In this document: positions 1 through 64,000 of the stretch, one piece after another | Numbering within the stretch: position 1 is the first letter of the stretch | Layout of the letters: every line of letters starts with the position of its first letter | Assembly (NCBI GenBank): GCA_018267965.1 | Contig: JAFDXK010000005.1 | Span: 310,001-374,000, forward strand | Length of the DNA stretch: 64,000 bases | Direction: 5' to 3' | DNA from: Bacteroidota bacterium | Lineage (GTDB): Bacteria; Bacteroidota; Bacteroidia; Chitinophagales; Chitinophagaceae | Made by a program: the position numbers and the translations under genes | The notes under the pieces: generated by a model | Databases searched by the model: none | Seen by the model: only the letters and a program-made list of their open reading frames with translations | Told to the model about the DNA's origin: nothing

Positions 1-487
1 CATTCTTTAAAAACCAAGTTCTATATACTGCCAGGTAAGTATTGCCCAAACAAATACCATCGTGAGTTTCATTTAATGTTCCGACCATTTCATAATAATC
101 AGGCTTCATAATATTCTCACCAGCCTTTACCCATATTGGCAAAGCAGCAAAAACTGCCTTACCATTATAATCCTTGATGATTTGCTCAAAATCAGGCAAT
201 TGGCTTTTGGCAAAAATATCAGAATCGATAAAACAAAAATATTCATCTTTACACAAATGCAATAAACGATTCAACACATCGCTATGAGGAATCATTTTTG
301 TTGAAATTTCATGATATGTCAAGCGAGACTTGTAGGCACTGCAAAGACTCCTCAACATCTCTGCTTCTTCTGCAGAACATCCATTATTAACTAAACAATA
401 ATCATAAGTAGAATGACTTACAAGACTATGCACAAAAAAGCTAAGGTATTGAACACTGCCCGGGGTATATGTTATATAAAACAGCAT
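1..487 (-). CDS. Glycosyltransferase-like protein, 3' end beyond window
   Basis: The frame is open from an ATG at 487 to the left edge, so only the first 162 codons are visible. The protein starts MLFYITYTPGSVQY and has the alternating strand/helix pattern of a GT-A glycosyltransferase, with FIDSDIFA around residues 86-93; the DSD at 88-90 is the usual metal/nucleotide-sugar binding position. No signal peptide is visible. It is the last visible member of the leftward gene series that begins at 7549, 16 bases behind the sulfotransferase at 504-1421. The acceptor is unknown: a peptide, a polysaccharide or a lipid are all possible. The family call is moderately sure. Confidence 0.6.
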   Translation of the reverse strand, partial: MLFYITYTPGSVQYLSFFVHSLVSHSTYDYCLVNNGCSAEEAEMLRSLCSAYKSRLTYHEISTKMIPHSDVLNRLLHLCKDEYFCFIDSDIFAKSQLPDFEQIIKDYNGKAVFAALPIWVKAGENIMKPDYYEMVGTLNETHDGICLGNTYLAVYRTWFLKN

Positions 488-503
488 AAACAAGACCTCA
501 TAT

Positions 504-1421
504 TTATTGCAGCCAATTACTAATATCCCAGTCTACAATAGCCTTTAATTTTTCTATATCTTCTTTAAAATATTGTCTGTTAAAGCTAATTTCTTCTTCT
601 TTTGATAGCGTATATTGTTCAGGCTTATTTTTATTAAATGCCGTTGTATAGTCAATAAGCTGTTTCGAGGGGTTATGGATTATTTCGTCTACGTTTTGAT
701 TGGGATGAAATAGCTTTCGCCAACCGCTTACCTCCTTTTTTTGCGAAACGACAACTGTATTACTTTCAGAATGAAAATTCATCGATAGCATTTCCAGTTT
801 AGGATGCCCTGATTTGAAGGGAAGTCCATTTGGCAATACCTGATCAACACCCAAAAAACCATATAATTTAATGGCCAATGATGCCTGGTCTTTTAGTATT
901 TCATTTTCGAAAGAGATAAACAGAATATTTTTTTTATCAAACCGTTGCAAATACCTCTTTATCTGAACTGAATACATTCCTCTGGAAATATACCCGAAAG
1001 GAGGTTCAATTACCTCACCTTGTTTTAATTGTTTTGCTTCATTCTCTAATACTTCAGTAAAAGGCCGACATTCCCTCATCATAGCCATATTATGCCGGTA
1101 ATGAGAGAATGCACGTTGTGCCGGGCTACGTAGAGAGATAATAAACTGAGTTTTCTCTCCCAGCGCATCAAATATTTTCTTTGCTGTATCAGGTACAAAT
1201 AAATACTCCGGACACTTTTCACCTACACGTTTCGCCGATTTGCGTCCTGCAAAAAACTTGGTCTCATATTTAACAACCCCCTCATTATACAAATGGTTAT
1301 CACAAAAAAAACGTGTTTCACGTGGCCAAGCCATGCAAATATCTTTATGTGCATTTAGGATATGCCAAATAGTGGTTGTTCCGCTTTTTTGAGCGCCTAT
1401 GCATAAAAAGTCAGGCAACAT
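504..1421 (-). CDS. PAPS-dependent sulfotransferase
   Basis: Predicted to transfer a sulfuryl group from PAPS to a hydroxyl or amine. The 305-residue protein opens with GAQKSGTTT (residues 9-17), the 5'-phosphosulfate loop, and has IISLRSPAQRAFSHY (94-108), the 3'-phosphate binding segment with its Arg and Ser, so both halves of the cofactor site are present. There is no signal peptide or membrane segment, so it is probably cytosolic. It lies 3 bases behind the glycosyltransferase at 1425-2252 in a co-directional set with two more sulfotransferases; PAPS could be supplied by the cysD/cysN/cysC genes at 10-13 kb. Family assignment is secure; the acceptor cannot be read from sequence. Confidence 0.85.
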   Translation of the reverse strand: MLPDFLCIGAQKSGTTTIWHILNAHKDICMAWPRETRFFCDNHLYNEGVVKYETKFFAGRKSAKRVGEKCPEYLFVPDTAKKIFDALGEKTQFIISLRSPAQRAFSHYRHNMAMMRECRPFTEVLENEAKQLKQGEVIEPPFGYISRGMYSVQIKRYLQRFDKKNILFISFENEILKDQASLAIKLYGFLGVDQVLPNGLPFKSGHPKLEMLSMNFHSESNTVVVSQKKEVSGWRKLFHPNQNVDEIIHNPSKQLIDYTTAFNKNKPEQYTLSKEEEISFNRQYFKEDIEKLKAIVDWDISNWLQ

Positions 1422-1424
1422 AAA

Positions 1425-2252
1425 TCAGTGACCGTTTATATAGGTGAATAATTCATTGTAATCATATTTCGGATAATCAAAGATATTCATCAGCGACAGA
1501 TGGCGATGCACTACCCTTGTTGTAATACCATGTTTATATCCATTTTTTTCAAAAGCATTACACAAGTCTTTATTACTAGCATACAATCTTGTATTATCAA
1601 TGGCCTCTGTTTTAGCTAATAACAAGCGTCCTGCGGGTCTAAACGGGTAAATAATTTCAGCAGTTTTAGGTGGGTTATTGCGCTCAGGGCTTTTGATCTT
1701 TATCAATTCAGACAGTTCTGTGTCGTCAAGCTGCGGCTCTAAATCCTTTGCTTTATCAATAGAAACGAAATCGCTTGTATCAATATATGAACCTAATAAT
1801 GAAACATCGGGGTTGCGCTCCGCTATGTCAATCATTATTGCAATCCAACAATGAGGCATTGGTTCAATAATAATATCAGTATCGCATAAGAAAAAATATT
1901 TGCCTATATTTTCCCGATAATGTTCGAATATCTTCTGCTGATTACCTCCAGCATTAGTTTCCATATAGTGAACAGCGTGAAACATTCCTCTGCGCTCAAA
2001 TCCATTAATCACTTCTTTTATTTGCGGATCAGTTGATGCGTTGTCAATCAGCACAAACTTACATGGCGATTTGGTGCTCTTATATAAACTATCTAATGTT
2101 GCCCACAAATACAAAGGGCGATTATGTGAACGTAAAAAAACATATATCTCACCCGTATCATATCTTAGAGGAGCAGGAAAATTACCACTATAAAACAGCG
2201 ACCTCACTCTATTTGAAAAGCGTCTAGCAGTATTCTTAATATATCTATACAT
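1425..2252 (-). CDS. Family 2-like glycosyltransferase
   Basis: A 275-residue protein with a GT-A fold pattern: IYVFLRSHNRP near residues 36-46, FVLIDNASTD near 66-75 (the classic GT2 nucleotide-binding stretch), and FLCDTDIII near 121-129, where DTD (124-126) is the metal-binding motif. The first 25 residues are basic but are not a clear signal peptide. Its ATG overlaps the stop of the upstream sulfotransferase gene by one base, suggesting translational coupling. The donor and acceptor are unknown. In this setting it may decorate the same product as the sulfotransferases. Superfamily is likely; precise activity is not known. Confidence 0.7.
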   Translation of the reverse strand: MYRYIKNTARRFSNRVRSLFYSGNFPAPLRYDTGEIYVFLRSHNRPLYLWATLDSLYKSTKSPCKFVLIDNASTDPQIKEVINGFERRGMFHAVHYMETNAGGNQQKIFEHYRENIGKYFFLCDTDIIIEPMPHCWIAIMIDIAERNPDVSLLGSYIDTSDFVSIDKAKDLEPQLDDTELSELIKIKSPERNNPPKTAEIIYPFRPAGRLLLAKTEAIDNTRLYASNKDLCNAFEKNGYKHGITTRVVHRHLSLMNIFDYPKYDYNELFTYINGH

Positions 2253-3091
2253 TAAAACAGAAGTCTATCGTTTTGTATATAATAATTGAGATGAGGTATT
2301 TTCTTAGTTTCCGCTTCAATTTGCATTATCTGCTCTTGTGTAAAACCAGCCTGATAACGAGACAAGTTTGGAGATTGGTAAACAATAGACTTACATGCAT
2401 TAATATATTCAGGCAGCTTCTCAAGCTCAAGGAAAGAAATAATATTTTCAATAGTATTTTCTGCCTCTCCGATTAGTTCTTCGTTGTATATATGTAATAC
2501 ACCTGACGGTTGGAGTTTGTCAATAATTTTCTGAGCTTGTTTTTCTATAGAAAAATACCGTTGTATATTATCATCTGCATTTAAATCATTTCTCCTGGTA
2601 CGAGTAGCTATTACGTCAAATGGATTTCTTACACAACGCATAACTTTGATAGGTAGCGGTATTAAATCCTTCAATTCATCAATGAGATGAGGGTGTAAAC
2701 TAAACTCATGTACGGTACCGGCAGAGCGCTTATCACCTATAACATTAATTCTATTTTTTTTACCGGAACCATTTATCCTGTATGAATAATCTGTCCAAAC
2801 TGGGTTTGCAGTAAAGTTTTGAGAATTTAAACAAATGTTCTTTTTTATCTTATTCCAATCAGCCCCTGCCTTCATCAGACGGACAACATGCAGTTCATTT
2901 GCTATAACGGCATTAGGATGAGCATCGATAATACTTCTTACAAGCGTAGTACCACTTCGCGGATTACCAAGGAAAAGAACAAAAGTTTTTAATTGCGAAA
3001 AATCTACAGACGACCAATTAGAAACATACGTCAAATGCTGTTTCAAATTAGACAAGCGTTGCCTTATACTAATATATGTGCCTTCAGCCAT
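2252..3091 (-). CDS. PAPS-dependent sulfotransferase
   Basis: Second sulfotransferase of the set, about 279 residues. The sequence FVLFLGNPRSGTTLVRSIIDAH near residues 37-58 contains the PAPS 5'-phosphosulfate loop (GNPRSGTT); VMRCVRNPFDVIATR is the 3'-phosphate segment. I chose the ATG at 3091; a GTG two codons upstream (3097) is also in frame. The protein is divergent from the sulfotransferases on either side, so these look like three different enzymes, not recent duplicates, and they may have different acceptors. It overlaps the next gene by one base and lies 32 bases behind the oxygenase at 3124-3909. Family call is secure, substrate unknown. Confidence 0.82.
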   Translation of the reverse strand: MAEGTYISIRQRLSNLKQHLTYVSNWSSVDFSQLKTFVLFLGNPRSGTTLVRSIIDAHPNAVIANELHVVRLMKAGADWNKIKKNICLNSQNFTANPVWTDYSYRINGSGKKNRINVIGDKRSAGTVHEFSLHPHLIDELKDLIPLPIKVMRCVRNPFDVIATRTRRNDLNADDNIQRYFSIEKQAQKIIDKLQPSGVLHIYNEELIGEAENTIENIISFLELEKLPEYINACKSIVYQSPNLSRYQAGFTQEQIMQIEAETKKIPHLNYYIQNDRLLF

Positions 3092-3123
3092 TATCACTCA
3101 AACTTAATATTTTAAAAAGATTT

Positions 3124-3909
3124 TCACCCTGGTGTTTTCCCGAATAATCCTCGTAATCTTTCAGCAACCCTTTGTCGCATCGAGGCATTTACAATACTTC
3201 TCCATTTGGTATCTACTGTGAGTTTGTCTATATTTTCTGGCGCAGTATAATAATATAGCGCTATCGATCTCCTGCTCATTTCGGGTGGACAATTAACAGG
3301 CTCTGGCTGCCCATGAAACGATGTGTCATCTGTATTGAAGATAACACAGCGATTATATACTGGCGAAATACTGATTTGCTTTTGCTTCATTTTCCTATCC
3401 CACAATTCGAGGTTTCCCCCATATTCAGGCTTCCAGTCTTTATTCAGAAAAATAAGCATATTGACCCGGCGTGCTAATCCTGTCTTTTTATGCAAGGTAA
3501 AATCGGCATGTACATCTAATCTGCCATTTCTTTCTGTTTGATGTAATCCGCCACCTTCATAATAAGGATCTGGGATTAATCCATTGATACCAGTTACATC
3601 TTCTAAAAATTCAAGTACTGGCGCAGTATTAAGCAGGGAAATATAATAGCTACATGGGTTAGCTTGAAGCAGATGAGGCCTGTACCCGCTTTTCAAATAT
3701 TGAGTGTTGCTTTTATGATTTACGGTAGCTTCGTCTTTTGACGGAAAATGTTGAATGATTTTATCGATAAAAAATTCAGGAAGAAAATTATCAATTACTA
3801 TATGCGGGTAAGGTAATGCTTTACTGTAGTTCTCGTTAAATGCACGAACAAGTTCTTTATCAACCTTATCTATAGATAAAATACTATTATCCTTACTAAT
3901 ATGTAACAT
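3124..3909 (-). CDS. 2-oxoglutarate/Fe(II)-dependent oxygenase (prolyl 4-hydroxylase-like)
   Basis: Likely hydroxylates a protein, peptide or small molecule using 2-oxoglutarate and oxygen. The 261-residue protein has DVHADF with the metal pair His134 and Asp136, a distal His199 in TSFHGQP, and Arg213/Arg214 (SRRSIALYYY) placed to bind 2-oxoglutarate: the full HxD...H...R arrangement. GGNLELWDR around 164-172 is typical of the prolyl-4-hydroxylase-like double-stranded beta-helix group. It sits between a sulfotransferase and a radical SAM gene. A hydroxylated residue would give a new attachment point for a sulfotransferase or glycosyltransferase, but this order of steps is inference. Family call is good. 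Confidence 0.78.
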   Translation of the reverse strand: MLHISKDNSILSIDKVDKELVRAFNENYSKALPYPHIVIDNFLPEFFIDKIIQHFPSKDEATVNHKSNTQYLKSGYRPHLLQANPCSYYISLLNTAPVLEFLEDVTGINGLIPDPYYEGGGLHQTERNGRLDVHADFTLHKKTGLARRVNMLIFLNKDWKPEYGGNLELWDRKMKQKQISISPVYNRCVIFNTDDTSFHGQPEPVNCPPEMSRRSIALYYYTAPENIDKLTVDTKWRSIVNASMRQRVAERLRGLFGKTPG

Positions 3910-3924
3910 AGACAGCAGTTGTAA

Positions 3925-4770
3925 TTATGTAATGTTCATTGATTTCCAAATGCTTTTTAGCTTCTTACCCAGCTTATTTTTATTTTCAAACCAACTTGCA
4001 TCAGCTAATTCGGGCATGGGGCAGTTTTTGCATGCTTCATATCTTTCTCTGAGCCCTAATTGCAAATCTTTGACTATGCCAATATGTTTCTCAGAATACC
4101 AAATATCTTGTATGGGTTGATGAAAAGCATTACCTAAATCAAACATATCGGTCATATCCTCACAACAAAGGGCTACATTACCATCGTAGTGAATAATCAT
4201 TCTGAACAGTGGCCTTATACAGGCAGCATTCTCATAAGAATGCTTAGCTCTAAACATTCTTTCATCCTCCGGTGTAGAGGTTCTCGGAAACACAACTCCC
4301 CCCAGGCTAAAATGCACTTCAGTGCCTTGCAATGCATCTTGCCAAAATGCGATCTCATCGTTTAGCTCATCTTCATTTTTATAATCGTACAAGCCTACTT
4401 TTATATACTCAAAAACCCTTGCTGCTTCTTTACATAGTTCTTTATTATTTCTTAGTACATCACCATTGGTATGCTCATACGGTCTTAGTCCTCTTCTCCT
4501 TGCCTCATGAGCCATATCGATTATACGGTTATCCAAAAACGGTTCACTCATATGATGAAACGCGACTCTTCCTTTAAAACCCATTGCAACTGCCTCATCC
4601 ATAATACGCAATACGTTTTCCGTTGGCATTTGCTTTATTATCTTTTTACCGTTACTATCCAACCTTTTGCCCGATGTATCGAAAGTGCGGTTACAGAAAA
4701 AACACTCTCGATTACAATTGGATTGTAATTCAATCAGTAGTCTTTGGAATAATGGTATTTTTTGCCTCAT
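3925..4770 (-). CDS. Radical SAM protein with SPASM-like C-terminus
   Basis: The N-terminus has SNCNRECFFCNR, giving the CxxxCxxC ligands of a radical SAM [4Fe-4S] cluster at roughly residues 19-26. The C-terminal third has further cysteines (AACIRPLF, NVALCCED, YEACKNCPMPE) in the spacing of a SPASM or twitch auxiliary-cluster domain, preceded by LGNAFHQPIQDIWYSE, a stretch usual in SPASM proteins. I chose the ATG at 4770; a TTG at 4776 is in frame. SPASM enzymes often modify peptides but also act on sugars and small molecules. Its place 13 bases downstream of a sulfotransferase and close to the RiPP precursor makes peptide modification plausible, not proven. No leader-binding domain is recognisable at its N-terminus. 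Confidence 0.8.
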   Translation of the reverse strand: MRQKIPLFQRLLIELQSNCNRECFFCNRTFDTSGKRLDSNGKKIIKQMPTENVLRIMDEAVAMGFKGRVAFHHMSEPFLDNRIIDMAHEARRRGLRPYEHTNGDVLRNNKELCKEAARVFEYIKVGLYDYKNEDELNDEIAFWQDALQGTEVHFSLGGVVFPRTSTPEDERMFRAKHSYENAACIRPLFRMIIHYDGNVALCCEDMTDMFDLGNAFHQPIQDIWYSEKHIGIVKDLQLGLRERYEACKNCPMPELADASWFENKNKLGKKLKSIWKSMNIT

Positions 4771-4783
4771 GGTCAATCCTCAA

Positions 4784-5491
4784 TTAATTATAGCCATATT
4801 GGTTTGCTAATAAATACTTATAAAGATATTCACAATTTTCAGGTATATCGTCAATAGAATATTTATGATGTTGCAATTTCTTAGAAATAAAAAGCCTAAG
4901 CTTCCATTTTTTAGGATTTAGCCCGAAATATGATGCTATATGTTGAATATCATTGATATACTTATCCTTTTCAGAAAGATCAAAATGCACAATAGGGAAA
5001 GGCTTTTTTTTGTGAGATTCAACCAGAATATCATTATATTTTATCCATAAATCCAAACCTTCTGAAATCGGGATACCGTTTCTCTCGAACAGTGATTGAG
5101 CTACAGCCATAGGATGCCTGAATGTCCCAACTAATTGAAATCGTTCGCCAGTAATTTTTTGCCAATAATCAAGCAGCAATAATACCCGTGGATCTTTCAC
5201 ACCGCAATATTCCTTTTTCGACAACTCTTTTACAATCTCTTCTATTTGTCCTCCATAGATTCCAACATCATACACAGGCTTAGGATTGTCCCAACTAGCC
5301 TCATTTAACTCCAATATCTTATCATGCAGTTGTTGTAATTCTCTTATTTCAAAATACCCCTTTTTATTATATACACCTGTTCGTCTCACATCACCCAAGT
5401 ATAACCCCGAAGACTCTAATGCACCCGCCAGGCAGCTAGTGCCACTCCTGTGCATCCCTAGTATGAGTAAAAAAAGGCTTGGATTACGCAT
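4784..5491 (-). CDS. PAPS-dependent sulfotransferase
   Basis: Third sulfotransferase of the locus, about 235 residues, shorter than the others. LILGMHRSGTSCLAGAL near the N-terminus is the PAPS 5'-phosphosulfate loop, and LVGTFRHPMAVAQSLFERN is the 3'-phosphate region. I chose the ATG at 5491 over the in-frame TTG at 5497. It overlaps the 3' end of the asparagine-synthetase-like gene by 8 bases, so the two are very likely translated together; this is the sulfotransferase most tightly tied to the candidate RiPP cyclase. The core peptide has no tyrosine, so a peptide target would have to be serine or a residue hydroxylated first. Confidence 0.82.
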   Translation of the reverse strand: MRNPSLFLLILGMHRSGTSCLAGALESSGLYLGDVRRTGVYNKKGYFEIRELQQLHDKILELNEASWDNPKPVYDVGIYGGQIEEIVKELSKKEYCGVKDPRVLLLLDYWQKITGERFQLVGTFRHPMAVAQSLFERNGIPISEGLDLWIKYNDILVESHKKKPFPIVHFDLSEKDKYINDIQHIASYFGLNPKKWKLRLFISKKLQHHKYSIDDIPENCEYLYKYLLANQYGYN

Positions 5492-7325
5492 GCTCAAGTT
5501 TTAAAAAGAATACGCCTAACGCCAACGCGCGTTGTACAGCTGAACCTTTTGCAAATAATGACTCATCATAACCTATTGGATAACTCAAAATTTGTTTATA
5601 AAACAGCTCTATGGTATCCAAGTCAAGCCAGTATGATCCTAAGGGTGACTTTCGAAACTTCTTTAATAATATTTGTATTTCATTAGCTTCTTTTATCATT
5701 TTAACTACCAAATCAGCCCCTTGCACGCCTCTTTTTTTAGCGAATACTATACTATCAGGCATTTTGCCTTTCATAGCACGCCTGATAAGCCATTTTGTAT
5801 GACCACCTCTTATATATTGTTCATTCGGAATACCCAAACAAAAATCTATAAGTCTTTTATCCATAACAGGGGTCCGCACATCTATCCCATAAGCATTTGC
5901 CAATGTATCAACCTCGCCCATAGCACAAGATTGAAACGCATTAATAAGGTTACAATATGGATATTTTAAGTTTCTTCTTTTTTGCTCAAGTTCAGGAGTA
6001 AAGCCCTGATAATTACTCAACGCATTTTGTATTGCAGCAGAATTAAGATAACTCCTTACAGAGTCTTTCTTATCCGGAGATGGCCGACTATACTTAAACA
6101 CGGGCTTGTAAAGTGTCTTTACCAAAAGGCCTTTCCATGAAATATGCTGGTGCTCTTTCCAACTTAAAACCTCTCGTATGTAAGCTATAGGGTTCGTAAA
6201 AAGCAAATCTCTGAAATGCTTATTGATATCGCCAGCATAAGAAACGGTTGTATTTCCCCAAAAACCAGTCAACATAACTTCAATATCTTGCTTACTAGCC
6301 TCTTCGAAAATTTCATTGATGTGGACATAGGGCACTGATGGTTGTTGAAAAATCTCCTGGTTTTTCAGTATTGTACTTACAATATTCTGTTCTTTTGAAT
6401 ACACAATATGCCAATTAGTAGCAGGCATAGTGCTAACTAAGTCTTTTACTAATGGGGTTTCATCAATAACACGCCCCTCAAGCAAACCAGGCTTATCTAC
6501 CAAATCAGTTTTCCAGGTAAAAGCTTCCAAATTTCTATTCTCCGAAGCAAGGGTTGGTGCTGCCAATACTGCAGTAGAACCGGAATCGAAACCACTGCTT
6601 AGTGCAATACCCGTTTTTTGTTTTCCGATTCTACAATTAACTGCTTCAGCATATATTTCTAGGAAATGATTCACATAATCCTCATCGTTGGTATACCTTA
6701 CAGGTTTGAAATTTTCCGGCAGCCAGTAATTATCTATCCTTAAATTCCCGTCCTTCGCCGTTAATGTATGCGCACTTGGCAATTGGAAAATACCTTTATA
6801 AAAGGTCTGGGCATCTCGCTTGAACCCCGCACTTAACTGAACAATTGCATTTTCATTTAGTACTTTAGGTACTTCAGGGTTAGATAAAACCTCCTTTATA
6901 TCAGTAGAAAAGACTAAGAATTCATTATTGTGATAATAATATATCGAGCTATGCCCATAGTGATCTCTGGCAAGGAATAATTCTTTTTCACCACTATCAT
7001 AAATGGCAAAAGCCCAATCGCCAATCAACCGTTTAACACAATCTTTGCCCCACGCTTTATAGCACCTCAATATTAGTTGATTTGGGGAAAGCAGGCTAGT
7101 CTCTTTAAACGGGACGCTCAATAAATCAGACAACTCTTTTCTGTTATCTATCCTTGCACATGAAACTACAATCAGCGAATTGACATCATCTTTCAACACA
7201 TCACTCGCCTTAGTATACGTTGATACTACACCAAACTCTGCATTATCAAGTACTTGGCTATAATAACGGTAGTTATGCGGGGTTGCTATCGGCTTACCAT
7301 GATACGTATATATACCATTAAACAT
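5484..7325 (-). CDS. Asparagine-synthetase-like protein, candidate lasso (macrolactam) cyclase
   Basis: A 613-residue AsnB-like protein. The N-terminal half resembles the Ntn glutaminase domain, but it begins MFNGIY, so residue 2 is Phe where glutamine-hydrolysing AsnB has its catalytic Cys; it cannot make ammonia from glutamine in the usual way. The C-terminal synthetase domain keeps the pyrophosphate loop (ALSSGFDSG, near 241-249) and the VRTPVMDKRLIDF and KWLIRRAMKG segments. Loss of Cys2 with a kept ATP site is typical of lasso peptide cyclases and beta-lactam synthetase. The 47-residue lasso-like precursor lies 80 bases upstream on the same strand. Alternative: an AsnB-like protein of polysaccharide loci. 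Confidence 0.75.
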   Translation of the reverse strand: MFNGIYTYHGKPIATPHNYRYYSQVLDNAEFGVVSTYTKASDVLKDDVNSLIVVSCARIDNRKELSDLLSVPFKETSLLSPNQLILRCYKAWGKDCVKRLIGDWAFAIYDSGEKELFLARDHYGHSSIYYYHNNEFLVFSTDIKEVLSNPEVPKVLNENAIVQLSAGFKRDAQTFYKGIFQLPSAHTLTAKDGNLRIDNYWLPENFKPVRYTNDEDYVNHFLEIYAEAVNCRIGKQKTGIALSSGFDSGSTAVLAAPTLASENRNLEAFTWKTDLVDKPGLLEGRVIDETPLVKDLVSTMPATNWHIVYSKEQNIVSTILKNQEIFQQPSVPYVHINEIFEEASKQDIEVMLTGFWGNTTVSYAGDINKHFRDLLFTNPIAYIREVLSWKEHQHISWKGLLVKTLYKPVFKYSRPSPDKKDSVRSYLNSAAIQNALSNYQGFTPELEQKRRNLKYPYCNLINAFQSCAMGEVDTLANAYGIDVRTPVMDKRLIDFCLGIPNEQYIRGGHTKWLIRRAMKGKMPDSIVFAKKRGVQGADLVVKMIKEANEIQILLKKFRKSPLGSYWLDLDTIELFYKQILSYPIGYDESLFAKGSAVQRALALGVFFLKLEHA

Positions 7326-7405
7326 AATCGGGTAATGTACGTTTGGACATCGCCTTTAAAAAATTGCTTTTAAACAAAGCATTAATAAAAAATATTTTGC
7401 ATAGT

Positions 7406-7549
7406 CTATGAAGACCCTCTATCAACCCTATTATTTGAGCGTACACCTATTTGTGTAAGTTCTTTCACGGTTCCAAGTTTGGTTAATTTAGGCGTTACGT
7501 ACTTTTTTTTAGCAGAATCCGCCGACTTGGGGGTAACTGGTTTGTTCAT
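7406..7549 (-). CDS. Putative lasso-type RiPP precursor peptide (47 aa)
   Basis: A small gene of 47 codons, first on the leftward transcript. The N-terminal part is Lys/Ser rich (MNKPVTPKSADSAKKK), followed by YVTPKLTKLGTVKELT. This fits the lasso-leader pattern YxxPxLxxxGxxxxLT, where Tyr and Pro bind the RiPP recognition element. After it come QI and the stretch GVRSNNRVDRGSS. If cleavage is before Gly, Gly1 to Asp9 would make a nine-residue macrolactam ring with the tail RGSS. Caveats: Thr is then at -3, not the usual -2, and a four-residue tail is short. An in-frame ATG nine bases upstream (7558) is an alternative start. The core has three Arg, matching the nearby PRMT-like enzyme, and ends in two Ser. 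Confidence 0.7.
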   Translation of the reverse strand: MNKPVTPKSADSAKKKYVTPKLTKLGTVKELTQIGVRSNNRVDRGSS

Positions 7550-7578
7550 GTGCAACATTATTATCAGGATAATGAAAT

Positions 7579-7586
7579 CAAATCTA
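7579..7586 (-). promoter_or_regulatory. Bacteroidota -7 promoter element of the precursor/cyclase transcript
   Basis: On the minus strand the sequence is TAGATTTG, an exact match to TAnnTTTG. It lies 29 bases upstream of the precursor ATG at 7549 and 20 upstream of the alternative ATG at 7558. A clear -33 TTG at the usual spacing is not seen, so the call rests on the -7 match and position. Confidence 0.5.
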
Positions 7587-7757
7587 AAAATAATCTTTTT
7601 AATATTGTAGCGTCAGCATGAAATAATTTTAAAAACCAGTCAGATTAAAATCTTTTAGTTGCAACTGACATCCAAAACAAACTAAAATTTTGAACCTTGA
7701 GATAAATGTTAATCAGGTGATAATTAACCCATATATCAGAAAACACAACTTTAGCTG

Positions 7758-8951
7758 ATGCAAATTACTAAACAAACAATATTACGTAGAAACCACAGAG
7801 TACTTATACGCATACAGGCCGCCCATGCTGTCTTAATTGTTGTAGATGGAATGGAGCAATCATTCCCCAATCATGCATTAACTATTTTAGATGTTTTTAC
7901 CCACCCGCAAACATTTGAAGAAGGGCTAAAAAAAATCAACACTTCCGGGGCAAGGAATTGGATTGAATTGACAACAACAATTCAACAGCTATGGACCTTT
8001 GGAGCATTAATCGGTGATAAACAGCAATCATTTGCCGATAAGCAATGGCGAAGTTTCGGCGCTTCCCATATTCACATAAAAATGCTGAATGACTATGTCC
8101 GTACAACATTTTTCATAGACACGTTAGATCAAATAACAGGTTCTGAGGACGTGGTATTGGATATTGGCACAGGAACAGGTGTATTAGCAATAGCAGCAGC
8201 CAGGGCAGGTGCCAAAAAAGTATACGCAATTGAAGCTGGCACAATGGCTGACATAGCTGAAAAAATCATAAAGAACACAGAAGTAGCAGACAAGATAGAG
8301 GTAATAAGAGGTTGGTCAACTGATATTACCCTACCTGAAAAAGCAGATATACTGGTAAGTGAAATTATAGGTGATGACCCTTTTGGTGAAATGATTCTGC
8401 CAACATTTATTGATGCCCGTGCCCGATTATTAAAGCCATCAGCGAAAATAATACCCGGGTATATGAAGGTTTTTCTTTTACCAGTACAAATGCCCGAATC
8501 AACAATACAGAACCGTATAGTTCAAACAATTCAATTAGATAAGTGGAAAAAATGGTACAATATTGATTTTTCGATGTTGAATGACCTAAAAGTAGATTAC
8601 TCAGAGAATTTTATTACAGCTAATCGTGACCAGGCTCAACAATTTGAGATTAAAGGTGAGCCAATATTGATTGCCGACATCGATTTCTCTCAACAAGCCA
8701 GCACTAACTTACACCAGCAACTCAATTTGTCAACAGAAAGTGTTTTCAATTCTTTTCTGATGTATTTTGAAATACATTCTGGTACTTATAAACTTAGTAC
8801 ACACCCTACCACGTCCAGCACATCCAACCATTGGCGCAACCCGGTATGGTATTCCCCGGAGGCGGAGAAACTTAAGATTGGAGACGCCTATTCTCTTAGT
8901 TATGACTATACTGAATCCAAAGGCTCTATATTAACTATTAACAGGCTTTAA
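7758..8951 (+). CDS. PRMT-like arginine N-methyltransferase with N-terminal RRE-like region
   Basis: A 397-residue SAM-dependent methyltransferase with the signatures of protein arginine methyltransferases: HIKMLNDYVRTTFF (about 106-119, like the PRMT H..ML.D.VRT helix), SAM motif I VLDIGTGTG (133-141), the double-E loop SEIIGDDPFGE with Glu202 and Glu211 nine residues apart as in PRMT1, and NHW (357-359) at the THW-loop position. PRMT-like enzymes are uncommon in bacteria. Residues 1-95 are extra and look like a small winged-helix PqqD/RRE-type fold (LTILDVFTHPQTFEEGL, then WIELTTTIQQLWTFGAL). This suggests binding of the RiPP leader and methylation of core arginines. It is first in a rightward operon and divergent from the precursor. 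Confidence 0.75.
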   Translation: MQITKQTILRRNHRVLIRIQAAHAVLIVVDGMEQSFPNHALTILDVFTHPQTFEEGLKKINTSGARNWIELTTTIQQLWTFGALIGDKQQSFADKQWRSFGASHIHIKMLNDYVRTTFFIDTLDQITGSEDVVLDIGTGTGVLAIAAARAGAKKVYAIEAGTMADIAEKIIKNTEVADKIEVIRGWSTDITLPEKADILVSEIIGDDPFGEMILPTFIDARARLLKPSAKIIPGYMKVFLLPVQMPESTIQNRIVQTIQLDKWKKWYNIDFSMLNDLKVDYSENFITANRDQAQQFEIKGEPILIADIDFSQQASTNLHQQLNLSTESVFNSFLMYFEIHSGTYKLSTHPTTSSTSNHWRNPVWYSPEAEKLKIGDAYSLSYDYTESKGSILTINRL

Positions 8952-8987
8952 GCTGCATACTTCAGGCTAATATCTGCTTCTTTTCAT

Positions 8988-10184
8988 ATGTTACCAATAA
9001 GTACAATATCAAAAAAATATGGTGATGAGCAAGCATTATTGGTGCTACTATGTCGTGTATTTATTGGTAAAGCCAATTCAGAGGATATCAATTCATTTAT
9101 CAGCGACCATCAGCTCAATTGGGACATCGTATTATCAGGCATACAACAGCATAAAATAGGTGCGATTGCGTATAATACACTAAGCAATACTATCGCTGAC
9201 AAAACATTCATACATCAACTTAAAACCGAAACTGCTATACGGGCTGTATATGGTTCTGAACAAGAAAAAGAAATCCTTAGGATTTATGACTTAATCAGAA
9301 AAAAGGGTATTGCCATTCTACCATACAAAGGGCCCACTTTTGCCACGCAATATTATGGCAGCGCATCTTTAAGACAATCCACTGATATTGATTTCCTGAT
9401 GCCACGAGAAAGCCTTGAAGACTTAGAAAATATCATTGATATACTTAGAGCAGATGGATATACCCCTATGTATGATATACCATTGGGTTACCGCAAATTG
9501 CTATTTCAAAATACCTGCGAATTTTATTTTGATAAATACAGAAATGAAATCCGCACACAGCATGTAGAATTTCACTGGCTGGCACACCACCCTGTTTTTG
9601 ACTTACCTGTCAATATCCCTAACAGTATGTTGTTCAACAACACGCAAAGAATAGAATTAGCAAGCAGAGAGATTGAAGTATTGGGTGCAGAAAACACTCT
9701 GTTAACCTTACTGTTGCATCATGGGATTAAAGAAAACTGGGCGTCGTTAAGGCATATTCTTGACTTTGCTATGGTAATAAAGAATGGCAATATAAGATGG
9801 GGTGACCTTTACGATACATCCAGAAAATACAATATTGAAAACGCCTTAAATGTTGGGTTAACGTTGGTTGAAGAACTACTGGGTGTAGAAACGGCACAAA
9901 TAATATCTAAAAAAGTGACTACCACTCGATTTATAGACAATATTCTTAATAAGAAACAAAAAAAATCCCTGGCATATCATCAGTGGCAAAAAATAAAACT
10001 ACTGGATAATAATAGAGCTCGAATAAAATTGATTAAAAAGCAAGTGAAATATGTCTTTACACCATCCATATTGGATAATAAATTCATTTCTTTGCCTGAA
10101 CGTTTTCATTTTTTGTACATTTTTGTCAAAGTCATCCGTAGGAGTTTGACCGTATTCAGCAGAAAAACGACACCTAATGTTTGA
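8988..10184 (+). CDS. NTP_transf_5 family nucleotidyltransferase-like protein
   Basis: A 398-residue protein of the NTP_transf_5 (PF14907-type) group. LPYKGPTFATQYYGSASLRQ followed by STDIDFLMPRE (about 111-141) gives the KG and the Asp pair (D133, D135) of the nucleotidyltransferase active site, and LLTLLLHHGIKENWASLRHILDFAMV is the conserved C-terminal helical block. Family members recur in lasso peptide clusters, where some sit with kinases that phosphorylate the C-terminal Ser; the proposed core here also ends in Ser. The gene follows the methyltransferase by 36 bases and overlaps the APS kinase gene by 8 bases. Family call is good; chemistry and substrate are unknown. Confidence 0.72.
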   Translation: MLPISTISKKYGDEQALLVLLCRVFIGKANSEDINSFISDHQLNWDIVLSGIQQHKIGAIAYNTLSNTIADKTFIHQLKTETAIRAVYGSEQEKEILRIYDLIRKKGIAILPYKGPTFATQYYGSASLRQSTDIDFLMPRESLEDLENIIDILRADGYTPMYDIPLGYRKLLFQNTCEFYFDKYRNEIRTQHVEFHWLAHHPVFDLPVNIPNSMLFNNTQRIELASREIEVLGAENTLLTLLLHHGIKENWASLRHILDFAMVIKNGNIRWGDLYDTSRKYNIENALNVGLTLVEELLGVETAQIISKKVTTTRFIDNILNKKQKKSLAYHQWQKIKLLDNNRARIKLIKKQVKYVFTPSILDNKFISLPERFHFLYIFVKVIRRSLTVFSRKTTPNV

Positions 10185-11064
10185 CCTTTTTATAAAAAAA
10201 CTTAAGAAAGACCCCACCATTAAAAGGCATGTATTAAAATCAATATCATGGCGCTTTATTGGTTCGATAGATACAGTTATACTCGGGTGGATTATCAGTG
10301 GTCAAATTGGTATGGGTTTAAAAATTGGCGGGCTGGAATTATTTACGAAACTTCTATTCTACTTCATACATGAAAGAATTTGGCAAAAGATCAGGTTCGG
10401 AAAGCTATCAAAGTCTGCAAAAGCCGATAATGTAAGACGAGAAGTAGCTCCTAATCTTTTTGCCTATGCTACAAATATTACGAAATCAGATAGGGAAAAA
10501 CTAAATAACCATAAAGCATTTACTATTTGGCTTACAGGTTTACCTGCTTCCGGAAAATCATCAATTGCAAAGGAATTAGAAACACAATTACACCAAAGAG
10601 AATACAGATCTTATTGCCTGGATGGTGACAACACACGACTTGGCATTAATAGTGATTTAAGCTTCTCGGATGAAGACAGGAAGGAAAATATTCGCAGAGT
10701 AGCTGAGATATGCAAACTATTTAATGACTCGGGAATTATTATTATTGCCTCATTTATCTCACCATTTGAGCTTGATAGACTGAATGCAAAAAAGATAATA
10801 GGCTCAGAAAATTTTATCGAAGTCTTTGTCGATGCAAATGTCGAAACATGTAAACAGCGTGACAAAAAAGGTCTCTATAAGCTTGCAGCACAGGGTAAGC
10901 TAAAAAACTTCACAGGAGTTAACAGCCCATACGAACGTCCTGCTTCTCCTGATATTCACCTTAGGAGTGATTCAATGAATATAGAGATGTGTGTTAATCA
11001 AATTATCAATACTTTATCAGAACGAAAATTGTTAGTCTATACTAAAGCCATGCAATTATCATAA
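10177..11064 (+). CDS. cysC: DUF2061-adenylylsulfate kinase fusion
   Basis: APS kinase phosphorylates adenylylsulfate to PAPS, the sulfuryl donor. In this 295-residue protein residues 15-75 form a DUF2061 segment (SISWRFIGSIDTVILGWIISG ... LFTKLLFYFIHERIWQKI) with hydrophobic membrane stretches, and from about 113 there is an APS kinase domain: P-loop GLPASGKSS (121-129), DGDNTRLGINSDLSFSDEDRKENIRR and ISPF. The fusion would anchor PAPS synthesis at the inner membrane. It overlaps the nucleotidyltransferase gene by 8 bases and converges with cysN 10 bases away. Together with cysN and cysD it makes a full PAPS supply for the three sulfotransferases. Kinase call is secure. Confidence 0.88.
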   Translation: MFDLFIKKLKKDPTIKRHVLKSISWRFIGSIDTVILGWIISGQIGMGLKIGGLELFTKLLFYFIHERIWQKIRFGKLSKSAKADNVRREVAPNLFAYATNITKSDREKLNNHKAFTIWLTGLPASGKSSIAKELETQLHQREYRSYCLDGDNTRLGINSDLSFSDEDRKENIRRVAEICKLFNDSGIIIIASFISPFELDRLNAKKIIGSENFIEVFVDANVETCKQRDKKGLYKLAAQGKLKNFTGVNSPYERPASPDIHLRSDSMNIEMCVNQIINTLSERKLLVYTKAMQLS

Positions 11065-11074
11065 CCCTTTGATG

Positions 11075-12289
11075 TTAAATAATGGTAAATACTCCGGAAG
11101 TGTAGTACGTTTCAGCATCAATTATTATACCTCTCCCCATTTCATGAATGTCCAAATGGCTATCAAATACAAAATCAGCTTCAATAGCAATTCTAACTTT
11201 TGCAAACTCATTGACTGAAATGCAATCACCACTAACACTATCTTCAAATGTATTGGGATTTACTTTTGCTATTATTTTGGTAACTGTTCCATATAGTTCC
11301 ATCGCATTAAGTCTGAAAATGTATTTTTTGCCGATAACAAGGCTTGCTGTTCCATCTAACCAACAAAGGTTTGCTAAACACGCATTATTAATACTTGGTG
11401 TATTATTAGTTAAGGAAATTATATTTCCTCTATTTGCTGAAACTTGCCTGTCAAAAAACATATTGACCTTGTCTTTGTGAATAGCCTCGGAAACTTCGTT
11501 AAAGCCATTTACGATCCTGTCAATTTTTGCGTTCATGCCATCAGGCCAAATCATCACCTCATCACCTTTTTTAACTCTACCGTTTAATACATTAGCAGAA
11601 TAGAACGCTATATCCTTCTGTTTACTATTTACGTATTGTATACTTATCCTTAAAGCATCCGAATTTGCACTGCCATTCAATGCGCAGTTTTCAAGGTATT
11701 CTAAAAGGGTGTAACCATCATACCATTCCATTTTCTCAGACCTACCACACACGTTATCTCCATAAAGTGCACTAATTGGAATGAATTGAATATTCTCAAA
11801 GCCTAGTTTTTCAGACAATTCTGTATACTCACTTCTAATACTTTCAAACACGGTTTGATCATATGCAGCCATATCCATTTTGTTAACAGCAACAACAACA
11901 TGCTTAATACCTAAAAAAGACGCAACCAAGGTATGTATACGCGTTTGAGATGTTATGCCTTGTAATGCATCAAGCAGTATAATCATTAAATCGACGTTAG
12001 ATGCACCTGTAACTAAGTTTCTGACATATTCAAAGTGTCCTGGTGCATCTGCTACAATATATTTTCTTTTAAGAGTATTAAAATACTTATACCCTATATC
12101 AATAGTAATGCCGTCACTTCTTTCACTACGCAAACCGTCTGTAATATGAGCCAGATTTAAACCATCTTTACTGTCAACAGTTTCCAGCACATCTGTCTTT
12201 ATATTACCGGTATCATGTAACAACCTTCCGATAAGTGTGCTTTTGCCGTCATCCACACTACCCGCTGTTGTAAATTTTAAAATTTCCAT
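11075..12289 (-). CDS. cysN: Sulfate adenylyltransferase subunit 1 (GTPase)
   Basis: Regulatory GTPase subunit of ATP sulfurylase, which with CysD forms APS from sulfate and ATP. The 404-residue protein has the translation-factor-like GTPase motifs: GSVDDGKST (10-18), DAPGH (G3), NKMD (G4) and SAL (G5), followed by the beta-barrel domains of the EF-Tu-like C-terminus. There is no fused APS kinase domain, which fits the separate DUF2061-CysC gene that converges on it. It lies 10 bases downstream of cysD. No PAPS reductase or sulfite reductase gene is seen in the window, so I infer that APS is made here for sulfonation. Confidence 0.92.
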   Translation of the reverse strand: MEILKFTTAGSVDDGKSTLIGRLLHDTGNIKTDVLETVDSKDGLNLAHITDGLRSERSDGITIDIGYKYFNTLKRKYIVADAPGHFEYVRNLVTGASNVDLMIILLDALQGITSQTRIHTLVASFLGIKHVVVAVNKMDMAAYDQTVFESIRSEYTELSEKLGFENIQFIPISALYGDNVCGRSEKMEWYDGYTLLEYLENCALNGSANSDALRISIQYVNSKQKDIAFYSANVLNGRVKKGDEVMIWPDGMNAKIDRIVNGFNEVSEAIHKDKVNMFFDRQVSANRGNIISLTNNTPSINNACLANLCWLDGTASLVIGKKYIFRLNAMELYGTVTKIIAKVNPNTFEDSVSGDCISVNEFAKVRIAIEADFVFDSHLDIHEMGRGIIIDAETYYTSGVFTII

Positions 12290-12299
12290 CCTGGCATTC

Positions 12300-13193
12300 T
12301 TAAAAATATCCGTTTAACTTTCTGTCCTCCATTGCGGCGTCCGAAATTTTGTCATCAATTCGCGTAGCCCCTCTTTCACTAATTACACTATGTTGTATTT
12401 CCTCTATCACATCGTCTATTGTTTGTGCAACAGACTCAATTGCAGCAGTACACGTCATATCACCTACTGTTCTATATCGCACCATTTTATTTACAACAGT
12501 ATCGTTCTCATCAATATGTATAAATTCAGATAACGCTATCAGTCGACTATTATATTCAAGACAATCCCTATTGTGCGCAAAATACAAGGATGGTAGTTCG
12601 ATATTTTCCCGCTTAATGTAATTCCACACATCTAATTCAGTCCAATTACTTATCGGAAAAACACGCATATTTTCTCCCTTATGAAGTTTGCCATTATAGA
12701 TATCCCATAATTCAGGTCGTTGATTATAAGGTTGCCATTTACCATCAGCACTTCGAACAGAAAATATTCTTTCTTTAGCTCTAGCTTTGTCTTCATCGCG
12801 TCTGCCACCGCCAATACAAGCATCTAGTTCAAATTCGTTTATCGTATCAAGCAAGGTAGAAGATTGTATCACGTTCCTGCTGGGCAGTTTTTCTTCTTTT
12901 TCCTTTATACCGTACTTCAGTATTGTATCTTCTACTTTTCTAACAATTAATTCGAGTTTATATCGCTCAACAAGTTGGTCCCGAAAGCTCAGTGCTTCAT
13001 CAAAATTGTGACCGGTATCTATATGCAAAACCCGAAAAGGTATATCGCCCGGATAAAATGCCTTAGCTGCTAAATGGATAAGTACTGTAGAATCTTTACC
13101 CCCGGAAAACAATAATACAGGGTTTTTAAACTGAGCAGCAACTTCCCGTAAAATGAAAATAGCTTCAGACTCCAATGTATCAAGATAACCCAT
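12300..13193 (-). CDS. cysD: Sulfate adenylyltransferase subunit 2
   Basis: Catalytic subunit of the CysDN ATP sulfurylase (sulfate + ATP to APS + PPi), cytosolic. The 297-residue length is normal. LLFSGGKDSTVLIHLAAKAF near residues 28-47 holds the SGGKDS pyrophosphate loop of the PP-loop ATPase family; DTGHNFDEALSFRD, GGRRDEDKARAKERIFS and FPISNWTELDVWNYI are CysD signatures. It is the first gene of the cysD-cysN pair, reading leftward, and is divergent from the macroglobulin gene across 228 bases. I do not see a recognisable regulatory site in that gap. Identification is secure. Confidence 0.95.
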   Translation of the reverse strand: MGYLDTLESEAIFILREVAAQFKNPVLLFSGGKDSTVLIHLAAKAFYPGDIPFRVLHIDTGHNFDEALSFRDQLVERYKLELIVRKVEDTILKYGIKEKEEKLPSRNVIQSSTLLDTINEFELDACIGGGRRDEDKARAKERIFSVRSADGKWQPYNQRPELWDIYNGKLHKGENMRVFPISNWTELDVWNYIKRENIELPSLYFAHNRDCLEYNSRLIALSEFIHIDENDTVVNKMVRYRTVGDMTCTAAIESVAQTIDDVIEEIQHSVISERGATRIDDKISDAAMEDRKLNGYF

Positions 13194-13421
13194 GCCGCAA
13201 ATTAAATAAATGATTGAAACAATTTTCGATTACTTCAATTCGGCAACACACAACACGTATGTCGTAACGTTATCAATACCTAGTGCAGATTAGAAAAGAA
13301 TATATCATTTCGTAATCAAAAAAACAAACAACCTGCTCAAAAATCAGAAAAATAAATATTTTCTCCGGCACATATAATAAATAAGAACCTCTACGTTACA
13401 TTTATATCTCATCTCTTATTT
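13194..13421. other. Divergent intergenic region cysD / macroglobulin
   Basis: AT-rich 228-base gap between diverging genes. It must hold both promoters, but I find no exact TAnnTTTG on either strand; TACATTTA at 13397-13404 on the plus strand is one base off and is the best candidate for the macroglobulin gene. Confidence 0.35.
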
Positions 13422-16400
13422 ATGAAACCTAAAATGTGGCAATTCGGCTTTATGCTCGGTTGCTTTTTTTTGTCTGCATGCTTGAGCGGAAACAAACTCA
13501 AGGTTACTAAAAATTTCAATGACGAAATTGAATTGCAACAAAACCTTGTGTTTTCATTCAACAAAGATATTTATCCCGACAGCCTGTTGCAGCTATGGGA
13601 TAGCACTGCCTACCTGGAATTTACGCCTAAAATTAAAGGGTCTTTCAAATGGAACAGCTCAAGCGAACTGATGTTCTCTCCTTCTGAACCTTTTTCACCA
13701 GAGACAGAGTACAAAGCTGTTATGAGCAACAAAGTACTAAAACGTAGCAAGCGCAAATACCAACTGGATATTGCGGACTTTGCTTTTCACACAGCACCAT
13801 TGCGTGTAAACAGCGCTAACCTGCAATGGACTCGTGGACAAAGCATAGCCAATGTAATGGTTCAGCTTGACCTGATGTTTAATTACAAAGTAAACGTAGC
13901 AGATGCTGCAGCCAAAATCAAACTCAGCTCCGGCGGTAACAGCATTATGACCACTACTTTAAACGAAGGTTCAGGGTATACAGTATCCCTGCAGTTTGCA
14001 CCTTTAAATGAATTAGACCAGGAAACTCCTCTAAAAATTGAAGTAGCAACAGGAATAAACTTAATAGAATCTTCAAAGGCTTCTAAAAAAGACACCACGA
14101 TAAGCACAAGCATACCTTCAAGATATAATTTAGAGGTAACAGGTATTAACTCTCAACATACCGGCACAGAAGGTATTATAACTGTAAATACATCTCAGCC
14201 GATTGACGGAGATAACCTGAAAAGCCTTATTCAAATAGAGCCTGCAATTGCTTTTGACATTACCCCTAGCGATGAAGGATTTATCATCAGCAGTAAAGCA
14301 TTCAGTGCAACACAAACTTATTCCCTAACTGTATCGAAGAAAATGGAAGGCAGCTTTGGCGGCAAAATGAAAGCTGATTATACTAGCCCAATCACTTTCG
14401 GGCAGTTAGACCCAGCCATACACTTCTCTAACGGAAAAGGCATGTACCTATCATCGCAAGGGTTTAAAAACCTATCTCTGAGCATTGTAAGCGTACCGCA
14501 AATAGAAGTTAACGTTGTAAAAATATATGAGAACAATATTGAAGCATTTTTCAGAAGTGGGAAAGACTATGATTACGGTTATGACGAAGATGATAACTAC
14601 AATAGCTACGAATATTTCAAGACTGACAACTTAGGCGATACTGTTTTTAGCAAAGTATATGAAACTTCAAAACTGCCAAAGCAAAATGCAGCCAGCATAT
14701 TACACCTTGATTTCAAGGATAAAATAAAAGGATATGATGGTATTTATGTATTGACGGTAGCGTCTAAAGACCATCGCTGGATACAGGATACTAAAGTTAT
14801 CTCCATTTCCGATATTGGTTTGATCGTAAAAGAAGAAAGGGACAATATTTATGTGTTTGCCAATTCCATCAGGACTGCACAAGCTATTTCGGGAGCTAAG
14901 GTATCTTTCATAAGCACGAATAATCAGAAATTATATACTGCCACCACAGATAATGAAGGCGTAGCTGTATTTAATAATATCAGTAGCCATTCGCCCGGTT
15001 TTAGAGTAGGATTAGTTACCGCAAGCATGAATGATGAATTTAATTTCATTAGCCTTGAAAAGAATGGTGTTGAAACATCACGTTTCGATGTAGGTGGCAG
15101 AGTACCAAACGCTACAGGGCTTAACGCCATGATATATGCAGAGCGTAACCTTTACAGACCGGGAGAAACAGTTAATATCAGTACAATTATCCGCAACGAA
15201 CAATGGGGTAATCCGGGCGAGATACCTGTAAAACTGAAACTAATAATGCCTAATGGTAAAGAGTTTGCCACATCCAGAAAAATCCTGAATGAAGAAGGCT
15301 CCTGCGAAGCGTCATATAATCTACCCTTTACTGCCACGACAGGCACTTATGTATTGCAGGTATATACCGGGAATGATGTACTTCTTAATGCGTATAATGT
15401 CAGTGTGGAAGATTTTATGCCCGACAGAATTAAGGCACAGCTTAAAATCAACAAACCCGATTATAAAGACGGAGACAGCATACAGACTACCATACAAGCC
15501 GATAATTTGTTTGGCACACCTGCTGCCGGAAGGAATTATGAATGTCAGTTAAATATGGACAAGGAAAGCTTCAGCCCTAAAAACTATGCTGACTATTCGT
15601 TCGATGTAAAAAATGACTTCAACTTCAAAACTGATTTCAAACAAGGCAAGACCAATGAAAAAGGTAGTGCAAATGAAGGTTTTCAATTGCCTGCAGAAAT
15701 CAAAAACATCGGTGTGCTAAAAGGCAACATCATGCTTACGGTATTCGATGAAACGGGCCGCCCAGTACACAGGTATGAACATTTCAATGTCTATACACAA
15801 CCCATATTCATAGGCATGAAACAAACAGAAGATTATGTTTCTACGCGCAGACCGTTGCGTATACCAATTGTTGCTGTTGATAAAAACGGAACACCTCAAA
15901 ACAATACCGTGGTTCATGTTTCGTACATCAAACATGAATGGAATACTGTCATTCAGGAAGAAAGCGGACATTACAGGTATGTATCACAACGCGAGGAAAA
16001 GGTTATAAGACAAGAAAACTTGCGTATCAATGGTGCTTCTAACGTATTGAGTTTTGTGCCTGAGTTGGGTGGTGAATACGAAATTCGGGTTTCTGTAAAT
16101 GGTTCTAATAGTTACATTTCTCAAACTTTCTATGCATGGGGGTGGGGTGACAACCAATATTCATCATTCGAAGTGAATAACGAAGGTAACGTAACCATCA
16201 AGCCTGATAAAGAGAAATACAATATAGGCGACGACATGAATATATTGCTCACTACTCCATTTGAAGGCAGGATGCTGGTAACAGTAGAGCGTGATAAAGT
16301 ATTGAGGCATTATTATGTATCAACTCAAAACAAATCAGCATCTATAACGTTGAAAGCTGATGATGTTTGCGTACCCAATGTATACATCACCGCTACGCTT

Positions 16401-18806
16401 TTCCGCCCGATGGACGGCACAGATATGCCGCTGACAGTGGCGCATGGTTTTAAATCTGTAACAGTAGAAGATGCTGCAACACATTTACCTGTAGCAGTAA
16501 CCGTAACTGAAAAATCACGTTCAAGAACCAAACAGACGATAACTGTAAAAACATCTCCGGGTGCATATGTAACTGTTGCAGCAGTAGATGAAGGTATACT
16601 GCAGGTAAAAAATTATGAAACACCGGACGCATATCAATACTTCTATCAAAAAGTGGCGCTGGCAACTAATAGCTACGATATATACCCATGGTTATTACCT
16701 GAAATAAAATCTACACGTTCCAGCACAGGCGGTGACGCAGCAGACCAATCGGCTATGCGTGTGAACCCAATGTTTGTGAACAGGGTAAAAAACGTATCCT
16801 ACTGGAGTGGTATACAACAGGCAGACAGCAGGGGTATATATAAATATGAGATTGATATTCCTCAGTTCTCAGGCGATTTGCGTGTGATGGCAATTGCATA
16901 CAAAGGCAAAGGTTTTGGCGGTGCAGACCAACACATGAAAGTTGCTGACCCTGTTATTATCAGCACAGGACTGCCAAGATTCTTAAGCCCTAAAGATGAA
17001 GTAGTGATGCCTGTAACCTTGAGCAATACAACCGCTAAAGATGCAACTGTAACGGTTACAGCCAAAACAAATGGTCCCGTATCTGTTTCAGGTTCATCAA
17101 CAGAAACCATCAAAATACCTGCAAATAGGGAACAAAGAGTTGTATTTAATATCGCTGCGCAGCAAAGTATTGGTGCAGGCAAAGTGACTATTGCTGTAAA
17201 AGGTATGGGTGAAACTTTCATTAATGAAACAGATATAAGCATTCGCCCGACCGCTTCTTTACAAAAAATGTACTCTAGCGGTACTGTAACTGAAACGAGC
17301 AATGGCAACATATCACCTCAATGCAATTTCATTCCAACCACCATAAGAGGTAAACTCGTTTTATCTAAATCACCGTTGGTGGCATTCAGCAAAAACATTT
17401 CTTACCTCGTCCAATATCCTTATGGTTGTGTTGAACAAACAACCTCTGCTGTATTCCCACAATTGTATTATAAAGACCTTGTAAAAAGTTTATATGGCCT
17501 GGATGATGGCAATATGAACCCGGGATATAACATACAGAAAGCTATTGCTAAGCTACAATCCATGCAGATGTCAGACGGAGGGCTCTCTTACTGGCCAGGT
17601 GGTGGCTATGAAAGCTGGTGGGGCAGCACTTATGCTTGTCACTTCTTATTAGAAGCTAAAAAAGCAGGATATGAGGTGAATGATAACACTACAGACAAGT
17701 TGCTGCAATATCTGAAGCTAAGGCTCAACAAAAGAGAGACAGAAGAATACTATTACAATGGTAATCAGAAAAAGATAATTGCATGTAAAGAAATAGCTTA
17801 CTCATTGTATGTACTGGCACTTGCAGGGCAATCCCAAATATCTACAATGAACTACTACAAAGCACATCAGGATATGCTGAGCCTTGATAGCAGATATTTA
17901 TTAGCTGCTGCTTATAATTATTCAGGACAACCTGTACAAGCTAAGCAAGTATTGCCACCTGCTTTCTCAGGAGAAAAATCAAACAGCATATTCGGTGGTA
18001 GCTTCTATTCTTATGTAAGAGACGAAGCAGTTGCACTTAATGCTTTAGTAGATATTGACCCTCACAATCCGCAGATAGGCACGATGGCTAAACAATTGAC
18101 GGGTGAAATGCATAACAATCCTTATCTGAATACCCAGGAGAACGTATTTGCAATATTGGCGTTTGGAAAGATTGCAAGAGGTGCTAACAACACTACTGCT
18201 TCTGCCACCTTGTTTGCTGATGGCAAAACGATTGGCACAACATCAGGGCAGGATATTAAAGTAGACATGAGAAATTATGTCAACAAGAATATGCAAGCGA
18301 AAGTAAAAGGCAAGGGGCGATACTATTACTACTACGAATTATCAGGCCTCACTGCCGATGGTAGCTATAAACAGGAAGATAAATACATAAAAGTACGCCG
18401 TACCTATTATAATCGTGATGGCAACCCAATAAGCAATAATACATTCAGGCAAAATGATCTGATCATCGTTAGAATTTCAATATCACAGGAGTATAGCGGA
18501 CAAATTGACAACATTGTTATCACCGATATGCTGCCTGCAGGTTTTGAAATTGAGAATACACGCCTGAATGACATGCCTGATATTAAATGGATAAAGAACA
18601 AAGCAGAAGCTGACTATGAGGATATCCGAGATGACAGGATGAACCTGTTTACAAGCCTTGGTGGTCAGCCAAAAGACTTTTATTATATGGTTCGCGCAGT
18701 GTCACCAGGTACATACCAGTTAGGACCGGTACAAGCTGATGCTATGTACAATGGTTCTTATCACTCTTATAATGGTGCAGGCATAGTGACTGTGTTAGAA
18801 AAGTAG
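13422..18806 (+). CDS. Alpha-2-macroglobulin family lipoprotein (thioester-containing)
   Basis: A 1794-residue periplasmic protease trap. The signal peptide ends in the lipobox LSAC (Cys20), so it is a lipoprotein. After Ig-like MG domains comes the A2M middle region (AAVDEGILQVKNYETPD; SYWSGIQQADSRGIYKYEIDIPQFSGDLRV), and YGCVEQ at about residues 1334-1339 is the intact Cys-Gln thioester (C1336, Q1339), followed by the alpha/alpha toroid domain (MQMSDGGLSYWPGG). Such proteins are thought to trap foreign proteases when the envelope is damaged. The PBP1C gene starts two bases after its stop; the same pairing occurs in E. coli (yfhM-pbpC). Identification is secure. Confidence 0.95.
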   Translation: MKPKMWQFGFMLGCFFLSACLSGNKLKVTKNFNDEIELQQNLVFSFNKDIYPDSLLQLWDSTAYLEFTPKIKGSFKWNSSSELMFSPSEPFSPETEYKAVMSNKVLKRSKRKYQLDIADFAFHTAPLRVNSANLQWTRGQSIANVMVQLDLMFNYKVNVADAAAKIKLSSGGNSIMTTTLNEGSGYTVSLQFAPLNELDQETPLKIEVATGINLIESSKASKKDTTISTSIPSRYNLEVTGINSQHTGTEGIITVNTSQPIDGDNLKSLIQIEPAIAFDITPSDEGFIISSKAFSATQTYSLTVSKKMEGSFGGKMKADYTSPITFGQLDPAIHFSNGKGMYLSSQGFKNLSLSIVSVPQIEVNVVKIYENNIEAFFRSGKDYDYGYDEDDNYNSYEYFKTDNLGDTVFSKVYETSKLPKQNAASILHLDFKDKIKGYDGIYVLTVASKDHRWIQDTKVISISDIGLIVKEERDNIYVFANSIRTAQAISGAKVSFISTNNQKLYTATTDNEGVAVFNNISSHSPGFRVGLVTASMNDEFNFISLEKNGVETSRFDVGGRVPNATGLNAMIYAERNLYRPGETVNISTIIRNEQWGNPGEIPVKLKLIMPNGKEFATSRKILNEEGSCEASYNLPFTATTGTYVLQVYTGNDVLLNAYNVSVEDFMPDRIKAQLKINKPDYKDGDSIQTTIQADNLFGTPAAGRNYECQLNMDKESFSPKNYADYSFDVKNDFNFKTDFKQGKTNEKGSANEGFQLPAEIKNIGVLKGNIMLTVFDETGRPVHRYEHFNVYTQPIFIGMKQTEDYVSTRRPLRIPIVAVDKNGTPQNNTVVHVSYIKHEWNTVIQEESGHYRYVSQREEKVIRQENLRINGASNVLSFVPELGGEYEIRVSVNGSNSYISQTFYAWGWGDNQYSSFEVNNEGNVTIKPDKEKYNIGDDMNILLTTPFEGRMLVTVERDKVLRHYYVSTQNKSASITLKADDVCVPNVYITATLFRPMDGTDMPLTVAHGFKSVTVEDAATHLPVAVTVTEKSRSRTKQTITVKTSPGAYVTVAAVDEGILQVKNYETPDAYQYFYQKVALATNSYDIYPWLLPEIKSTRSSTGGDAADQSAMRVNPMFVNRVKNVSYWSGIQQADSRGIYKYEIDIPQFSGDLRVMAIAYKGKGFGGADQHMKVADPVIISTGLPRFLSPKDEVVMPVTLSNTTAKDATVTVTAKTNGPVSVSGSSTETIKIPANREQRVVFNIAAQQSIGAGKVTIAVKGMGETFINETDISIRPTASLQKMYSSGTVTETSNGNISPQCNFIPTTIRGKLVLSKSPLVAFSKNISYLVQYPYGCVEQTTSAVFPQLYYKDLVKSLYGLDDGNMNPGYNIQKAIAKLQSMQMSDGGLSYWPGGGYESWWGSTYACHFLLEAKKAGYEVNDNTTDKLLQYLKLRLNKRETEEYYYNGNQKKIIACKEIAYSLYVLALAGQSQISTMNYYKAHQDMLSLDSRYLLAAAYNYSGQPVQAKQVLPPAFSGEKSNSIFGGSFYSYVRDEAVALNALVDIDPHNPQIGTMAKQLTGEMHNNPYLNTQENVFAILAFGKIARGANNTTASATLFADGKTIGTTSGQDIKVDMRNYVNKNMQAKVKGKGRYYYYYELSGLTADGSYKQEDKYIKVRRTYYNRDGNPISNNTFRQNDLIIVRISISQEYSGQIDNIVITDMLPAGFEIENTRLNDMPDIKWIKNKAEADYEDIRDDRMNLFTSLGGQPKDFYYMVRAVSPGTYQLGPVQADAMYNGSYHSYNGAGIVTVLEK

Positions 18807-18807
18807 C

Positions 18808-21123
18808 ATGAAACAGCTAATAAAACGAATCACAAAACGTTTCTTAATCGGAATAGTAGCATCTGTAATATTGTTTTTTATTGCAGATGCGCTGTTTCCT
18901 GTACCTGCTGATATTGAATATGCGCCTATCGTTTTAGACAAGGACGGTAAAGTATTACATACTTATCAAACATCTGACCAGCAATGGCGGATGAAAACAG
19001 AGTTGAAGGAAATAATGCCTGAGCTACGGAATACTATTATTTACAAAGAGGACAAATACTTCTACAAACACCCGGGCATAAACATACCCGCCATATTCAG
19101 AGCGGTATTTAATAATAGTACAAAATTCAGACGTACATCGGGTGCATCTACCATATCAATGCAGGTAGCAAGGTTATTGGAGCCTAAGAAGCGGACTTAC
19201 ATCAATAAGCTGTGCGAAATGTTTCGTGCACTGCAACTGGAATTGCATTACAGCAAAGATGAGATACTCCAAATGTATCTTAACCTTGTTCCTTATGGTT
19301 CTAATATACAAGGTGTAAAAGCAGCTTCACTATTATACTTTGAGAAAATGCCAGACCAGTTATCATTAGCGGAGATAACTACATTGAGCATGATACCTAA
19401 TCGACCCAATTCGTTGGTCATTGGCAAAGACAATGCTTACATCGTCAAGAAAAGAAATGAACTGTTGTTACGCTTCAAAAAAGACAACTTATTTCCTGAC
19501 CACTTAATTAATGATGCAATACAAGAACCACTGAATGCTTACCGTCATAGTGCACCTGTTGCGGTGCCACAGTTTGCTTACCGTGTAAGAAGAGAGCATC
19601 CCGGCATGAATGAAATCAAGACAACTATATCTGCAACTGTTCAATTAAAAGCAGAAGACCTTGTTACTTCCTATATGAACGGGCTAAAGTTATTAAACAT
19701 CAACAATGCTTCTGTTATCATTATAGATAATAAAACCCATGAAGTAAGAGCCTACATAGGTTCTTCTGACTTCAATGACAAACCGCATCATGGCGAGGTT
19801 GATGGAGTTTGTGCTGTACGTTCTCCCGGCAGTACACTCAAACCCCTACTCTATGGATTAAGCATTGATAATGGTTTCATTACTCCCAAAACAGTCATTG
19901 CCGATGTGCCCATCAACATTAATGGATATGTGCCTGAAAATTATGATTTACAATTCAGGGGAAATATTACTGTCGAAGATGCTTTAAAACAATCGTTGAA
20001 TATTCCTGCAGTAAAACTAATAGACAAATTGACTCCGAAAGTTTTTACGAGTTCACTTATCAATGCAGGTTTCACTTCTGTCTCTCAAAAAAGAAACAAG
20101 CTTGGTATATCTATGATATTGGGCGGTTGCGGTGTAAGGCTTGATGAATTAACAGCTTTGTACGCATCATTCTCTAACGGTGGCAAGTTCATTCCGATAA
20201 AATATATCAAAACCAACAGCACCGTTTTAAAACAAAAAGGAGAAAAAATTCTTTCTCCCGAATCTGCATATATCATTACAGAAATACTGACAGAACTGCA
20301 TCGTCCTGATTTGCCTAATCTTTCAGAAAAAAGCCAGAACATTCCACACATTGCATGGAAAACAGGTACTTCTTATGGCAGAAAAGATGCATGGAGCATT
20401 GGTTATGATAAAGACTATACTGTTGGTGTATGGATAGGTAATTTCGATGGCACCGGTGTTGCAGGATTAAATGGTGCGGCTATTGCTACCCCGCTATTAT
20501 TTCAATTATTCAATTCAATTGATAAAAATACTGCTGCAGAATGGAATGTTGCTCCGGAAGGTATCGCATTCCGTTCTGTATGCAGACAATCAGGTAAAAT
20601 ACCTAGTGATTTTTGTACCGACCAGGTAATGGACTATTACATCCCAGGCATATCACCTAACGAACGTTGCAACCACATGACAGAGGTCAATACAAGTGCT
20701 GATGAAAAATATTCTTATTGCACTACCTGCCTTCCTGCAAATGGCTATAAAACCAAACTATATCCAAATGTATCTGCAGAGTTAGCCGCTTATTACGAAT
20801 CCAGCCATATCAGTTATCAAAAGATACCGCTACATAACCCTAAGTGCAACCGTGTATTTGACGGAAAACTACCTGTCATTACTTCTCTTACCAATAACCT
20901 GACTTATATAATAATGGATAAGCAGGAACAAAAGCTGCAACTCATCTGCGCAACAGCCAACGATGTGCAACAAGTATACTGGTATGTAAATGATAAGTTT
21001 TATGCGAGTGCTAAGCCGGGCGAAAGGACATTCTTTAAGCCGGAGGGTAATGCAGTTAAAATATCATGTACAGATGATAAAGGGCGAAATGCTGATATCA
21101 ACATCAAATTAAAATACCTCTGA
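18808..21123 (+). CDS. pbpC: Penicillin-binding protein 1C (bifunctional peptidoglycan synthase)
   Basis: A 771-residue inner-membrane protein with an N-terminal anchor ([20 protein letters not shown]). The GT51 transglycosylase domain is marked by [23 protein letters not shown] and [12 protein letters not shown]; the transpeptidase domain has [12 protein letters not shown] with active-site Ser342 and Lys345, and [16 protein letters not shown] for the KTG box. The C-terminal part (about 660-771) is the Ig-like BiPBP_C domain of the 1C subtype. Coupled to the macroglobulin gene (2-base spacing), the pair likely repairs wall and defends against proteases after outer-membrane breach. Identification is secure. 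Confidence 0.93.
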
Positions 21124-21170
21124 TACTCACATATCCATTTTTGCCATAGATGGATTATCTCAGGTTTTAC

Positions 21171-21178
21171 TATTTTTG
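21171..21178 (+). promoter_or_regulatory. -7 promoter element upstream of isocitrate dehydrogenase
   Basis: TATTTTTG, an exact TAnnTTTG match, 40 bases before the ATG at 21218. It overlaps the alternative in-frame start at 21176, so it argues for the shorter 409-residue protein. No clear -33 element is seen. Confidence 0.45.
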
Positions 21179-21217
21179 AGCCCTTCTTACATTTTATACA
21201 ATAATTATATAATAAAC

Positions 21218-22447
21218 ATGAGCAAAATTAAAGTAGCCAATCCGGTTGTAGAACTTGATGGCGATGAAATGACACGCATCATTTGGAAATTCATAAAAGA
21301 TAAATTGATCACTCCTTATATAGATGTTGACATCAAATATTTTGACCTTGGTGTTGAATACCGCGACCAAACAAACGACCAGGTAACAATAGATGCAGCT
21401 AATGCCATCAAACAATATGGCGTAGGTATCAAATGTGCTACCATTACTCCTGACGAAGCTCGCGTAGAAGAATTCAAACTGAAACAAATGTGGAAGAGCC
21501 CTAATGGCACTATCCGTAATATATTAGATGGTACAGTTTTTCGCGAACCTATTGTTATCAACAATATACCACGTTTAGTTACTAACTGGGATGCTCCCAT
21601 AATCGTTGGCCGTCACGCTTTTGGCGACCAATATCGCGCTACTGATATGGTAGTAAAAGGTAAAGGCAAACTGACTATCAAGTTTGAAGGTGAGAATGGT
21701 GAGGTTATTGAACACGAAGTATTCAACTTCAAAGGAGATGGTGTAGCACTGGCTATGTATAATACTGACGAGTCTATCAAAGGCTTTGCACGTGCATGTT
21801 TCAATATGGCATTGCAGAAAAAATGGCCTCTGTACTTGTCTACAAAAAATACCATCCTTAAGAAGTATGATGGTCGTTTCAAAGATATTTTTGAAGACAT
21901 CTATCAAAATGAATTCAAAGCAGAGTTTGATAAAAACAACCTGACATACGAACACCGCCTGATTGATGATATGGTTGCCAGTGCTTTAAAGTGGAATGGT
22001 AATTTCGTTTGGGCATGTAAAAACTATGATGGCGACGTACAAAGTGATACTGTAGCTCAAGGTTTCGGTTCACTTGGTTTGATGACGTCTGTATTAATTA
22101 CGCCTGATGGCAAAACAATGGAAGCAGAAGCTGCACATGGTACAGTTACACGCCACTATCGCGAACATCAAAAAGGCCGCCCTACTTCTACCAATCCAAT
22201 CGCATCAATTTTTGCATGGACACGTGGTTTGGCTTTCCGTGGCAAATTGGATAGTAATCAGGAATTGATCAATTTCTGTAATGCGTTGGAAGCAGTTTGT
22301 ATTGAAACTGTAGAAAGTGGTAAAATGACCAAAGACCTTGCTGTTTGTGTACATGGCAATAAAGTGAATCATGGAGAACACTACCTATATACAGAAGAGT
22401 TCTTGGATGCGCTGGATGAGAATCTGAAAAAGAAACTCGGTAAATAA
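21218..22447 (+). CDS. icd: NADP-dependent isocitrate dehydrogenase, eukaryote-type homodimer
   Basis: Oxidative decarboxylation of isocitrate to 2-oxoglutarate with [24 protein letters not shown] is the N-terminus of the IDP1/2-like subfamily, and the substrate and cofactor region [17 protein letters not shown] is intact, as is [20 protein letters not shown]. At 409 residues the length is normal. A longer frame begins 42 bases upstream at 21176, but the family N-terminus and the promoter element support the ATG at 21218. A second isocitrate dehydrogenase of the E. coli type is encoded at 45633-46904, so the organism appears to carry both forms. It is followed by a good terminator hairpin. 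Confidence 0.94.
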
Positions 22448-22453
22448 ATATTT

Positions 22454-22486
22454 CAATGGGTTGCAATTGCAGCCCATTGTTTTTTT
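22454..22486 (+). terminator. Rho-independent terminator after isocitrate dehydrogenase
   Basis: The arms CAATGGG and CCCATTG, extended inward by TTGCA/TGCAG with one wobble, are followed at once by seven Ts. It begins 7 bases after the stop codon. Confidence 0.85.
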
Positions 22487-22654
22487 AATGATTTAGTTAA
22501 CGATACATTAAATTTATTCATTAACCGAACCTGATTTTACTTCTGCTCTTAAAATCCGTCTAAAAAGAGTATTTTCGCGCTTTATTAAGCGATTTTACAT
22601 TTAAAATAATCGAATGCATTTATCCTGTTTTGGGTAAATGTTAGGAAGCCCAAT

Positions 22655-23815
22655 ATGAATATATTTTTAACCGGAGCTACTGGACTTGTTGGAGGTGAAT
22701 TGCTCGTTACGCTTTCTAAGCGCAGCGAAATAAGTAAAATCTATTGCCTTGTTCGTTCTCAAAGCACAGAAGAAGCCAACAAAAGGCTTGAAAAGGTTTT
22801 TGCGCTGCATAACGATGAATACGATGTCAATAGGATCATTCCTGTTTTAGGCAATTTGTTTGATGATGAACTGACTAATTCATTAAAAAACAATCAACAT
22901 TTAAACGAGGTAGATGTTATCATACATTCTGCTGCCAATACTTCTTTCTCAAGGGTTAATGATGATCTGGTAGAAAAAGCAAATATCGGGGGGCTTACTA
23001 AAATATTATTATGGGCTAAAGAATTACCACAGCTCAAAACATTTGTTTACATAGGTACAGCTACTATTTGCGGTAAGGATGTAAAAGACAGGGTTGTAAA
23101 AGAAGATGAATCTCCTAACCTGAATGCTACCCACCTTGTAAAATATACTTATACCAAAATGAAAGGCGAATTGCTGATACGTGAGCATTTGCCCGAAGAC
23201 AAAATACTTATCACAAGGCCGTCAATCATTATGGGAGACAGCCGCCCTATTATGCCACGCAGCCCGGTTATCCTTTGGGCTATGGCTACCATCAACCACC
23301 TGCGCCTGATACCGGTAAATGAACATGCACAACTGGATATGATACCGGTAAACTATACTGCCGAAGCAATCGTGAATTTATTGTTTGCTAAAAGGCGTTA
23401 TCATGTTTACCATATATCTGCAGGTGAAGCGGGTTCTACTACTGCGCTGCGTTTATCAAAAATGCTGGAAAGCTATTTTGATGAAATGCCTCCTTTCAAC
23501 TTCATTAATAAGAACCTGTTGAACCAGGTGAAACATTGGACAAAAGGCAGGCTTCAACCTGAAAGTGAACTGTACGCCTACAGAAAATATCTTGACTACT
23601 GGAAGGAAACATTTGAAGATAAGAGTAAACTGAGGTTATTGTTCACAGGCTTAGATCCATACCTTGAGTTTATGGAATTGGGCCATGTGTTCGACAATAC
23701 GCGTTTACTGGAAGATACAGGTATGGCGAACAGCGAACCTGCAGATGTGTACATGAATAACTCTATAAACTTTGTAGAAAAAATAGATATACTGGAAGGG
23801 GCAATTGACCCGTAA
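22655..23815 (+). CDS. SDR-family reductase of the NAD_binding_4 (male-sterility/thioester reductase) type
   Basis: A 386-residue extended short-chain dehydrogenase. The Rossmann motif is TGATGLVG near residues 6-13; VDVIIHSAANTSFSR and LKTFVYIGTATICG are typical of the NAD_binding_4 group related to fatty acyl-CoA and thioester reductases, and YTYTKMKGE holds the YxxxK catalytic pair. No carrier-protein or adenylation domain is attached. It stands alone between two terminators, so context gives little help. It may reduce an acyl thioester or act as an epimerase-like enzyme; the substrate is unknown. Superfamily is secure, exact reaction is not. Confidence 0.75.
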   Translation: MNIFLTGATGLVGGELLVTLSKRSEISKIYCLVRSQSTEEANKRLEKVFALHNDEYDVNRIIPVLGNLFDDELTNSLKNNQHLNEVDVIIHSAANTSFSRVNDDLVEKANIGGLTKILLWAKELPQLKTFVYIGTATICGKDVKDRVVKEDESPNLNATHLVKYTYTKMKGELLIREHLPEDKILITRPSIIMGDSRPIMPRSPVILWAMATINHLRLIPVNEHAQLDMIPVNYTAEAIVNLLFAKRRYHVYHISAGEAGSTTALRLSKMLESYFDEMPPFNFINKNLLNQVKHWTKGRLQPESELYAYRKYLDYWKETFEDKSKLRLLFTGLDPYLEFMELGHVFDNTRLLEDTGMANSEPADVYMNNSINFVEKIDILEGAIDP

Positions 23816-23832
23816 CAATGTTAGATATTACT

Positions 23833-23868
23833 TAAAGGGTTAAACATAGTTTTAACCCTTTACTTTTT
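23833..23868 (+). terminator. Rho-independent terminator after the SDR gene
   Basis: A perfect 12-base inverted repeat (TAAAGGGTTAAA / TTTAACCCTTTA) with a 6-base loop is followed by C and five Ts. Confidence 0.8.
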
Positions 23869-23926
23869 ATAACACAGGCATTAAACCACTAACTTAGCCA
23901 CTCGTTTACCTTTTACATAAAATACT

Positions 23927-24907
23927 ATGGGGTTATTTGACAAACTCTTTAAACGCAATAAAGAACAACAGGAGCAGAAAGATGCACTTGATGAAGGGCT
24001 AAAAAAAACTAAAGAAGGTTTTTTTTCGCGCATCACTAAGGCTATAGCCGGCAAGGATAAAGTAGATGAAGAGGTGCTTGACCAATTGGAAGAGGCACTA
24101 GTAGGTGCAGATGTGGGCATTGATACTACTGTTGCTATCATCAAACGTATTGAAGACCGCGTTGCAAGAGACAAATTCCTCGGCACATCAGAACTGAATA
24201 ACATACTGCAGGAAGAAATAATGGGTATGCTGACTGCGGCATCAACAAATGAGTTTGAGACCTTCGATATACCTGCAAACAAAAAGCCTTATGTAATGCT
24301 GGTGGTTGGTGTAAATGGCGTAGGTAAAACAACTACTATTGGTAAACTGGCACATAATTTCAAAAAAAATGGCAAAGAAGTACTATTGGGTGCAGCTGAT
24401 ACCTTCAGGGCAGCAGCAGTTGACCAATTAACTATATGGAGTGATAGAGTTGGTGTACCAATTGTAAAAAAAGAAATGGGTAGTGACCCCAGCTCAGTAG
24501 CATTTGATGCTGTGCAAAGCGGTATAGCCCGTGGATCAGACATAGTAATCATTGATACAGCCGGGCGGTTACACAACAAGGCACACCTGATGGATGAGTT
24601 AAGTAAAATACGCCGTGTTATTGGTAAGAAAATACCTGATGCACCACATGAAGTGTTACTAGTATTAGATGGCAGTACCGGACAGAATGCGCTGGAACAA
24701 GCAAAACATTTTACCGCAGCTACAGATGTTACAGCATTGGCTATTACAAAACTGGATGGGACGGCTAAAGGTGGTGTAGTACTGGCTATTGCTAATCAAT
24801 TCAAAATACCTGTAAAATATATAGGTGTAGGCGAACGCATGGAAGACCTGCAAATCTTCAGCAAGAAAGAGTTTGTAGATAGCCTCTTCAGCCTTGAAAA
24901 AAACTGA
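23927..24907 (+). CDS. ftsY: Signal recognition particle receptor FtsY
   Basis: SRP receptor GTPase that docks ribosome-SRP complexes at the inner membrane. The 326-residue protein has a short charged N-terminal region (FKRNKEQQEQKDALDEGLKK) in place of the long acidic A domain of E. coli, then the N domain and the G domain: VVGVNGVGKTTTIGKL (G1), DTFRAAAVDQL, DTAGRLHNKAHLMDEL (G3) and TKLDGTAKGG (G4). The stop overlaps the ATG of the HhH gene by one base, suggesting coupled translation. Identification is secure. Confidence 0.96.
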   Translation: MGLFDKLFKRNKEQQEQKDALDEGLKKTKEGFFSRITKAIAGKDKVDEEVLDQLEEALVGADVGIDTTVAIIKRIEDRVARDKFLGTSELNNILQEEIMGMLTAASTNEFETFDIPANKKPYVMLVVGVNGVGKTTTIGKLAHNFKKNGKEVLLGAADTFRAAAVDQLTIWSDRVGVPIVKKEMGSDPSSVAFDAVQSGIARGSDIVIIDTAGRLHNKAHLMDELSKIRRVIGKKIPDAPHEVLLVLDGSTGQNALEQAKHFTAATDVTALAITKLDGTAKGGVVLAIANQFKIPVKYIGVGERMEDLQIFSKKEFVDSLFSLEKN

Positions 24908-25176
24908 TGAACAAACCGGAATCCATAAAAGATTTGAGGCAAATACCCGGTATGGGTATTTCTATTGCCAATGATCTATGGAATATTGGCATCAAGTCTG
25001 TAGCAGACCTCAGAAAGAAAAATCCTGAACAACTTTATCATCAATCCAATCAATTCGCAGGTGCAGTACAAGACCGATGCTTGCTATACGTTTTTCGTTG
25101 CGCAGTATATTATGCTGAGACAGCTAAACAAAATCGTGACCAGGAAAAACTAAAATGGTGGAACTGGAAAGATTAA
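24907..25176 (+). CDS. Helix-hairpin-helix protein of the Cdd1 (pathogenicity locus) family
   Basis: An 89-residue soluble protein. DLRQIPGMGISIANDLWNIG followed by IKSVADLRKKNPEQLYHQ is a helix-hairpin-helix of the Cdd1 type, and DRCLLYVFRCAVYYAE is the second conserved block of that family. HhH motifs bind DNA without sequence specificity, but no function is established for Cdd1-like proteins. It overlaps the ftsY stop by one base and precedes the small membrane protein by 18 bases. Confidence 0.75.
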   Translation: MNKPESIKDLRQIPGMGISIANDLWNIGIKSVADLRKKNPEQLYHQSNQFAGAVQDRCLLYVFRCAVYYAETAKQNRDQEKLKWWNWKD

Positions 25177-25194
25177 TCTGTATCTTTTACCTTC

Positions 25195-25569
25195 ATGAAG
25201 CCATTGATTGTCATAGCGGCACTGTTATGTAGCACTATCTTATCTACAATGCTATATCAAAATAACGTTGCATCAAAGCCTGACTATATTGATACCGTAA
25301 ATATTGGATTACAACCTATCAAGGCATTTATAGAAAAAAATAATTCAGTCCATGTACTGGCTTATCAAAACCATGAGGAATTAATATACATCACAAGGTT
25401 TTGTCTTGCACCAAGTGTTGTTGAACCCTACAATTCTAACACAGACACCCTACTCTCCATAGAACAAACTAATACTCCGGACAGTACAATAAATAGCATT
25501 CTAAGCACACGTCATATTTTGCATTCTTACAGCAAAGAAGGTTACACTTATAAATTAACAAGCAAATAG
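25195..25569 (+). CDS. Small exported or membrane-anchored hypothetical protein
   Basis: A 124-residue protein that I do not recognise. The N-terminus MKPLIVIAALLCSTILSTMLY is a signal peptide or membrane anchor; the rest is polar and rich in Thr, Ser and Asn, with IKAFIEKNNSVHVLAYQNHEELIYI suggesting a small alpha/beta domain. It ends two bases before the start of the multi-pass membrane protein gene at 25572, so the two are probably cotranscribed and may work together. Confidence 0.5.
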   Translation: MKPLIVIAALLCSTILSTMLYQNNVASKPDYIDTVNIGLQPIKAFIEKNNSVHVLAYQNHEELIYITRFCLAPSVVEPYNSNTDTLLSIEQTNTPDSTINSILSTRHILHSYSKEGYTYKLTSK

Positions 25570-25571
25570 TT

Positions 25572-26804
25572 ATGCAAAAAGCCAGTCTGTATATCTATTT
25601 TCTTGCAGCCTCCGTTGGGTGCATAAGCATATTATATTTTCTGTCACTGGTTGCTCAGTTACCATTTATAGCTAGTGTTGTAATGATACTATTGGCTGAG
25701 TTTGGTTTAGTCAAATGGTTTTACCGCATCAAAACAGCTCAAGCGGAAAAAGCTAATACCTTGCAATACGGCATCCTGATATTCGGCCTTATTCTTTTAA
25801 TATCAAATATTGCTGAAACAGCACAAAAACACGGCGCATGGGATGCCTGGGCAATCTGGAACTTACACGCCAAATATCTTGCCGATGCTGCTCATTGGAA
25901 AAACATGTTCCTGAATACAGTATCTGCGCATGCAGATTACCCTCTGGCTTTACCATCTACACTGGCTTTTCTAAATAATATCTTTCCAAACGCGTTACTC
26001 ACTAATTACAGTTTTCATATTCTCATACTCTTATCTATACCTGTAATTATTTATTTGCAAACCTGTCAACGCAGCTTATTATTATCTGGCATTGCATTTC
26101 TACTACTGTGTAAGGACGATTTTTTTGCAACGATAGGCAATTATCAAATGGCAGATACTTTACTGGCTTTTTTCCTATTACTTGCTATCATTGCTATCGA
26201 CCACGTTGAAGAAGACAAAAAGTACATCATTCTTTCTACAGCAATGATAGGATGCTGTATCTGGGCAAAGAATGAGGGCGCTGTTTTAGCTATTTTATAT
26301 ACGGCTTTCTATTACAAAGAACTCTTATCAAAAGGAACGTATAAATACAGTCTTATCGGCATCGCGATTCCTCTGATAGCTTATGGCATTTTTAAATTAG
26401 GTTTTGCTCCTGGCAATGATATTGTAAATACTCAGGGAGCGGATACTTTAAACAAATTGACAGACTGGCAACGATACAAAACAATCTATAATTATTGGAA
26501 TGACAATATCCATGCACACTACTATACCATTACTTGTACAATTATGCTTTGTGTATTACTGGGATTGATAAAAAGCAAGATTCCGGACAAAAAAATAATG
26601 TTTATACTAAGTGTTTGTATTGCTTATTCTATGGTATACCTGATTAGCCCCCATGATTTAGATTGGCATTTAAAAACCTCTCTTTACAGGTTAATACATC
26701 AACTGATGCCGTCAGCTATATATATATCTGTGATTTATCTGGCTGGTAGTAACCCAATCAATTTCCGCGCAAGATTTGCAACAAATCAACAACGCCCTCT
26801 GTAG
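25572..26804 (+). CDS. Multi-pass membrane protein, GT-C glycosyltransferase-like
   Basis: A 410-residue inner-membrane protein with about nine or ten hydrophobic segments. The loop GAWDAWAIWNLHAKYLADAA followed by HADYPLALPSTLAF, and a later CIWAKNEGAVLAILYTAFYYKE, look like the lumenal/periplasmic motifs of GT-C enzymes that use polyprenyl-phosphate sugars; an acidic residue in the first loop (D of WDAW) would be the usual catalytic position. Assignment rests on topology and these motifs only, so it could be an unrelated transporter-like protein. Its last 47 bases overlap the convergent sirtuin gene. Confidence 0.5.
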   Translation: MQKASLYIYFLAASVGCISILYFLSLVAQLPFIASVVMILLAEFGLVKWFYRIKTAQAEKANTLQYGILIFGLILLISNIAETAQKHGAWDAWAIWNLHAKYLADAAHWKNMFLNTVSAHADYPLALPSTLAFLNNIFPNALLTNYSFHILILLSIPVIIYLQTCQRSLLLSGIAFLLLCKDDFFATIGNYQMADTLLAFFLLLAIIAIDHVEEDKKYIILSTAMIGCCIWAKNEGAVLAILYTAFYYKELLSKGTYKYSLIGIAIPLIAYGIFKLGFAPGNDIVNTQGADTLNKLTDWQRYKTIYNYWNDNIHAHYYTITCTIMLCVLLGLIKSKIPDKKIMFILSVCIAYSMVYLISPHDLDWHLKTSLYRLIHQLMPSAIYISVIYLAGSNPINFRARFATNQQRPL

Positions 26805-27447
26805 CAGGCTTTTCTATTCTTACCACATTATTATACCTGTTTACAGCTGGTATGTTTTTGTCAATTACATATTTAGTTACATTATCGTCCACATAATCCA
26901 CCAACCCTGCAGCAGGATACACTACAAGTGATGTACCAATTAATACAAATATTTCGGCTTGTAGCATCACCGGTATTGCATGTTCAATCATTGGTACTGC
27001 CTCCTCAAACCAAACAATATGAGGTCTCAATTGCGCCCCGTCTTCTGCTGTATCTCCAAGATGTATATCTCCTGTTATAGAATAAACCAAATCATGGTTT
27101 CGCACACTACGCATCTTAAATATTTCGCCATGTAAGTGCATCACATTTGATGAGCCAGCCCTCTCGTGCAGGTCATCAATATTCTGAGTGACGATAAGTA
27201 CTTCGTAATCTTTTTCAAGCTCAGCTAATGCAATGTGTGCTGCATTCGGATTTGCCTCGCGGACATTTCTGCGACGCATATTGTAGAAATCTAAAACTAA
27301 TTGGGGATTTTTTCTCCAGGCTCTTGGTGTGGCTACATCTTCAATATTGTATCCTTCCCATAGGCCATCACTATCGCGGAATGTCTTTAATCCGCTTTCG
27401 GCGCTGATACCCGCACCGGTCAATACAACTATTTTTTGCTTTTGCAC
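26758..27447 (-). CDS. SIR2-family NAD-dependent deacylase without zinc cysteines
   Basis: A 229-residue sirtuin. GAGISAESGLKTFRDSDGLWEG (11-32) binds NAD; TQNIDDLHERAG and HLHGEI hold the catalytic Asn, Asp and His. FYNMRRR gives the Tyr55/Arg58 pair that in CobB and SIRT5 recognises succinyl- or malonyl-lysine, so desuccinylation is a good guess. There is no cysteine anywhere in the protein, so the usual four-Cys zinc site is absent; the segment that should carry it reads FKMRSVRNHDLVYS. The start appears to be GTG. The 3' end overlaps the convergent GT-C-like gene by 47 bases. Confidence 0.85.
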   Translation of the reverse strand: MQKQKIVVLTGAGISAESGLKTFRDSDGLWEGYNIEDVATPRAWRKNPQLVLDFYNMRRRNVREANPNAAHIALAELEKDYEVLIVTQNIDDLHERAGSSNVMHLHGEIFKMRSVRNHDLVYSITGDIHLGDTAEDGAQLRPHIVWFEEAVPMIEHAIPVMLQAEIFVLIGTSLVVYPAAGLVDYVDDNVTKYVIDKNIPAVNRYNNVVRIEKPATEGVVDLLQILRGN

Positions 27448-27480
27448 TTAGATTGCTTTCAGCAAAAATAATAATGCGGA

Positions 27481-27630
27481 TTAAGTAAAATAAAGAATAT
27501 AAACGGGTATGCTAATCACAACGATAGAAGCAAGAATCGCTACCGCTCTTTGCAAACGTTTACGCCTGTTTATGCCATGGTGCTTTCTAAGTTTGCGTTG
27601 CCTTTCTGATAATTTTCTCTTATGTCTCAT
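27481..27630 (-). CDS. Small basic single-pass membrane protein (49 aa)
   Basis: A 49-codon gene from an ATG at 27630 to a TAA at 27481. The N-terminal half is very basic (MRHKRKLSERQRKLRKHHG, then INRRKRLQR), and the C-terminal half is one hydrophobic helix (AVAILASIVVISIPVYILYF). The predicted topology is N-in, with the basic part in the cytosol, where it could bind RNA, DNA or phospholipid heads. It lies between the sirtuin and threonine dehydrogenase genes on the same strand. I know no family for it, and translation is not proven, but the sharp polarity of composition makes a real gene likely. Confidence 0.45.
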   Translation of the reverse strand: MRHKRKLSERQRKLRKHHGINRRKRLQRAVAILASIVVISIPVYILYFT

Positions 27631-27701
27631 AGAAAACAAAAATGCAATGCAGACTTTTGTTTAACAAAAATTACCAAACGATTAACCGCTGTTTAACAAA
27701 C

Positions 27702-28664
27702 TTAAGCTGTTTGAAGCTGCTCTTTTAAATGCAGGAGCATATCTGCAGTCATCTTTTCCAGGTCAAAATGATGGTTCCAACCCCAGTCAGCTCTGGCTGC
27801 ATTATCGTCAATGCTCTGCGGCCAGCCATCAGCTATTTGCTGCCTGAAATCAGGATTATATCCTATTTCAAAACCCGGAATGTGTTTTTTTATAGAAGCA
27901 GCTATTTCTTTAGGAGAGAAGCTCATGGCACTTAGATTATATGCCATGCGCGATTTAATCTTATCAGCTGGGGCTTCCATCAGTTCAATGGTACCACGAA
28001 TGGCATCATCCATATACATCATTGGCAGATACGTATTTTCAGAGAGGAACGATGTGTACTTACCATGTTTTAAAGCTTCATGATAAATCTCTACAGCGTA
28101 GTCTGTAGTACCACCACCGGGTTCTGATTTCCAACTGATTAGCCCCGGATACCTGATGCTGCGAACATCTAACCCCCAGCGCTGATTATAGTACTGGCAC
28201 CACAATTCTCCGGCATATTTGCTGATGCCATATACCGTACGAGGTTCTACTATTGTTTTTTGAGGAGTATCCTGTTTGGGTGTTGTAGAACCAAATACAG
28301 CAATAGAGCTTGGCCAATATACCTTAGTCAGTTTTTCCTGCACAGCCATGTCCAAAACCTGCAACAAGCTTTGCATATTAATGTCCCATGCACGTTTAGG
28401 GTCTTTCTCACCTGTAGCTGAAAGTAATGCAGCTAACAAATATATCTGGGTAATTCCTTCTTTCTTTACAAGTTCAAGTGTTGCATTGGCATCCATTGCA
28501 TTCAATACAGCATAAGGACCTGTACCCTGCAACAACGGATGGGAATCTGTCTTTATATCACTGGCTATAACATTATCATTACCGTACAGTTTCCGGAGAG
28601 CAAGTGTTAACTCAACACCTATTTGCCCACCTGCACCCATTATTAAAATTTTCTCCTTTTTCAT
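27702..28664 (-). CDS. SDR-type L-threonine 3-dehydrogenase
   Basis: A 320-residue NAD-dependent extended SDR. MGAGGQIGVELTLAL near residues 9-23 is the Rossmann motif; YGISKYAGE holds the catalytic YxxxK, and RSIRYPGLISWKSEPGGGTTDYAVEIYHEAL is the distinctive block of the UDP-galactose-epimerase-like threonine dehydrogenases. The product 2-amino-3-ketobutyrate would go to glycine and acetyl-CoA by a ligase (Kbl) not found here. It stands alone with AT-rich gaps on both sides. Confidence in the family is high. Confidence 0.88.
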   Translation of the reverse strand: MKKEKILIMGAGGQIGVELTLALRKLYGNDNVIASDIKTDSHPLLQGTGPYAVLNAMDANATLELVKKEGITQIYLLAALLSATGEKDPKRAWDINMQSLLQVLDMAVQEKLTKVYWPSSIAVFGSTTPKQDTPQKTIVEPRTVYGISKYAGELWCQYYNQRWGLDVRSIRYPGLISWKSEPGGGTTDYAVEIYHEALKHGKYTSFLSENTYLPMMYMDDAIRGTIELMEAPADKIKSRMAYNLSAMSFSPKEIAASIKKHIPGFEIGYNPDFRQQIADGWPQSIDDNAARADWGWNHHFDLEKMTADMLLHLKEQLQTA

Positions 28665-28713
28665 TTACTCAAATCGTTGAAAAACAAAAAATTACAATTA
28701 CCAAATTGAACTA

Positions 28714-29835
28714 TTAAGATAAATTATTTTCGCGTTTTACCATAGCGATAAAGTCGTCGAAAAGATATCTTGAATCATGAGGACCCGGTGTACTTTCAGG
28801 GTGGTATTGTACAGAGAAGGCAGGCTTATTTTTCATACGAATACCTTCTATCGAACCATCATTCAAGTTAATATGTGTCACCTCTACCTTGTCAGATGTT
28901 TGTGCAGCTTCAGGCACTACCCCAAAACCATGGTTTTGAGTAGTTATCTCACTCTTGCCTGTCACGAGGTTCTTAACAGGATGGTTAAGTCCTCTGTGCC
29001 CGTGATGCATTTTAAATGTTGGTATATCATTCGCCCTCGCTAATAACTGGTGTCCGAGACAGATACCAAACATAGGCTTATTATCAGCTATCACTTGTCT
29101 TACAGTTTGAACAGCATATTCCATAGATGCAGGGTCGCCGGGGCCATTACTTATAAATACGCCATGCGGCTGAAACTCCTTAACCGTTTCGTATGTTGTT
29201 TTAGCAGGAAATACTTTCAAAAATGCGCCCCTGTCCGCCATACATTGCAGGATATGGCGTTTTACACCAAAATCCATTACAGCTATACGCATATTAGATT
29301 CAGGGTTACCATAAGTATATGGCTCTTTAGTTGATATTTCAGAAGATAATTCTAAACCATCCATATCAGGCACTTTCGCCAATTCCGCTTTTAACCCTTC
29401 AATGTCTGTTATCTCCGTACTGATGATACAGTTCATTGCACCTTTGTTGCGAATGTGTTGTACCAAAGCTCGAGTATCAACATCCTGTATAGCTACTATA
29501 TTATTTTGTATCAGGTAATTCTCAAGGCTATCATCAGCAGTCATTCGGCTAAACCTGTTGGCTATATTCTTACAAATCAGGCCTTTTATCTTTACCGAAT
29601 CACTTTCTACATCTTCATTCTTAACACCGTAATTACCAATGTATACCGTGTTCATAATCAATACCTGCCCGGTATAAGAAGGATCTGTAAAAACCTCCTG
29701 GTAACCGGTCATACCTGTATTAAAACATATTTCACCGCCGGTAGTACCTTTTGCACCAAAAGCCTTACCCTTAAAAAAAGTTCCGTCGGCTAATAATAAG
29801 TAAGCGGGAGAAAAAACAGATTGTGTTCCTGGCAT
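28714..29835 (-). CDS. carA: Carbamoyl-phosphate synthase small subunit (glutaminase)
   Basis: Releases ammonia from glutamine for carbamoyl phosphate synthesis in arginine and pyrimidine pathways. The 373-residue protein has the CPSase small-chain N-terminal domain (TGGEICFNTGMTGYQEVFTDPSY) and a class I amidotransferase domain with the nucleophile in GICLGHQLLA and the His/Glu pair in QYHPESTPGPHDS. The large subunit gene carB is not adjacent, so it must lie elsewhere. An exact -7 element sits just upstream. Identification is secure. Confidence 0.95.
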   Translation of the reverse strand: MPGTQSVFSPAYLLLADGTFFKGKAFGAKGTTGGEICFNTGMTGYQEVFTDPSYTGQVLIMNTVYIGNYGVKNEDVESDSVKIKGLICKNIANRFSRMTADDSLENYLIQNNIVAIQDVDTRALVQHIRNKGAMNCIISTEITDIEGLKAELAKVPDMDGLELSSEISTKEPYTYGNPESNMRIAVMDFGVKRHILQCMADRGAFLKVFPAKTTYETVKEFQPHGVFISNGPGDPASMEYAVQTVRQVIADNKPMFGICLGHQLLARANDIPTFKMHHGHRGLNHPVKNLVTGKSEITTQNHGFGVVPEAAQTSDKVEVTHINLNDGSIEGIRMKNKPAFSVQYHPESTPGPHDSRYLFDDFIAMVKRENNLS

Positions 29836-29851
29836 AAAAAAACAAATTGTG

Positions 29852-29859
29852 CAAAGATA
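29852..29859 (-). promoter_or_regulatory. -7 promoter element upstream of carA
   Basis: Minus-strand TATCTTTG, an exact TAnnTTTG match, 16 bases before the carA ATG at 29835. This implies a very short 5' leader. Confidence 0.5.
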
Positions 29860-30018
29860 ATCATTTGAAGCGGTATAGATAAAATTGTTAAACGCATCTC
29901 TTCAAAAATGGGGATAATTATCCCTGATTTCATTTGGCATTATTTTTAAGAAACTATTTGAGAGTAATTTTTAAACTTTGCAACCCATTTTAGTCTTATA
30001 GACACAGAATAATCAATA

Positions 30019-31203
30019 TTGAAAGCCGGCTTAATATATCTACTGTTCTTAATATTAGGGTTGCAAACACTCTCTTTCGGACAAAGCCAAAAAGATATTG
30101 ATGTAATTGATATTGGCCGACACGTCTTTAGCCATTTACCACCACGAGAATTAAACCCCACGGATACTGAAAAAAAGACTATAATATCTATTCTTCCTGC
30201 AGCTGGTTATACCCTGCAAACGGGCTTTGCGGCTGTATTATCTGCCAATGCAGTTTTCAGTCTCGAAAAAGACACAGTTACCAAACAATCTTTTTTGTTT
30301 ACTAATGTTACCTATTCGCAATACAGGCAAATCATTTTTCCATTACAGTGCAACCTATGGACTAAGGATAATAAGTACAACGTCAACACAGATATTCGGT
30401 TTATGAAGTATCCGCAATTCACGTATGGTTTGGGTGGTAGTACTGATATAGGTAATGGTTATAAAATCGACTATGCCAATATACATGTATATGAAACTGT
30501 GATGAGGCAATTATCGCATTCAATTTATGCAGGCTTGGGATATAATTATGACTACTACTGGAATATCCATGAGATAGACCCACCTTCCGGTGTAATAACA
30601 GACTTTCAAAACTATGGCATTACGAAAGAATTGAGAACAGTAGGATTAACTGCCAATGCACTGTACGATAATAGAGATAATCAGGTATACCCACTAAAAG
30701 GTACTTATGCGAAAGTAGCATTCAGAAACAACTTCAAATTTCTTGGAAGTGATGCAAATTGGAGTTCTCTAACTATTGATTTCCGCCATTACATTCAGTT
30801 ATCTGCAAAAAAAGATAACGTACTGGCTATCTGGAGTTATGATTGGTTTACAACAAGTGGAACGCCGCCTTACCTGATGTTGCCAAGTACCGGCTGGGAC
30901 CCATACAGCAATACAGGTCGTGGATATATACAAGGCAGATTCAGAGGAGATAATATGTTATACCTGGAAGCTGAATATCGTTTCAGAATAATGAACAACG
31001 GACTTGTTGGAGGCACAGTGTATAGCAACATTCAATCTATATCAGAGCCTTTAACCAATAAATTCACTACTACATCACCAGGTGCCGGAGTTGGGTTAAG
31101 AATAAAACTCAACAAATTCTCAAAAACCAATATAGCCATTGATTATGCAATAGGCACACAGGGCTCAAGAGGTTTCTGGGTAAACCTCGGTGAAGTATTC
31201 TAA
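30019..31203 (+). CDS. Outer-membrane beta-barrel protein (BamA/surface-antigen-like)
   Basis: A 394-residue protein with a signal peptide (AGLIYLLFLILGLQTLSFG). The mature part has alternating amphipathic strands and conserved D15-type blocks (LTANALYDNRDNQVYPLKGTY, near 212-232; GRGYIQGRFRGDNMLYLEAEYRF), and it ends in NLGEVF, a C-terminal aromatic residue usual for BamA-inserted barrels. No POTRA repeats precede the barrel, so it is not BamA itself. The start codon is TTG. The stop is nested with that of the convergent DUF2147 gene in a 4-base overlap. Confidence 0.75.
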   Translation: MKAGLIYLLFLILGLQTLSFGQSQKDIDVIDIGRHVFSHLPPRELNPTDTEKKTIISILPAAGYTLQTGFAAVLSANAVFSLEKDTVTKQSFLFTNVTYSQYRQIIFPLQCNLWTKDNKYNVNTDIRFMKYPQFTYGLGGSTDIGNGYKIDYANIHVYETVMRQLSHSIYAGLGYNYDYYWNIHEIDPPSGVITDFQNYGITKELRTVGLTANALYDNRDNQVYPLKGTYAKVAFRNNFKFLGSDANWSSLTIDFRHYIQLSAKKDNVLAIWSYDWFTTSGTPPYLMLPSTGWDPYSNTGRGYIQGRFRGDNMLYLEAEYRFRIMNNGLVGGTVYSNIQSISEPLTNKFTTTSPGAGVGLRIKLNKFSKTNIAIDYAIGTQGSRGFWVNLGEVF

Positions 31204-31646
31204 TCTGCAATTGTCCATTGAGACGTTCGACCTATCAATGATATGCCGACAAAGCCTCTGAGATTTAGAACATTCCCATTAAGGGTAGCCCTGCAGGAAT
31301 ATGTTTTACCATTTTTAGGGTCGTAAATTTTACCATTATGGTATTCATTATCACCATCTTTCTCCAATCCTTTTAATATCAACAAACCAATCAAAGGTGT
31401 ATTTCTATTAGCTTCTTCGGGATTAAATTCATCTACCCTAGCTTTGCCATTTCGTACGGGTTCTTTCAACCAAACAATTTTACCATAAAACCTGCCGTCC
31501 TTTGCTTTGTATACGTGAATCTTTGATGTCTTCTCTTGGTTATACCACACCTTTTCGATAGGGTCTTGCTGAGCAAATGCCCTTAATTGAGAACAAACAA
31601 TAACAGCTACAAAGAATAAGAATTTAGAGAACATTTGCCTGTACAT
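31200..31646 (-). CDS. DUF2147 family exported protein
   Basis: A 148-residue protein with a signal peptide ending near AFAQQ (about residue 25), so periplasmic or exported. The mature part follows the DUF2147 pattern: VWYNQEKTSKIHVYKAKDGRFYGKIVWL, then GLLILKGLEKDGDNEYHNGKIYDPKNGKTYSC and LNLRGFVGISLIGRTSQW. The function of the family is not known. It follows the DUF2807 lipoprotein gene by 47 bases on the same strand. The stop codon is nested with that of the convergent barrel gene. Confidence 0.85.
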   Translation of the reverse strand: MYRQMFSKFLFFVAVIVCSQLRAFAQQDPIEKVWYNQEKTSKIHVYKAKDGRFYGKIVWLKEPVRNGKARVDEFNPEEANRNTPLIGLLILKGLEKDGDNEYHNGKIYDPKNGKTYSCRATLNGNVLNLRGFVGISLIGRTSQWTIAD

Positions 31647-31693
31647 AACGATGAGTTTAGTACAACAAAATAGGAAATTTTATGAAACTCTGC

Positions 31694-32410
31694 TTATTGG
31701 GTTTTTTCCAGCGAGCCTGCACCTTTAATATCTGAAGTTATTGACGGTGCTCCTTTGTATGTAACACTTCCTGCGCCCGCGATATGCACGTCCAGTTTTT
31801 CATTAGCCGTCAGTTCTATGTCACCGGCACCGGCAACATGCGTTTCAACCTGTTTACAAACCAAAGGGAAGGCTGCTACATCACCTGCACCTGTTACACG
31901 AAACGTAGCATTCCCCACAGTTCCACCATTTATAGTAAGGTCACCGGCACCGGAAAGAGACGAAGTAAAGTTATCAGCGGTCAGACTTGCAAGTGTCACA
32001 TCTCCTGCTCCGCTAACATCAAGTGTAAAATTTGATGTTTTGATATCACCCTTCACATTTGCATCTGAAGCGCCACTTATCTCCAATGCAGTTAATGATG
32101 GCACATTGATTACGGCACTCAAATGTTCATTAAGATGAAAAGGCCAAATTCCATCATCTTTCGATATCACCAACCTATCGCCTTTTACCTCTACTTTAAT
32201 TTTCTCCAATAGTTTTTTGTCCCCTTTCAGCTGTACAGTTGATGTTGTTCCACCCACAGTTATATCTGCATCTAAAGGTGCTGATATTTCAATAGCATTA
32301 AAAAATGTTACAGAACGGTTTTCAGTAGTTGCACCTTCTTTCGAACCATTAGATTTACAAGAGGCTATTAACAAAGAGCCTGCACATAAGATGGATAACA
32401 ACTTTTTCAT
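31694..32410 (-). CDS. DUF2807 (head GIN domain) lipoprotein
   Basis: A 238-residue protein with a lipoprotein signal peptide (LLIASC, Cys at about 18). The remainder is the DUF2807 beta-solenoid: a repeated SGAGDV/AGAGDI-type turn occurs about seven times at regular spacing (SGASDAN, SGAGDVT, SGAGDLT, TGAGDVA, AGAGDIE, AGAGSVT, KGAGSLE). Such proteins are common surface or periplasmic components in Bacteroidota, without an assigned role. It lies 25 bases downstream of the small CAVC gene and may be read through from the oxidase operon. Confidence 0.88.
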   Translation of the reverse strand: MKKLLSILCAGSLLIASCKSNGSKEGATTENRSVTFFNAIEISAPLDADITVGGTTSTVQLKGDKKLLEKIKVEVKGDRLVISKDDGIWPFHLNEHLSAVINVPSLTALEISGASDANVKGDIKTSNFTLDVSGAGDVTLASLTADNFTSSLSGAGDLTINGGTVGNATFRVTGAGDVAAFPLVCKQVETHVAGAGDIELTANEKLDVHIAGAGSVTYKGAPSITSDIKGAGSLEKTQ

Positions 32411-32435
32411 TCCTGCTTATTTATTGAAGGAGAAA

Positions 32436-32651
32436 TTAAATCTGCGTCTTATTGTTTCGCCACCAGATAAAGCCCACTGTACCCATGATGCCTAAAGGCA
32501 ATAATGCCAGATATAAGATACCTCCATTTAATCCTCTGGCAGCTTTATCATCTAGTGTTGATGCCGTCTTGGTGCACACGGCACAGCCTTGTGCCATTAA
32601 TTCCGGAGCGACACAACATATCAAAGCCAATACCAACAACCACTTTTTCAT
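32436..32651 (-). CDS. Small membrane protein with CAVC motif, oxidase-operon associated
   Basis: A 71-residue protein from the ATG at 32651 (an upstream frame extends to 32741, but it overlaps the DUF420 gene and adds no recognisable signal). A signal peptide (KKWLLVLALICCVAPELMA) is followed by QGCAVCTKTAS and then one membrane helix (GGILYLALLPLGIMGTVGFIWW). The two cysteines two residues apart would face the periplasm and could bind copper or be redox active. Its place after SCO and DUF420 genes suggests a part in cytochrome oxidase maturation. No family name is known to me. Confidence 0.6.
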   Translation of the reverse strand: MKKWLLVLALICCVAPELMAQGCAVCTKTASTLDDKAARGLNGGILYLALLPLGIMGTVGFIWWRNNKTQI

Positions 32652-32668
32652 GATATAAAAATACGTAA

Positions 32669-33211
32669 TTATGCGTAATATGGTGAAATCATAAAGTAAA
32701 CTATCACCCCTGTAATACTTACATACAACCATAAAGGCCAAGTATAACGTGCCAGTTTCTTATGTTTTGCATAATCTCCTGTTAGTGAACGGTATGCAGT
32801 AAACAGTATAAATGGCAGAATAATTGCCGCAAGGAATATGTGCGTGATAAGTATAAAAAAGTAAACAGTGCGTATTGTACCTTCTCCCCCAAAATGAGTT
32901 TCAGGAGCCAATAAATGGTGGGATATATAAGAAACAAGAAAAAGAACCGATAACACTATAGCAACCAACATCATGTTTTTGTGCAGTACATACTTCTTCT
33001 GCATTACAGCTATATAAGCTAATATGAGCAATACAGACACTATAGAATTAATTACAGCATTGATGCGTGCGAAAACATGCACATCAAATCCTACACTAAT
33101 GTCAAAATGAAATTGCTTTAAAAACGCCACTGCTGCGAATACAACAACAGAAACAATTATTATCAGAATATTCGCCTGCTTATCGTTCTTTTTTAATACC
33201 GGTGTTAGCAT
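32669..33211 (-). CDS. DUF420 membrane protein, cytochrome oxidase assembly type
   Basis: A 180-residue inner-membrane protein with about five hydrophobic helices and conserved histidines (SYISHHLLAPETHFGGEG; FILITHIFLAAI), which is the DUF420 pattern. Related Bacillus CtaM is needed for caa3/aa3 oxidase function. It lies 4 bases behind the SCO gene inside the oxidase operon, consistent with an assembly role. Family call is good; mechanism is not known. Confidence 0.83.
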   Translation of the reverse strand: MLTPVLKKNDKQANILIIIVSVVVFAAVAFLKQFHFDISVGFDVHVFARINAVINSIVSVLLILAYIAVMQKKYVLHKNMMLVAIVLSVLFLVSYISHHLLAPETHFGGEGTIRTVYFFILITHIFLAAIILPFILFTAYRSLTGDYAKHKKLARYTWPLWLYVSITGVIVYFMISPYYA

Positions 33212-33215
33212 ATCC

Positions 33216-33905
33216 TTACTTTCTTTTTGATTTTTGTTTGGTCAAAATTACAATGTCGTTAGCACATCTATTCACATCCATCGGATCTGTACCATTATAA
33301 TACCCTCTGATATACCGGGCAGTATCTATAAGCACAAATTTCTCGCTATGTATAAAGTCATCCAAACCGCCATCGCCTGGCTGCATAGTAACAAACAACT
33401 GCTTACGAGCGTAGTCATAAATAGTCGCTCTGTCACCTGTTAAAAACCACCAATGGTCAGGATTAGCATGGTACTTGTCGGCATATGCACGTAATTCTTG
33501 AAATGAATCATTAGTTGGGTCAACAGTAATGGATATAAAATGAACCGCTGTATCTAAATTATTTTCTTTCTTCGGATCTTTGCGAAAAGCATTTTGCAAC
33601 ATCAGCATATTAGCAGATTGCTTAGGACAAGTAGTAGCACAATGAGTGAATATAAAATTCACAACCAGCATCTTACCTTTCAGGCCCTTATTCAGTGATA
33701 CCCGCTCTCCGAACTGGTTTATCAATTCTAACTCCCCTACCTTGTGATATATACTATCCTTAGTATCTGCATTATACCCCTCAGCTATGAAATAAGCAGG
33801 CAAGTGAGGTACCTGGCTCTTCGACATGAAGCTGATGACGAGATAAAAAGATAGCGGCAACAATACTGCTACCGCTATTCCTATAAAAAACCTCTTATTA
33901 GACAT
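33216..33905 (-). CDS. SCO1/SenC family copper chaperone
   Basis: A 229-residue thioredoxin-fold protein anchored by an N-terminal helix (FFIGIAVAVLLPLSFYLVI). FIFTHCATTCPKQSANM gives the CxxxC copper pair, and DDFIHSEKFVLID supplies the conserved His ligand. SCO proteins deliver copper to the CuA centre of cytochrome oxidase subunit II or keep its cysteines reduced. It is one base from the Cox4 gene. Identification is secure. Confidence 0.92.
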   Translation of the reverse strand: MSNKRFFIGIAVAVLLPLSFYLVISFMSKSQVPHLPAYFIAEGYNADTKDSIYHKVGELELINQFGERVSLNKGLKGKMLVVNFIFTHCATTCPKQSANMLMLQNAFRKDPKKENNLDTAVHFISITVDPTNDSFQELRAYADKYHANPDHWWFLTGDRATIYDYARKQLFVTMQPGDGGLDDFIHSEKFVLIDTARYIRGYYNGTDPMDVNRCANDIVILTKQKSKRK

Positions 33906-33906
33906 T

Positions 33907-34326
33907 TTATCTTACCGGAGAAGTTGTGTTCATGTGCAACCAGAAACCACCATCTGCGAGGAACGCTATGATAAACCATATAAACAATACCAGTGGCATC
34001 AATACAGTTATCATAAAGTTTTTCAACTCATCACCCAGGTGCATAAATACAGCAACAATATAGCTGGCTTTAAACAGAGTCAATATCAGGAACACAGAAT
34101 TGATGATTGCCCTTGATATACCTAATTCGTAGCTATACATACCGAGCATTACCTCAACTATGGTAACTACCAATAAAATCCAAAACACTTTCCAGATACG
34201 GCCAACCTGTTTCTTGCTTTCAGGAGAGTTAATATCTGTATGATGAGCCATCAAACCAGAGTAAAGTTTTGATTGGTCTCCTTCGTATAAGTGTTGTATA
34301 CTATCGTTATGATTATGGCTTGACAT
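33907..34326 (-). CDS. Cytochrome c oxidase subunit IV family protein
   Basis: A 139-residue inner-membrane protein with three hydrophobic helices (VFWILLVVTIVEVMLGMYSY, INSVFLILTLFKASYIVAVFMHLG, FMITVLMPLVLFIWFIIAFLA) in the bacterial COX4 arrangement; KASYIVAVFMHLGDELKN is the typical block. It follows the Cox3 gene and stabilises the caa3/quinol-type oxidase. Identification is good. Confidence 0.87.
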   Translation of the reverse strand: MSSHNHNDSIQHLYEGDQSKLYSGLMAHHTDINSPESKKQVGRIWKVFWILLVVTIVEVMLGMYSYELGISRAIINSVFLILTLFKASYIVAVFMHLGDELKNFMITVLMPLVLFIWFIIAFLADGGFWLHMNTTSPVR

Positions 34327-34367
34327 TTTTTCTAAAATTTAGTTGGTGTTGTGAATGTGTTTTAAGA

Positions 34368-35111
34368 TTACAGTAAGTAGAAACAAGTAAATACGAATAC
34401 CCATACAAGATCTACAAAGTGCCAGTAAAGACCTATTTTCTCTACCATTTCATAATGGCCTCTTTTGTCATAAGTACCATTCACAGTATTAATCAGTACC
34501 ATTATCAGGAAAACTACACCACTGGCAACGTGACCGCCGTGGAAACCTGTGATAGTAAAGAAGTAATTAAAGAAACTATGCGTTGATTGCAAGATTGTTT
34601 CATGAGACGCTGCTGTGTATGCCGCACTTTTTACATCATAAAAATGCTCGTACATGTGAGGTGATGTACCTGAATCAGTAAAGGTACCCCAAAGTCCGCC
34701 GGTCAAATGACCAAGGTGCGTCCACTCCCAAGCCTGACAGCTTAAGAAGCATATACCACCCACAATAGTCCATGTCAACCATTTGATTACACCATTCCTG
34801 TCGTTATGGTGTCCGCAGTGTACTGCCAATACCATTGTCACAGAACTCATGATAAGTATAAAAGTCATCAAGCTCACGAACAACAAAGGCAGGTTATGTC
34901 CTTCCAAAAACGGGAAAGCGTGAAATACGTGGTTAGCATCAGGCCATACAGCACTGAAGAAACGCTTTGTACCGTAAGAAATCAGGAATGCACTGAATGT
35001 AAAAGCATCGGAAAGCAGGAAGAACCACATCATTATTTTACCATAACTGACGTTGAACGGCGACCTACCACCTCCCCATGTTTTTGTTTCTGCTGTTGCT
35101 GCGTGTGACAT
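34368..35111 (-). CDS. Cytochrome c oxidase subunit III (longer copy)
   Basis: A 247-residue membrane protein of the heme-copper oxidase subunit III family. KIMMWFFLLSDAFTFSAFLISYG is the conserved first helix, and SFFNYFFTITGFHGGHVASGVV with YWHFVDLVWVFVFTCFYLL the conserved last helices. It has an insertion between the central helices (LGHLTGGLWGTFTDSGTSPHMYEHFYD). A shorter Cox3 homologue is encoded directly upstream, so two subunit III proteins are made from one operon. Subunit I and II genes are not in the window. Confidence 0.9.
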   Translation of the reverse strand: MSHAATAETKTWGGGRSPFNVSYGKIMMWFFLLSDAFTFSAFLISYGTKRFFSAVWPDANHVFHAFPFLEGHNLPLLFVSLMTFILIMSSVTMVLAVHCGHHNDRNGVIKWLTWTIVGGICFLSCQAWEWTHLGHLTGGLWGTFTDSGTSPHMYEHFYDVKSAAYTAASHETILQSTHSFFNYFFTITGFHGGHVASGVVFLIMVLINTVNGTYDKRGHYEMVEKIGLYWHFVDLVWVFVFTCFYLL

Positions 35112-35176
35112 AAATCTGTTTAAGTTTCTATATTAATTGGTTAGTTGTGATTTCGGGTGCGAATTTCGAAACAATT

Positions 35177-35752
35177 TTATTGATTTGCCAGAAAGAACAC
35201 AAATAAATAAATCCACAATACATCTACAAAATGCCAGTAAGTGGCTACTAATTCCAGGCCAAGACTATTGTAAACTTTTACCCGTGTTCTAAAGGCACGG
35301 AAAAATACAATAATAAGTGCAATTATTCCACCCAATATGTGCGCTAAGTGTAAACCCGTAATAATAAACAGGAAAGATTCGCTGGGGTTACCATCTACAC
35401 GTATGTTATTACTATATAATTGGTTGAAGCCCACATACTGTAAAACTCCAAATAAAATACCCAAAATCAATGTAGTAGTAACTAGAGCTTTGTAACGAGG
35501 CATTGCTCTTTGCTTAAATGCTTTTAGCGCTAATGCTATAGTAATGCTGCTGGCTATAATAGTTGCTGTTGATATGTAAAAAACAGTTGGTAGGTTGAAG
35601 TATACCCAGTTGCCTTCAGCCTTTTTTACCACATAACCACTGGTGAGGCCCGCAAACATCATAATAATGCTACCCATCGCCAACCATAAAAGAAATTTAT
35701 ATGGGTGGATTTTCTTTCTTTCTTTAGCCTTTTCAATCACTGCTCCTTGCAT
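35177..35752 (-). CDS. Cytochrome c oxidase subunit III (shorter copy)
   Basis: A 191-residue, five-helix member of the subunit III family: KFLLWLAMGSIIMMFAGLTSGYVV, FLFIITGLHLAHILGGIIALI and VATYWHFVDVLWIYLFVFFLANQ are the diagnostic helices. It lies 11 bases behind cyoE and 65 bases before the longer Cox3 gene. The two are too divergent to be a recent duplication. Tandem Cox3-type genes are familiar in Bacteroidota oxidase operons. Confidence 0.88.
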   Translation of the reverse strand: MQGAVIEKAKERKKIHPYKFLLWLAMGSIIMMFAGLTSGYVVKKAEGNWVYFNLPTVFYISTATIIASSITIALALKAFKQRAMPRYKALVTTTLILGILFGVLQYVGFNQLYSNNIRVDGNPSESFLFIITGLHLAHILGGIIALIIVFFRAFRTRVKVYNSLGLELVATYWHFVDVLWIYLFVFFLANQ

Positions 35753-35763
35753 TGGCTTTAATA

Positions 35764-36663
35764 TTATATTTTATCTAATAGTAATGCTAACAATACTGTT
35801 GGTAAGTAGATAAATGATGCAAACATTACTCTCTTTGCCGATTTGTGGTCGTTTTTAATAAAAAACAAAAGTGATGCTATAAAATATAACAACCCACATC
35901 CTATGCATACCCACATACCAATATTACCGGTCATGGCATTTAGTCTTGGCATTACTGCTATGGGTATTAGCACTATGCTGTAAAACATACACTGCATCCC
36001 GGTAAAACGTGTCTTACCCTGGCTTGATGGCAGCATTCGAATGCCTGCTTTCAGGTAATCTTCATAACCAACCCATGCTATTGCCCAAAAGTGCGGGAAC
36101 TGCCAAAAGAATTGAATAGTAAATAATATCCAGCCGCCATAGCCGAGGCTACCGGTAGCCGCTACCCAACCTATGAGTGGTGGCAACGCGCCCGGTATAG
36201 CACCTATCAGCACTGCAATAGGGTGTATTTTTTTCATCGGTGTATAAGCGAATGCGTATATCAGTAATGATATTAAGCTCAATAAACCCGATAACCAGTT
36301 GAAAAATAAGCCCAATGTGAGCACACCTGCTAAACCCGAAACAACAGCTACACCCCACGCCTCGGTTACACCCATCCTGTTGTCAGGCATAGGACGCAGT
36401 GCCGTACGCTTCATGAATTTGTCAGAATATCTTTCGAGTATTTGGTTGATTGTATTAGCTGAACCTGTAACCAAAACACCACCAATAAATAAAAGGCTGA
36501 CTTCAGTAAAATCAAAAGAAATATGTGGTGCCAGCAGATAGCCAATCACACTCGAGAACACCACCATAAAGCTCAGGTTAGGTTTTAATAGCTGTGCATA
36601 GTCTTTAAACTTGCTTGCCAGCATCAACTGCCTTTTAGCTTTAATAGGCGCTTCCTGCAACAT
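35764..36663 (-). CDS. cyoE: Heme o synthase (protoheme IX farnesyltransferase)
   Basis: UbiA-family prenyltransferase that converts heme b to heme o for the oxidase. The 299-residue protein has about eight membrane helices, and NTINQILERYSDKFMKRTALRPMPDNRM carries the N...E...D allylic-diphosphate motif and the KRTALRP signature. FFWQFPHFWAIAWVGYEDYLKAGIRMLP is the second conserved loop. It opens the leftward oxidase operon, with an exact -7 element 23 bases upstream. Heme A synthase and subunits I/II are missing here and must be encoded elsewhere. Confidence 0.93.
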   Translation of the reverse strand: MLQEAPIKAKRQLMLASKFKDYAQLLKPNLSFMVVFSSVIGYLLAPHISFDFTEVSLLFIGGVLVTGSANTINQILERYSDKFMKRTALRPMPDNRMGVTEAWGVAVVSGLAGVLTLGLFFNWLSGLLSLISLLIYAFAYTPMKKIHPIAVLIGAIPGALPPLIGWVAATGSLGYGGWILFTIQFFWQFPHFWAIAWVGYEDYLKAGIRMLPSSQGKTRFTGMQCMFYSIVLIPIAVMPRLNAMTGNIGMWVCIGCGLLYFIASLLFFIKNDHKSAKRVMFASFIYLPTVLLALLLDKI

Positions 36664-36685
36664 TATTTAATCGTGAAAAGTTGCG

Positions 36686-36693
36686 CAAATGTA
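36686..36693 (-). promoter_or_regulatory. -7 promoter element of the oxidase operon
   Basis: Minus-strand TACATTTG, an exact TAnnTTTG match, 23 bases before the cyoE ATG. Likely drives cyoE through the small CAVC gene. Confidence 0.5.
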
Positions 36694-36738
36694 GCAACAA
36701 ACTGTCAATAAGGGAATAAATCTGGCATATAGATATTT

Positions 36739-37524
36739 TTACCATCCGCCACTGGCACCACCACCACCGAAACCGCCGCCGCCACCGAAACCGCCAAATC
36801 CTCCGCTGCCGCTACTTCCACCGCCGCCGCCAAATCCTCCAAAACCACCACCTATCCATGGTCCGCCTCCCCAATTTCTATAGCCCCTGCCACTCATAAA
36901 ACTACCACCTCCTCCTCCACGAGTCTTTATTATGAGTACTATAATGATAATAATGACAATAACTATCGTTTTCCCATCAATACCTTTTTTATGCTTTGGT
37001 TCATCCGCTTTATATTCACCTTTCGTAGCAGCAATTACTGCATCGGCGGCTTGTTTAAAACCCTCGTAGAAGCTACCTAGTTTGAAATTAGGTGCCATTT
37101 CGTTCCTGATGATTCTCCCGCATACCACATCAGGAAGTGCGCCTTCTAATCCATAACCAGTAGAAATATTGATTTTTCTTTCATCGCGTGATACGAGAAT
37201 AACTACACCATTATTTTTACCCTTTTTACCTATCTGCCATTTATTACCTAACTCTACAGCATATTGTTCAATATCATAACTGCCAATACTTTTTACTGTA
37301 ACAATGATAATCTCAGTTGATGATGTTTTTTCGTATTCTATGAGTTGGGCATCTAATTGAGCTCTTTCATTAGGTTCCAACATCTCACCAAAATCGTTCA
37401 CAGGCCTGATTACATTAGGCTTTGCGGGAAAATCACCGTCACCTGCCAGTACAGTAAATCCTGTTACAACCGTAAATAATATTACCAGTAAGTATTTGAG
37501 ATATGAAGAAGAAAGGCGTAACAT
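36739..37524 (-). CDS. TPM-domain protein with glycine-rich tail (YgcG-like)
   Basis: A 261-residue exported protein. After a signal peptide (YLLVILFTVVTGFTVLAG) comes a TPM domain: VIRPVNDFGEMLEPNERAQLDAQL, then STEIIIVTVKSIG and NGVVILVSRDERKINISTGYGLEG. A membrane helix (TIVIVIIIIIVLII) follows near 190-203, and the last 55 residues are almost only Gly with Ser, Phe and Trp. This matches the YgcG group, found with LemA in many bacteria and thought to act at the envelope. It overlaps the preceding TPM gene by one base. Family call is good, role unclear. Confidence 0.87.
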   Translation of the reverse strand: MLRLSSSYLKYLLVILFTVVTGFTVLAGDGDFPAKPNVIRPVNDFGEMLEPNERAQLDAQLIEYEKTSSTEIIIVTVKSIGSYDIEQYAVELGNKWQIGKKGKNNGVVILVSRDERKINISTGYGLEGALPDVVCGRIIRNEMAPNFKLGSFYEGFKQAADAVIAATKGEYKADEPKHKKGIDGKTIVIVIIIIIVLIIKTRGGGGGSFMSGRGYRNWGGGPWIGGGFGGFGGGGGSSGSGGFGGFGGGGGFGGGGASGGW

Positions 37525-37985
37525 TATTTGCCAAAAACGATTTCGTCAGGTAATTCATTTTTCGTGATAGTAGGGTCATGAGGGAAATGAGTAGCCATAG
37601 CATTACCCAATTCTTTTACGCAATTGGCAAGCCCGGACCCCACCTCTCCATTTTTGAGATGGCCTCTTAATTTTTCAGCAGCTTTTTCCCAAAACGCAGG
37701 CCCACCTGCCTTTTCATAGATTTCTTTATCCCCGACAATTGCAAACTGCCTATCTTCAATAGCTAGATAAACTAACACTGCATTTCTGCGTTCGGTAGCT
37801 GACATACCCAGATTATGAAACAACTCCCATGCCCTGTCAATGGCATCCATATAGCTGCATTTGCTTTCTACAAACACTCGAAGCTCTCCGGTTGTTTTAG
37901 CTTCAGCTTCTTTAATACAAGCCACTACTTGTTCCTGTTCAGCAGGAGCTAGTAGTGGCTTTTTTCTATGAAATGGAAATATCAT
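37524..37985 (-). CDS. Second TPM-domain protein
   Basis: A 153-residue protein with a TPM domain but no signal peptide, no membrane helix and no Gly-rich tail: FPFHRKKPLLAPAEQEQVVACIKEAEAKTTGELRVFVE, then ERRNAVLVYLAIEDRQFAIVGDKEIYEKAG. It is therefore probably cytosolic or loosely attached. It overlaps lemA and the YgcG-like gene by one base on each side, so the three are clearly one operon. Confidence 0.82.
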   Translation of the reverse strand: MIFPFHRKKPLLAPAEQEQVVACIKEAEAKTTGELRVFVESKCSYMDAIDRAWELFHNLGMSATERRNAVLVYLAIEDRQFAIVGDKEIYEKAGGPAFWEKAAEKLRGHLKNGEVGSGLANCVKELGNAMATHFPHDPTITKNELPDEIVFGK

Positions 37986-38563
37986 TAGAATTTTACTGTA
38001 GGTGCTTTTTGTGCAGCTTGGTCAGCTTCAAACATCGGCCTTGACTTAAAGCTAAATATACCTGCCAGCAGATTATTAGGGAATGAGGTTACTTTCTCAT
38101 TATAATCTTTTACAGCTTCATTGAATTGCCTGCGCGATTCATTTATCCTGTTTTCGGTTCCTTCTAATTGCACCTGTAAATCTCTGAAAGACTCTGTAGC
38201 TCGCAGCTGAGGATACTGCTCAGAAACCATTAGCAAACGGCCAATAGCCTGACTTATCTGACTTTGTGACTGTTGAATTTCTTGCAATTTTTCAGGTGTC
38301 AGGTCTTTAGCATCTATTTTCAGGGAAGTAGCATTAGCACGAGCTTGTGTTACAGCCTCCAGTGTAGATTTTTCGAAATCTGCAGCACCTTTTACAGTAG
38401 CAACCAAATTAGGTATCAGATCTAACCTGCGCTGATAAGCACCCTGAACGTCTGCCCATTTCTGGTCAGCACCAAGACGTGCCCTGTTCATGCCATTATA
38501 GCTACAGCCACCAAACATTACAATAAGAGCGAGAATACCAATGATTAAATATCCTTTTTTCAT
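37985..38563 (-). CDS. lemA: LemA family protein
   Basis: A 192-residue membrane-attached helical protein. The N-terminal hydrophobic stretch (GYLIIGILALIVMFGGC) could be an anchor or a lipoprotein signal ending at Cys20. The core LemA motif is ADVQGAYQRRLDLIPNLVATVKGAADFE, followed by long helices and FNEAVKDYNEKVTSFPNNLLA. First gene of the lemA-TPM-TPM operon, with a -7 element 17 bases upstream. Identification is secure; the biological role of LemA is not settled. Confidence 0.92.
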   Translation of the reverse strand: MKKGYLIIGILALIVMFGGCSYNGMNRARLGADQKWADVQGAYQRRLDLIPNLVATVKGAADFEKSTLEAVTQARANATSLKIDAKDLTPEKLQEIQQSQSQISQAIGRLLMVSEQYPQLRATESFRDLQVQLEGTENRINESRRQFNEAVKDYNEKVTSFPNNLLAGIFSFKSRPMFEADQAAQKAPTVKF

Positions 38564-38580
38564 TGTTTATAAATTTTAAC

Positions 38581-38588
38581 CAAAAGTA
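38581..38588 (-). promoter_or_regulatory. -7 promoter element of the lemA operon
   Basis: Minus-strand TACTTTTG, an exact TAnnTTTG match, 18 bases upstream of the lemA ATG. Confidence 0.45.
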
Positions 38589-38718
38589 GCATTTACAAAC
38601 AATATAGCTATGGCAGTTTCGGCGAATAGTAGTTTTGGGTAGGTGAATTGCAGTTTTAAGTAAGTGGGCTGTTATAATCATGTAAAAACATTGGTTTTAA
38701 TATCTAAGTATATCCCGT

Positions 38719-38726
38719 TATTTTTG
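38719..38726 (+). promoter_or_regulatory. -7 promoter element of kynureninase gene
   Basis: TATTTTTG, an exact TAnnTTTG match, 18 bases before the ATG at 38745. It lies downstream of the alternative start at 38664, so it supports the shorter protein. Confidence 0.45.
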
Positions 38727-38744
38727 CCCTCAAATCAAAGTTTG

Positions 38745-40010
38745 ATGTCAAACGCTTACCAGGCTACACTACAATATGCTCAGGAACAAGACGAGATAGA
38801 TATATTATTCCCTTTCAGAGAAAGATTCCATTTCCCTCAACATAACGATAAAGATGTTCATTATTTCTGCGGCAACTCTTTAGGGCTTCAACCCAAAAGC
38901 GTAAGCTACCTGATGCAGTCAGAATTAAATGACTGGGCTAAATATGGTGTAGAAGGTCATTTTCAGGCACGTAATCCTTGGTTTTCATATCATCACTTAT
39001 TTAGTGAGCGTCTGGCAAAAATTGTAGGTGCAAAAAAAGATGAAGTAGTTGCTGCAAATACACTGACCGTTAACCTGCATCTTTTAATGATGTCCTTCTA
39101 TCGCCCTGACGCAAAACGTTATAAAATAATAATGGAAGCTGGTGCATTTCCATCAGACCAATATGCGATGGAAACCCAAGTGCGTATGTATGGTTACGAC
39201 CCTAATGATGCCATCATTGAAATCACACCACGCGAAGGAGAATATACATTGCACGAAGAAGATATTTTAAAAGCAATAGCTGATGCTGGTGATAGCCTGG
39301 CATTAGTGATGTTTGGTGGAGTAAATTATTACACAGGTCAATTCTTCAATCTCGAGAAAATAACTGCGGCTGCACACAAAGTAGGTGCTTATGCCGGTTT
39401 CGACCTTGCTCATGCTGTTGGTAATATTCCGCTAAAACTGCACGACTGGACGGCTGACTTTGCCTGCTGGTGTTCTTATAAATATTTGAATTCAGGACCC
39501 GGTGGTGTTGGTGGCATTTATGTACACGAACATCACTACAGCAATCCTAAAATATTCCGCCTTGGCGGCTGGTGGGGCAATGAAGAAAAAGGTCGTTTCA
39601 AGATGGAAAAAGGTTTCATTCCTCAAAACAATGCCGGTAGCTGGCAAATGAGCAATGCGCCTATATTCAACATGGTAGCACATAATGCTTCGCTTGATTT
39701 ATTTGAGAAAGCAGGAATGCCTGCCCTGCGCGAGAAAAGTGAAAAAATGACAGGGTATTTGGAATGGTTATTGAAACAAATCACTCATTTGCCATTTGTA
39801 ATCATTACTCCATCTCATCCTCAACACAGAGGTTGTCAATTATCGCTCTTATTTACTGATAGAGGTAGGGAAGTTTTTGAAAAGCTTACAGAAAATGGTG
39901 TTGTAGCCGATTGGCGCGAACCAAATGTTATTCGTATTGCTCCCGTGCCATTGTATAATACATACGAAGATTGTTACAGGTTTTATGAAATACTGATGAG
40001 CATAGCATAA
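38745..40010 (+). CDS. kynU: Kynureninase
   Basis: PLP enzyme that cleaves kynurenine or 3-hydroxykynurenine to (hydroxy)anthranilate and alanine, in tryptophan breakdown or NAD synthesis. The 421-residue length is normal. YFCGNSLGLQPKS is the N-terminal signature; CWCSYKYLNSGPGGVGGIYVHE contains the PLP lysine; GWWGNEEKGRFKMEKGFIPQNNAGSWQMSN is the substrate-site block. I start at 38745 (MSNAYQATLQ) because the upstream 27 codons of the longer frame are not family-like and cross the promoter element. Other kyn genes are not nearby. Confidence 0.95.
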   Translation: MSNAYQATLQYAQEQDEIDILFPFRERFHFPQHNDKDVHYFCGNSLGLQPKSVSYLMQSELNDWAKYGVEGHFQARNPWFSYHHLFSERLAKIVGAKKDEVVAANTLTVNLHLLMMSFYRPDAKRYKIIMEAGAFPSDQYAMETQVRMYGYDPNDAIIEITPREGEYTLHEEDILKAIADAGDSLALVMFGGVNYYTGQFFNLEKITAAAHKVGAYAGFDLAHAVGNIPLKLHDWTADFACWCSYKYLNSGPGGVGGIYVHEHHYSNPKIFRLGGWWGNEEKGRFKMEKGFIPQNNAGSWQMSNAPIFNMVAHNASLDLFEKAGMPALREKSEKMTGYLEWLLKQITHLPFVIITPSHPQHRGCQLSLLFTDRGREVFEKLTENGVVADWREPNVIRIAPVPLYNTYEDCYRFYEILMSIA

Positions 40011-40014
40011 CAGC

Positions 40015-40947
40015 ATGGCAATATTTTACAATACAGACAGGCTACCTGATTTCAAGAATGCAGTTGTAACCATCGGCACATTTGATGGTGTCCATTTGGG
40101 ACATAAAGTGATTTTGAATGAGGCAGTAAAATATGCCAATAAAACAGGCGGTGAAAGTATATTACTCACTTTCGAACCACATCCACGAAAACTGTTATTC
40201 CCTGACAAATCTATCCAGATCATTACTCCATTAGAACAAAAACTAGAACTGATTACAGCTGCAGGCATACAACACGTTATTGTTGTTCCTTTCAATAAAG
40301 CATTCTCAGAATTAACAGCAGAAGCGTATATAAAAGATTTCCTTGTATCACAGGTAAAGGCTAAAACTATCATTATTGGCTATGACCACCGTTTTGGCAA
40401 TGACAGGCAGGGTGACATTAACTTATTGAAGCAATACGCGACATATTATCACTACAACATTCAGGAAATACCTGCCCAGCTAATAGATGATGCGGCAGTG
40501 AGTTCTACCAAAATCCGCAAGGCATTATCAGAGGGTAATATTACAGATGCCAACACCATGCTTGGACGCGAGTATAGTTTCATTGGCAATGTCGTACACG
40601 GCACTCAATTAGGGCGTACCATTGGCTACCCTACCGCCAACATGAAACCCATTGCAGATGAACAACTGATACCCGCCGAGGGTGTTTATGCTATAAAAGC
40701 CAAATGGAATAAGCAGGAACTGAAAGGCATGCTCAATATTGGTTACAGGCCAACAGTAACAAACGAAATGCGCCTGAAAATTGAAGCCAATTTATTTGAC
40801 TTCAATGAAAATATCTACAATCAAACACTGGAGATCATTTTTATAGAGCGTCTGCGTAATGAAGAAAAATTCCCATCTATAGATGCTTTAAAAGAACAGT
40901 TGGCAAAAGACAAAGAGAATGCTATGCAGATTTTAAACAGCCTCTAA
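40015..40947 (+). CDS. ribF: Bifunctional riboflavin kinase / FAD synthetase
   Basis: Makes FMN and FAD from riboflavin and ATP. In the 310-residue protein the N-terminal FAD synthetase domain has TIGTFDGVHLGHK (20-32, HxGH motif) and IIGYDHRFGNDRQGD; the C-terminal riboflavin kinase domain has VVHGTQLGRTIGYPTANM and EGVYAIKAKW. It starts 4 bases after kynU, so the genes are likely cotranscribed; kynurenine 3-monooxygenase is a FAD enzyme but is not here. The 3' end overlaps convergent holA by 15 bases. Confidence 0.95.
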   Translation: MAIFYNTDRLPDFKNAVVTIGTFDGVHLGHKVILNEAVKYANKTGGESILLTFEPHPRKLLFPDKSIQIITPLEQKLELITAAGIQHVIVVPFNKAFSELTAEAYIKDFLVSQVKAKTIIIGYDHRFGNDRQGDINLLKQYATYYHYNIQEIPAQLIDDAAVSSTKIRKALSEGNITDANTMLGREYSFIGNVVHGTQLGRTIGYPTANMKPIADEQLIPAEGVYAIKAKWNKQELKGMLNIGYRPTVTNEMRLKIEANLFDFNENIYNQTLEIIFIERLRNEEKFPSIDALKEQLAKDKENAMQILNSL

Positions 40948-41946
40948 TCTTCCCACCATTTCTTTAAGCAATTCTGTATCTCCGGCGCTGCTTTCTATAC
41001 CCACAGCTTTAGAACTATAATTACTCAATACCATCAACGACTCCTCAACCTTAGGCAAAGGCCAGCGAGCAGCAGCAGCCATTATCTCCCTAACCCGCGA
41101 TGGATATGTACCCAAAGCAGTAGCAGCATCCTTTTCAGACTTCCCCTTTAAAAAATGTGCCTGGTACAACCTATTGAAATGATTATAAAAAGAACCGACA
41201 ATCAGCACCATAGGTGCAGACTTTGGATTGGCAATAAAATAGTTCAGCATTCGGTACAGTTTATCCTTGTCACCATTCGTTAATGCTTCGGGAAATTCAA
41301 AAACATTATACTCCCTACTGATACCAATATACTTTTGAATCAGTTCTGCAGTCAGATGCTGTTCATTGGGCACGTTGATTTTCACCTTTTCTATTTCATT
41401 CACTACCTTCTGCAAGTCATTACCCAAGTACGATGCCAATATCTGCGACTCACGCTCCCCAACATGAAAATTGATTTCAGTACCGTATCCTTGTATCCAA
41501 GCTGGCATACTATCATCTTTTATCTTGTCTGATGTAAAATGATAACCTTTCTCTTTGGCATATTTCACCACCTTGCTTCTGCCATCTGCTTTCTTAAAGC
41601 GATGCTCAATCAACAAAATTGTAGTTGGAGATGGATTTTCTAAATATCCTGCCAACTCATTAAAGCCTCTCATTTGAGCGGCATCTTTCAATATCACTAC
41701 TTGCCTTTCTGCAAACATGGGGAACCTGCGGGCTGCATTCACCACATCAGCCCACTCCACATCTTTGCCGTACAATACCATCAGGTTAAAATCCTTCTCA
41801 TGGGGTAACAAAATGTTATCCTCGAAATATTGAGTAATAAGGTCCAGGTAAAATGGCTCTTCGCCATCTATCAGGTATACAGGCGCATATTCTTTCGCCT
41901 TCAGTGATTGTAATAATTTCTTGTATTCAGCCGTCATATTAATCAT
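40933..41946 (-). CDS. holA: DNA polymerase III subunit delta
   Basis: Clamp-loader subunit that opens the beta sliding clamp. The 337-residue protein shows the HolA pattern: PVYLIDGEEPFYLDLITQYFE at the N-terminus, RRFPMFAERQVVILKDA, a degenerate AAA+ fold without Walker motifs, and the C-terminal collar domain (NYFIANPKSAPMVLIVGSFYNHFNRLY). An internal ATG three codons downstream could be the start. It overlaps the exonuclease gene by 8 bases. Identification is good. Confidence 0.9.
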   Translation of the reverse strand: MINMTAEYKKLLQSLKAKEYAPVYLIDGEEPFYLDLITQYFEDNILLPHEKDFNLMVLYGKDVEWADVVNAARRFPMFAERQVVILKDAAQMRGFNELAGYLENPSPTTILLIEHRFKKADGRSKVVKYAKEKGYHFTSDKIKDDSMPAWIQGYGTEINFHVGERESQILASYLGNDLQKVVNEIEKVKINVPNEQHLTAELIQKYIGISREYNVFEFPEALTNGDKDKLYRMLNYFIANPKSAPMVLIVGSFYNHFNRLYQAHFLKGKSEKDAATALGTYPSRVREIMAAAARWPLPKVEESLMVLSNYSSKAVGIESSAGDTELLKEMVGRLEAV

Positions 41947-42661
41947 TCAGGAACACAGGTTCCACTTCTATATCATGCCCTTTTAATTTCAAAAATACCT
42001 TCGCGGTCGTCAACACATCCTGCGAGCAATATTTAGCAATGCGTTGCAGGTCTTTATCTTCCCAATATACTTTTCCTACCATACTGCCGTCCATATCTTC
42101 TTTTGGCGATGGTATACCTAATATTTCTGCAAGCAAAGACAAAGATGTAAAGTGCTTATAATCGCCAAACTTCCACAATTCCATCGTATCCAAATGCATG
42201 ATCTCCCATGGCTTTTTACCACTCAATTGCATAGATTCTGGCAGAGGCAATCCATTAACCACCATTCTGCGGCATAAAAACGGAATATCGAACTCTTTAA
42301 TATTGTGGCCGCAGAAGTTTATTACCGAAGAAAACTGGCTGAATCTTGTTAATAAATTTATAAAATCTTCAAGCAGCTTTTTTTCATCATCATTAGCTAA
42401 AGCCTTTAACCTCAACTTCCATGCATGACCTTCTTTTTGTAAACCACCCACTACTATGCATACAACTTTGGCAAATTCTGCAAAAACGCCTGCTTTTTCG
42501 CTAAAAAGCATGGATGGCTCAGTATTTTCTTCTATATTACCTTTAAGAAACTTAGCCTTCCTTGCCCATTCATATTGCATCACTTCAGATAAAGTGTTGT
42601 AATCATGTACAAGCGGAACAGTTTCTATGTCAATAAAGAGGATTTGTTTTAAATGCTCCAT
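41939..42661 (-). CDS. DEDDy-type 3'-5' exonuclease
   Basis: A 240-residue predicted exonuclease of the PolB proofreading type, standing alone without a polymerase domain. ILFIDIETVP holds Asp11 and Glu13 (ExoI); INFCGHNIKEFDIPFLCRR carries the ExoII Asp; IAKYCSQDVLTTAKVFL gives the Tyr and Asp of ExoIII. I start at the ATG at 42661; a GTG one codon upstream is in frame. Overlaps holA by 8 bases, which suggests a link to replication or repair. Confidence 0.83.
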   Translation of the reverse strand: MEHLKQILFIDIETVPLVHDYNTLSEVMQYEWARKAKFLKGNIEENTEPSMLFSEKAGVFAEFAKVVCIVVGGLQKEGHAWKLRLKALANDDEKKLLEDFINLLTRFSQFSSVINFCGHNIKEFDIPFLCRRMVVNGLPLPESMQLSGKKPWEIMHLDTMELWKFGDYKHFTSLSLLAEILGIPSPKEDMDGSMVGKVYWEDKDLQRIAKYCSQDVLTTAKVFLKLKGHDIEVEPVFLND

Positions 42662-42677
42662 CACCGTACCTTATTGT

Positions 42678-42685
42678 TATATTTG
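42678..42685 (+). promoter_or_regulatory. -7 promoter element of coiled-coil protein gene
   Basis: TATATTTG, an exact TAnnTTTG match, 32 bases before the ATG at 42718. Confidence 0.45.
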
Positions 42686-42717
42686 TCATCGAAAATAATA
42701 AACTAACCAATACTATT

Positions 42718-43680
42718 ATGAGCCAAGACTTAAATACTCCAAATTCGGGCACTCCGTTGCAGCCAATGCAGCCACAGCAACCTAAAAAAAATAATACCTG
42801 GATTTACGTTGGTATTATTGCCGTATTGCTTGCCAGTAATATTTATTTCTTCGTAAGTAAGAATTCGGTACAAAATCAGTTAACTACTTCAGAAGCGAAT
42901 TTTAACGATGCCGATTCTGCAAAAAGAGCTATTCAGGGCGAGTATGATGCAGCGTTAGTCCGCCTGGACGAGTTAGTATCCAAAAACAATGTAATGGATA
43001 GCATCATCAACGATCAAAACGGTGAGATAGCTAAGCTGAAACAAAGAATTAATGCAATTGTAAAAAATGGCAATGCTACCAAAGCAGATTTGGAGAAAGC
43101 GAAAAAACTTATCGCACAACTTAACAGCAAAACTAAATCTTATGAAGAGCGTATTGCTGAGCTGGAAAAGTCTAATACTGAATTAACTGCAGCTAATATT
43201 CTTGTTGGGCATGAGAGAGACGAAGCCGTTACCGAAAATATAGGGCTTAAGCAAAAAACACGTTTGGGCGCTGTATTGCATGCTTCTAATATTCGCATGA
43301 CACCTATACAACTAAAAAGAGGTGGAAAAAAAGAAAAAGAAACTACTCGCGCAGGCAGGGTTGACATCATGCGTATTGTATTTGATATTGATGAGAACAG
43401 GATTGCCGAAAGTGGTAAAAAACAAATCTACCTCTGTGTTAAAGGCCCTGATGGTACTATTTTGAGTAATGCTGCTTACGGTTCTGGTGTTACAGACTTG
43501 GCTGATGGCTCATCGCTGAATTACACTTTATTAAAGGAGATTGACCTCGTTACAAATCAACCCGTAAAAGACGTAACTGTTGATTGGAATCAGGATAGTA
43601 ATTATGCTAAAGGCACCTATACTATTGAGTTATATAATGACGGCTATAAAATAGGCAGTGGCAGCGTTTCATTAAGATAA
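42718..43680 (+). CDS. Single-pass membrane protein with long coiled coil
   Basis: A 320-residue protein I cannot assign to a named family. A Pro/Gln-rich N-terminus (QPMQPQQPKKN) is followed by one membrane helix (WIYVGIIAVLLASNIYFFV, about 29-47), then a coiled coil from about 48 to 180 (QNQLTTSEANFNDADSAKRAI; LEKAKKLIAQLNSKTKSYEE). The C-terminal 120 residues form a beta-rich domain (MRIVFDIDENRIAESGKKQIYL; GTYTIELYNDGYKIGSGSVSL), probably periplasmic. It may sense or scaffold something at the envelope. A two-component system follows after a strong hairpin. Confidence 0.6.
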   Translation: MSQDLNTPNSGTPLQPMQPQQPKKNNTWIYVGIIAVLLASNIYFFVSKNSVQNQLTTSEANFNDADSAKRAIQGEYDAALVRLDELVSKNNVMDSIINDQNGEIAKLKQRINAIVKNGNATKADLEKAKKLIAQLNSKTKSYEERIAELEKSNTELTAANILVGHERDEAVTENIGLKQKTRLGAVLHASNIRMTPIQLKRGGKKEKETTRAGRVDIMRIVFDIDENRIAESGKKQIYLCVKGPDGTILSNAAYGSGVTDLADGSSLNYTLLKEIDLVTNQPVKDVTVDWNQDSNYAKGTYTIELYNDGYKIGSGSVSLR

Positions 43681-43709
43681 TTCGCTGTTTTCAAAGCTGT
43701 TCTGTATAT

Positions 43710-43767
43710 GCGATGCTATATCATGCGATTGTTTTGGTAACAATTTCATAATGTAGCATCGCTTTTT
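43710..43767 (+). terminator. Large structured terminator-like hairpin
   Basis: The perfect arms GCGATGCTA and TAGCATCGC (extendable by three pairs) enclose about 29 bases that contain a second hairpin (ATTGTT / AACAAT), and the outer stem is followed by five Ts. It starts 30 bases after the coiled-coil gene and ends 25 bases before the response regulator gene. Confidence 0.6.
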
Positions 43768-43792
43768 AGTTCACATAAGCTAATATAATATT

Positions 43793-44500
43793 GTGGCGGA
43801 TTTAGATGAACATATGGAAGTGCTACCAGGCAAAATATTGATAGTAGATGATGAACCGGATATAGTAGAGTTCATCAGCTACAACCTCAAAGGCAAAGGG
43901 TATTTAATCTCAACTGCCCGCGATGGTGTAGAAGCTATCAGGAAAGCCAAAGATTTCAGGCCAGACTTGATTTTATTAGACATCATGATGCCTAATAAAG
44001 ACGGTATTCAGACTATCAAGGAATTGCGCCAGATGCCTGAATTTGAAGAAACTGCAATTATATTCCTTACTGCCCTCAGCGACGAGAAATCAGAAATAGA
44101 AGGCCTTAAAATAGGCGCAGATGATTATATAGCAAAACCTATCAAGCCTGAATTGTTAGCTACAAGGATACGCACTGCACTACGCAGAATGAGGAAAGAT
44201 GATGAACAAGACCAAAAACTCAACTTCGGCGACCTCGAGATCAACAAGACCAAGTTTACAGTTACATACAAAGGACAGGAAATCATACTGGCTAAAAAAG
44301 AATTTGAACTGCTTTCATTATTAGCTTCAAAACCCGGCCGTGTATTCTTACGCAATGAAATACTGCAAAGAGTATGGGGAACTGACGTGATTGTTGGCGA
44401 CCGTACTATTGATGTGCATATTCGTAAAATACGCCAGAAAATAGGCATTGATTTGATAACTACCGTAAAAGGCGTAGGTTATAAATTCGAAATGGTGTAG
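43793..44500 (+). CDS. OmpR/PhoB-type response regulator
   Basis: A 235-residue DNA-binding response regulator. The receiver domain has the acidic pair in IVDDEPD, the phospho-acceptor Asp in DLILLDIMMPN, and Lys in DDYIAKPIKPE; the C-terminal winged helix has GRVFLRNEILQRVWG and VGDRTIDVHIRKIRQKIG. The start is GTG at 43793; an in-frame ATG at 43814 is an alternative. The sensor kinase gene follows after 9 bases. The kinase is PhoR-like, but no phosphate genes are nearby, so the stimulus is unknown. Confidence 0.9.
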   Translation: MADLDEHMEVLPGKILIVDDEPDIVEFISYNLKGKGYLISTARDGVEAIRKAKDFRPDLILLDIMMPNKDGIQTIKELRQMPEFEETAIIFLTALSDEKSEIEGLKIGADDYIAKPIKPELLATRIRTALRRMRKDDEQDQKLNFGDLEINKTKFTVTYKGQEIILAKKEFELLSLLASKPGRVFLRNEILQRVWGTDVIVGDRTIDVHIRKIRQKIGIDLITTVKGVGYKFEMV

Positions 44501-44509
44501 TTTAGTACT

Positions 44510-45568
44510 ATGTCCACTGTATTAAACACCAAGAACCTTTCTCCAAGGCTTTTATCGTTTTTTACATCGGCAATAATGTCTGTCATTAATGCCTTATTGA
44601 GTCTGTTACTACGGCCACAATGGTATATTGCTTGTATTGTATTCATTGTAACATTCATCATTACTTATTGGCTATATTACTATACCCTGCAACGTTTCAT
44701 ATACAGAAAAATCAAGCTCATCTACAAACTCATTTATCAAACCAAGGCTACCAAACGAGAAGAGTTTTTCTACAATAATGTATTACCGCAAAAATCTATT
44801 GAAGAAGTGCGAGAAGACGTAGAAGAGTGGGCTATTCAAAAACGTAATGAGATTGAAGTACTTCGTGCGAATGAACAATTTCGTAAGGAGTTTTTGATGA
44901 ACCTGGCGCATGAATTAAGAACACCCGTTTTCACAGTTCAAGGTTATGTAGACACTCTCCTTGGCGGTGCTATTGACGACCCTAATGTGAATAGGAAATT
45001 TCTTACTAATGCAACTAAAGGCATTGACAGGCTTACTCGTCTTTTAGACGATCTGGATGAAATATCAAAACTGGAATCCGGCAAAGTACCTATCATACAA
45101 GAGCCATTCGTGATTCAGGATTTAGTAAAGGATGTCTATGAGGAACTTTCCTTAAGTGCTAAAAACAAAAATATCCAGTTGAACATCAAAAGTGGAACTG
45201 AGCGACCATTGGTTGTAAATGCAGATAAGCCTAAGATCAAACAGGTACTGGTTAACCTCATTGAAAATGCCATTAAATACGGCCATGAGAATGGCAACAT
45301 CACTGCAGGGTTTTATGAAGTAGATGGCAATCATATATATACAGAAATATCTGATGACGGACCTGGCATCAATGAAGAACACCTGCCCCGCATATTCGAG
45401 CGCTTTTATCGTGCCGACAGGAGCCGCAGCCGCGAAATTGGCGGTACAGGACTTGGATTGGCTATCGTTAAACACATCATTGAAGCACACGGACAAACAG
45501 TTACAGTACGCAGCACACCTAATGTAGGCTCTTCATTTGGCTTTACACTTGATAAAGGCAAAGAATAG
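44510..45568 (+). CDS. Sensor histidine kinase (PhoR-like)
   Basis: A 352-residue membrane kinase paired with the response regulator. Two N-terminal hydrophobic helices (about 14-32 and 38-57) leave almost no periplasmic loop, so it probably senses within the membrane or from the cytosol. HisKA domain: [21 protein letters not shown] with the phospho-His; ATPase domain: [11 protein letters not shown] (N box), EISDDGPGI (G1), [28 protein letters not shown] (F and G2). The end overlaps only the unused upstream extension of the next gene. Confidence 0.9.
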
Positions 45569-45632
45569 CATCTATTTTTTCAAATATTCATCTTCTTACC
45601 TTAGTTTCGCGGCGCAACAACAGCAAATAATA

Positions 45633-46904
45633 ATGACTCCGCAGAAGATAACAATGGGCGCAGATGGCCGCTTGAATGTACCAGAATATCCAATCATACC
45701 ATTTATTGAAGGTGATGGCATAGGACCCGATGTATGGAGTGCCAGTAAAAAAGTACTGGACGCTGCTGTAGAAAAATGTTATGGCGGCAAAAGAAAAATT
45801 GAATGGATAGAGATGCTGGCCGGCGAAAAAGCATTCAAGCAAACAGGTGAATGGTTACCTGCTGCAACGCTTGATACCGCCAAAGAATATATAGTATCTA
45901 TAAAAGGCCCGCTAACTACACCTGTAGGTGGCGGCATCCGTTCATTAAACGTTGCCCTAAGACAGGAATTAGACTTATATGTTTGTCTTCGTCCTGTACA
46001 ATGGTTTCATGGTGTACCTTCTCCGGTTGTTCATCCTGAAAAAGTGGACATGGTTATATTCCGTGAGAATACAGAAGATATTTATGCAGGTATAGAATTC
46101 AACTACGACAGTCCTGAAGCTGTAAAATTGCTTGAGTTCCTGGTAGAAGAATTGGGCGTTTCTAAGAAAATACGTTTCCCTGAAACTACTTCTTTTGGGA
46201 TCAAACCTGTATCCAAAGAAGGTACAGAAAGATTAGTGCGTTCCGCAATTCAATATGCTCTAGAACATAACCGTAGCTCTGTTGCTCTGGTACACAAAGG
46301 CAACATCATGAAGTTCACTGAAGGTGGTTTCAAGAAATGGGGTTATGATTTAGCTGTTCGCGAATTCGGTGATAAAGTGTACACATGGGAGCAATGGGAA
46401 GCCACTAAAAAAGCGAAAGGTGAAGAAGCTGCCAACGATGAGCTGCAAATTGCTGTTGCCAGCCACAAGCTCATCATTAAAGATGTAATTGCTGATAACT
46501 TCCTGCAACAAATACTTCTGGCACCACAAGACTATTCTGTCATAGCAACACTTAACTTAAACGGCGATTATATATCCGATGCTTTGGCTGCAGCGGTAGG
46601 TGGCATTGGCATAGCACCGGGCGCAAACATCAACTACCATACAGGCCATGCCGTATTTGAAGCGACTCACGGCACAGCTCCGCGCTTTGCCAATACTGAT
46701 AGCATGAACCCGTCGTCACTGTTATTAAGCGGTGTGATGATGCTGGAATACATGGGCTGGAAAGAAGCTGCTGATTGCATTACCAAAGGCTTGAGCTTGG
46801 CTATCATGCGCAAGAGGGTTACAGTTGATTTCTACAACCTGATGCACGATGCTACTTTACTTAAAACAAGTGAGTTTGCATTAGAGATCATCAAAAACCT
46901 GTAA
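45633..46904 (+). CDS. icd: NADP-dependent isocitrate dehydrogenase, E. coli type
   Basis: Second isocitrate dehydrogenase of the window, a 423-residue protein of the prokaryotic homodimeric class. [24 protein letters not shown] includes the substrate-site Ser equivalent to E. coli Ser113 (target of AceK), and [13 protein letters not shown] and [11 protein letters not shown] are conserved. A longer frame starts at 45537 inside the kinase gene; I choose the ATG at 45633 (MTPQKITMG). It shows no close likeness to the enzyme at 21218, and the two belong to different subfamilies. The deoC ATG overlaps its stop by one base. Confidence 0.92.
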
Positions 46905-47566
46905 TGCAAAACATTGCTTCTTATATAGACCATACTGTACTAAAACCTACAACAACAGAAGCAGATATTGTACGACTTTGTAATGAAGCCATTCATTATC
47001 ATTTTATTGCAGTTTGCGTACCACCTTGCTACGTGGCATTAGCGAAAGAACATTTAAAAGATACTAAAGTAAAAATCGCTACAGTTGTTGGCTTTCCTTT
47101 AGGCTATAATACTGTTGTATCCAAACTGAAGGAAATAGAAGAGGCCTGTTCCTTAGGTGCAGATGAAATAGATACGGTACATAATATTGCTAAGCTAAAA
47201 AGTGCTGATTGGATATATTTAGAAGAAGAAATCAGATTATGTACTGAGGCCATACATCAAAAAGACAAAATCATTAAAGTAATTATTGAAAGTGGTGTAT
47301 TGACTCAGGAAGAGTTGATAAAATGCTGCCAAATATATGCTCCTTTAGGCATCGATTTCATGAAAACATCTACAGGTTTTGCTGAAACAGGCGCAACAAT
47401 TGAAGCGGTACGAATAATGAGAGCTAACCTACCCTCTCATATACAAATCAAAGCTTCTGGCGGTATAAGGGATTATGCTTCTGCAAAACAGTACATCGAT
47501 GCAGGGGCTACACGCATAGGCACTTCTTCAGGCATTCAAATAGTTAAAGAAAGTAACGTATTTTAG
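46904..47566 (+). CDS. deoC: Deoxyribose-phosphate aldolase
   Basis: Cleaves 2-deoxyribose 5-phosphate to glyceraldehyde 3-phosphate and acetaldehyde in deoxynucleoside breakdown. The 220-residue protein has YIDHTVLKPTTTEADIVRLC at the N-terminus, IDFMKTSTGF with the Schiff-base Lys, and IKASGGIRDYASA with the second catalytic Lys. It is translationally coupled to the upstream isocitrate dehydrogenase gene (one-base overlap) and followed after 7 bases by the SPOR-like gene. Identification is secure. Confidence 0.95.
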   Translation: MQNIASYIDHTVLKPTTTEADIVRLCNEAIHYHFIAVCVPPCYVALAKEHLKDTKVKIATVVGFPLGYNTVVSKLKEIEEACSLGADEIDTVHNIAKLKSADWIYLEEEIRLCTEAIHQKDKIIKVIIESGVLTQEELIKCCQIYAPLGIDFMKTSTGFAETGATIEAVRIMRANLPSHIQIKASGGIRDYASAKQYIDAGATRIGTSSGIQIVKESNVF

Positions 47567-47573
47567 CGGCTGA

Positions 47574-48008
47574 ATGAAGCCACAACCTTCTTATATATTA
47601 TTCATCTTATTATTCCTATCAGCTTTTGCCTCCAAAGCACAGGTTACCGCTTCTAATTATGTAGCACCTCACGGTGTGATAGTACATGCAGACTCAAGGC
47701 TTGACATCCTGATGAGAAAATACCGAAACGTTCAGTTGGGTGTTATCCGTTCGGGTTCGGGCTTCAGGGTACAGATATATAATGGTAACGACAGGGTAAA
47801 AGCAAATGACATTAAGATAAGTTTCATCAGGCGCTATCCTAATGTAAAAACCTATATGACCTACGTACAACCGCAATTCAGGGTAAAGGTGGGTGATTTC
47901 AGAACACGCGCCGAAGCTTATAAATTCTATGTTGAAGTAAGCAATTATTTCGACCCTTGTATGATAGTACCCGACATCATTGTTATTAATACATTGCAAG
48001 ATGATTGA
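47574..48008 (+). CDS. Exported SPOR-domain-like protein
   Basis: A 144-residue protein with a signal peptide (YILFILLFLSAFASKAQ). The mature part has two repeats of a SPOR-like betaalphabeta unit: GVIRSGSGFRVQIYNGNDRVKANDIKI and YVQPQFRVKVGDFRTRAEAYKFYVEVSNYF. SPOR domains bind denuded peptidoglycan glycans at division sites. It shares 8 bases with the amidohydrolase gene that follows, an overlap that suggests coupled expression. Confidence 0.78.
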   Translation: MKPQPSYILFILLFLSAFASKAQVTASNYVAPHGVIVHADSRLDILMRKYRNVQLGVIRSGSGFRVQIYNGNDRVKANDIKISFIRRYPNVKTYMTYVQPQFRVKVGDFRTRAEAYKFYVEVSNYFDPCMIVPDIIVINTLQDD

Positions 48009-49182
48009 TCAAATTCGAGCCAAAGCAGAACGATATTTTCCTGAAGTACAGGCTTTTCGCCATCATATACATTCTCATCCTGAGCTTTCTTTTCAGGAAG
48101 TGAACACAGCTGCATATATAGCTAAACAACTCACTGATTGGGGCATACCTCATCAAACAGGCATTGCCGGCACAGGTATAGTTGCATTAATTGAAGGAAA
48201 GAATCCGGGGAAGAAATGTATTGCATTACGTGCTGATATGGATGCACTGCCTATACACGAAGCGAATGACACAACATACCGTTCTCAAAACGATGGCGTG
48301 ATGCATGCATGCGGGCATGATGTACATAGCAGTTGTTTGTTGGGTACAGCCAAAATATTGAACGAATTAAAGAATGAATTTGAAGGGACGGTAAAACTTA
48401 TTTTTCAACCCGGCGAAGAAAAACATCCCGGCGGTGCCAGCCTGATGATAAAAGCAGGCGTGTTGGAAAATCCTAAACCCTCTGCCATTTTTGCTTTACA
48501 CGTATATCCTCACTTGCCATCAGGTGTTGCAGGTTTCCGTGCAGGACAATACATGGCAGCTACAGATGAGATTTACATTACAATAGAAGGCAAAGGTGGC
48601 CACGCCGCCCTGCCCCATCAGGCTATCGATCCTATAGCCACATCCGCACAGGTCATTACTGCATTACAACAAGTCGTTTCAAGAAAGAGCAATCCATTAA
48701 TGCCTTGCGTACTCACATTCGGTAAAATATCAGGCGGGTTTACGAATAATGTTATACCTGACAAAGTAGAATTGGAAGGCACGCTCCGCACCATGAATGA
48801 AAAATGGCGCTATGAAGCCCATCAGTGGATAAAAGACATTACGGAAAATGTATGCAATGCGTACGGTGCTAAAGTAACGGTTAATATACCTCCGGGTTAT
48901 CCTTCATTATTCAACGACCCTGCATTAACTGCTGAAGCAGAAGCATGGGCTAAAGCATATATCGGTGATGAAAATGTCCGCACATTAGATATGCGCATGG
49001 CAGGAGAAGACTTTAGCTTCTACACACACCATGTTCCGGGTTGCTTCTTCCGTATAGGCACAAATAAGAACAACGAACTGTATACAGCACCTGTACATAA
49101 TGCTAAATTTGACATTGACGAAAACGCAATGAAAACGGGAGTTGGCTTATTCTGCTGGCTTACTTTGAATGCTCTGAAATAA
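48001..49182 (+). CDS. M20-family amidohydrolase (hippurate/N-acyl-amino-acid hydrolase type)
   Basis: Metal-dependent cleavage of an N-acyl amino acid or related amide. The 393-residue protein has FRHHIHSHPELSFQEVNTA, ALRADMDALPIHEAND and HACGHDVHSSCLLGTAKIL (metal-binding Cys and His of the hippurate hydrolase group), and FQPGEEKHPGGASLMIKAG with the catalytic Glu. I start at the ATG at 48001 because the seven extra codons upstream lie inside the SPOR gene. Its stop abuts the convergent ketosynthase gene with no gap. Exact substrate is not predictable. Confidence 0.9.
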   Translation: MIDQIRAKAERYFPEVQAFRHHIHSHPELSFQEVNTAAYIAKQLTDWGIPHQTGIAGTGIVALIEGKNPGKKCIALRADMDALPIHEANDTTYRSQNDGVMHACGHDVHSSCLLGTAKILNELKNEFEGTVKLIFQPGEEKHPGGASLMIKAGVLENPKPSAIFALHVYPHLPSGVAGFRAGQYMAATDEIYITIEGKGGHAALPHQAIDPIATSAQVITALQQVVSRKSNPLMPCVLTFGKISGGFTNNVIPDKVELEGTLRTMNEKWRYEAHQWIKDITENVCNAYGAKVTVNIPPGYPSLFNDPALTAEAEAWAKAYIGDENVRTLDMRMAGEDFSFYTHHVPGCFFRIGTNKNNELYTAPVHNAKFDIDENAMKTGVGLFCWLTLNALK

Positions 49183-50325
49183 TTACACTTTTGCCCATAA
49201 GGCTGTGGCATTACAACCTCCGAATCCTGAGGCGGTTTTCAGTACGTAATTGATTGCAGTATTTTGCAGTTGGGTAGTTATATTCAACGCTACTGACACT
49301 CCATTATTTTGGTAACCTAACGATGGTATGAGCTGTTGATTTCTTATTGCTTCAATAATGACAGCACTCTCCATAACACCTGCAGCTCCCAAAGTGTGTC
49401 CTGTATAGCCCTTAAAGCTATGCATAGGCCTTGTGTCTAATCCGCATAAACCAAAAGCTTTTGCTTCCATCTCATCATTGTAAGGTGTTCCTGTTCCATG
49501 CGCAGAAAGCATATCTATTTGTGATGAAGGAACATTCGCCTCTTTCAACGTTTTATTGATTGCTAATGCTAATTCCTCACCTGTTCTTGACGGGCCCGAT
49601 ATATGATTAGCGTCATTCGAGCTTGCACCTGCTACTATCTTAGCCAAAGGATTATCACCTGGCTCTGAAGATAAAATAATAGTTGCCCCGGCCTCTCCAA
49701 GATTGATACCTTTTCTATCAGCATCAAACGGTCTGCAAGGTTCATCTGCTATGGCATGAAAAGACTGAAACCCGTTCAACACAAATTGTGTGAACCTATC
49801 ACAGCCTATAACAACAGCATTTTTATACCTGCCAGCTTGCAACAGACGCATAGCATAAGTCGTTGCTAACACACCAGACACACAGGCATGAGATACAATT
49901 ATAGGTTTATGTTTATTAAAGCCTAATACATCAGCAATAATTTCAGCACTGGCAGCAATCTGAATACGTTCATCTGGCATCATATCCAACCATTCTATGT
50001 TGCCTTTAGTAGTAGATAGGATTACAACAGTATCGTCAGCATTCAACTCATCGTTGCATTCCCCCAGTGCAGCTTTTGCAGAAAACAAGGCCAACTGCTC
50101 AAACGTAGACAAGGGCTTAATATATTTTGCCTGTGCCTGTATATACTGCCATTGAGAAGCATCTATTTTGGAAGAATAAAATGGCGATTTACTATATGCC
50201 GCATCGTTATATTGCTTAATAGCTGTAGTGCCCTGCTCCACTGCTTTCCAATGAGATTGTGTATTTAACCCCAATGAAGATGTAATATTTGTCGCTATCG
50301 CGTAAACCGGTTTTATTGCAGCCAT
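49183..50325 (-). CDS. Beta-ketoacyl-ACP synthase (KAS I/II-like)
   Basis: Condensing enzyme of about 380 residues, last in the leftward acyl-chain operon. IVSHACVSGVLATTYAM has the nucleophilic Cys, LSAHGTGTPYNDEMEAKAFG the first His, and FKGYTGHTLGAAGVMESAVII the second His, so the C-H-H triad is complete. It is somewhat shorter than FabF and divergent, as are ketosynthases of specialised lipid or pigment pathways. I start at the ATG at 50325; a TTG at 50337 is in frame. It overlaps the thioesterase gene by 13 bases. Likely extends a specialised acyl-ACP, but the product is unknown. Confidence 0.85.
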   Translation of the reverse strand: MAAIKPVYAIATNITSSLGLNTQSHWKAVEQGTTAIKQYNDAAYSKSPFYSSKIDASQWQYIQAQAKYIKPLSTFEQLALFSAKAALGECNDELNADDTVVILSTTKGNIEWLDMMPDERIQIAASAEIIADVLGFNKHKPIIVSHACVSGVLATTYAMRLLQAGRYKNAVVIGCDRFTQFVLNGFQSFHAIADEPCRPFDADRKGINLGEAGATIILSSEPGDNPLAKIVAGASSNDANHISGPSRTGEELALAINKTLKEANVPSSQIDMLSAHGTGTPYNDEMEAKAFGLCGLDTRPMHSFKGYTGHTLGAAGVMESAVIIEAIRNQQLIPSLGYQNNGVSVALNITTQLQNTAINYVLKTASGFGGCNATALWAKV

Positions 50326-50759
50326 TTCTTTTTCCAATCTATCATAAACTGCGGGAGTGTCAGCATTAGCTCAAGATTCTCTCTATGCATAAATACCTGC
50401 ATTGAATTACCACTGGCTACCTGCTCGTTTGTTGCTGCATCATATATTGCATAATGAAACAACAATTTTGCAGCAGGGGTGTCTTCAAAAGTCGTTTCCA
50501 GCCTGATGCGGTGTCCGTATCTTAAAATACGCCTGTAATCACATTGTAGTTTGATAATAGGTACAACAATATCATTGCGGTAAAAATCAAGATATTTCAG
50601 CCCATATTCACGGCCAAAGGCCTCACGTCCATCCTCAAAATACCTTACAAAATGTCCGTGCCACACTATACCCAACGGGTCAGCTTCACTAAATTTCACT
50701 TCCATCTCTTCCGTATGGGTAAGTGTCTTGCCTTTGAATTGTTTTGTTATTTTTCCCAA
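50313..50759 (-). CDS. Hotdog-fold acyl thioesterase (4HBT type)
   Basis: A 148-residue hotdog protein. EMEVKFSEADPLGIVWHGHFVRYFEDGREAFGREYGL is the 4-hydroxybenzoyl-CoA thioesterase signature, with the catalytic Asp in EADPLG and the WHGHF motif. The apparent start is TTG at 50759, favoured by the 13-base overlap with the upstream gene; a later ATG at about residue 18 would cut the family N-terminus. In an ACP/ketosynthase operon it probably releases or edits acyl chains. Confidence 0.82.
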   Translation of the reverse strand: MGKITKQFKGKTLTHTEEMEVKFSEADPLGIVWHGHFVRYFEDGREAFGREYGLKYLDFYRNDIVVPIIKLQCDYRRILRYGHRIRLETTFEDTPAAKLLFHYAIYDAATNEQVASGNSMQVFMHRENLELMLTLPQFMIDWKKKWLQ

Positions 50760-51382
50760 CTTCTCCAGTCTTCTTTAATACTCTTTGTAACGTTCATAAA
50801 AGTTTTAGCCCAGTAGTTTCTGAAGCCGAAACCACCACTTTTACCTTCCATTCTTTTGGTAAGTAATACAGTTTTTGTTTTCATATCTACAAAGGTTACC
50901 CACATAGAAGCCATCTCCCTGCCTTTACTCATACCTTCTACAATAAACATCATCCCAATGCCTGAATTACCTTTGAAATCATATTTCTTTACCAATGCTG
51001 CAACCTTCTCTGCCGTAAGAGTCTGATATAAGTTACCATCGCTCTCAAAGAAATTACCCTTAAGGCTGTTATTGGCCTTTTCGGTTACATCTATGGCATA
51101 ACTTACCTCTGTACGCCTTACAGCATCAGCAACTTTATACCTGTCTTTCTCATTCACAAATAACGTGTTCCATGCTGGAAAATATTTATCTCTCATTTGA
51201 CTATTAGTGATCTCACCAGCATCTTTCCATTGCGCTGCATCGCCGATAAAGTGCAATTGAGAAAAATCAAGTCCGAGCCACGTAATCGGAACATTTGCGT
51301 CAAATACGTCTGAAGTTTTATTTTGTGCATTCACAACAAATGAAAACAAAACTGCAACAAGTAATATCATTAGCTTTCTCAT
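50747..51382 (-). CDS. Exported hypothetical protein of the acyl-chain operon
   Basis: A 211-residue protein with a signal peptide (RKLMILLVAVLFSFVVNAQ), hence periplasmic or outer-membrane-associated. The mature domain (ITWLGLDFSQLHFIGDAAQW; GNSGIGMMFIVEGMSKGREM; SMWVTFVDMKTKTVLLTKRM) is alpha/beta and looks compact, but I recognise no family. I use the ATG at 51382; the frame is open 15 codons further upstream. It is flanked by cytosolic acyl enzymes with overlapping ends, so it may handle the finished lipid or pigment outside the membrane. Confidence 0.6.
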   Translation of the reverse strand: MRKLMILLVAVLFSFVVNAQNKTSDVFDANVPITWLGLDFSQLHFIGDAAQWKDAGEITNSQMRDKYFPAWNTLFVNEKDRYKVADAVRRTEVSYAIDVTEKANNSLKGNFFESDGNLYQTLTAEKVAALVKKYDFKGNSGIGMMFIVEGMSKGREMASMWVTFVDMKTKTVLLTKRMEGKSGGFGFRNYWAKTFMNVTKSIKEDWRSWEK

Positions 51383-51393
51383 AAATAATAGAT

Positions 51394-51813
51394 TTAAGAT
51401 TCTTGCAAGAATATTTTGAGTTCGCAATTAGCTATTTCTATATCATTATTATAAACAGTGCCTTGTACAATATGCACATTCATCACTTGATTCTTGAATA
51501 CTATCTCTGTGGTGATAATGTCTCCCACTTTCGGCAGTTGCATCACATTCAGGTTTTTCAGTGCTCCTATATAACCTATAACAGGTTGTTTGCCTGATTG
51601 TTTGGCATGATAGCCCGTACCTGCTGCTGCAGTTTGTGCCATATTCTCTACCAAACCCGGTTCGGTAAACATTCCATTATTTACAAACAAGTGCCCTTCC
51701 CTTATTTCAAACTTAGTTCTTGATACCTGTTCAGTAGCATCAACAATCTCATCAACCATTACAAACGGTGGACGCTGTGGCAGGTATTGTGTTATATTTT
51801 CTGTTGCTATCAT
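51394..51813 (-). CDS. 3-hydroxyacyl-ACP dehydratase-like hotdog protein
   Basis: A 139-residue FabZ/FabA-like hotdog protein. ITQYLPQRPPFVMVDEIVDATEQ is the usual N-terminus, GHLFVNNGMFTEPGLVENMAQTAAAG the central block with the Glu of the dehydratase site. The normal FabZ His is not clear: FabZ has HFPxxPxxPG, while here the equivalent reads LFVNNGMFTEPG, so activity may be altered. I choose the ATG at 51813 over a TTG at 51822. It overlaps the acyltransferase gene by four bases. Confidence 0.75.
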   Translation of the reverse strand: MIATENITQYLPQRPPFVMVDEIVDATEQVSRTKFEIREGHLFVNNGMFTEPGLVENMAQTAAAGTGYHAKQSGKQPVIGYIGALKNLNVMQLPKVGDIITTEIVFKNQVMNVHIVQGTVYNNDIEIANCELKIFLQES

Positions 51814-52700
51814 TTTTTCCAAAAGTCGAAATAGTTAAACCATTGTTCCGGATACTTCTTCAACATCTTTTCTAACAAGCTCACATAATCGTCCAGCATC
51901 ACTTCCATCCCTGTTGTGCCTCTACCCTCATAAACCTTTCCCGGAAATGCGTAAAAATGGTAGTGAAAATTAGTCTCTTTGAAGGCAAAAACAAAGCAAA
52001 CAGGTGCTTTTAATTTAGACGCTAGTATAAATGGCCCCGCAGGGAAATTGGCAGTTTCCCCAAGAAAATCATGTTGCATGATGCGGTTGCCGGGGCGAAA
52101 CCTGTCTGCATGCAAGCAAATCAACTCATTACGGTTGAGTGCTGCTGACATTTCATATATGTGCGACTGGTCTTCTCTGATGAAAATGATATTGAAAGAA
52201 CGTTTATTATCGAACTTTTCCATGTAGGCTTTCAACTGTTCACCTTCGCCATCATACATTACAATATTGATGGGTGCGCCTACCCTTTTTAGTAAATGTC
52301 CTGCAACTTCCCAGTTACCCAAATGGGCACTCACCAATACCCCTCCCTTACCGTCGGCAACAAGTTTATCTATATTTTCTACTCCTTCGTGAGCAAAAGT
52401 CAGTTTATGTTTAACACCCGACAGTACAGCTATCTTATCTATAATAGTCTGCCCGAAAATGATAAGATTTTTTCTAACAAGTTTCCTTGATTTGCTTTTA
52501 TCAAATCCCAACCTTTGCTCATACAAGTAACGCAGGGGCTTTGTTGCAGACCTTACAAACAGCAGATAATACAACGTCACGAAACGAAGCAACGCATAAG
52601 CAGATTTTAAGCCACCTGTATTTAGCAGCCATACAAATATTTTATAACCTAAGGGTGTACCTTTTGAGCGACCTTGCCAAGTATGAGAATTATCAGGCAT
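51810..52700 (-). CDS. LpxL/HtrB-like lysophospholipid acyltransferase
   Basis: A 296-residue inner-membrane-associated acyltransferase. GGVLVSAHLGNWEVAGHLL carries the HxxxxE catalytic motif; HADRFRPGNRIMQHDFLGETANFPAGPFILASKLKAPV is the substrate block of the LpxL family. A hydrophobic N-terminal stretch fits membrane attachment. Its place right after an ACP gene (8-base overlap) suggests that it uses the dedicated acyl-ACP. Acceptor could be lipid A, an aminolipid or a pigment head group. Confidence 0.85.
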   Translation of the reverse strand: MPDNSHTWQGRSKGTPLGYKIFVWLLNTGGLKSAYALLRFVTLYYLLFVRSATKPLRYLYEQRLGFDKSKSRKLVRKNLIIFGQTIIDKIAVLSGVKHKLTFAHEGVENIDKLVADGKGGVLVSAHLGNWEVAGHLLKRVGAPINIVMYDGEGEQLKAYMEKFDNKRSFNIIFIREDQSHIYEMSAALNRNELICLHADRFRPGNRIMQHDFLGETANFPAGPFILASKLKAPVCFVFAFKETNFHYHFYAFPGKVYEGRGTTGMEVMLDDYVSLLEKMLKKYPEQWFNYFDFWKK

Positions 52701-52947
52701 TTGCTATCTGCAAACGATTTTCTACATAATCGTAAAAATCCTGAACAGTAACCATGTGTTGGAAATCTTCAGGTTTTACTTTGAAACCGAAGTTTTGTTC
52801 TATTACTACCACCAGATCGATATAGTCGAGGCTATCTAAATCTAAAGTAGCTTTCAGGTCGGCACCGGGAGTTATGGCTGATTCATCCACTTCAAAATCT
52901 TCAACCATAAATGTATTTATCCTGCTGATAATCTCCTGTTTATCCAT
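52693..52947 (-). CDS. Acyl carrier protein
   Basis: An 84-residue acidic carrier protein; LDLDSLDYIDLVVVIEQNFG holds the phosphopantetheine Ser39 in the DSL motif. The frame is open upstream to 53010, but the ATG at 52947 gives a normal-length ACP, and a -7 element at 53019-53026 would lie too close to the longer start. It is the first gene of the acyl-chain operon (ACP, acyltransferase, dehydratase, exported protein, thioesterase, ketosynthase). Confidence 0.92.
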   Translation of the reverse strand: MDKQEIISRINTFMVEDFEVDESAITPGADLKATLDLDSLDYIDLVVVIEQNFGFKVKPEDFQHMVTVQDFYDYVENRLQIANA

Positions 52948-53018
52948 ATCGCTTATAAACGTTAAGGGGTAATACGTTATATAAAAAATTAACTCATGCC
53001 ATTTTATCAATAGCAGGG

Positions 53019-53026
53019 CAAATTTA
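53019..53026 (-). promoter_or_regulatory. -7 promoter element of the acyl-chain operon
   Basis: Minus-strand TAAATTTG, an exact TAnnTTTG match, 72 bases before the ACP ATG at 52947. No -33 element is clear. Confidence 0.4.
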
Positions 53027-53048
53027 CAAAAATTAGGGAATAGATATA

Positions 53049-53315
53049 CTAAAAATGCAATTCCAAGATACTGTTCAGCGGAATATTCATACCTCCTTTT
53101 ATTTGCAGGTATTTATCTGTAACTGACCAAACCGTTGTGCTTATCGTTCGTGGGCCTTGTGTGGTTTCAAAAGTTATATCAGTCTTGCCTTTAAATTCAT
53201 TCCCGAGACGGGAAGCGTATTGTAATTCTTTTTGCCATTTGTTAGAATTATCTACAAAGGCAGGTACAATTTTGTACAAAGGAACTTCTTCCTTCGCAAT
53301 CAAGGTAGCTAACAT
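53049..53315 (-). CDS. Small hypothetical protein (88 aa)
   Basis: An 88-residue protein with no signal peptide or membrane helix. It reads as one small beta-rich domain (KTDITFETTQGPRTISTTVWS, then VTDKYLQIKGGMNIPLNSILELHF). I do not recognise it. It lies between the ACP operon promoter and the terminator of the TonB receptor gene, all on the same strand, so it probably has its own promoter. Confidence 0.55.
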   Translation of the reverse strand: MLATLIAKEEVPLYKIVPAFVDNSNKWQKELQYASRLGNEFKGKTDITFETTQGPRTISTTVWSVTDKYLQIKGGMNIPLNSILELHF

Positions 53316-53353
53316 ATTGCGTAATGTTTAAATTAAATATACCAATTCCCTAA

Positions 53354-53389
53354 TAAAAAAAGCCCCCAATCGGATTAAAATTGGGGGCT
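53354..53389 (-). terminator. Rho-independent terminator after the TonB receptor gene
   Basis: On the minus strand a perfect stem AGCCCCCAAT / ATTGGGGGCT with a 9-base loop is followed by seven Ts. It starts 8 bases after the receptor stop codon. Confidence 0.88.
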
Positions 53390-53396
53390 GAATGAC

Positions 53397-55841
53397 TTAT
53401 TTTAATCTCAGCGGAACGCTCGCTGTCAGGCTAAAATTCCTTCCTGTATTATATACACCCACTCTTCCGGTTACATTATTCACATCAGCATATCGCAACC
53501 TGCTCAGGTGATCCTGGTAGGCTACATCAGTCAGATTTTGGGCAGCAATATTAATGGAGCACAATACCTGCTGTTTTTTATTAACCCAATCAAACCCAAT
53601 TCCGGCATTCAATAAATAATATGAAGGCGAAGTAGTCTCTGTACCGTAAGCACTGAAAATATTGTTTTGCGCAAAGACTGTAGTTAAACCAACTTTAGCA
53701 TAACAATTCATAAACTGTTTTGCAATTGTTTTCTTTTGCACCTTCAAGTCAATTATCCATCTCGCTGGTGGTATATTAGGCAAGTTCTTTGTGCTATCAG
53801 TACCATTGAATACAATCCCTTTTACATAAGAGAAAGTATTTTCAAGATGCAACCAATCCAAAGGATGCGGGTGAAAATCCATATACAACTCTCCACCGTA
53901 CAATCCTGCATTAGTCTGATGATATTGAAATGCCGTAAATCCATCTGTGTTGTGCAAAACAGGTATAGAATCAGTACCATTTACACCTAATAGCTTTTGC
54001 AGATAGATGTAATTGCTGATGTAATTATAAAACACAGCTGCGTTCAGCATGATGTGTTCAGAATTCAAACCCATGCCCAAATCTGCCTGTAGGCTGTTCT
54101 CCGCTTTAAGGTTACTATTGCCATATTCATAGCGGATAGTTCCTTCATGCACACCATTGGCAGCAAGCTCCGCTGCATTAGGCGAACGAAAGCCTGTTGC
54201 AATATTTAATTTAAATGAAACTCTTTTTGATAAAGAATAACTGGTTCCAATACTACCAACTACATTAGAATAGCTTTTATCAAACTGTTGAAACTGAACA
54301 ATACCACCAGGTTGCAATTCATTTACTTTTTTATCTGCAGAATCGAGATACAATACATTTCCGGCAATTGCTCTGTAGTTATATCTTACCCCACCCGATA
54401 CAGTCCATTTCTGCCAATCTTTTTTAGCAATGGTATAAATACCTGCATCAAAGAGATTGTAGTCGGGTATTAAAAACTCCGTTCCTTTATTGGCATTATG
54501 CTGCTGCATACCATTGATGCCGCTCGTTACCTGCCAACCTTTCCAAACAGGAAAGAAGTATTTCACATCATAATTATAGGTTTGAAGCAAAAAAGATAAT
54601 CCGGCATCATCCGGCATCAATGCATCAGCATATTCTTTACGTTGGTTTTGTTGATAACCTAATATCAGTCCAATGCGGCCACCATTATTCAGGTAGATAT
54701 TATTATTCCAAACCAATTTATAGTGTTTTACCCTCTGACGCGGGATAGCAATTGTATAAGACTTACTATCAGCATCACTCACTATTTCATTTTCTACATT
54801 ACCATTATCATTTACTTCTTTGGTAAACTTACCAGTTGCACTATCTCTTCCACCTTCTACCAAACCAAGGTTTTGTGAAAAAGTGCTGAATGACAATCTT
54901 GAATAGCCCCATTTTTTATTCAGTCCTACAGTAGCCCCGTAATTCAGGTTATTGAACCTTGAGTTGAAGACATAACCGTCATAAGCATTTTTATAATCGT
55001 GGCTTTGTTTAGATGTACCATAAACATTCCAGTTAAAACCATTGTTATTACCTGCAACATCTGCATGCTGTGCCGCTAAACCACTATTCGTTTGATAATT
55101 GGCAACCACATTACCTTCTATCTTTCCATTAGGTAATGGTTCATCAGAAACTATATTGATAACACCTGCTAATGCATCAGAACCATAAGCCAGTGATGCA
55201 GGCCCTTTCAATACTTCTATGCGCGATACATTATAATCGTCGATTTCTATACCATGCTCATCGCCCCATTGCTGACCTTCTTGCCTTATACCTTCATTAA
55301 GGGTAATGATGCGATTATACCCCAAACCTCGTATTATTGGCTTAGATACAGCAGGACCAGTACTTAATTGGCTTACACCCGGCAATTGAGTTAAGGCATC
55401 TACCACATTGGTATACGCATTTTCCTTCAATTCTTTTAGCCTTATACTTTGAATGGGTGTAACACTTTTTCTCTCTTCGGTGGCAAGGCTGGTGCCTGTG
55501 ATAATAACTTCGTTTCTTTCCAGAATACTTTCTTTCAGTTGTATATCAAATTTGGTTTCACCTGATATCTCTGTAAGTTTTGTAACGGTAGAATAGCTAA
55601 GCATTTTCGCTTGCACTAAAAACTTACCTTTGGGCAGTGAAGTTATACTATACTGACCCTTATCATCTGTTACCGAACCGGTTTTTAAATCCGGGATGGA
55701 AACAATAACACCTATCAAAGGATTACCTGAGGTGTCTGTAACAATACCAGTAAGTGAATTGGCGGCTTGTTGTGCCGATATTATATTATGTTGAAGCACC
55801 ATCAATGATGCTATAAGTAAAGTTACTTTTAAGTATTTCAT
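53397..55841 (-). CDS. TonB-dependent receptor, probably for a metal
   Basis: An 814-residue outer-membrane receptor. After the signal peptide (to about ISAQQ) comes a carboxypeptidase-like regulatory domain (LTGIVTDTSGNPLIGVIVSI), then the plug (VTPIQSIRLKELKENAYTNVVDALTQLPGV), and a 22-strand barrel ending in SVPLRLK. The plug segment PIIRGLGYNRIITLNEGIRQ followed by EGQQWGDEHGIE resembles ZnuD-type zinc receptors. A His-rich exported protein is encoded just upstream on the same strand. Metal uptake is an inference from these two signs. Confidence 0.88.
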   Translation of the reverse strand: MKYLKVTLLIASLMVLQHNIISAQQAANSLTGIVTDTSGNPLIGVIVSIPDLKTGSVTDDKGQYSITSLPKGKFLVQAKMLSYSTVTKLTEISGETKFDIQLKESILERNEVIITGTSLATEERKSVTPIQSIRLKELKENAYTNVVDALTQLPGVSQLSTGPAVSKPIIRGLGYNRIITLNEGIRQEGQQWGDEHGIEIDDYNVSRIEVLKGPASLAYGSDALAGVINIVSDEPLPNGKIEGNVVANYQTNSGLAAQHADVAGNNNGFNWNVYGTSKQSHDYKNAYDGYVFNSRFNNLNYGATVGLNKKWGYSRLSFSTFSQNLGLVEGGRDSATGKFTKEVNDNGNVENEIVSDADSKSYTIAIPRQRVKHYKLVWNNNIYLNNGGRIGLILGYQQNQRKEYADALMPDDAGLSFLLQTYNYDVKYFFPVWKGWQVTSGINGMQQHNANKGTEFLIPDYNLFDAGIYTIAKKDWQKWTVSGGVRYNYRAIAGNVLYLDSADKKVNELQPGGIVQFQQFDKSYSNVVGSIGTSYSLSKRVSFKLNIATGFRSPNAAELAANGVHEGTIRYEYGNSNLKAENSLQADLGMGLNSEHIMLNAAVFYNYISNYIYLQKLLGVNGTDSIPVLHNTDGFTAFQYHQTNAGLYGGELYMDFHPHPLDWLHLENTFSYVKGIVFNGTDSTKNLPNIPPARWIIDLKVQKKTIAKQFMNCYAKVGLTTVFAQNNIFSAYGTETTSPSYYLLNAGIGFDWVNKKQQVLCSINIAAQNLTDVAYQDHLSRLRYADVNNVTGRVGVYNTGRNFSLTASVPLRLK

Positions 55842-55898
55842 TGCTTAAAAATTATAAATCAATAGAGCCACAACTTGTGTGGTTTACGTCCATAAGTT

Positions 55899-56228
55899 TT
55901 AAGCTGAAGGTGGGCCTCTGAGAAACGCAGTAAGTGTTGCTACTTCAGTATATTGTTGCTGAAGACGAGAATTGTATATGCAATAAGCCTGTTCTTTGAC
56001 ATGAATAACAGGATTTACAAAATCATTTACATACAGCGGTAAAGCGTCATCAAGGAAACTACAGTGGTGGTGTTTATTCTCGAAAGATAAACCCTCCTTC
56101 TGCGAATGTGTATGAATAGTATCCTTGTGACCAGCAAAAAGGTGTATGAATTCTCTGGAAGTACTACCAAACAACAATAATATGGCAAGCCATACAGAAA
56201 GGGTTATATTTCCTATTCGCCGTAACAA
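55899..56228 (-). CDS. His-rich exported protein next to the TonB receptor
   Basis: A 109-residue protein with a signal peptide or membrane anchor (NITLSVWLAILLLFGS), then HLFAGHKDTIHTHSQ and ENKHHHCSF: eight His and a Cys within some 35 residues, a likely metal-binding stretch. The start appears to be TTG at 56228, following a palindromic promoter region shared with the divergent DUF2490 gene. It probably forms one transcript with the receptor gene 57 bases downstream. The family is not named; metal binding is inferred from composition. Confidence 0.6.
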   Translation of the reverse strand: MLRRIGNITLSVWLAILLLFGSTSREFIHLFAGHKDTIHTHSQKEGLSFENKHHHCSFLDDALPLYVNDFVNPVIHVKEQAYCIYNSRLQQQYTEVATLTAFLRGPPSA

Positions 56229-56241
56229 AGTGTGTTATCGC

Positions 56242-56257
56242 TATCTTTACAAAGATA
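56242..56257. promoter_or_regulatory. Palindrome with divergent -7 promoter elements
   Basis: TATCTTT-AC-AAAGATA is a perfect two-armed palindrome between the His-rich gene (minus) and the DUF2490 gene (plus). It reads TATCTTTG, an exact -7 element, on the minus strand (56250-56257), and TATCTTTA, one base off, on the plus strand (56242-56249). A repressor bound here would control both directions. Confidence 0.5.
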
Positions 56258-56268
56258 TATCTATTTAC

Positions 56269-57021
56269 ATGAAGAGACTGTACATATTCATTTCAATCAT
56301 TATAATTACCTCATCAATAGCCAATGCCCAAAGATTAAAAGATCAAAATACTATCGGGTGGTATAATGTTTTCGGGACTGTATATGTAACACCCAGAGCT
56401 TCTGTATGGCTGGAATACCAATGGCGAAGGGATGATGTAGTAAAACATTGGCAACAATCATTAAGCCGCATTGGCTTACAATATAATTTCAAGAATGGCG
56501 TGAGCGCTCTATTGGGCTATGGTTTCATTCTTACCTATCCATACGGAGATTACCCGTCAGGACCACACCATGTACCTGAGCACCGCATATTTGAGCAATT
56601 AGTTTGGAATGGCAATATAGGACGAATTGGATTGAATCATCGCCTGCGCCTGGAACAACGGCACCTGGGCAAGGTGGACCAATCTGCAGCAGAACATACC
56701 ATAACCGGGTGGAATTACATGAACCGTTTACGCTACCAGTTGCGTGCTACAATATGTCTGAATAAAAAAGCAATGGAGGATAACACTATTTATACCGCCG
56801 CTTTTGATGAGATATTTATAGGTTTTGGCAAAAACGTAAACCAAAATGTATACGACCAAAACCGTTTGGGATTAGTTGCAGGTTATCAATTCAACAAATC
56901 CGTGCGTTTTGAAATTGGCTGTTTAAATCAAATTGTGCAACAAGCAGCATTGGTAACCGGCAGGCAAGTATATCAATACAATACCGGCGTGATAACTAAT
57001 CTATACCTCACGAAAAACTAA
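56269..57021 (+). CDS. DUF2490 outer-membrane barrel protein
   Basis: A 250-residue protein with a signal peptide (RLYIFISIIIITSSIANAQ) and a mature part of repeated amphipathic strands: TIGWYNVFGTVYVTPRASVWLEYQWRRDD, then RLRLEQRHLG and YDQNRLGLVAGYQFNKSVRFEIG, the DUF2490 pattern. A longer frame begins at 56146 inside the opposite gene; the ATG at 56269 is chosen because of the signal peptide and the promoter 20 bases upstream. It diverges from the His-rich/TonB receptor pair. Its last four bases overlap the convergent barrel gene. Confidence 0.8.
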   Translation: MKRLYIFISIIIITSSIANAQRLKDQNTIGWYNVFGTVYVTPRASVWLEYQWRRDDVVKHWQQSLSRIGLQYNFKNGVSALLGYGFILTYPYGDYPSGPHHVPEHRIFEQLVWNGNIGRIGLNHRLRLEQRHLGKVDQSAAEHTITGWNYMNRLRYQLRATICLNKKAMEDNTIYTAAFDEIFIGFGKNVNQNVYDQNRLGLVAGYQFNKSVRFEIGCLNQIVQQAALVTGRQVYQYNTGVITNLYLTKN

Positions 57022-57860
57022 GGTGCAGTTTTATGCTCTTGTCTTTGCAGTCTTTTCTTATTCAGATTGATGTCGAACCCGAAAGTGCCTATCACTTCTC
57101 CAAACCAAAAGTGATGGTTTATCCTGCCACCGTCGCCAACAGTTAAAGCATTCAGGTAATTAGCAAAACCACCTTTACCTGTTGCCTCAAAAAAGAAATT
57201 CTTAAACGGATAGATGCGCAGTCCGCCTTCTAATGCTGCAACATATCCGGCAACATGATATTTATTATCGAGATGCCTGCCCATTAATATAATATCTGAT
57301 TTGGGCACTACTATCCCCGCCCCGGCTTTCCATACTGCACTTGCTCTGCGATAATTCTTCTTTGTGTTACGAAGCAATTCATAATGTCCTACGTAATTAA
57401 TGAAATAGAAATTAGCTCCGTTAGTATGCTCCAGATGTACGAACCACGGGTACAATGTTGTATCACTTCTATCGAAAGTTTCGTTACCTATTCGGCCGCT
57501 GACTCTTACTTTTTGAGAATCGGCAACTACATACTTTGCATGATCGAAATTGATTTCTATGGAATGAGTGCGTTTTTTATTAAGATAGAAACCGATGCGA
57601 TAAACATTTTGTGGAATTGTGATGTCGATGGGATTCGTCCAAAAACCTGAAAAGTCAGGTTGGTCGTGTGCTTTTGCTTTATGAATGGTAAAGTCATATT
57701 GAGAACCGTTCTTGAAATGCAAATCACTTTTCGAATAGATGTCCCTGTTATACCCCCACTGCAGATATACTCCGGTTAGCATAGGTTTGGGAATATGAAA
57801 CCTTGCATAAGCATTCGTAACAGATGTTACTATGACGAGCAGCAAGAATAACTTTCGCAA
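57018..57860 (-). CDS. Exported beta-barrel-like hypothetical protein
   Basis: A protein of about 280 residues with a signal peptide (RKLFLLLVIVTSVTNAYA) and a mature part that alternates aromatic and polar residues (LTGVYLQWGYNRDIY; GGLRIYPFKNFFFEATGKG; VIGTFGFDIN), as in a small outer-membrane barrel. I use a TTG at 57860 that puts the signal peptide at the very N-terminus and lies just beyond the thiolase stop; a GTG at 57917 gives 19 more residues and a 47-base overlap. The family is not recognised. Confidence 0.6.
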   Translation of the reverse strand: MRKLFLLLVIVTSVTNAYARFHIPKPMLTGVYLQWGYNRDIYSKSDLHFKNGSQYDFTIHKAKAHDQPDFSGFWTNPIDITIPQNVYRIGFYLNKKRTHSIEINFDHAKYVVADSQKVRVSGRIGNETFDRSDTTLYPWFVHLEHTNGANFYFINYVGHYELLRNTKKNYRRASAVWKAGAGIVVPKSDIILMGRHLDNKYHVAGYVAALEGGLRIYPFKNFFFEATGKGGFANYLNALTVGDGGRINHHFWFGEVIGTFGFDINLNKKRLQRQEHKTAP

Positions 57861-57870
57861 TGTTGTAGTG

Positions 57871-59046
57871 TTATAGTTTTTCAATAATACCTGCAATACC
57901 TTGTCCGCCGCCAACACAAGCTGTCACCATGCCATACTTTTTATTGAGCCTGTTCATATCATGCAATAATTGTATCGTGAGCTTTGCACCACTACATCCC
58001 AAAGGATGACCCAATGCAATAGCACCACCGTTAATGTTTACAATATCAGGATTCATATCCAGCTCGCGGATAACAGCCAATGATTGTGAAGCAAAAGCTT
58101 CATTCAATTCCACTAAATCTATTTGACTCAGGTTCATGTTAGCCTGTTTCAATACTTTAGGCACTGCAGCTACCGGCCCAATACCCATAATGCGAGGGTC
58201 GACACCTGCACTGGCACAAGCCACTAACCTACCCCATGGCTTAAGGCCTAATTGGTTCATTAATTTCTCCCCCATTACAATCACAAAAGCAGCACCGTCT
58301 GATGTTTGAGAAGAGTTGCCCGCCGTAACACTGCCACCCTGTGCAAACACCGCAGGTAGTTTTGCCAACGCTTCCATGCTGGTATCTGCACGTGCACCTT
58401 CATCAGTATCTACTATCACTTCGCGCTCTTTACGCTTATTCTTTTCATCAAGGTATGTTTCCTTAACGGTTATGGGCAGTATACCTTCTTTGAAATATCC
58501 ATTCTTAATAGCGTTGATAGCCTTCTGATGTGAGTTATATGCAAAAGCGTCCTGCATCTCACGAGGTACTTTATAATCCTGTGCTACCTGTTCTGCTGTC
58601 AAACCCATGCTCAGATAATAATCACCGTTCTCTTTCACTATATCATAGTTAGGCATCGTGCGCCATCCTGCAGTGGGCACAAGACTCATACTTTCTGTAC
58701 CACCGGCTATAATGCATTGCGCTTGTCCCGTTTGGATTTTTGCCGTAGCAATAGCTATCGTTTCTAACCCTGATGCGCAATAGCGGTTTACCGTTACACC
58801 CGGCGCCCACTCACCTACAGCTCGGTTGGCTATGATACGCCCTACCTGCAAACCCTGCTCTGCTTCGGGCACTGCATTACCCACTATCACATCATCTATC
58901 AAACGCGCATCTAATTGAGGCACACTGGCCAACAAACCTTTAATTACATCTACTGCCAGATCATCAGGGCGGTAATTACGAAATGCACCGCGTTTGGCCT
59001 TACCTACCGCTGTTCTGTATCCTGCTATGATATATGCTGCTTCCAT
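57871..59046 (-). CDS. Acetyl-CoA acyltransferase (thiolase)
   Basis: Cleaves 3-ketoacyl-CoA to acetyl-CoA, or runs in reverse. The 391-residue protein has VNRYCASGLETIAIATAKI with the nucleophilic Cys, NGGAIALGHPLGCSGAKLT with His, and VTACVGGGQGIAGI with the second Cys: the full thiolase set. The start is ATG at 59046 or GTG at 59055. It is not accompanied by a 3-hydroxyacyl-CoA dehydrogenase or enoyl hydratase. A 20-base palindrome lies directly upstream. Confidence 0.92.
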   Translation of the reverse strand: MEAAYIIAGYRTAVGKAKRGAFRNYRPDDLAVDVIKGLLASVPQLDARLIDDVIVGNAVPEAEQGLQVGRIIANRAVGEWAPGVTVNRYCASGLETIAIATAKIQTGQAQCIIAGGTESMSLVPTAGWRTMPNYDIVKENGDYYLSMGLTAEQVAQDYKVPREMQDAFAYNSHQKAINAIKNGYFKEGILPITVKETYLDEKNKRKEREVIVDTDEGARADTSMEALAKLPAVFAQGGSVTAGNSSQTSDGAAFVIVMGEKLMNQLGLKPWGRLVACASAGVDPRIMGIGPVAAVPKVLKQANMNLSQIDLVELNEAFASQSLAVIRELDMNPDIVNINGGAIALGHPLGCSGAKLTIQLLHDMNRLNKKYGMVTACVGGGQGIAGIIEKL

Positions 59047-59057
59047 TTTAATCACTA

Positions 59058-59077
59058 AACTTTAACGTTCTAAAGTT
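59058..59077. promoter_or_regulatory. Candidate operator palindrome upstream of the thiolase gene
   Basis: The arms AACTTTA and TAAAGTT are perfect inverted repeats separated by six bases, 12 bases upstream of the thiolase ATG at 59046. Size and placement fit a TetR- or FadR-like dimer, but no regulator gene is adjacent. Confidence 0.35.
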
Positions 59078-59162
59078 AACTATTATTCAAGGTATTACGA
59101 TGTTAAAAACCATACATAATCAAACCCTATATATCTATTGATACCACCATCAAACTAAGGTG

Positions 59163-59170
59163 TAACTTTG
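59163..59170 (+). promoter_or_regulatory. -7 promoter element immediately before the CoA-binding gene
   Basis: TAACTTTG, an exact TAnnTTTG match, with a TTG about 22 bases upstream as a -33 candidate. It ends only four bases before the ATG at 59175. Confidence 0.5.
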
Positions 59171-59174
59171 TGAT

Positions 59175-59540
59175 ATGGAAGGCAAGAAAACATTGGTATT
59201 AGGTGCTTCAGACAATCCGAACAGGTATAGTTATCTGGCAATAAACAGGCTGAGGGCACATGGACATAGTGTGGTGGCTATAGGTAATCGTACAGGCAGA
59301 GTGGCAGGCGTAGAGATCATCAAAGAGCATCCTGAACTGGATGATATTGATACGGTCACCTTATACCTGAACCCTGCTAATCAAAAACCGTATTACGACT
59401 ATATCCTTTCGTTGAAACCTAAGCGTGTCATCTTCAACCCCGGCACAGAAAATGATGAACTGGAACGCAAGTTAATGGCACATCATATCTTTCCTCAGGA
59501 AGCTTGTACATTAGTATTGCTGAGTACAGGGCAGTATTAA
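59175..59540 (+). CDS. CoA-binding domain protein
   Basis: A 121-residue Rossmann-like protein of the CoA_binding_2 group: KTLVLGASDNPNRYSYLAINRL near residues 4-25 is the nucleotide-binding loop, followed by HGHSVVAIGNRTGRVAG and LDDIDTVTLYLNPANQKPYYDYIL. Homologues bind CoA or related nucleotides; no reaction is known. The promoter element ends four bases before the ATG, so the mRNA may have no 5' leader. Confidence 0.82.
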   Translation: MEGKKTLVLGASDNPNRYSYLAINRLRAHGHSVVAIGNRTGRVAGVEIIKEHPELDDIDTVTLYLNPANQKPYYDYILSLKPKRVIFNPGTENDELERKLMAHHIFPQEACTLVLLSTGQY

Positions 59541-59593
59541 TGTGATACTACTGTGGCACTACGGCATTAATGGCGTTGTATCTTAGTAGTGCA

Positions 59594-60091
59594 ATGAGAA
59601 AGCTTTATGTTATACTCATATTTTTATGTTCCTCTTTGCAGGCATTAGCGCAAACCAGTGATAGTACATTACTAAAAAAGAACTGGCAATCTTACGATAG
59701 TCTAATGAAAGAAATCAAAAGTCGTTACTTTATACGTGCTTTTTTAGTTAATGAAAAAGGCGAAAGAGTGGAAGGTGCAATGATTCAATTAATAAATAAA
59801 AAAATGAAGATTGATGAAGCCCAAACTGACAAGTATGGCTATTTTCAATTTATTGTCAAAAAGCCATCAAAAATAAATCATTATACAATAATGGGCTCAC
59901 ATCAATTATACAAACCATTTATTTTAAATGCTATAAAGTACGCGGGACATTTGAATTATTTAATAAGACTTGAACCTAAAGTTTGGATATGCAGAGACAG
60001 TATAATTTACAATTATAAAGTTCCACTAATAAACAAAATGAATAACAGTGCGGTAATTAGTGGTTCTGACATTGAACACATGGCAAGATAA
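59594..60091 (+). CDS. Exported carboxypeptidase-like regulatory domain protein
   Basis: A 165-residue protein. A signal peptide (RKLYVILIFLCSSLQALAQ) is followed by a domain (FLVNEKGERVEGAMIQLINKKMKIDEAQTDKYGYFQFIV) of the CarboxypepD_reg type, a beta-sandwich often found before TonB plugs. It ends GSDIEHMAR, almost the same tail as the next gene, and the tail resembles the SEDIEKMP-type junction that leads into a TonB plug. I start at the ATG at 59594. No plug or barrel follows, so this is a stand-alone domain or a remnant. Confidence 0.6.
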   Translation: MRKLYVILIFLCSSLQALAQTSDSTLLKKNWQSYDSLMKEIKSRYFIRAFLVNEKGERVEGAMIQLINKKMKIDEAQTDKYGYFQFIVKKPSKINHYTIMGSHQLYKPFILNAIKYAGHLNYLIRLEPKVWICRDSIIYNYKVPLINKMNNSAVISGSDIEHMAR

Positions 60092-60093
60092 AC

Positions 60094-60843
60094 ATGAAGC
60101 AACCCCTACACATATCAATCCCTAGTCCTTGCAGTGAAGACTGGAGCAAGATGACCCCGCAAGATCAGGGGCGTTTTTGCAAAAGCTGCCAGAAATGTGT
60201 GATTGATTTTACCAGTTGGACAGACAAGCAATTGTATGAGTACGTTCAAAACAACCTCAATAAAAAGATATGCGGCAGGTTTGATGTATCTCAATTGAAC
60301 AGGCCTATCTATTTACCACCACAACCTCACAGCCATTTATATCATTATTTTATTGGGCTTGGTTTGACATTATTGACTGCTACCGTACCTGTGGAACAAA
60401 GTTTTGCAAAGGCGCCGTATAATTATACTATTCCATTTAATGCAAATGAAGCTAACCCCAATAGCAGTGATAGCATAACTATAAAAGGAAGGGTAGTTGA
60501 TGAAAAAGGCGAACCGATGATAGGAGCAATTGTTAAACTAACTCAAGGAGGTTTATCGAAAGGAGGTGCACAAACTGACGAAGAAGGACTTTATATTATA
60601 CCGCTTAAGGATACCGGGACCTTCTCAATCACTGCTATATACCCTGCATATATCATAAATCAAATCAACGAGATCACTATAACATCAAACACTACTACCA
60701 CTATTGACATAAAAATGGAATTGGACAAAACCAGGAAAGACCTTCGTGAAACACGTGTAATTGTCGGAAACTTTAATCCTTTCTTCAATGACAAGAACAG
60801 TACTGTTATTCGTAGCGAAGATATTGAACACATGGCTCGTTAA
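60094..60843 (+). CDS. Cys-rich/carboxypeptidase-like domain membrane protein
   Basis: A 249-residue protein. The N-terminal 60 residues hold CSEDWSKM, GRFCKSCQKCVIDFT and ICGRFD, a Cys cluster that may bind a metal and would be cytosolic. One hydrophobic helix (YHYFIGLGLTLLTATVPV, about 84-101) follows, then a carboxypeptidase-like regulatory domain (ITIKGRVVDEKGEPMIGAIVKL) and the tail RSEDIEHMAR. The architecture is one seen in Bacteroidota without known function. It is 2 bases after the preceding gene, and its stop is nested with that of convergent anmK. Confidence 0.65.
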   Translation: MKQPLHISIPSPCSEDWSKMTPQDQGRFCKSCQKCVIDFTSWTDKQLYEYVQNNLNKKICGRFDVSQLNRPIYLPPQPHSHLYHYFIGLGLTLLTATVPVEQSFAKAPYNYTIPFNANEANPNSSDSITIKGRVVDEKGEPMIGAIVKLTQGGLSKGGAQTDEEGLYIIPLKDTGTFSITAIYPAYIINQINEITITSNTTTTIDIKMELDKTRKDLRETRVIVGNFNPFFNDKNSTVIRSEDIEHMAR

Positions 60844-61931
60844 TAGCTATGCCCCATCCACAGTGCGCCACCAATACTATCGCGTGATGCGCCTGTTACA
60901 CTTGCCAATACATTTGTTTCCTCTCGCCAGCGTAGTGCACCTATTAATGCCATTACTATGGCTTCTTTATACATGATGGTATCTGCGTCAGGCACTGTCA
61001 CCTGAACGTTCAACCCATCTAATGCTTGCTGTAGCTTTTCTACAAGGAAAGTATTGAAAGCTCCCCCGCCTGTTACCAGCATCATGCTTTGCTCTTTACC
61101 TGTAGGGTATTGCCTTACAGCATTGGCTACCTGTTCTGCAATGTGCAGCACCATCGTATGCAGCATATCATTCACGGCATGTTCACTTTCCAATAATGCA
61201 GGAAAAGCGATTTGTATGGCCGCTTCATTACTTAATGACTTAGGTGCTGATTGTGTATAATAAGCATCGTTATTAAGGTCTGCCAATACACCTGTAAGCA
61301 TAGTGCCGCTAGCTGCTATTTCTCCACCTTCATCCATTGTCTTGCCGGTGCGTTGTGCTAATGTATTCAATACCTGATTAGCAGGACACACATCATAAGC
61401 TATTATACCATCGCCATTCTTTACTGTAATATTGGCAATGCCACCAATATTCAACAGATAATCATATTGACCGAACAACAACTTATCACCAATAGGCACA
61501 ATAGGTGCACCTTGCCCGCCGAGTGCAATATCTAATGCCCTGAGGTCGCTGATAACCGGCAAGCCTGTTATAGCTGCTATACTGGCACCATCACCTATTT
61601 GTCCTGTAGTATTATGCTGTGGCTCGTGAAACACTGTATGCCCATGCGTTGCAATGAACTGCACCTGGTGTTCAATATTCTTATCAGCTATAAATTGGTT
61701 CACAGCTTCTCCCAGATATCTGCCATAGGCTGTATGCAATCTCAGAAAATCAGGAACAGATAACTGAGCTACATGCTTTAAGCTGTTTGCCCACTCATCT
61801 GTATAAGTAATGCAATCTGCATGTAGTACCTGATAGGTCCACTGCCCGCGAATCTCCTCCAGTTGCACAAAAGCTATATCCAAGCCGTCGAGTGAACTAC
61901 CTGACATCAATCCAATCACTTTATAAACCAT
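60840..61931 (-). CDS. anmK: Anhydro-N-acetylmuramic acid kinase
   Basis: Phosphorylates and opens anhydro-MurNAc, returning cell-wall turnover sugar to metabolism. The 363-residue protein has GLMSGSSLDGLDIAFVQ (7-23, ATP-binding), ATHGHTVFHEPQHNTTGQIGDG (the catalytic region), YLLNIGGIANITV and LVTGGGAFNTFL. Length is normal. MurQ is not adjacent. It is divergent from the PaiB-like gene across a region with inverted repeats. Identification is secure. Confidence 0.94.
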   Translation of the reverse strand: MVYKVIGLMSGSSLDGLDIAFVQLEEIRGQWTYQVLHADCITYTDEWANSLKHVAQLSVPDFLRLHTAYGRYLGEAVNQFIADKNIEHQVQFIATHGHTVFHEPQHNTTGQIGDGASIAAITGLPVISDLRALDIALGGQGAPIVPIGDKLLFGQYDYLLNIGGIANITVKNGDGIIAYDVCPANQVLNTLAQRTGKTMDEGGEIAASGTMLTGVLADLNNDAYYTQSAPKSLSNEAAIQIAFPALLESEHAVNDMLHTMVLHIAEQVANAVRQYPTGKEQSMMLVTGGGAFNTFLVEKLQQALDGLNVQVTVPDADTIMYKEAIVMALIGALRWREETNVLASVTGASRDSIGGALWMGHSY

Positions 61932-61959
61932 GGGGCTAAATTACTCAATTGCGCAATTG

Positions 61960-62034
61960 CTCAATGGCTCAATAAAAGCATTACACAAAAAACTATACTG
62001 TTAAAACAATTAAGCCATTGAGGTATTGAGCCAT
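61960..62034. repeat. Inverted repeat pair between anmK and the PaiB-like gene
   Basis: ATGGCTCAATA (61964-61974) is matched by its perfect reverse complement TATTGAGCCAT (62024-62034), and CTCAATGGCT (61960-61969) by AGCCATTGAG (62013-62022). The two arms thus hold two overlapping units in inverse order, enclosing an AT-rich spacer. Confidence 0.5.
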
Positions 62035-62054
62035 AAAGCCATTAATTTAGCTTC

Positions 62055-62681
62055 ATGTACAAAATGCCCGAATTCACAGAAGATAATAAGCAAGCGGTGC
62101 TTGACTTTATGTATGAACATCCTTTTGTAGTGCTTACAGGGTGCCACAACAATATACCCGTTGCCACACAAGTACCTGTGCTAATACATGAACACGAAGG
62201 CAAAATAGTATTGCGCGGGCACATCATGCGCAAAACTGACCACCAGATAGCTTTTGAAGCTAATCCGCATGTGCTGGTTCTTTTTAACGGGCCGCAATGC
62301 TATGTGAGTGCAAGCTGGTATAACGAACGCAACATAGGCAGTACATGGAATTATATGACCGTACATGCACGAGGCATCATGCGATTTATGGATGATGAAG
62401 CTACTCTGCAACTCATCAAAGACCTGACACATAAATACGAGGACAGCCAACTGAAGCCCGAACTGGTGGAGTACATGAGCCTGAAGAACTATGTAATGCC
62501 AATGGTGAAAGCCATTGTAAGCTTCGAACTGACCCTGGACTGGATATATCCTCTCTTTAAAATAAGTCAGAACCGCAATGCGGAAAGCCATGCCAATATC
62601 ATTAAACAACTAAAGCTACGTGGCGACTATAACAGCCTAGAAATAGCGAAAGAAATGGAGAAGAGGGTTCCCCAATCTTAA
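62055..62681 (+). CDS. PaiB-like FMN-binding protein
   Basis: A 208-residue split-barrel flavoprotein of the PaiB/pyridoxamine-phosphate-oxidase-like group. YEHPFVVLTGCHNNIPVATQVPVLI and VSASWYNERNIGSTWNYMTVHARG are the conserved blocks (FMN-binding and dimer face). PaiB of Bacillus was described as a transcriptional regulator of sporulation and protease genes, but most homologues are uncharacterised. Diverges from anmK. Confidence 0.83.
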   Translation: MYKMPEFTEDNKQAVLDFMYEHPFVVLTGCHNNIPVATQVPVLIHEHEGKIVLRGHIMRKTDHQIAFEANPHVLVLFNGPQCYVSASWYNERNIGSTWNYMTVHARGIMRFMDDEATLQLIKDLTHKYEDSQLKPELVEYMSLKNYVMPMVKAIVSFELTLDWIYPLFKISQNRNAESHANIIKQLKLRGDYNSLEIAKEMEKRVPQS

Positions 62682-63067
62682 TACCTACACTGTAATTTGT
62701 TGCATTATGTTGTCAAATGTTGCAAAATACTGCAACACTTTCCCCTTACACATATAACTAATTGATTTTCAATAAAAAAGAAGCAGCTTTTGTTGTAAAA
62801 TGTTGTGTTTTGTTGCGGAATGTTGCGGATTTTGCAACTCTGTAAACTTGGTGAATACTAAGGGTTTATGTCAAAGAACTCTGTATACAAATTTACAAAA
62901 TTCAGTCCTGCCGGCCTAAAAAATACCCTATTAGTTATCTGCTTGTTATCTGGGCGTTATTCAGAAGTTATCCAAAGAGTAAAATACAAGAAAGGGATAG
63001 GCGCAGGTATATATTCGTCCCATAAAATATAAAAAACAACACAACCATTAAAAACAAAAACAAGACA
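62682..63067. other. Intergenic region with clustered TGTTGC-type motifs
   Basis: A 386-base gap without a gene. The first 150 bases hold about nine copies of TGTTGY or its complement, among them TGTTGCA (62718-62724) facing TGCAACA (62731-62737) with 6 bases between, and a near-tandem TTGTTGCGGA/ATGTTGCGGA at about 62810-62830. The rest is AT-rich leader before the LamG gene. No clear terminator after the PaiB-like gene is visible. Confidence 0.5.
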
Positions 63068-64000
63068 ATGAAACACCTCTCAAAACTGGCATATGTATTA
63101 GCAATCATTTGCTGCCTGTCAGTAAACAAATCTAATGCTGCCCCTGGCGCAGTTAACTTAAACGGTGCTAACAGCTTTATTGATATAGGTATCGTATTGC
63201 AAGGCGGACATTCTTACACAAAGGAAGCATGGATTTACGCAAACGGCAATCAATCATACAACATCATAACCGGAGGCGACGACCCATTCTGGTTAAATGG
63301 CGGACATCTTAGGGCTGCCCATCATTGGACTGGCCAATATACAGATGTTCAGGATACTGCAACGTTTCCATTAGGCGTATGGACACACGTAGCTGTAACT
63401 TATGATGCAAGTATCAGCACGATGAAATTGTACAAGAATGGCGTGCTGGTTGCGACTAACACCAACGCAAGTACTTATAACACCAGCTTCGAGCAAGTAG
63501 GTGCTTATAATGATGGTAACGTATTCAGCGGCAATATTGATGAAGTACGTATTTGGGACCGTGCATTATGTGCTCCTGAACTGCAATTGCATATGAATGT
63601 AGAATTGAAAGGTACAGAGCCTGGCTTGCTGGTATATTACAACTTCAATGTGGGCATTCCCGGCTTAAGCAACTTAGGTTTAACTACAATTACAAATCTT
63701 ACCGGTAAAGGTTTTAACGGTACTTTAAAAGGGTTTTCACTTGCAGGTACTGTTGCTAACATCGTTGACGGGAAAACATTTACGGGCACTTACCAGGATT
63801 TCGTATTCCCTACCGCCAGTATTACCAGTGGAACACCGGGTGCATCTACAGTGCTTACTGCTAATAATTCTGTGGCTTACCAGTGGATAAAAGACAGCAT
63901 TGATATCAGTGGTGCTACATCTCAAACTTACACTGCGGCTCCGGGTATTTATAAAGTACGCATTACCGCATCTAACGGTTGTGTAAATACGTCAGCTCCT
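63068..64000 (+). CDS. Secreted LamG-domain protein, 3' end beyond window
   Basis: The first 311 codons are visible and the frame is open to the right edge. A signal peptide (HLSKLAYVLAIICCLSVNKSNA) is followed by a LamG/concanavalin-like domain: VNLNGANSFIDIG, GGHSYTKEAWIYANG, VWTHVAVTYDASISTMKLYKNG and GNIDEVRIWDRAL (about residues 28-175). Later residues (ITSGTPGASTVLTANN, then SVAYQWIKDSIDISG) begin an Ig-like repeat usual in secreted Bacteroidota proteins that end in a type IX sorting domain. Probably a large cell-surface or adhesin protein. Confidence 0.85.
   Translation, partial: MKHLSKLAYVLAIICCLSVNKSNAAPGAVNLNGANSFIDIGIVLQGGHSYTKEAWIYANGNQSYNIITGGDDPFWLNGGHLRAAHHWTGQYTDVQDTATFPLGVWTHVAVTYDASISTMKLYKNGVLVATNTNASTYNTSFEQVGAYNDGNVFSGNIDEVRIWDRALCAPELQLHMNVELKGTEPGLLVYYNFNVGIPGLSNLGLTTITNLTGKGFNGTLKGFSLAGTVANIVDGKTFTGTYQDFVFPTASITSGTPGASTVLTANNSVAYQWIKDSIDISGATSQTYTAAPGIYKVRITASNGCVNTSAP

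Follow-up and report, generated by a model that had tools for sequence, protein, structure and literature searches.

PRMTs, which methylate arginine residues of proteins, are familiar mainly from eukaryotes. What, then, does a PRMT-type gene do in a bacterial locus that appears to make a modified peptide? To approach this question, we analysed a 64,000-nucleotide stretch of a Bacteroidota contig (the window, which starts at contig position 310,001), with the gene at 7758–8951 on the forward strand as its centre of interest. A preliminary description of this gene, made from the sequence alone, had pictured an RRE-like region fused to an arginine methyltransferase in a RiPP locus.

The reading frame runs from an ATG at 7758 to a stop at 8951 (+) and encodes 397 amino acids, including an extra N-terminal domain; the protein is labelled P0001 here and in the tree and profile comparisons. 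A phmmer search of PDB sequences matched it to CARM1 over residues 88–279 (1e-26) and to PRMT1 over residues 94–376 (1.1e-24), and the Pfam match to PRMT_C lies above its cut-off (2.1e-8). Motif I reads VVLDIGTGTG, the double-E loop (8361–8390, +) reads SEIIGDDPFGE with Glu202 and Glu211 spaced by nine, and NHW stands at the place of the THW loop (residues 357–359; 8826–8834, +). Motif I, the Glu spacing and NHW were recovered as given in the preliminary description. An AlphaFold model built with 31 PRMT rows was confident from about residue 100 onwards, apart from residues 250–280 or so, and a Foldseek search with it returned PRMT7, CARM1, PRMT3 and PRMT1 structures at probability 1.00, with PRMT6 also among the top matches. 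By sequence and predicted fold, the product of 7758–8951 belongs to the PRMT family (class I, PRMT1/CARM1 type).

Other assignments of P0001 were considered and set aside. The best Pfam E-value was that of PrmA, the ribosomal protein L11 methyltransferase (4.3e-14), with a match confined to profile positions 148–257 of 296, and the NCBIfam PrmA models reached 41.8 bits at best against a cut-off of 188. This reading was dropped because the methyltransferase core alone matches and the barrel is PRMT_C. A PADLOC match to mad2 (residues 129–231, 2.1e-12) was taken as the common SAM fold, and a search against PHROGs gave no match.

The genes around 7758–8951 identify the locus as a lasso-peptide biosynthetic cluster. 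On the reverse strand, 7406–7558 encodes a 50-residue lasso precursor A whose leader ends in ...YVTPKLTKLGTVKELTQ and is followed by IGVRSNNRVDRGSS; it scores 24 bits with NF033521 (cut-off 19) and 29.5 bits with NF033528 (lasso_cyano), under the cut-off of 33. The adjacent asparagine-synthetase-like frame of 613 residues (5484–7325, −) is the cyclase C, with glutaminase and Asn-synthase domains (Asn_synthase 1.7e-24) and a match to NF033535 (3.4e-82) whose 277 bits are under the cut-off of 525. A nucleotidyltransferase of the NTP_transf_5 family follows the PRMT gene (8988–10184, +; PF14907 5.2e-38). Immediately outside the left edge of the window, a separate RRE gene, B1 (PqqD 2.7e-13), precedes the protease gene B2 at about 308.2 kb, which gives the single Transglut_core3 match in the source genome (3e-13); after B2 come an HPrK-like kinase gene, under curated cut-offs, and a weak glycosyltransferase match. 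The precursor shows YxxPxL, has Thr before the core and is accompanied by B1, B2 and C; the window frames and the genes just left of it together supply A, B1, B2, C, the kinase-like gene and the nucleotidyltransferase. The RiPP locus of the preliminary description can therefore be named as that of a lasso peptide.

Further genes flank this core. On the reverse strand lie a weakly matched sulfotransferase-like frame (4784–5497; Sulfotransfer_3 E 0.2), a radical SAM/SPASM protein (3925–4776; SPASM 2.4e-11, Radical_SAM 5.6e-7), a 2OG-Fe(II) oxygenase (3124–3909; PF13640 1.5e-17), a sulfotransferase (2252–3097; Sulfotransfer_3 5.4e-12), a family 2 glycosyltransferase (1425–2252; 4e-7) and another sulfotransferase (504–1421; Sulfotransfer_1 4.2e-14). 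On the other side are a CysC-like APS kinase with DUF2061 (10177–11064, +; PF01583 3e-61), a CysN-like GTPase (11075–12289, −; GTP_EFTU 1.2e-39) and a CysD-like protein (12300–13193, −; PAPS_reduct 4.3e-45), the CysN and CysD labels being our own. With ABC-exporter queries taken from the loci L133 and L155, neither the window nor locus L032 gave a homologue.

Several features of the cluster are recorded as observations in their own right. By the Thr(−2) rule, the sole acidic residue of the core falls at position 10, beyond the reported rings of 7–9 residues; it falls at position 9 if Gly is residue 1. Either cleavage of the leader is shifted by one residue, to between TQI and G, and Asp9 closes the ring, or the peptide forms a ten-residue ring. 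The company of sulfotransferase and CysC/CysN/CysD-like genes (504–5497 and 10177–13193) raises the question of sulphated lasso peptides; CysC/N/D homologues were also found in the same-genus lasso clusters L133, L134 and L135, and a sulfotransferase in both clusters checked for it, L133 and L134. Two of these clusters each carry two tandem HPrK-like genes (L133:8751–10638 and L135:9999–11844) and two similar lasso precursors with GGGITDIIENGFYHT-like cores (L133:12764–13321 and L135:7352–7845). To the right of the window's cluster, 13422–21123 holds an ordinary pair, a bacterial alpha-2-macroglobulin followed by a transglycosylase/transpeptidase with BiPBP_C, which we take to be penicillin-binding protein 1C-like.

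The closest homologue of P0001 comes from another phylum. The PRMT of locus L155 is 38% identical over 377 columns, aligned from residue 15, and is the sole full-length homologue found, N-terminal domain included. In a tree of PRMT domains, the two form a clade with support of 100/99. At the THW loop P0001 has NHW, with H and W kept, versus CSW in L155. The genes of L155 run in one direction in the order B1, B2, C, precursor, HPrK-like, PRMT and ABC transporter, with B1 cut by the contig end, and the precursor scores 18.6 bits against the lasso-leader cut-off of 19. Since L155 has both parts, the N-terminal domain and the PRMT have moved jointly within lasso clusters that belong to two phyla. 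Homologues that are common without a precursor-like small gene would have refuted the preliminary description; this is not what was seen for the P0001/L155 subtype, of which two members were found, as L155 sits in a lasso cluster with such a gene.

Searches for further copies were made in genomes, plasmids and viral contigs. None was found in the order (17 genomes) and class (23 genomes) of the L155 genome or in the class of the L162 genome (29 genomes). P0001 matched seven plasmid records, all of them with coverage below 80%, and viral contigs yielded no locus. With the L155 PRMT as query, one of 14 matching plasmid records was covered to 80% (Tropicibacter, 31%), and this protein did not match the N-terminal-domain profile. 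No annotated lasso genes lie near the Tropicibacter and Azospirillum plasmid PRMTs in PLSDB, whose annotation is incomplete.

We then considered how often PRMT and lasso genes occur together. Among 294 genomes drawn from the window's family, its own included, there was no other match of PRMT strength, the best other (8e-10) lying in a frame of 7,021 amino acids. Within the phylum (395 genomes, own included), three others carry a PRMT at 1e-12, none of which matches the N-terminal domain. A PRMT is absent from the same-genus lasso clusters L133, L134, L135 and L137; the fifth such locus, L136, is a 4-kb contig. A second sample comprised 395 genomes of the Proteobacteria, the phylum of locus L086, with the L086 genome as its centre. 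A PRMT (E up to 1e-10) was present in nine of them. When the centre is excluded, five of the eight PRMTs sit in lasso clusters (L155, L157, L158, L159 and L162), each of which encodes homologues of LasC and HPrK and an RRE. The locus itself holds B2 in L155, L158 and L162; for L157 and L159, B2 is elsewhere in the genome, on a separate contig. NTP_transf_5 is found in L157, L159 and L162. As for the remaining three, L156 and L161 are outside such clusters and L160 is on a contig of 3.1 kb.

The strength of this association was assessed with B2. A B2-like gene, defined as E 1e-9 in a frame of less than 300 amino acids with limits set after the table was seen, occurred in five of the eight PRMT genomes versus 25 of 384 genomes (expected overlap 0.52, P 4e-5, centre left out). 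It was present in 26 genomes of the 385-genome draw from this phylum, which overlaps with the 395-genome draw and is perhaps not identical to it. PRMT and lasso genes co-occur well above chance.

Scanning genome contigs with an alignment of three PRMT rows yielded 169 stretches and 108 relatives, from which 80 loci were kept, seven of them spanning less than 10 kb. In four of these loci (L053, L073, L086 and L095), the PRMT has RRE, kinase-like and NTP_transf_5 genes in its neighbourhood, and L086 additionally carries C, B1 and B2. None of six RiPP marker families was found in the other 76 at E 0.01 with home-made profiles. As these profiles were built from two to four sequences that include L086, L095 and L053 themselves, the matches of these three loci are partly circular; their markers are independently supported by phmmer, NCBIfam and a single-query check, with a weak kinase label in L053 (0.011). 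In this set, bacterial PRMTs of other subtypes mostly lie away from RiPP genes.

In the tree of 35 PRMT domains, with ten rows labelled as belonging to a lasso or RRE locus, the best topology required six label changes. L162 groups with L086 at 99/96, and L157–L159 group at only 85/60. Because nine of the 32 inner branches are weak, about three recruitments are taken as safe; the tree suggests several separate recruitments of PRMTs to lasso or RRE loci, with six as a point estimate.

Two of the loci outside lasso clusters deserve a description of their own. L073:6447–16718 is RiPP-like and encodes two RREs, two radical SAM proteins, a ScmC-like kinase (under cut-off), NTP_transf_5 and a PRMT, together with an ABC transporter-like frame, labelled by eye, and a small Cys/Gly-rich protein with RGG and CR.G motifs (10933–11205, −). 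It resembles the SynChlorMet cassette. In L095, a small frame at 5629–5931 adjoins RRE, NTP_transf_5, HprK_rel_A-like and PRMT genes and contains a weak stretch resembling a twin-arginine signal (TIGR01409, 15.7 bits, cut-off 16.7); it is a possible non-lasso precursor.

Next, we analysed the N-terminal domain of P0001, a putative RRE of about residues 1–96 (7758–8045, +) with a homologous part in L155. The preliminary description had noted some 95 extra residues with a winged-helix-like pattern. The extra residues, about 90–100, are real and conserved in L155 (E 8.4e-8 for the N-terminal part alone), and "winged-helix-like" still describes a pattern only. The domain has no match in Pfam or NCBIfam, in plasmids or in 384 other genomes of the window's phylum, and none under E 0.04 among PDB sequences, where the best, at 0.042, is a ubiquitin-conjugating enzyme. 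The RRE reading failed the sequence tests: the domain scored 2.3 bits against RRE profiles built first from 15 and later from 19 sequences, a score that 60 shuffles out of 2000 and 33 out of 1000 equalled, and hhalign alignments of the P0001/L155 domain pair with RREs spanned 57 and 54 columns in the helical half (P 0.0055 and 0.0071) at probabilities of 6.6 and 5.5%.

Structure prediction gave two pictures of this domain. The winged helix of RREs has three strands followed by three helices. Residues 7–97 predicted alone gave strand-strand-strand-helix-helix-strand-helix, an order similar to that of RREs plus one strand, at a low-confidence mean pLDDT of 57. When modelled with the 31 PRMT rows, the same domain was helical, with almost all of residues 1–69 at pLDDT below 50. 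A fold search with the lone-domain model returned nothing under E 0.58; its noise included entries from RRE-bearing systems, 5why at rank 20 and TbiB1 (5v1u) at rank 40 (E 2.6). The comparison with RRE folds thus yielded one RRE-like and one helical model, both of low confidence, and no significant fold match.

The P0001/L155 domain profile matches no other PRMT fetched, including those of the lasso clusters L157, L158, L159, L162 and L086, which means that PRMTs operate in lasso clusters without this domain. Two PRMTs of RiPP loci have a PqqD-like tail at their C-terminus instead, with scores under curated cut-offs: L053 (Pfam 0.0041, TIGR03859 2.6e-5) and the lasso PRMT L158 (Pfam 0.0012, TIGR03859 3.2e-4). 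L157 and L159 have a tail of similar appearance that gives no score. From sequence and models, an RRE nature of the P0001 domain is possible rather than demonstrated, and we put the chance that it binds a leader a little below one half.

Does the peptide offer arginine to the enzyme, as would be needed for the leader-guided methylation of Arg3, Arg7 or Arg10 that the preliminary description put forward as a hypothesis? By the Thr(−2) rule the window core is IGVRSNNRVDRGSS, with three Arg, and the predicted L155 core is SGSGLLSDATLRKRS, with two. Among nine other lasso cores, that of L159 has one Arg, and Arg is lacking in L086, L157, L158, L162, L133, L134, L135 and L137. The probability that both P0001-type cores contain Arg by chance is 0.055, a figure that concerns two loci. 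Precursors outside the window were called here from leader motif and position; those of L155, L157, L158, L159 and L162 all stay below the NCBIfam lasso cut-off, L162 having no match at all.

The double-E loop is intact in P0001, L155, L086 and L162 and lost in the lasso PRMTs L157 (D/A), L158 (D/N) and L159 (D/A). Of the 91 PRMTs aligned, 86 have both Glu. RiPP-locus copies make up four of the five that differ; the alignment reads L095 as E/W and L067 as E/D. The RiPP-locus copies L157, L158, L159 and L095, which lack one or both Glu, are perhaps a set with a new target. A general rule that an intact double-E goes with a core Arg was tried on all seven PRMT lasso clusters and rejected, as L086, L162 and L159 contradict it. 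Since this wider correlation fails, we claim the link for the P0001/L155 pair only. Lasso-cluster PRMTs need not methylate Arg, because the L086 and L162 cores are Arg-free and L157–L159 lack the loop; on these sequences they look like a family whose target can change. For the P0001/L155 subtype, Arg is the most probable target.

Taken together, the gene at 7758–8951 very probably encodes a lasso tailoring enzyme and, given that role, Arg is its probable target. The full reading, a lasso tailoring methyltransferase that probably N-methylates core Arg, is the one we favour by a modest degree over its negation. In the proposed pathway, B1 would bind the precursor's leader, perhaps together with the N-terminal domain of the PRMT, which would probably help the precursor to dock, either itself, as an RRE-like domain, or via the separate B1. 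The PRMT domain would use SAM to place one or two methyls on guanidine nitrogens of Arg while the precursor (core ...GVRSNNRVDRGSS) is still linear and the cyclase has yet to close and thread the ring. The C-terminal Ser would probably be phosphorylated by the kinase and then probably glycosylated by the nucleotidyltransferase; B2 would remove the leader and C would close the ring. Methylation before folding is proposed because other lasso tailoring enzymes (StspM, ThcoK, SyanK, CanE and MslH) are reported to act in this way (PMC8498205). Similarly, a helper role of B1 is proposed because BsfB1 is reported to accelerate phosphorylation by BsfK (PMC10368454).

The enzyme could instead methylate another atom of the peptide, such as the C-terminal carboxylate, a Ser or Asn side chain or an added phosphate or sugar. 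Predicted cores without Arg stand beside PRMTs with the double-E intact (L086, L162) and lost (L157, L158), and C-terminal methylation is a known lasso tailoring step (PMC8498205); but in P0001 and L155 both Glu are retained and the accompanying cores contain Arg, and we regard this alternative as unlikely. Methylation of core Arg by a lasso tailoring enzyme also has to be weighed against an enzyme that stands in the cluster by chance. SznE acts on free Arg. A small-molecule arginine methyltransferase of this kind, or a PRMT that serves a different cell protein, would fit with the 76 of 80 bacterial PRMT loci that have no RiPP markers and with a Pantoea PRMT relative that adjoins an iron-containing redox enzyme and a Rieske protein; SznE itself is the arginine methyltransferase of the streptozotocin pathway (PMC12637814). 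However, no redox partner of that sort was seen among the scanned window genes (504–13193), the full-length homologue is found in a lasso cluster of another phylum, and the co-occurrence with lasso genes exceeds chance, which together make a chance placement quite improbable.

A further question, compatible with Arg methylation by a lasso tailoring enzyme, is whether the N-terminal domain serves dimerisation or is an unrelated winged-helix domain, with B1 recognising the leader. The cluster has a separate B1, RRE profiles fail to recognise the domain and other lasso PRMTs function without it, and the help that BsfB1 gives to BsfK (PMC10368454) points the same way. On the other side, the lone-domain model, at low confidence, has an order resembling that of RREs, and PqqD-like tails (TIGR03859, under cut-off) occur in the RiPP-locus PRMTs L053 and L158. 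We consider the two sides evenly balanced.

Our broader proposal is that PRMTs N-methylate lasso Arg and were drafted several times by bacteria, both into lasso pathways and into related RRE/nucleotidyltransferase pathways, with a fused leader-docking domain that escapes RRE models in the P0001 subtype and a PqqD-like tail in others, and that some copies lost the loop and were retargeted; this is tentative, and somewhat more prone to be wrong than right. The pairing of PRMT and lasso genes is no one-off, and its recurrence in other bacteria points to a putative kind of peptide decoration. If true, a recurrent PRMT in lasso clusters would be a new tailoring step for lasso peptides, and peptide engineering would gain an arginine methyltransferase that is guided by a leader. 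These PRMT-fold enzymes, some of which keep the double-E while others lack it, stand beside substrates of known sequence and would also form a natural set for probing the substrate logic of the fold. Among the matches listed from open-licence literature, no description of a PRMT in a RiPP pathway was found, an absence that is weak given this scope. The lasso tailoring steps in the part of PMC8498205 consulted comprise C-terminal methylation, phosphorylation, glycosylation, deimination, acetylation, hydroxylation and D-amino acids, and a PRMT is not named there.

Compared with known enzymes, P0001 shares with the type I PRMTs (PRMT1, CARM1/PRMT4, PRMT3 and PRMT8) the catalytic domain, beta-barrel, motif I, double-E and a THW-like loop, at about 19–26% identity in the Foldseek alignments among the matches listed. 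Unlike them, it is bacterial, has a different N-terminal domain, belongs to a lasso cluster and carries NHW for THW. The bacterial SznE-type enzymes of streptozotocin and saskemycin are arginine methyltransferases like the family of P0001, but work in small-molecule pathways (PMC12637814). The window's cluster resembles those of paeninodin, pseudomycoidin and Bradymonas bsf in having A, B1, B2, C, a kinase-like gene and a nucleotidyltransferase (PMC8498205 and PMC10368454), a nucleotidyltransferase being reported from phosphoglycosylated lasso clusters (PMC8498205). Beyond these clusters, it has the PRMT, sulfotransferases with PAPS genes, a radical SAM protein and a 2OG oxygenase, and no ABC exporter homologue was seen. 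Among the lasso tailoring enzymes covered by PMC8498205, the citrulassin peptidylarginine deiminase is also directed at Arg, but performs deimination and is encoded outside the cluster. StspM and the lassomycin O-methyltransferase are, like P0001, SAM-dependent tailoring enzymes of lasso clusters; they act on the C-terminal carboxylate, whereas P0001 is of the PRMT family.
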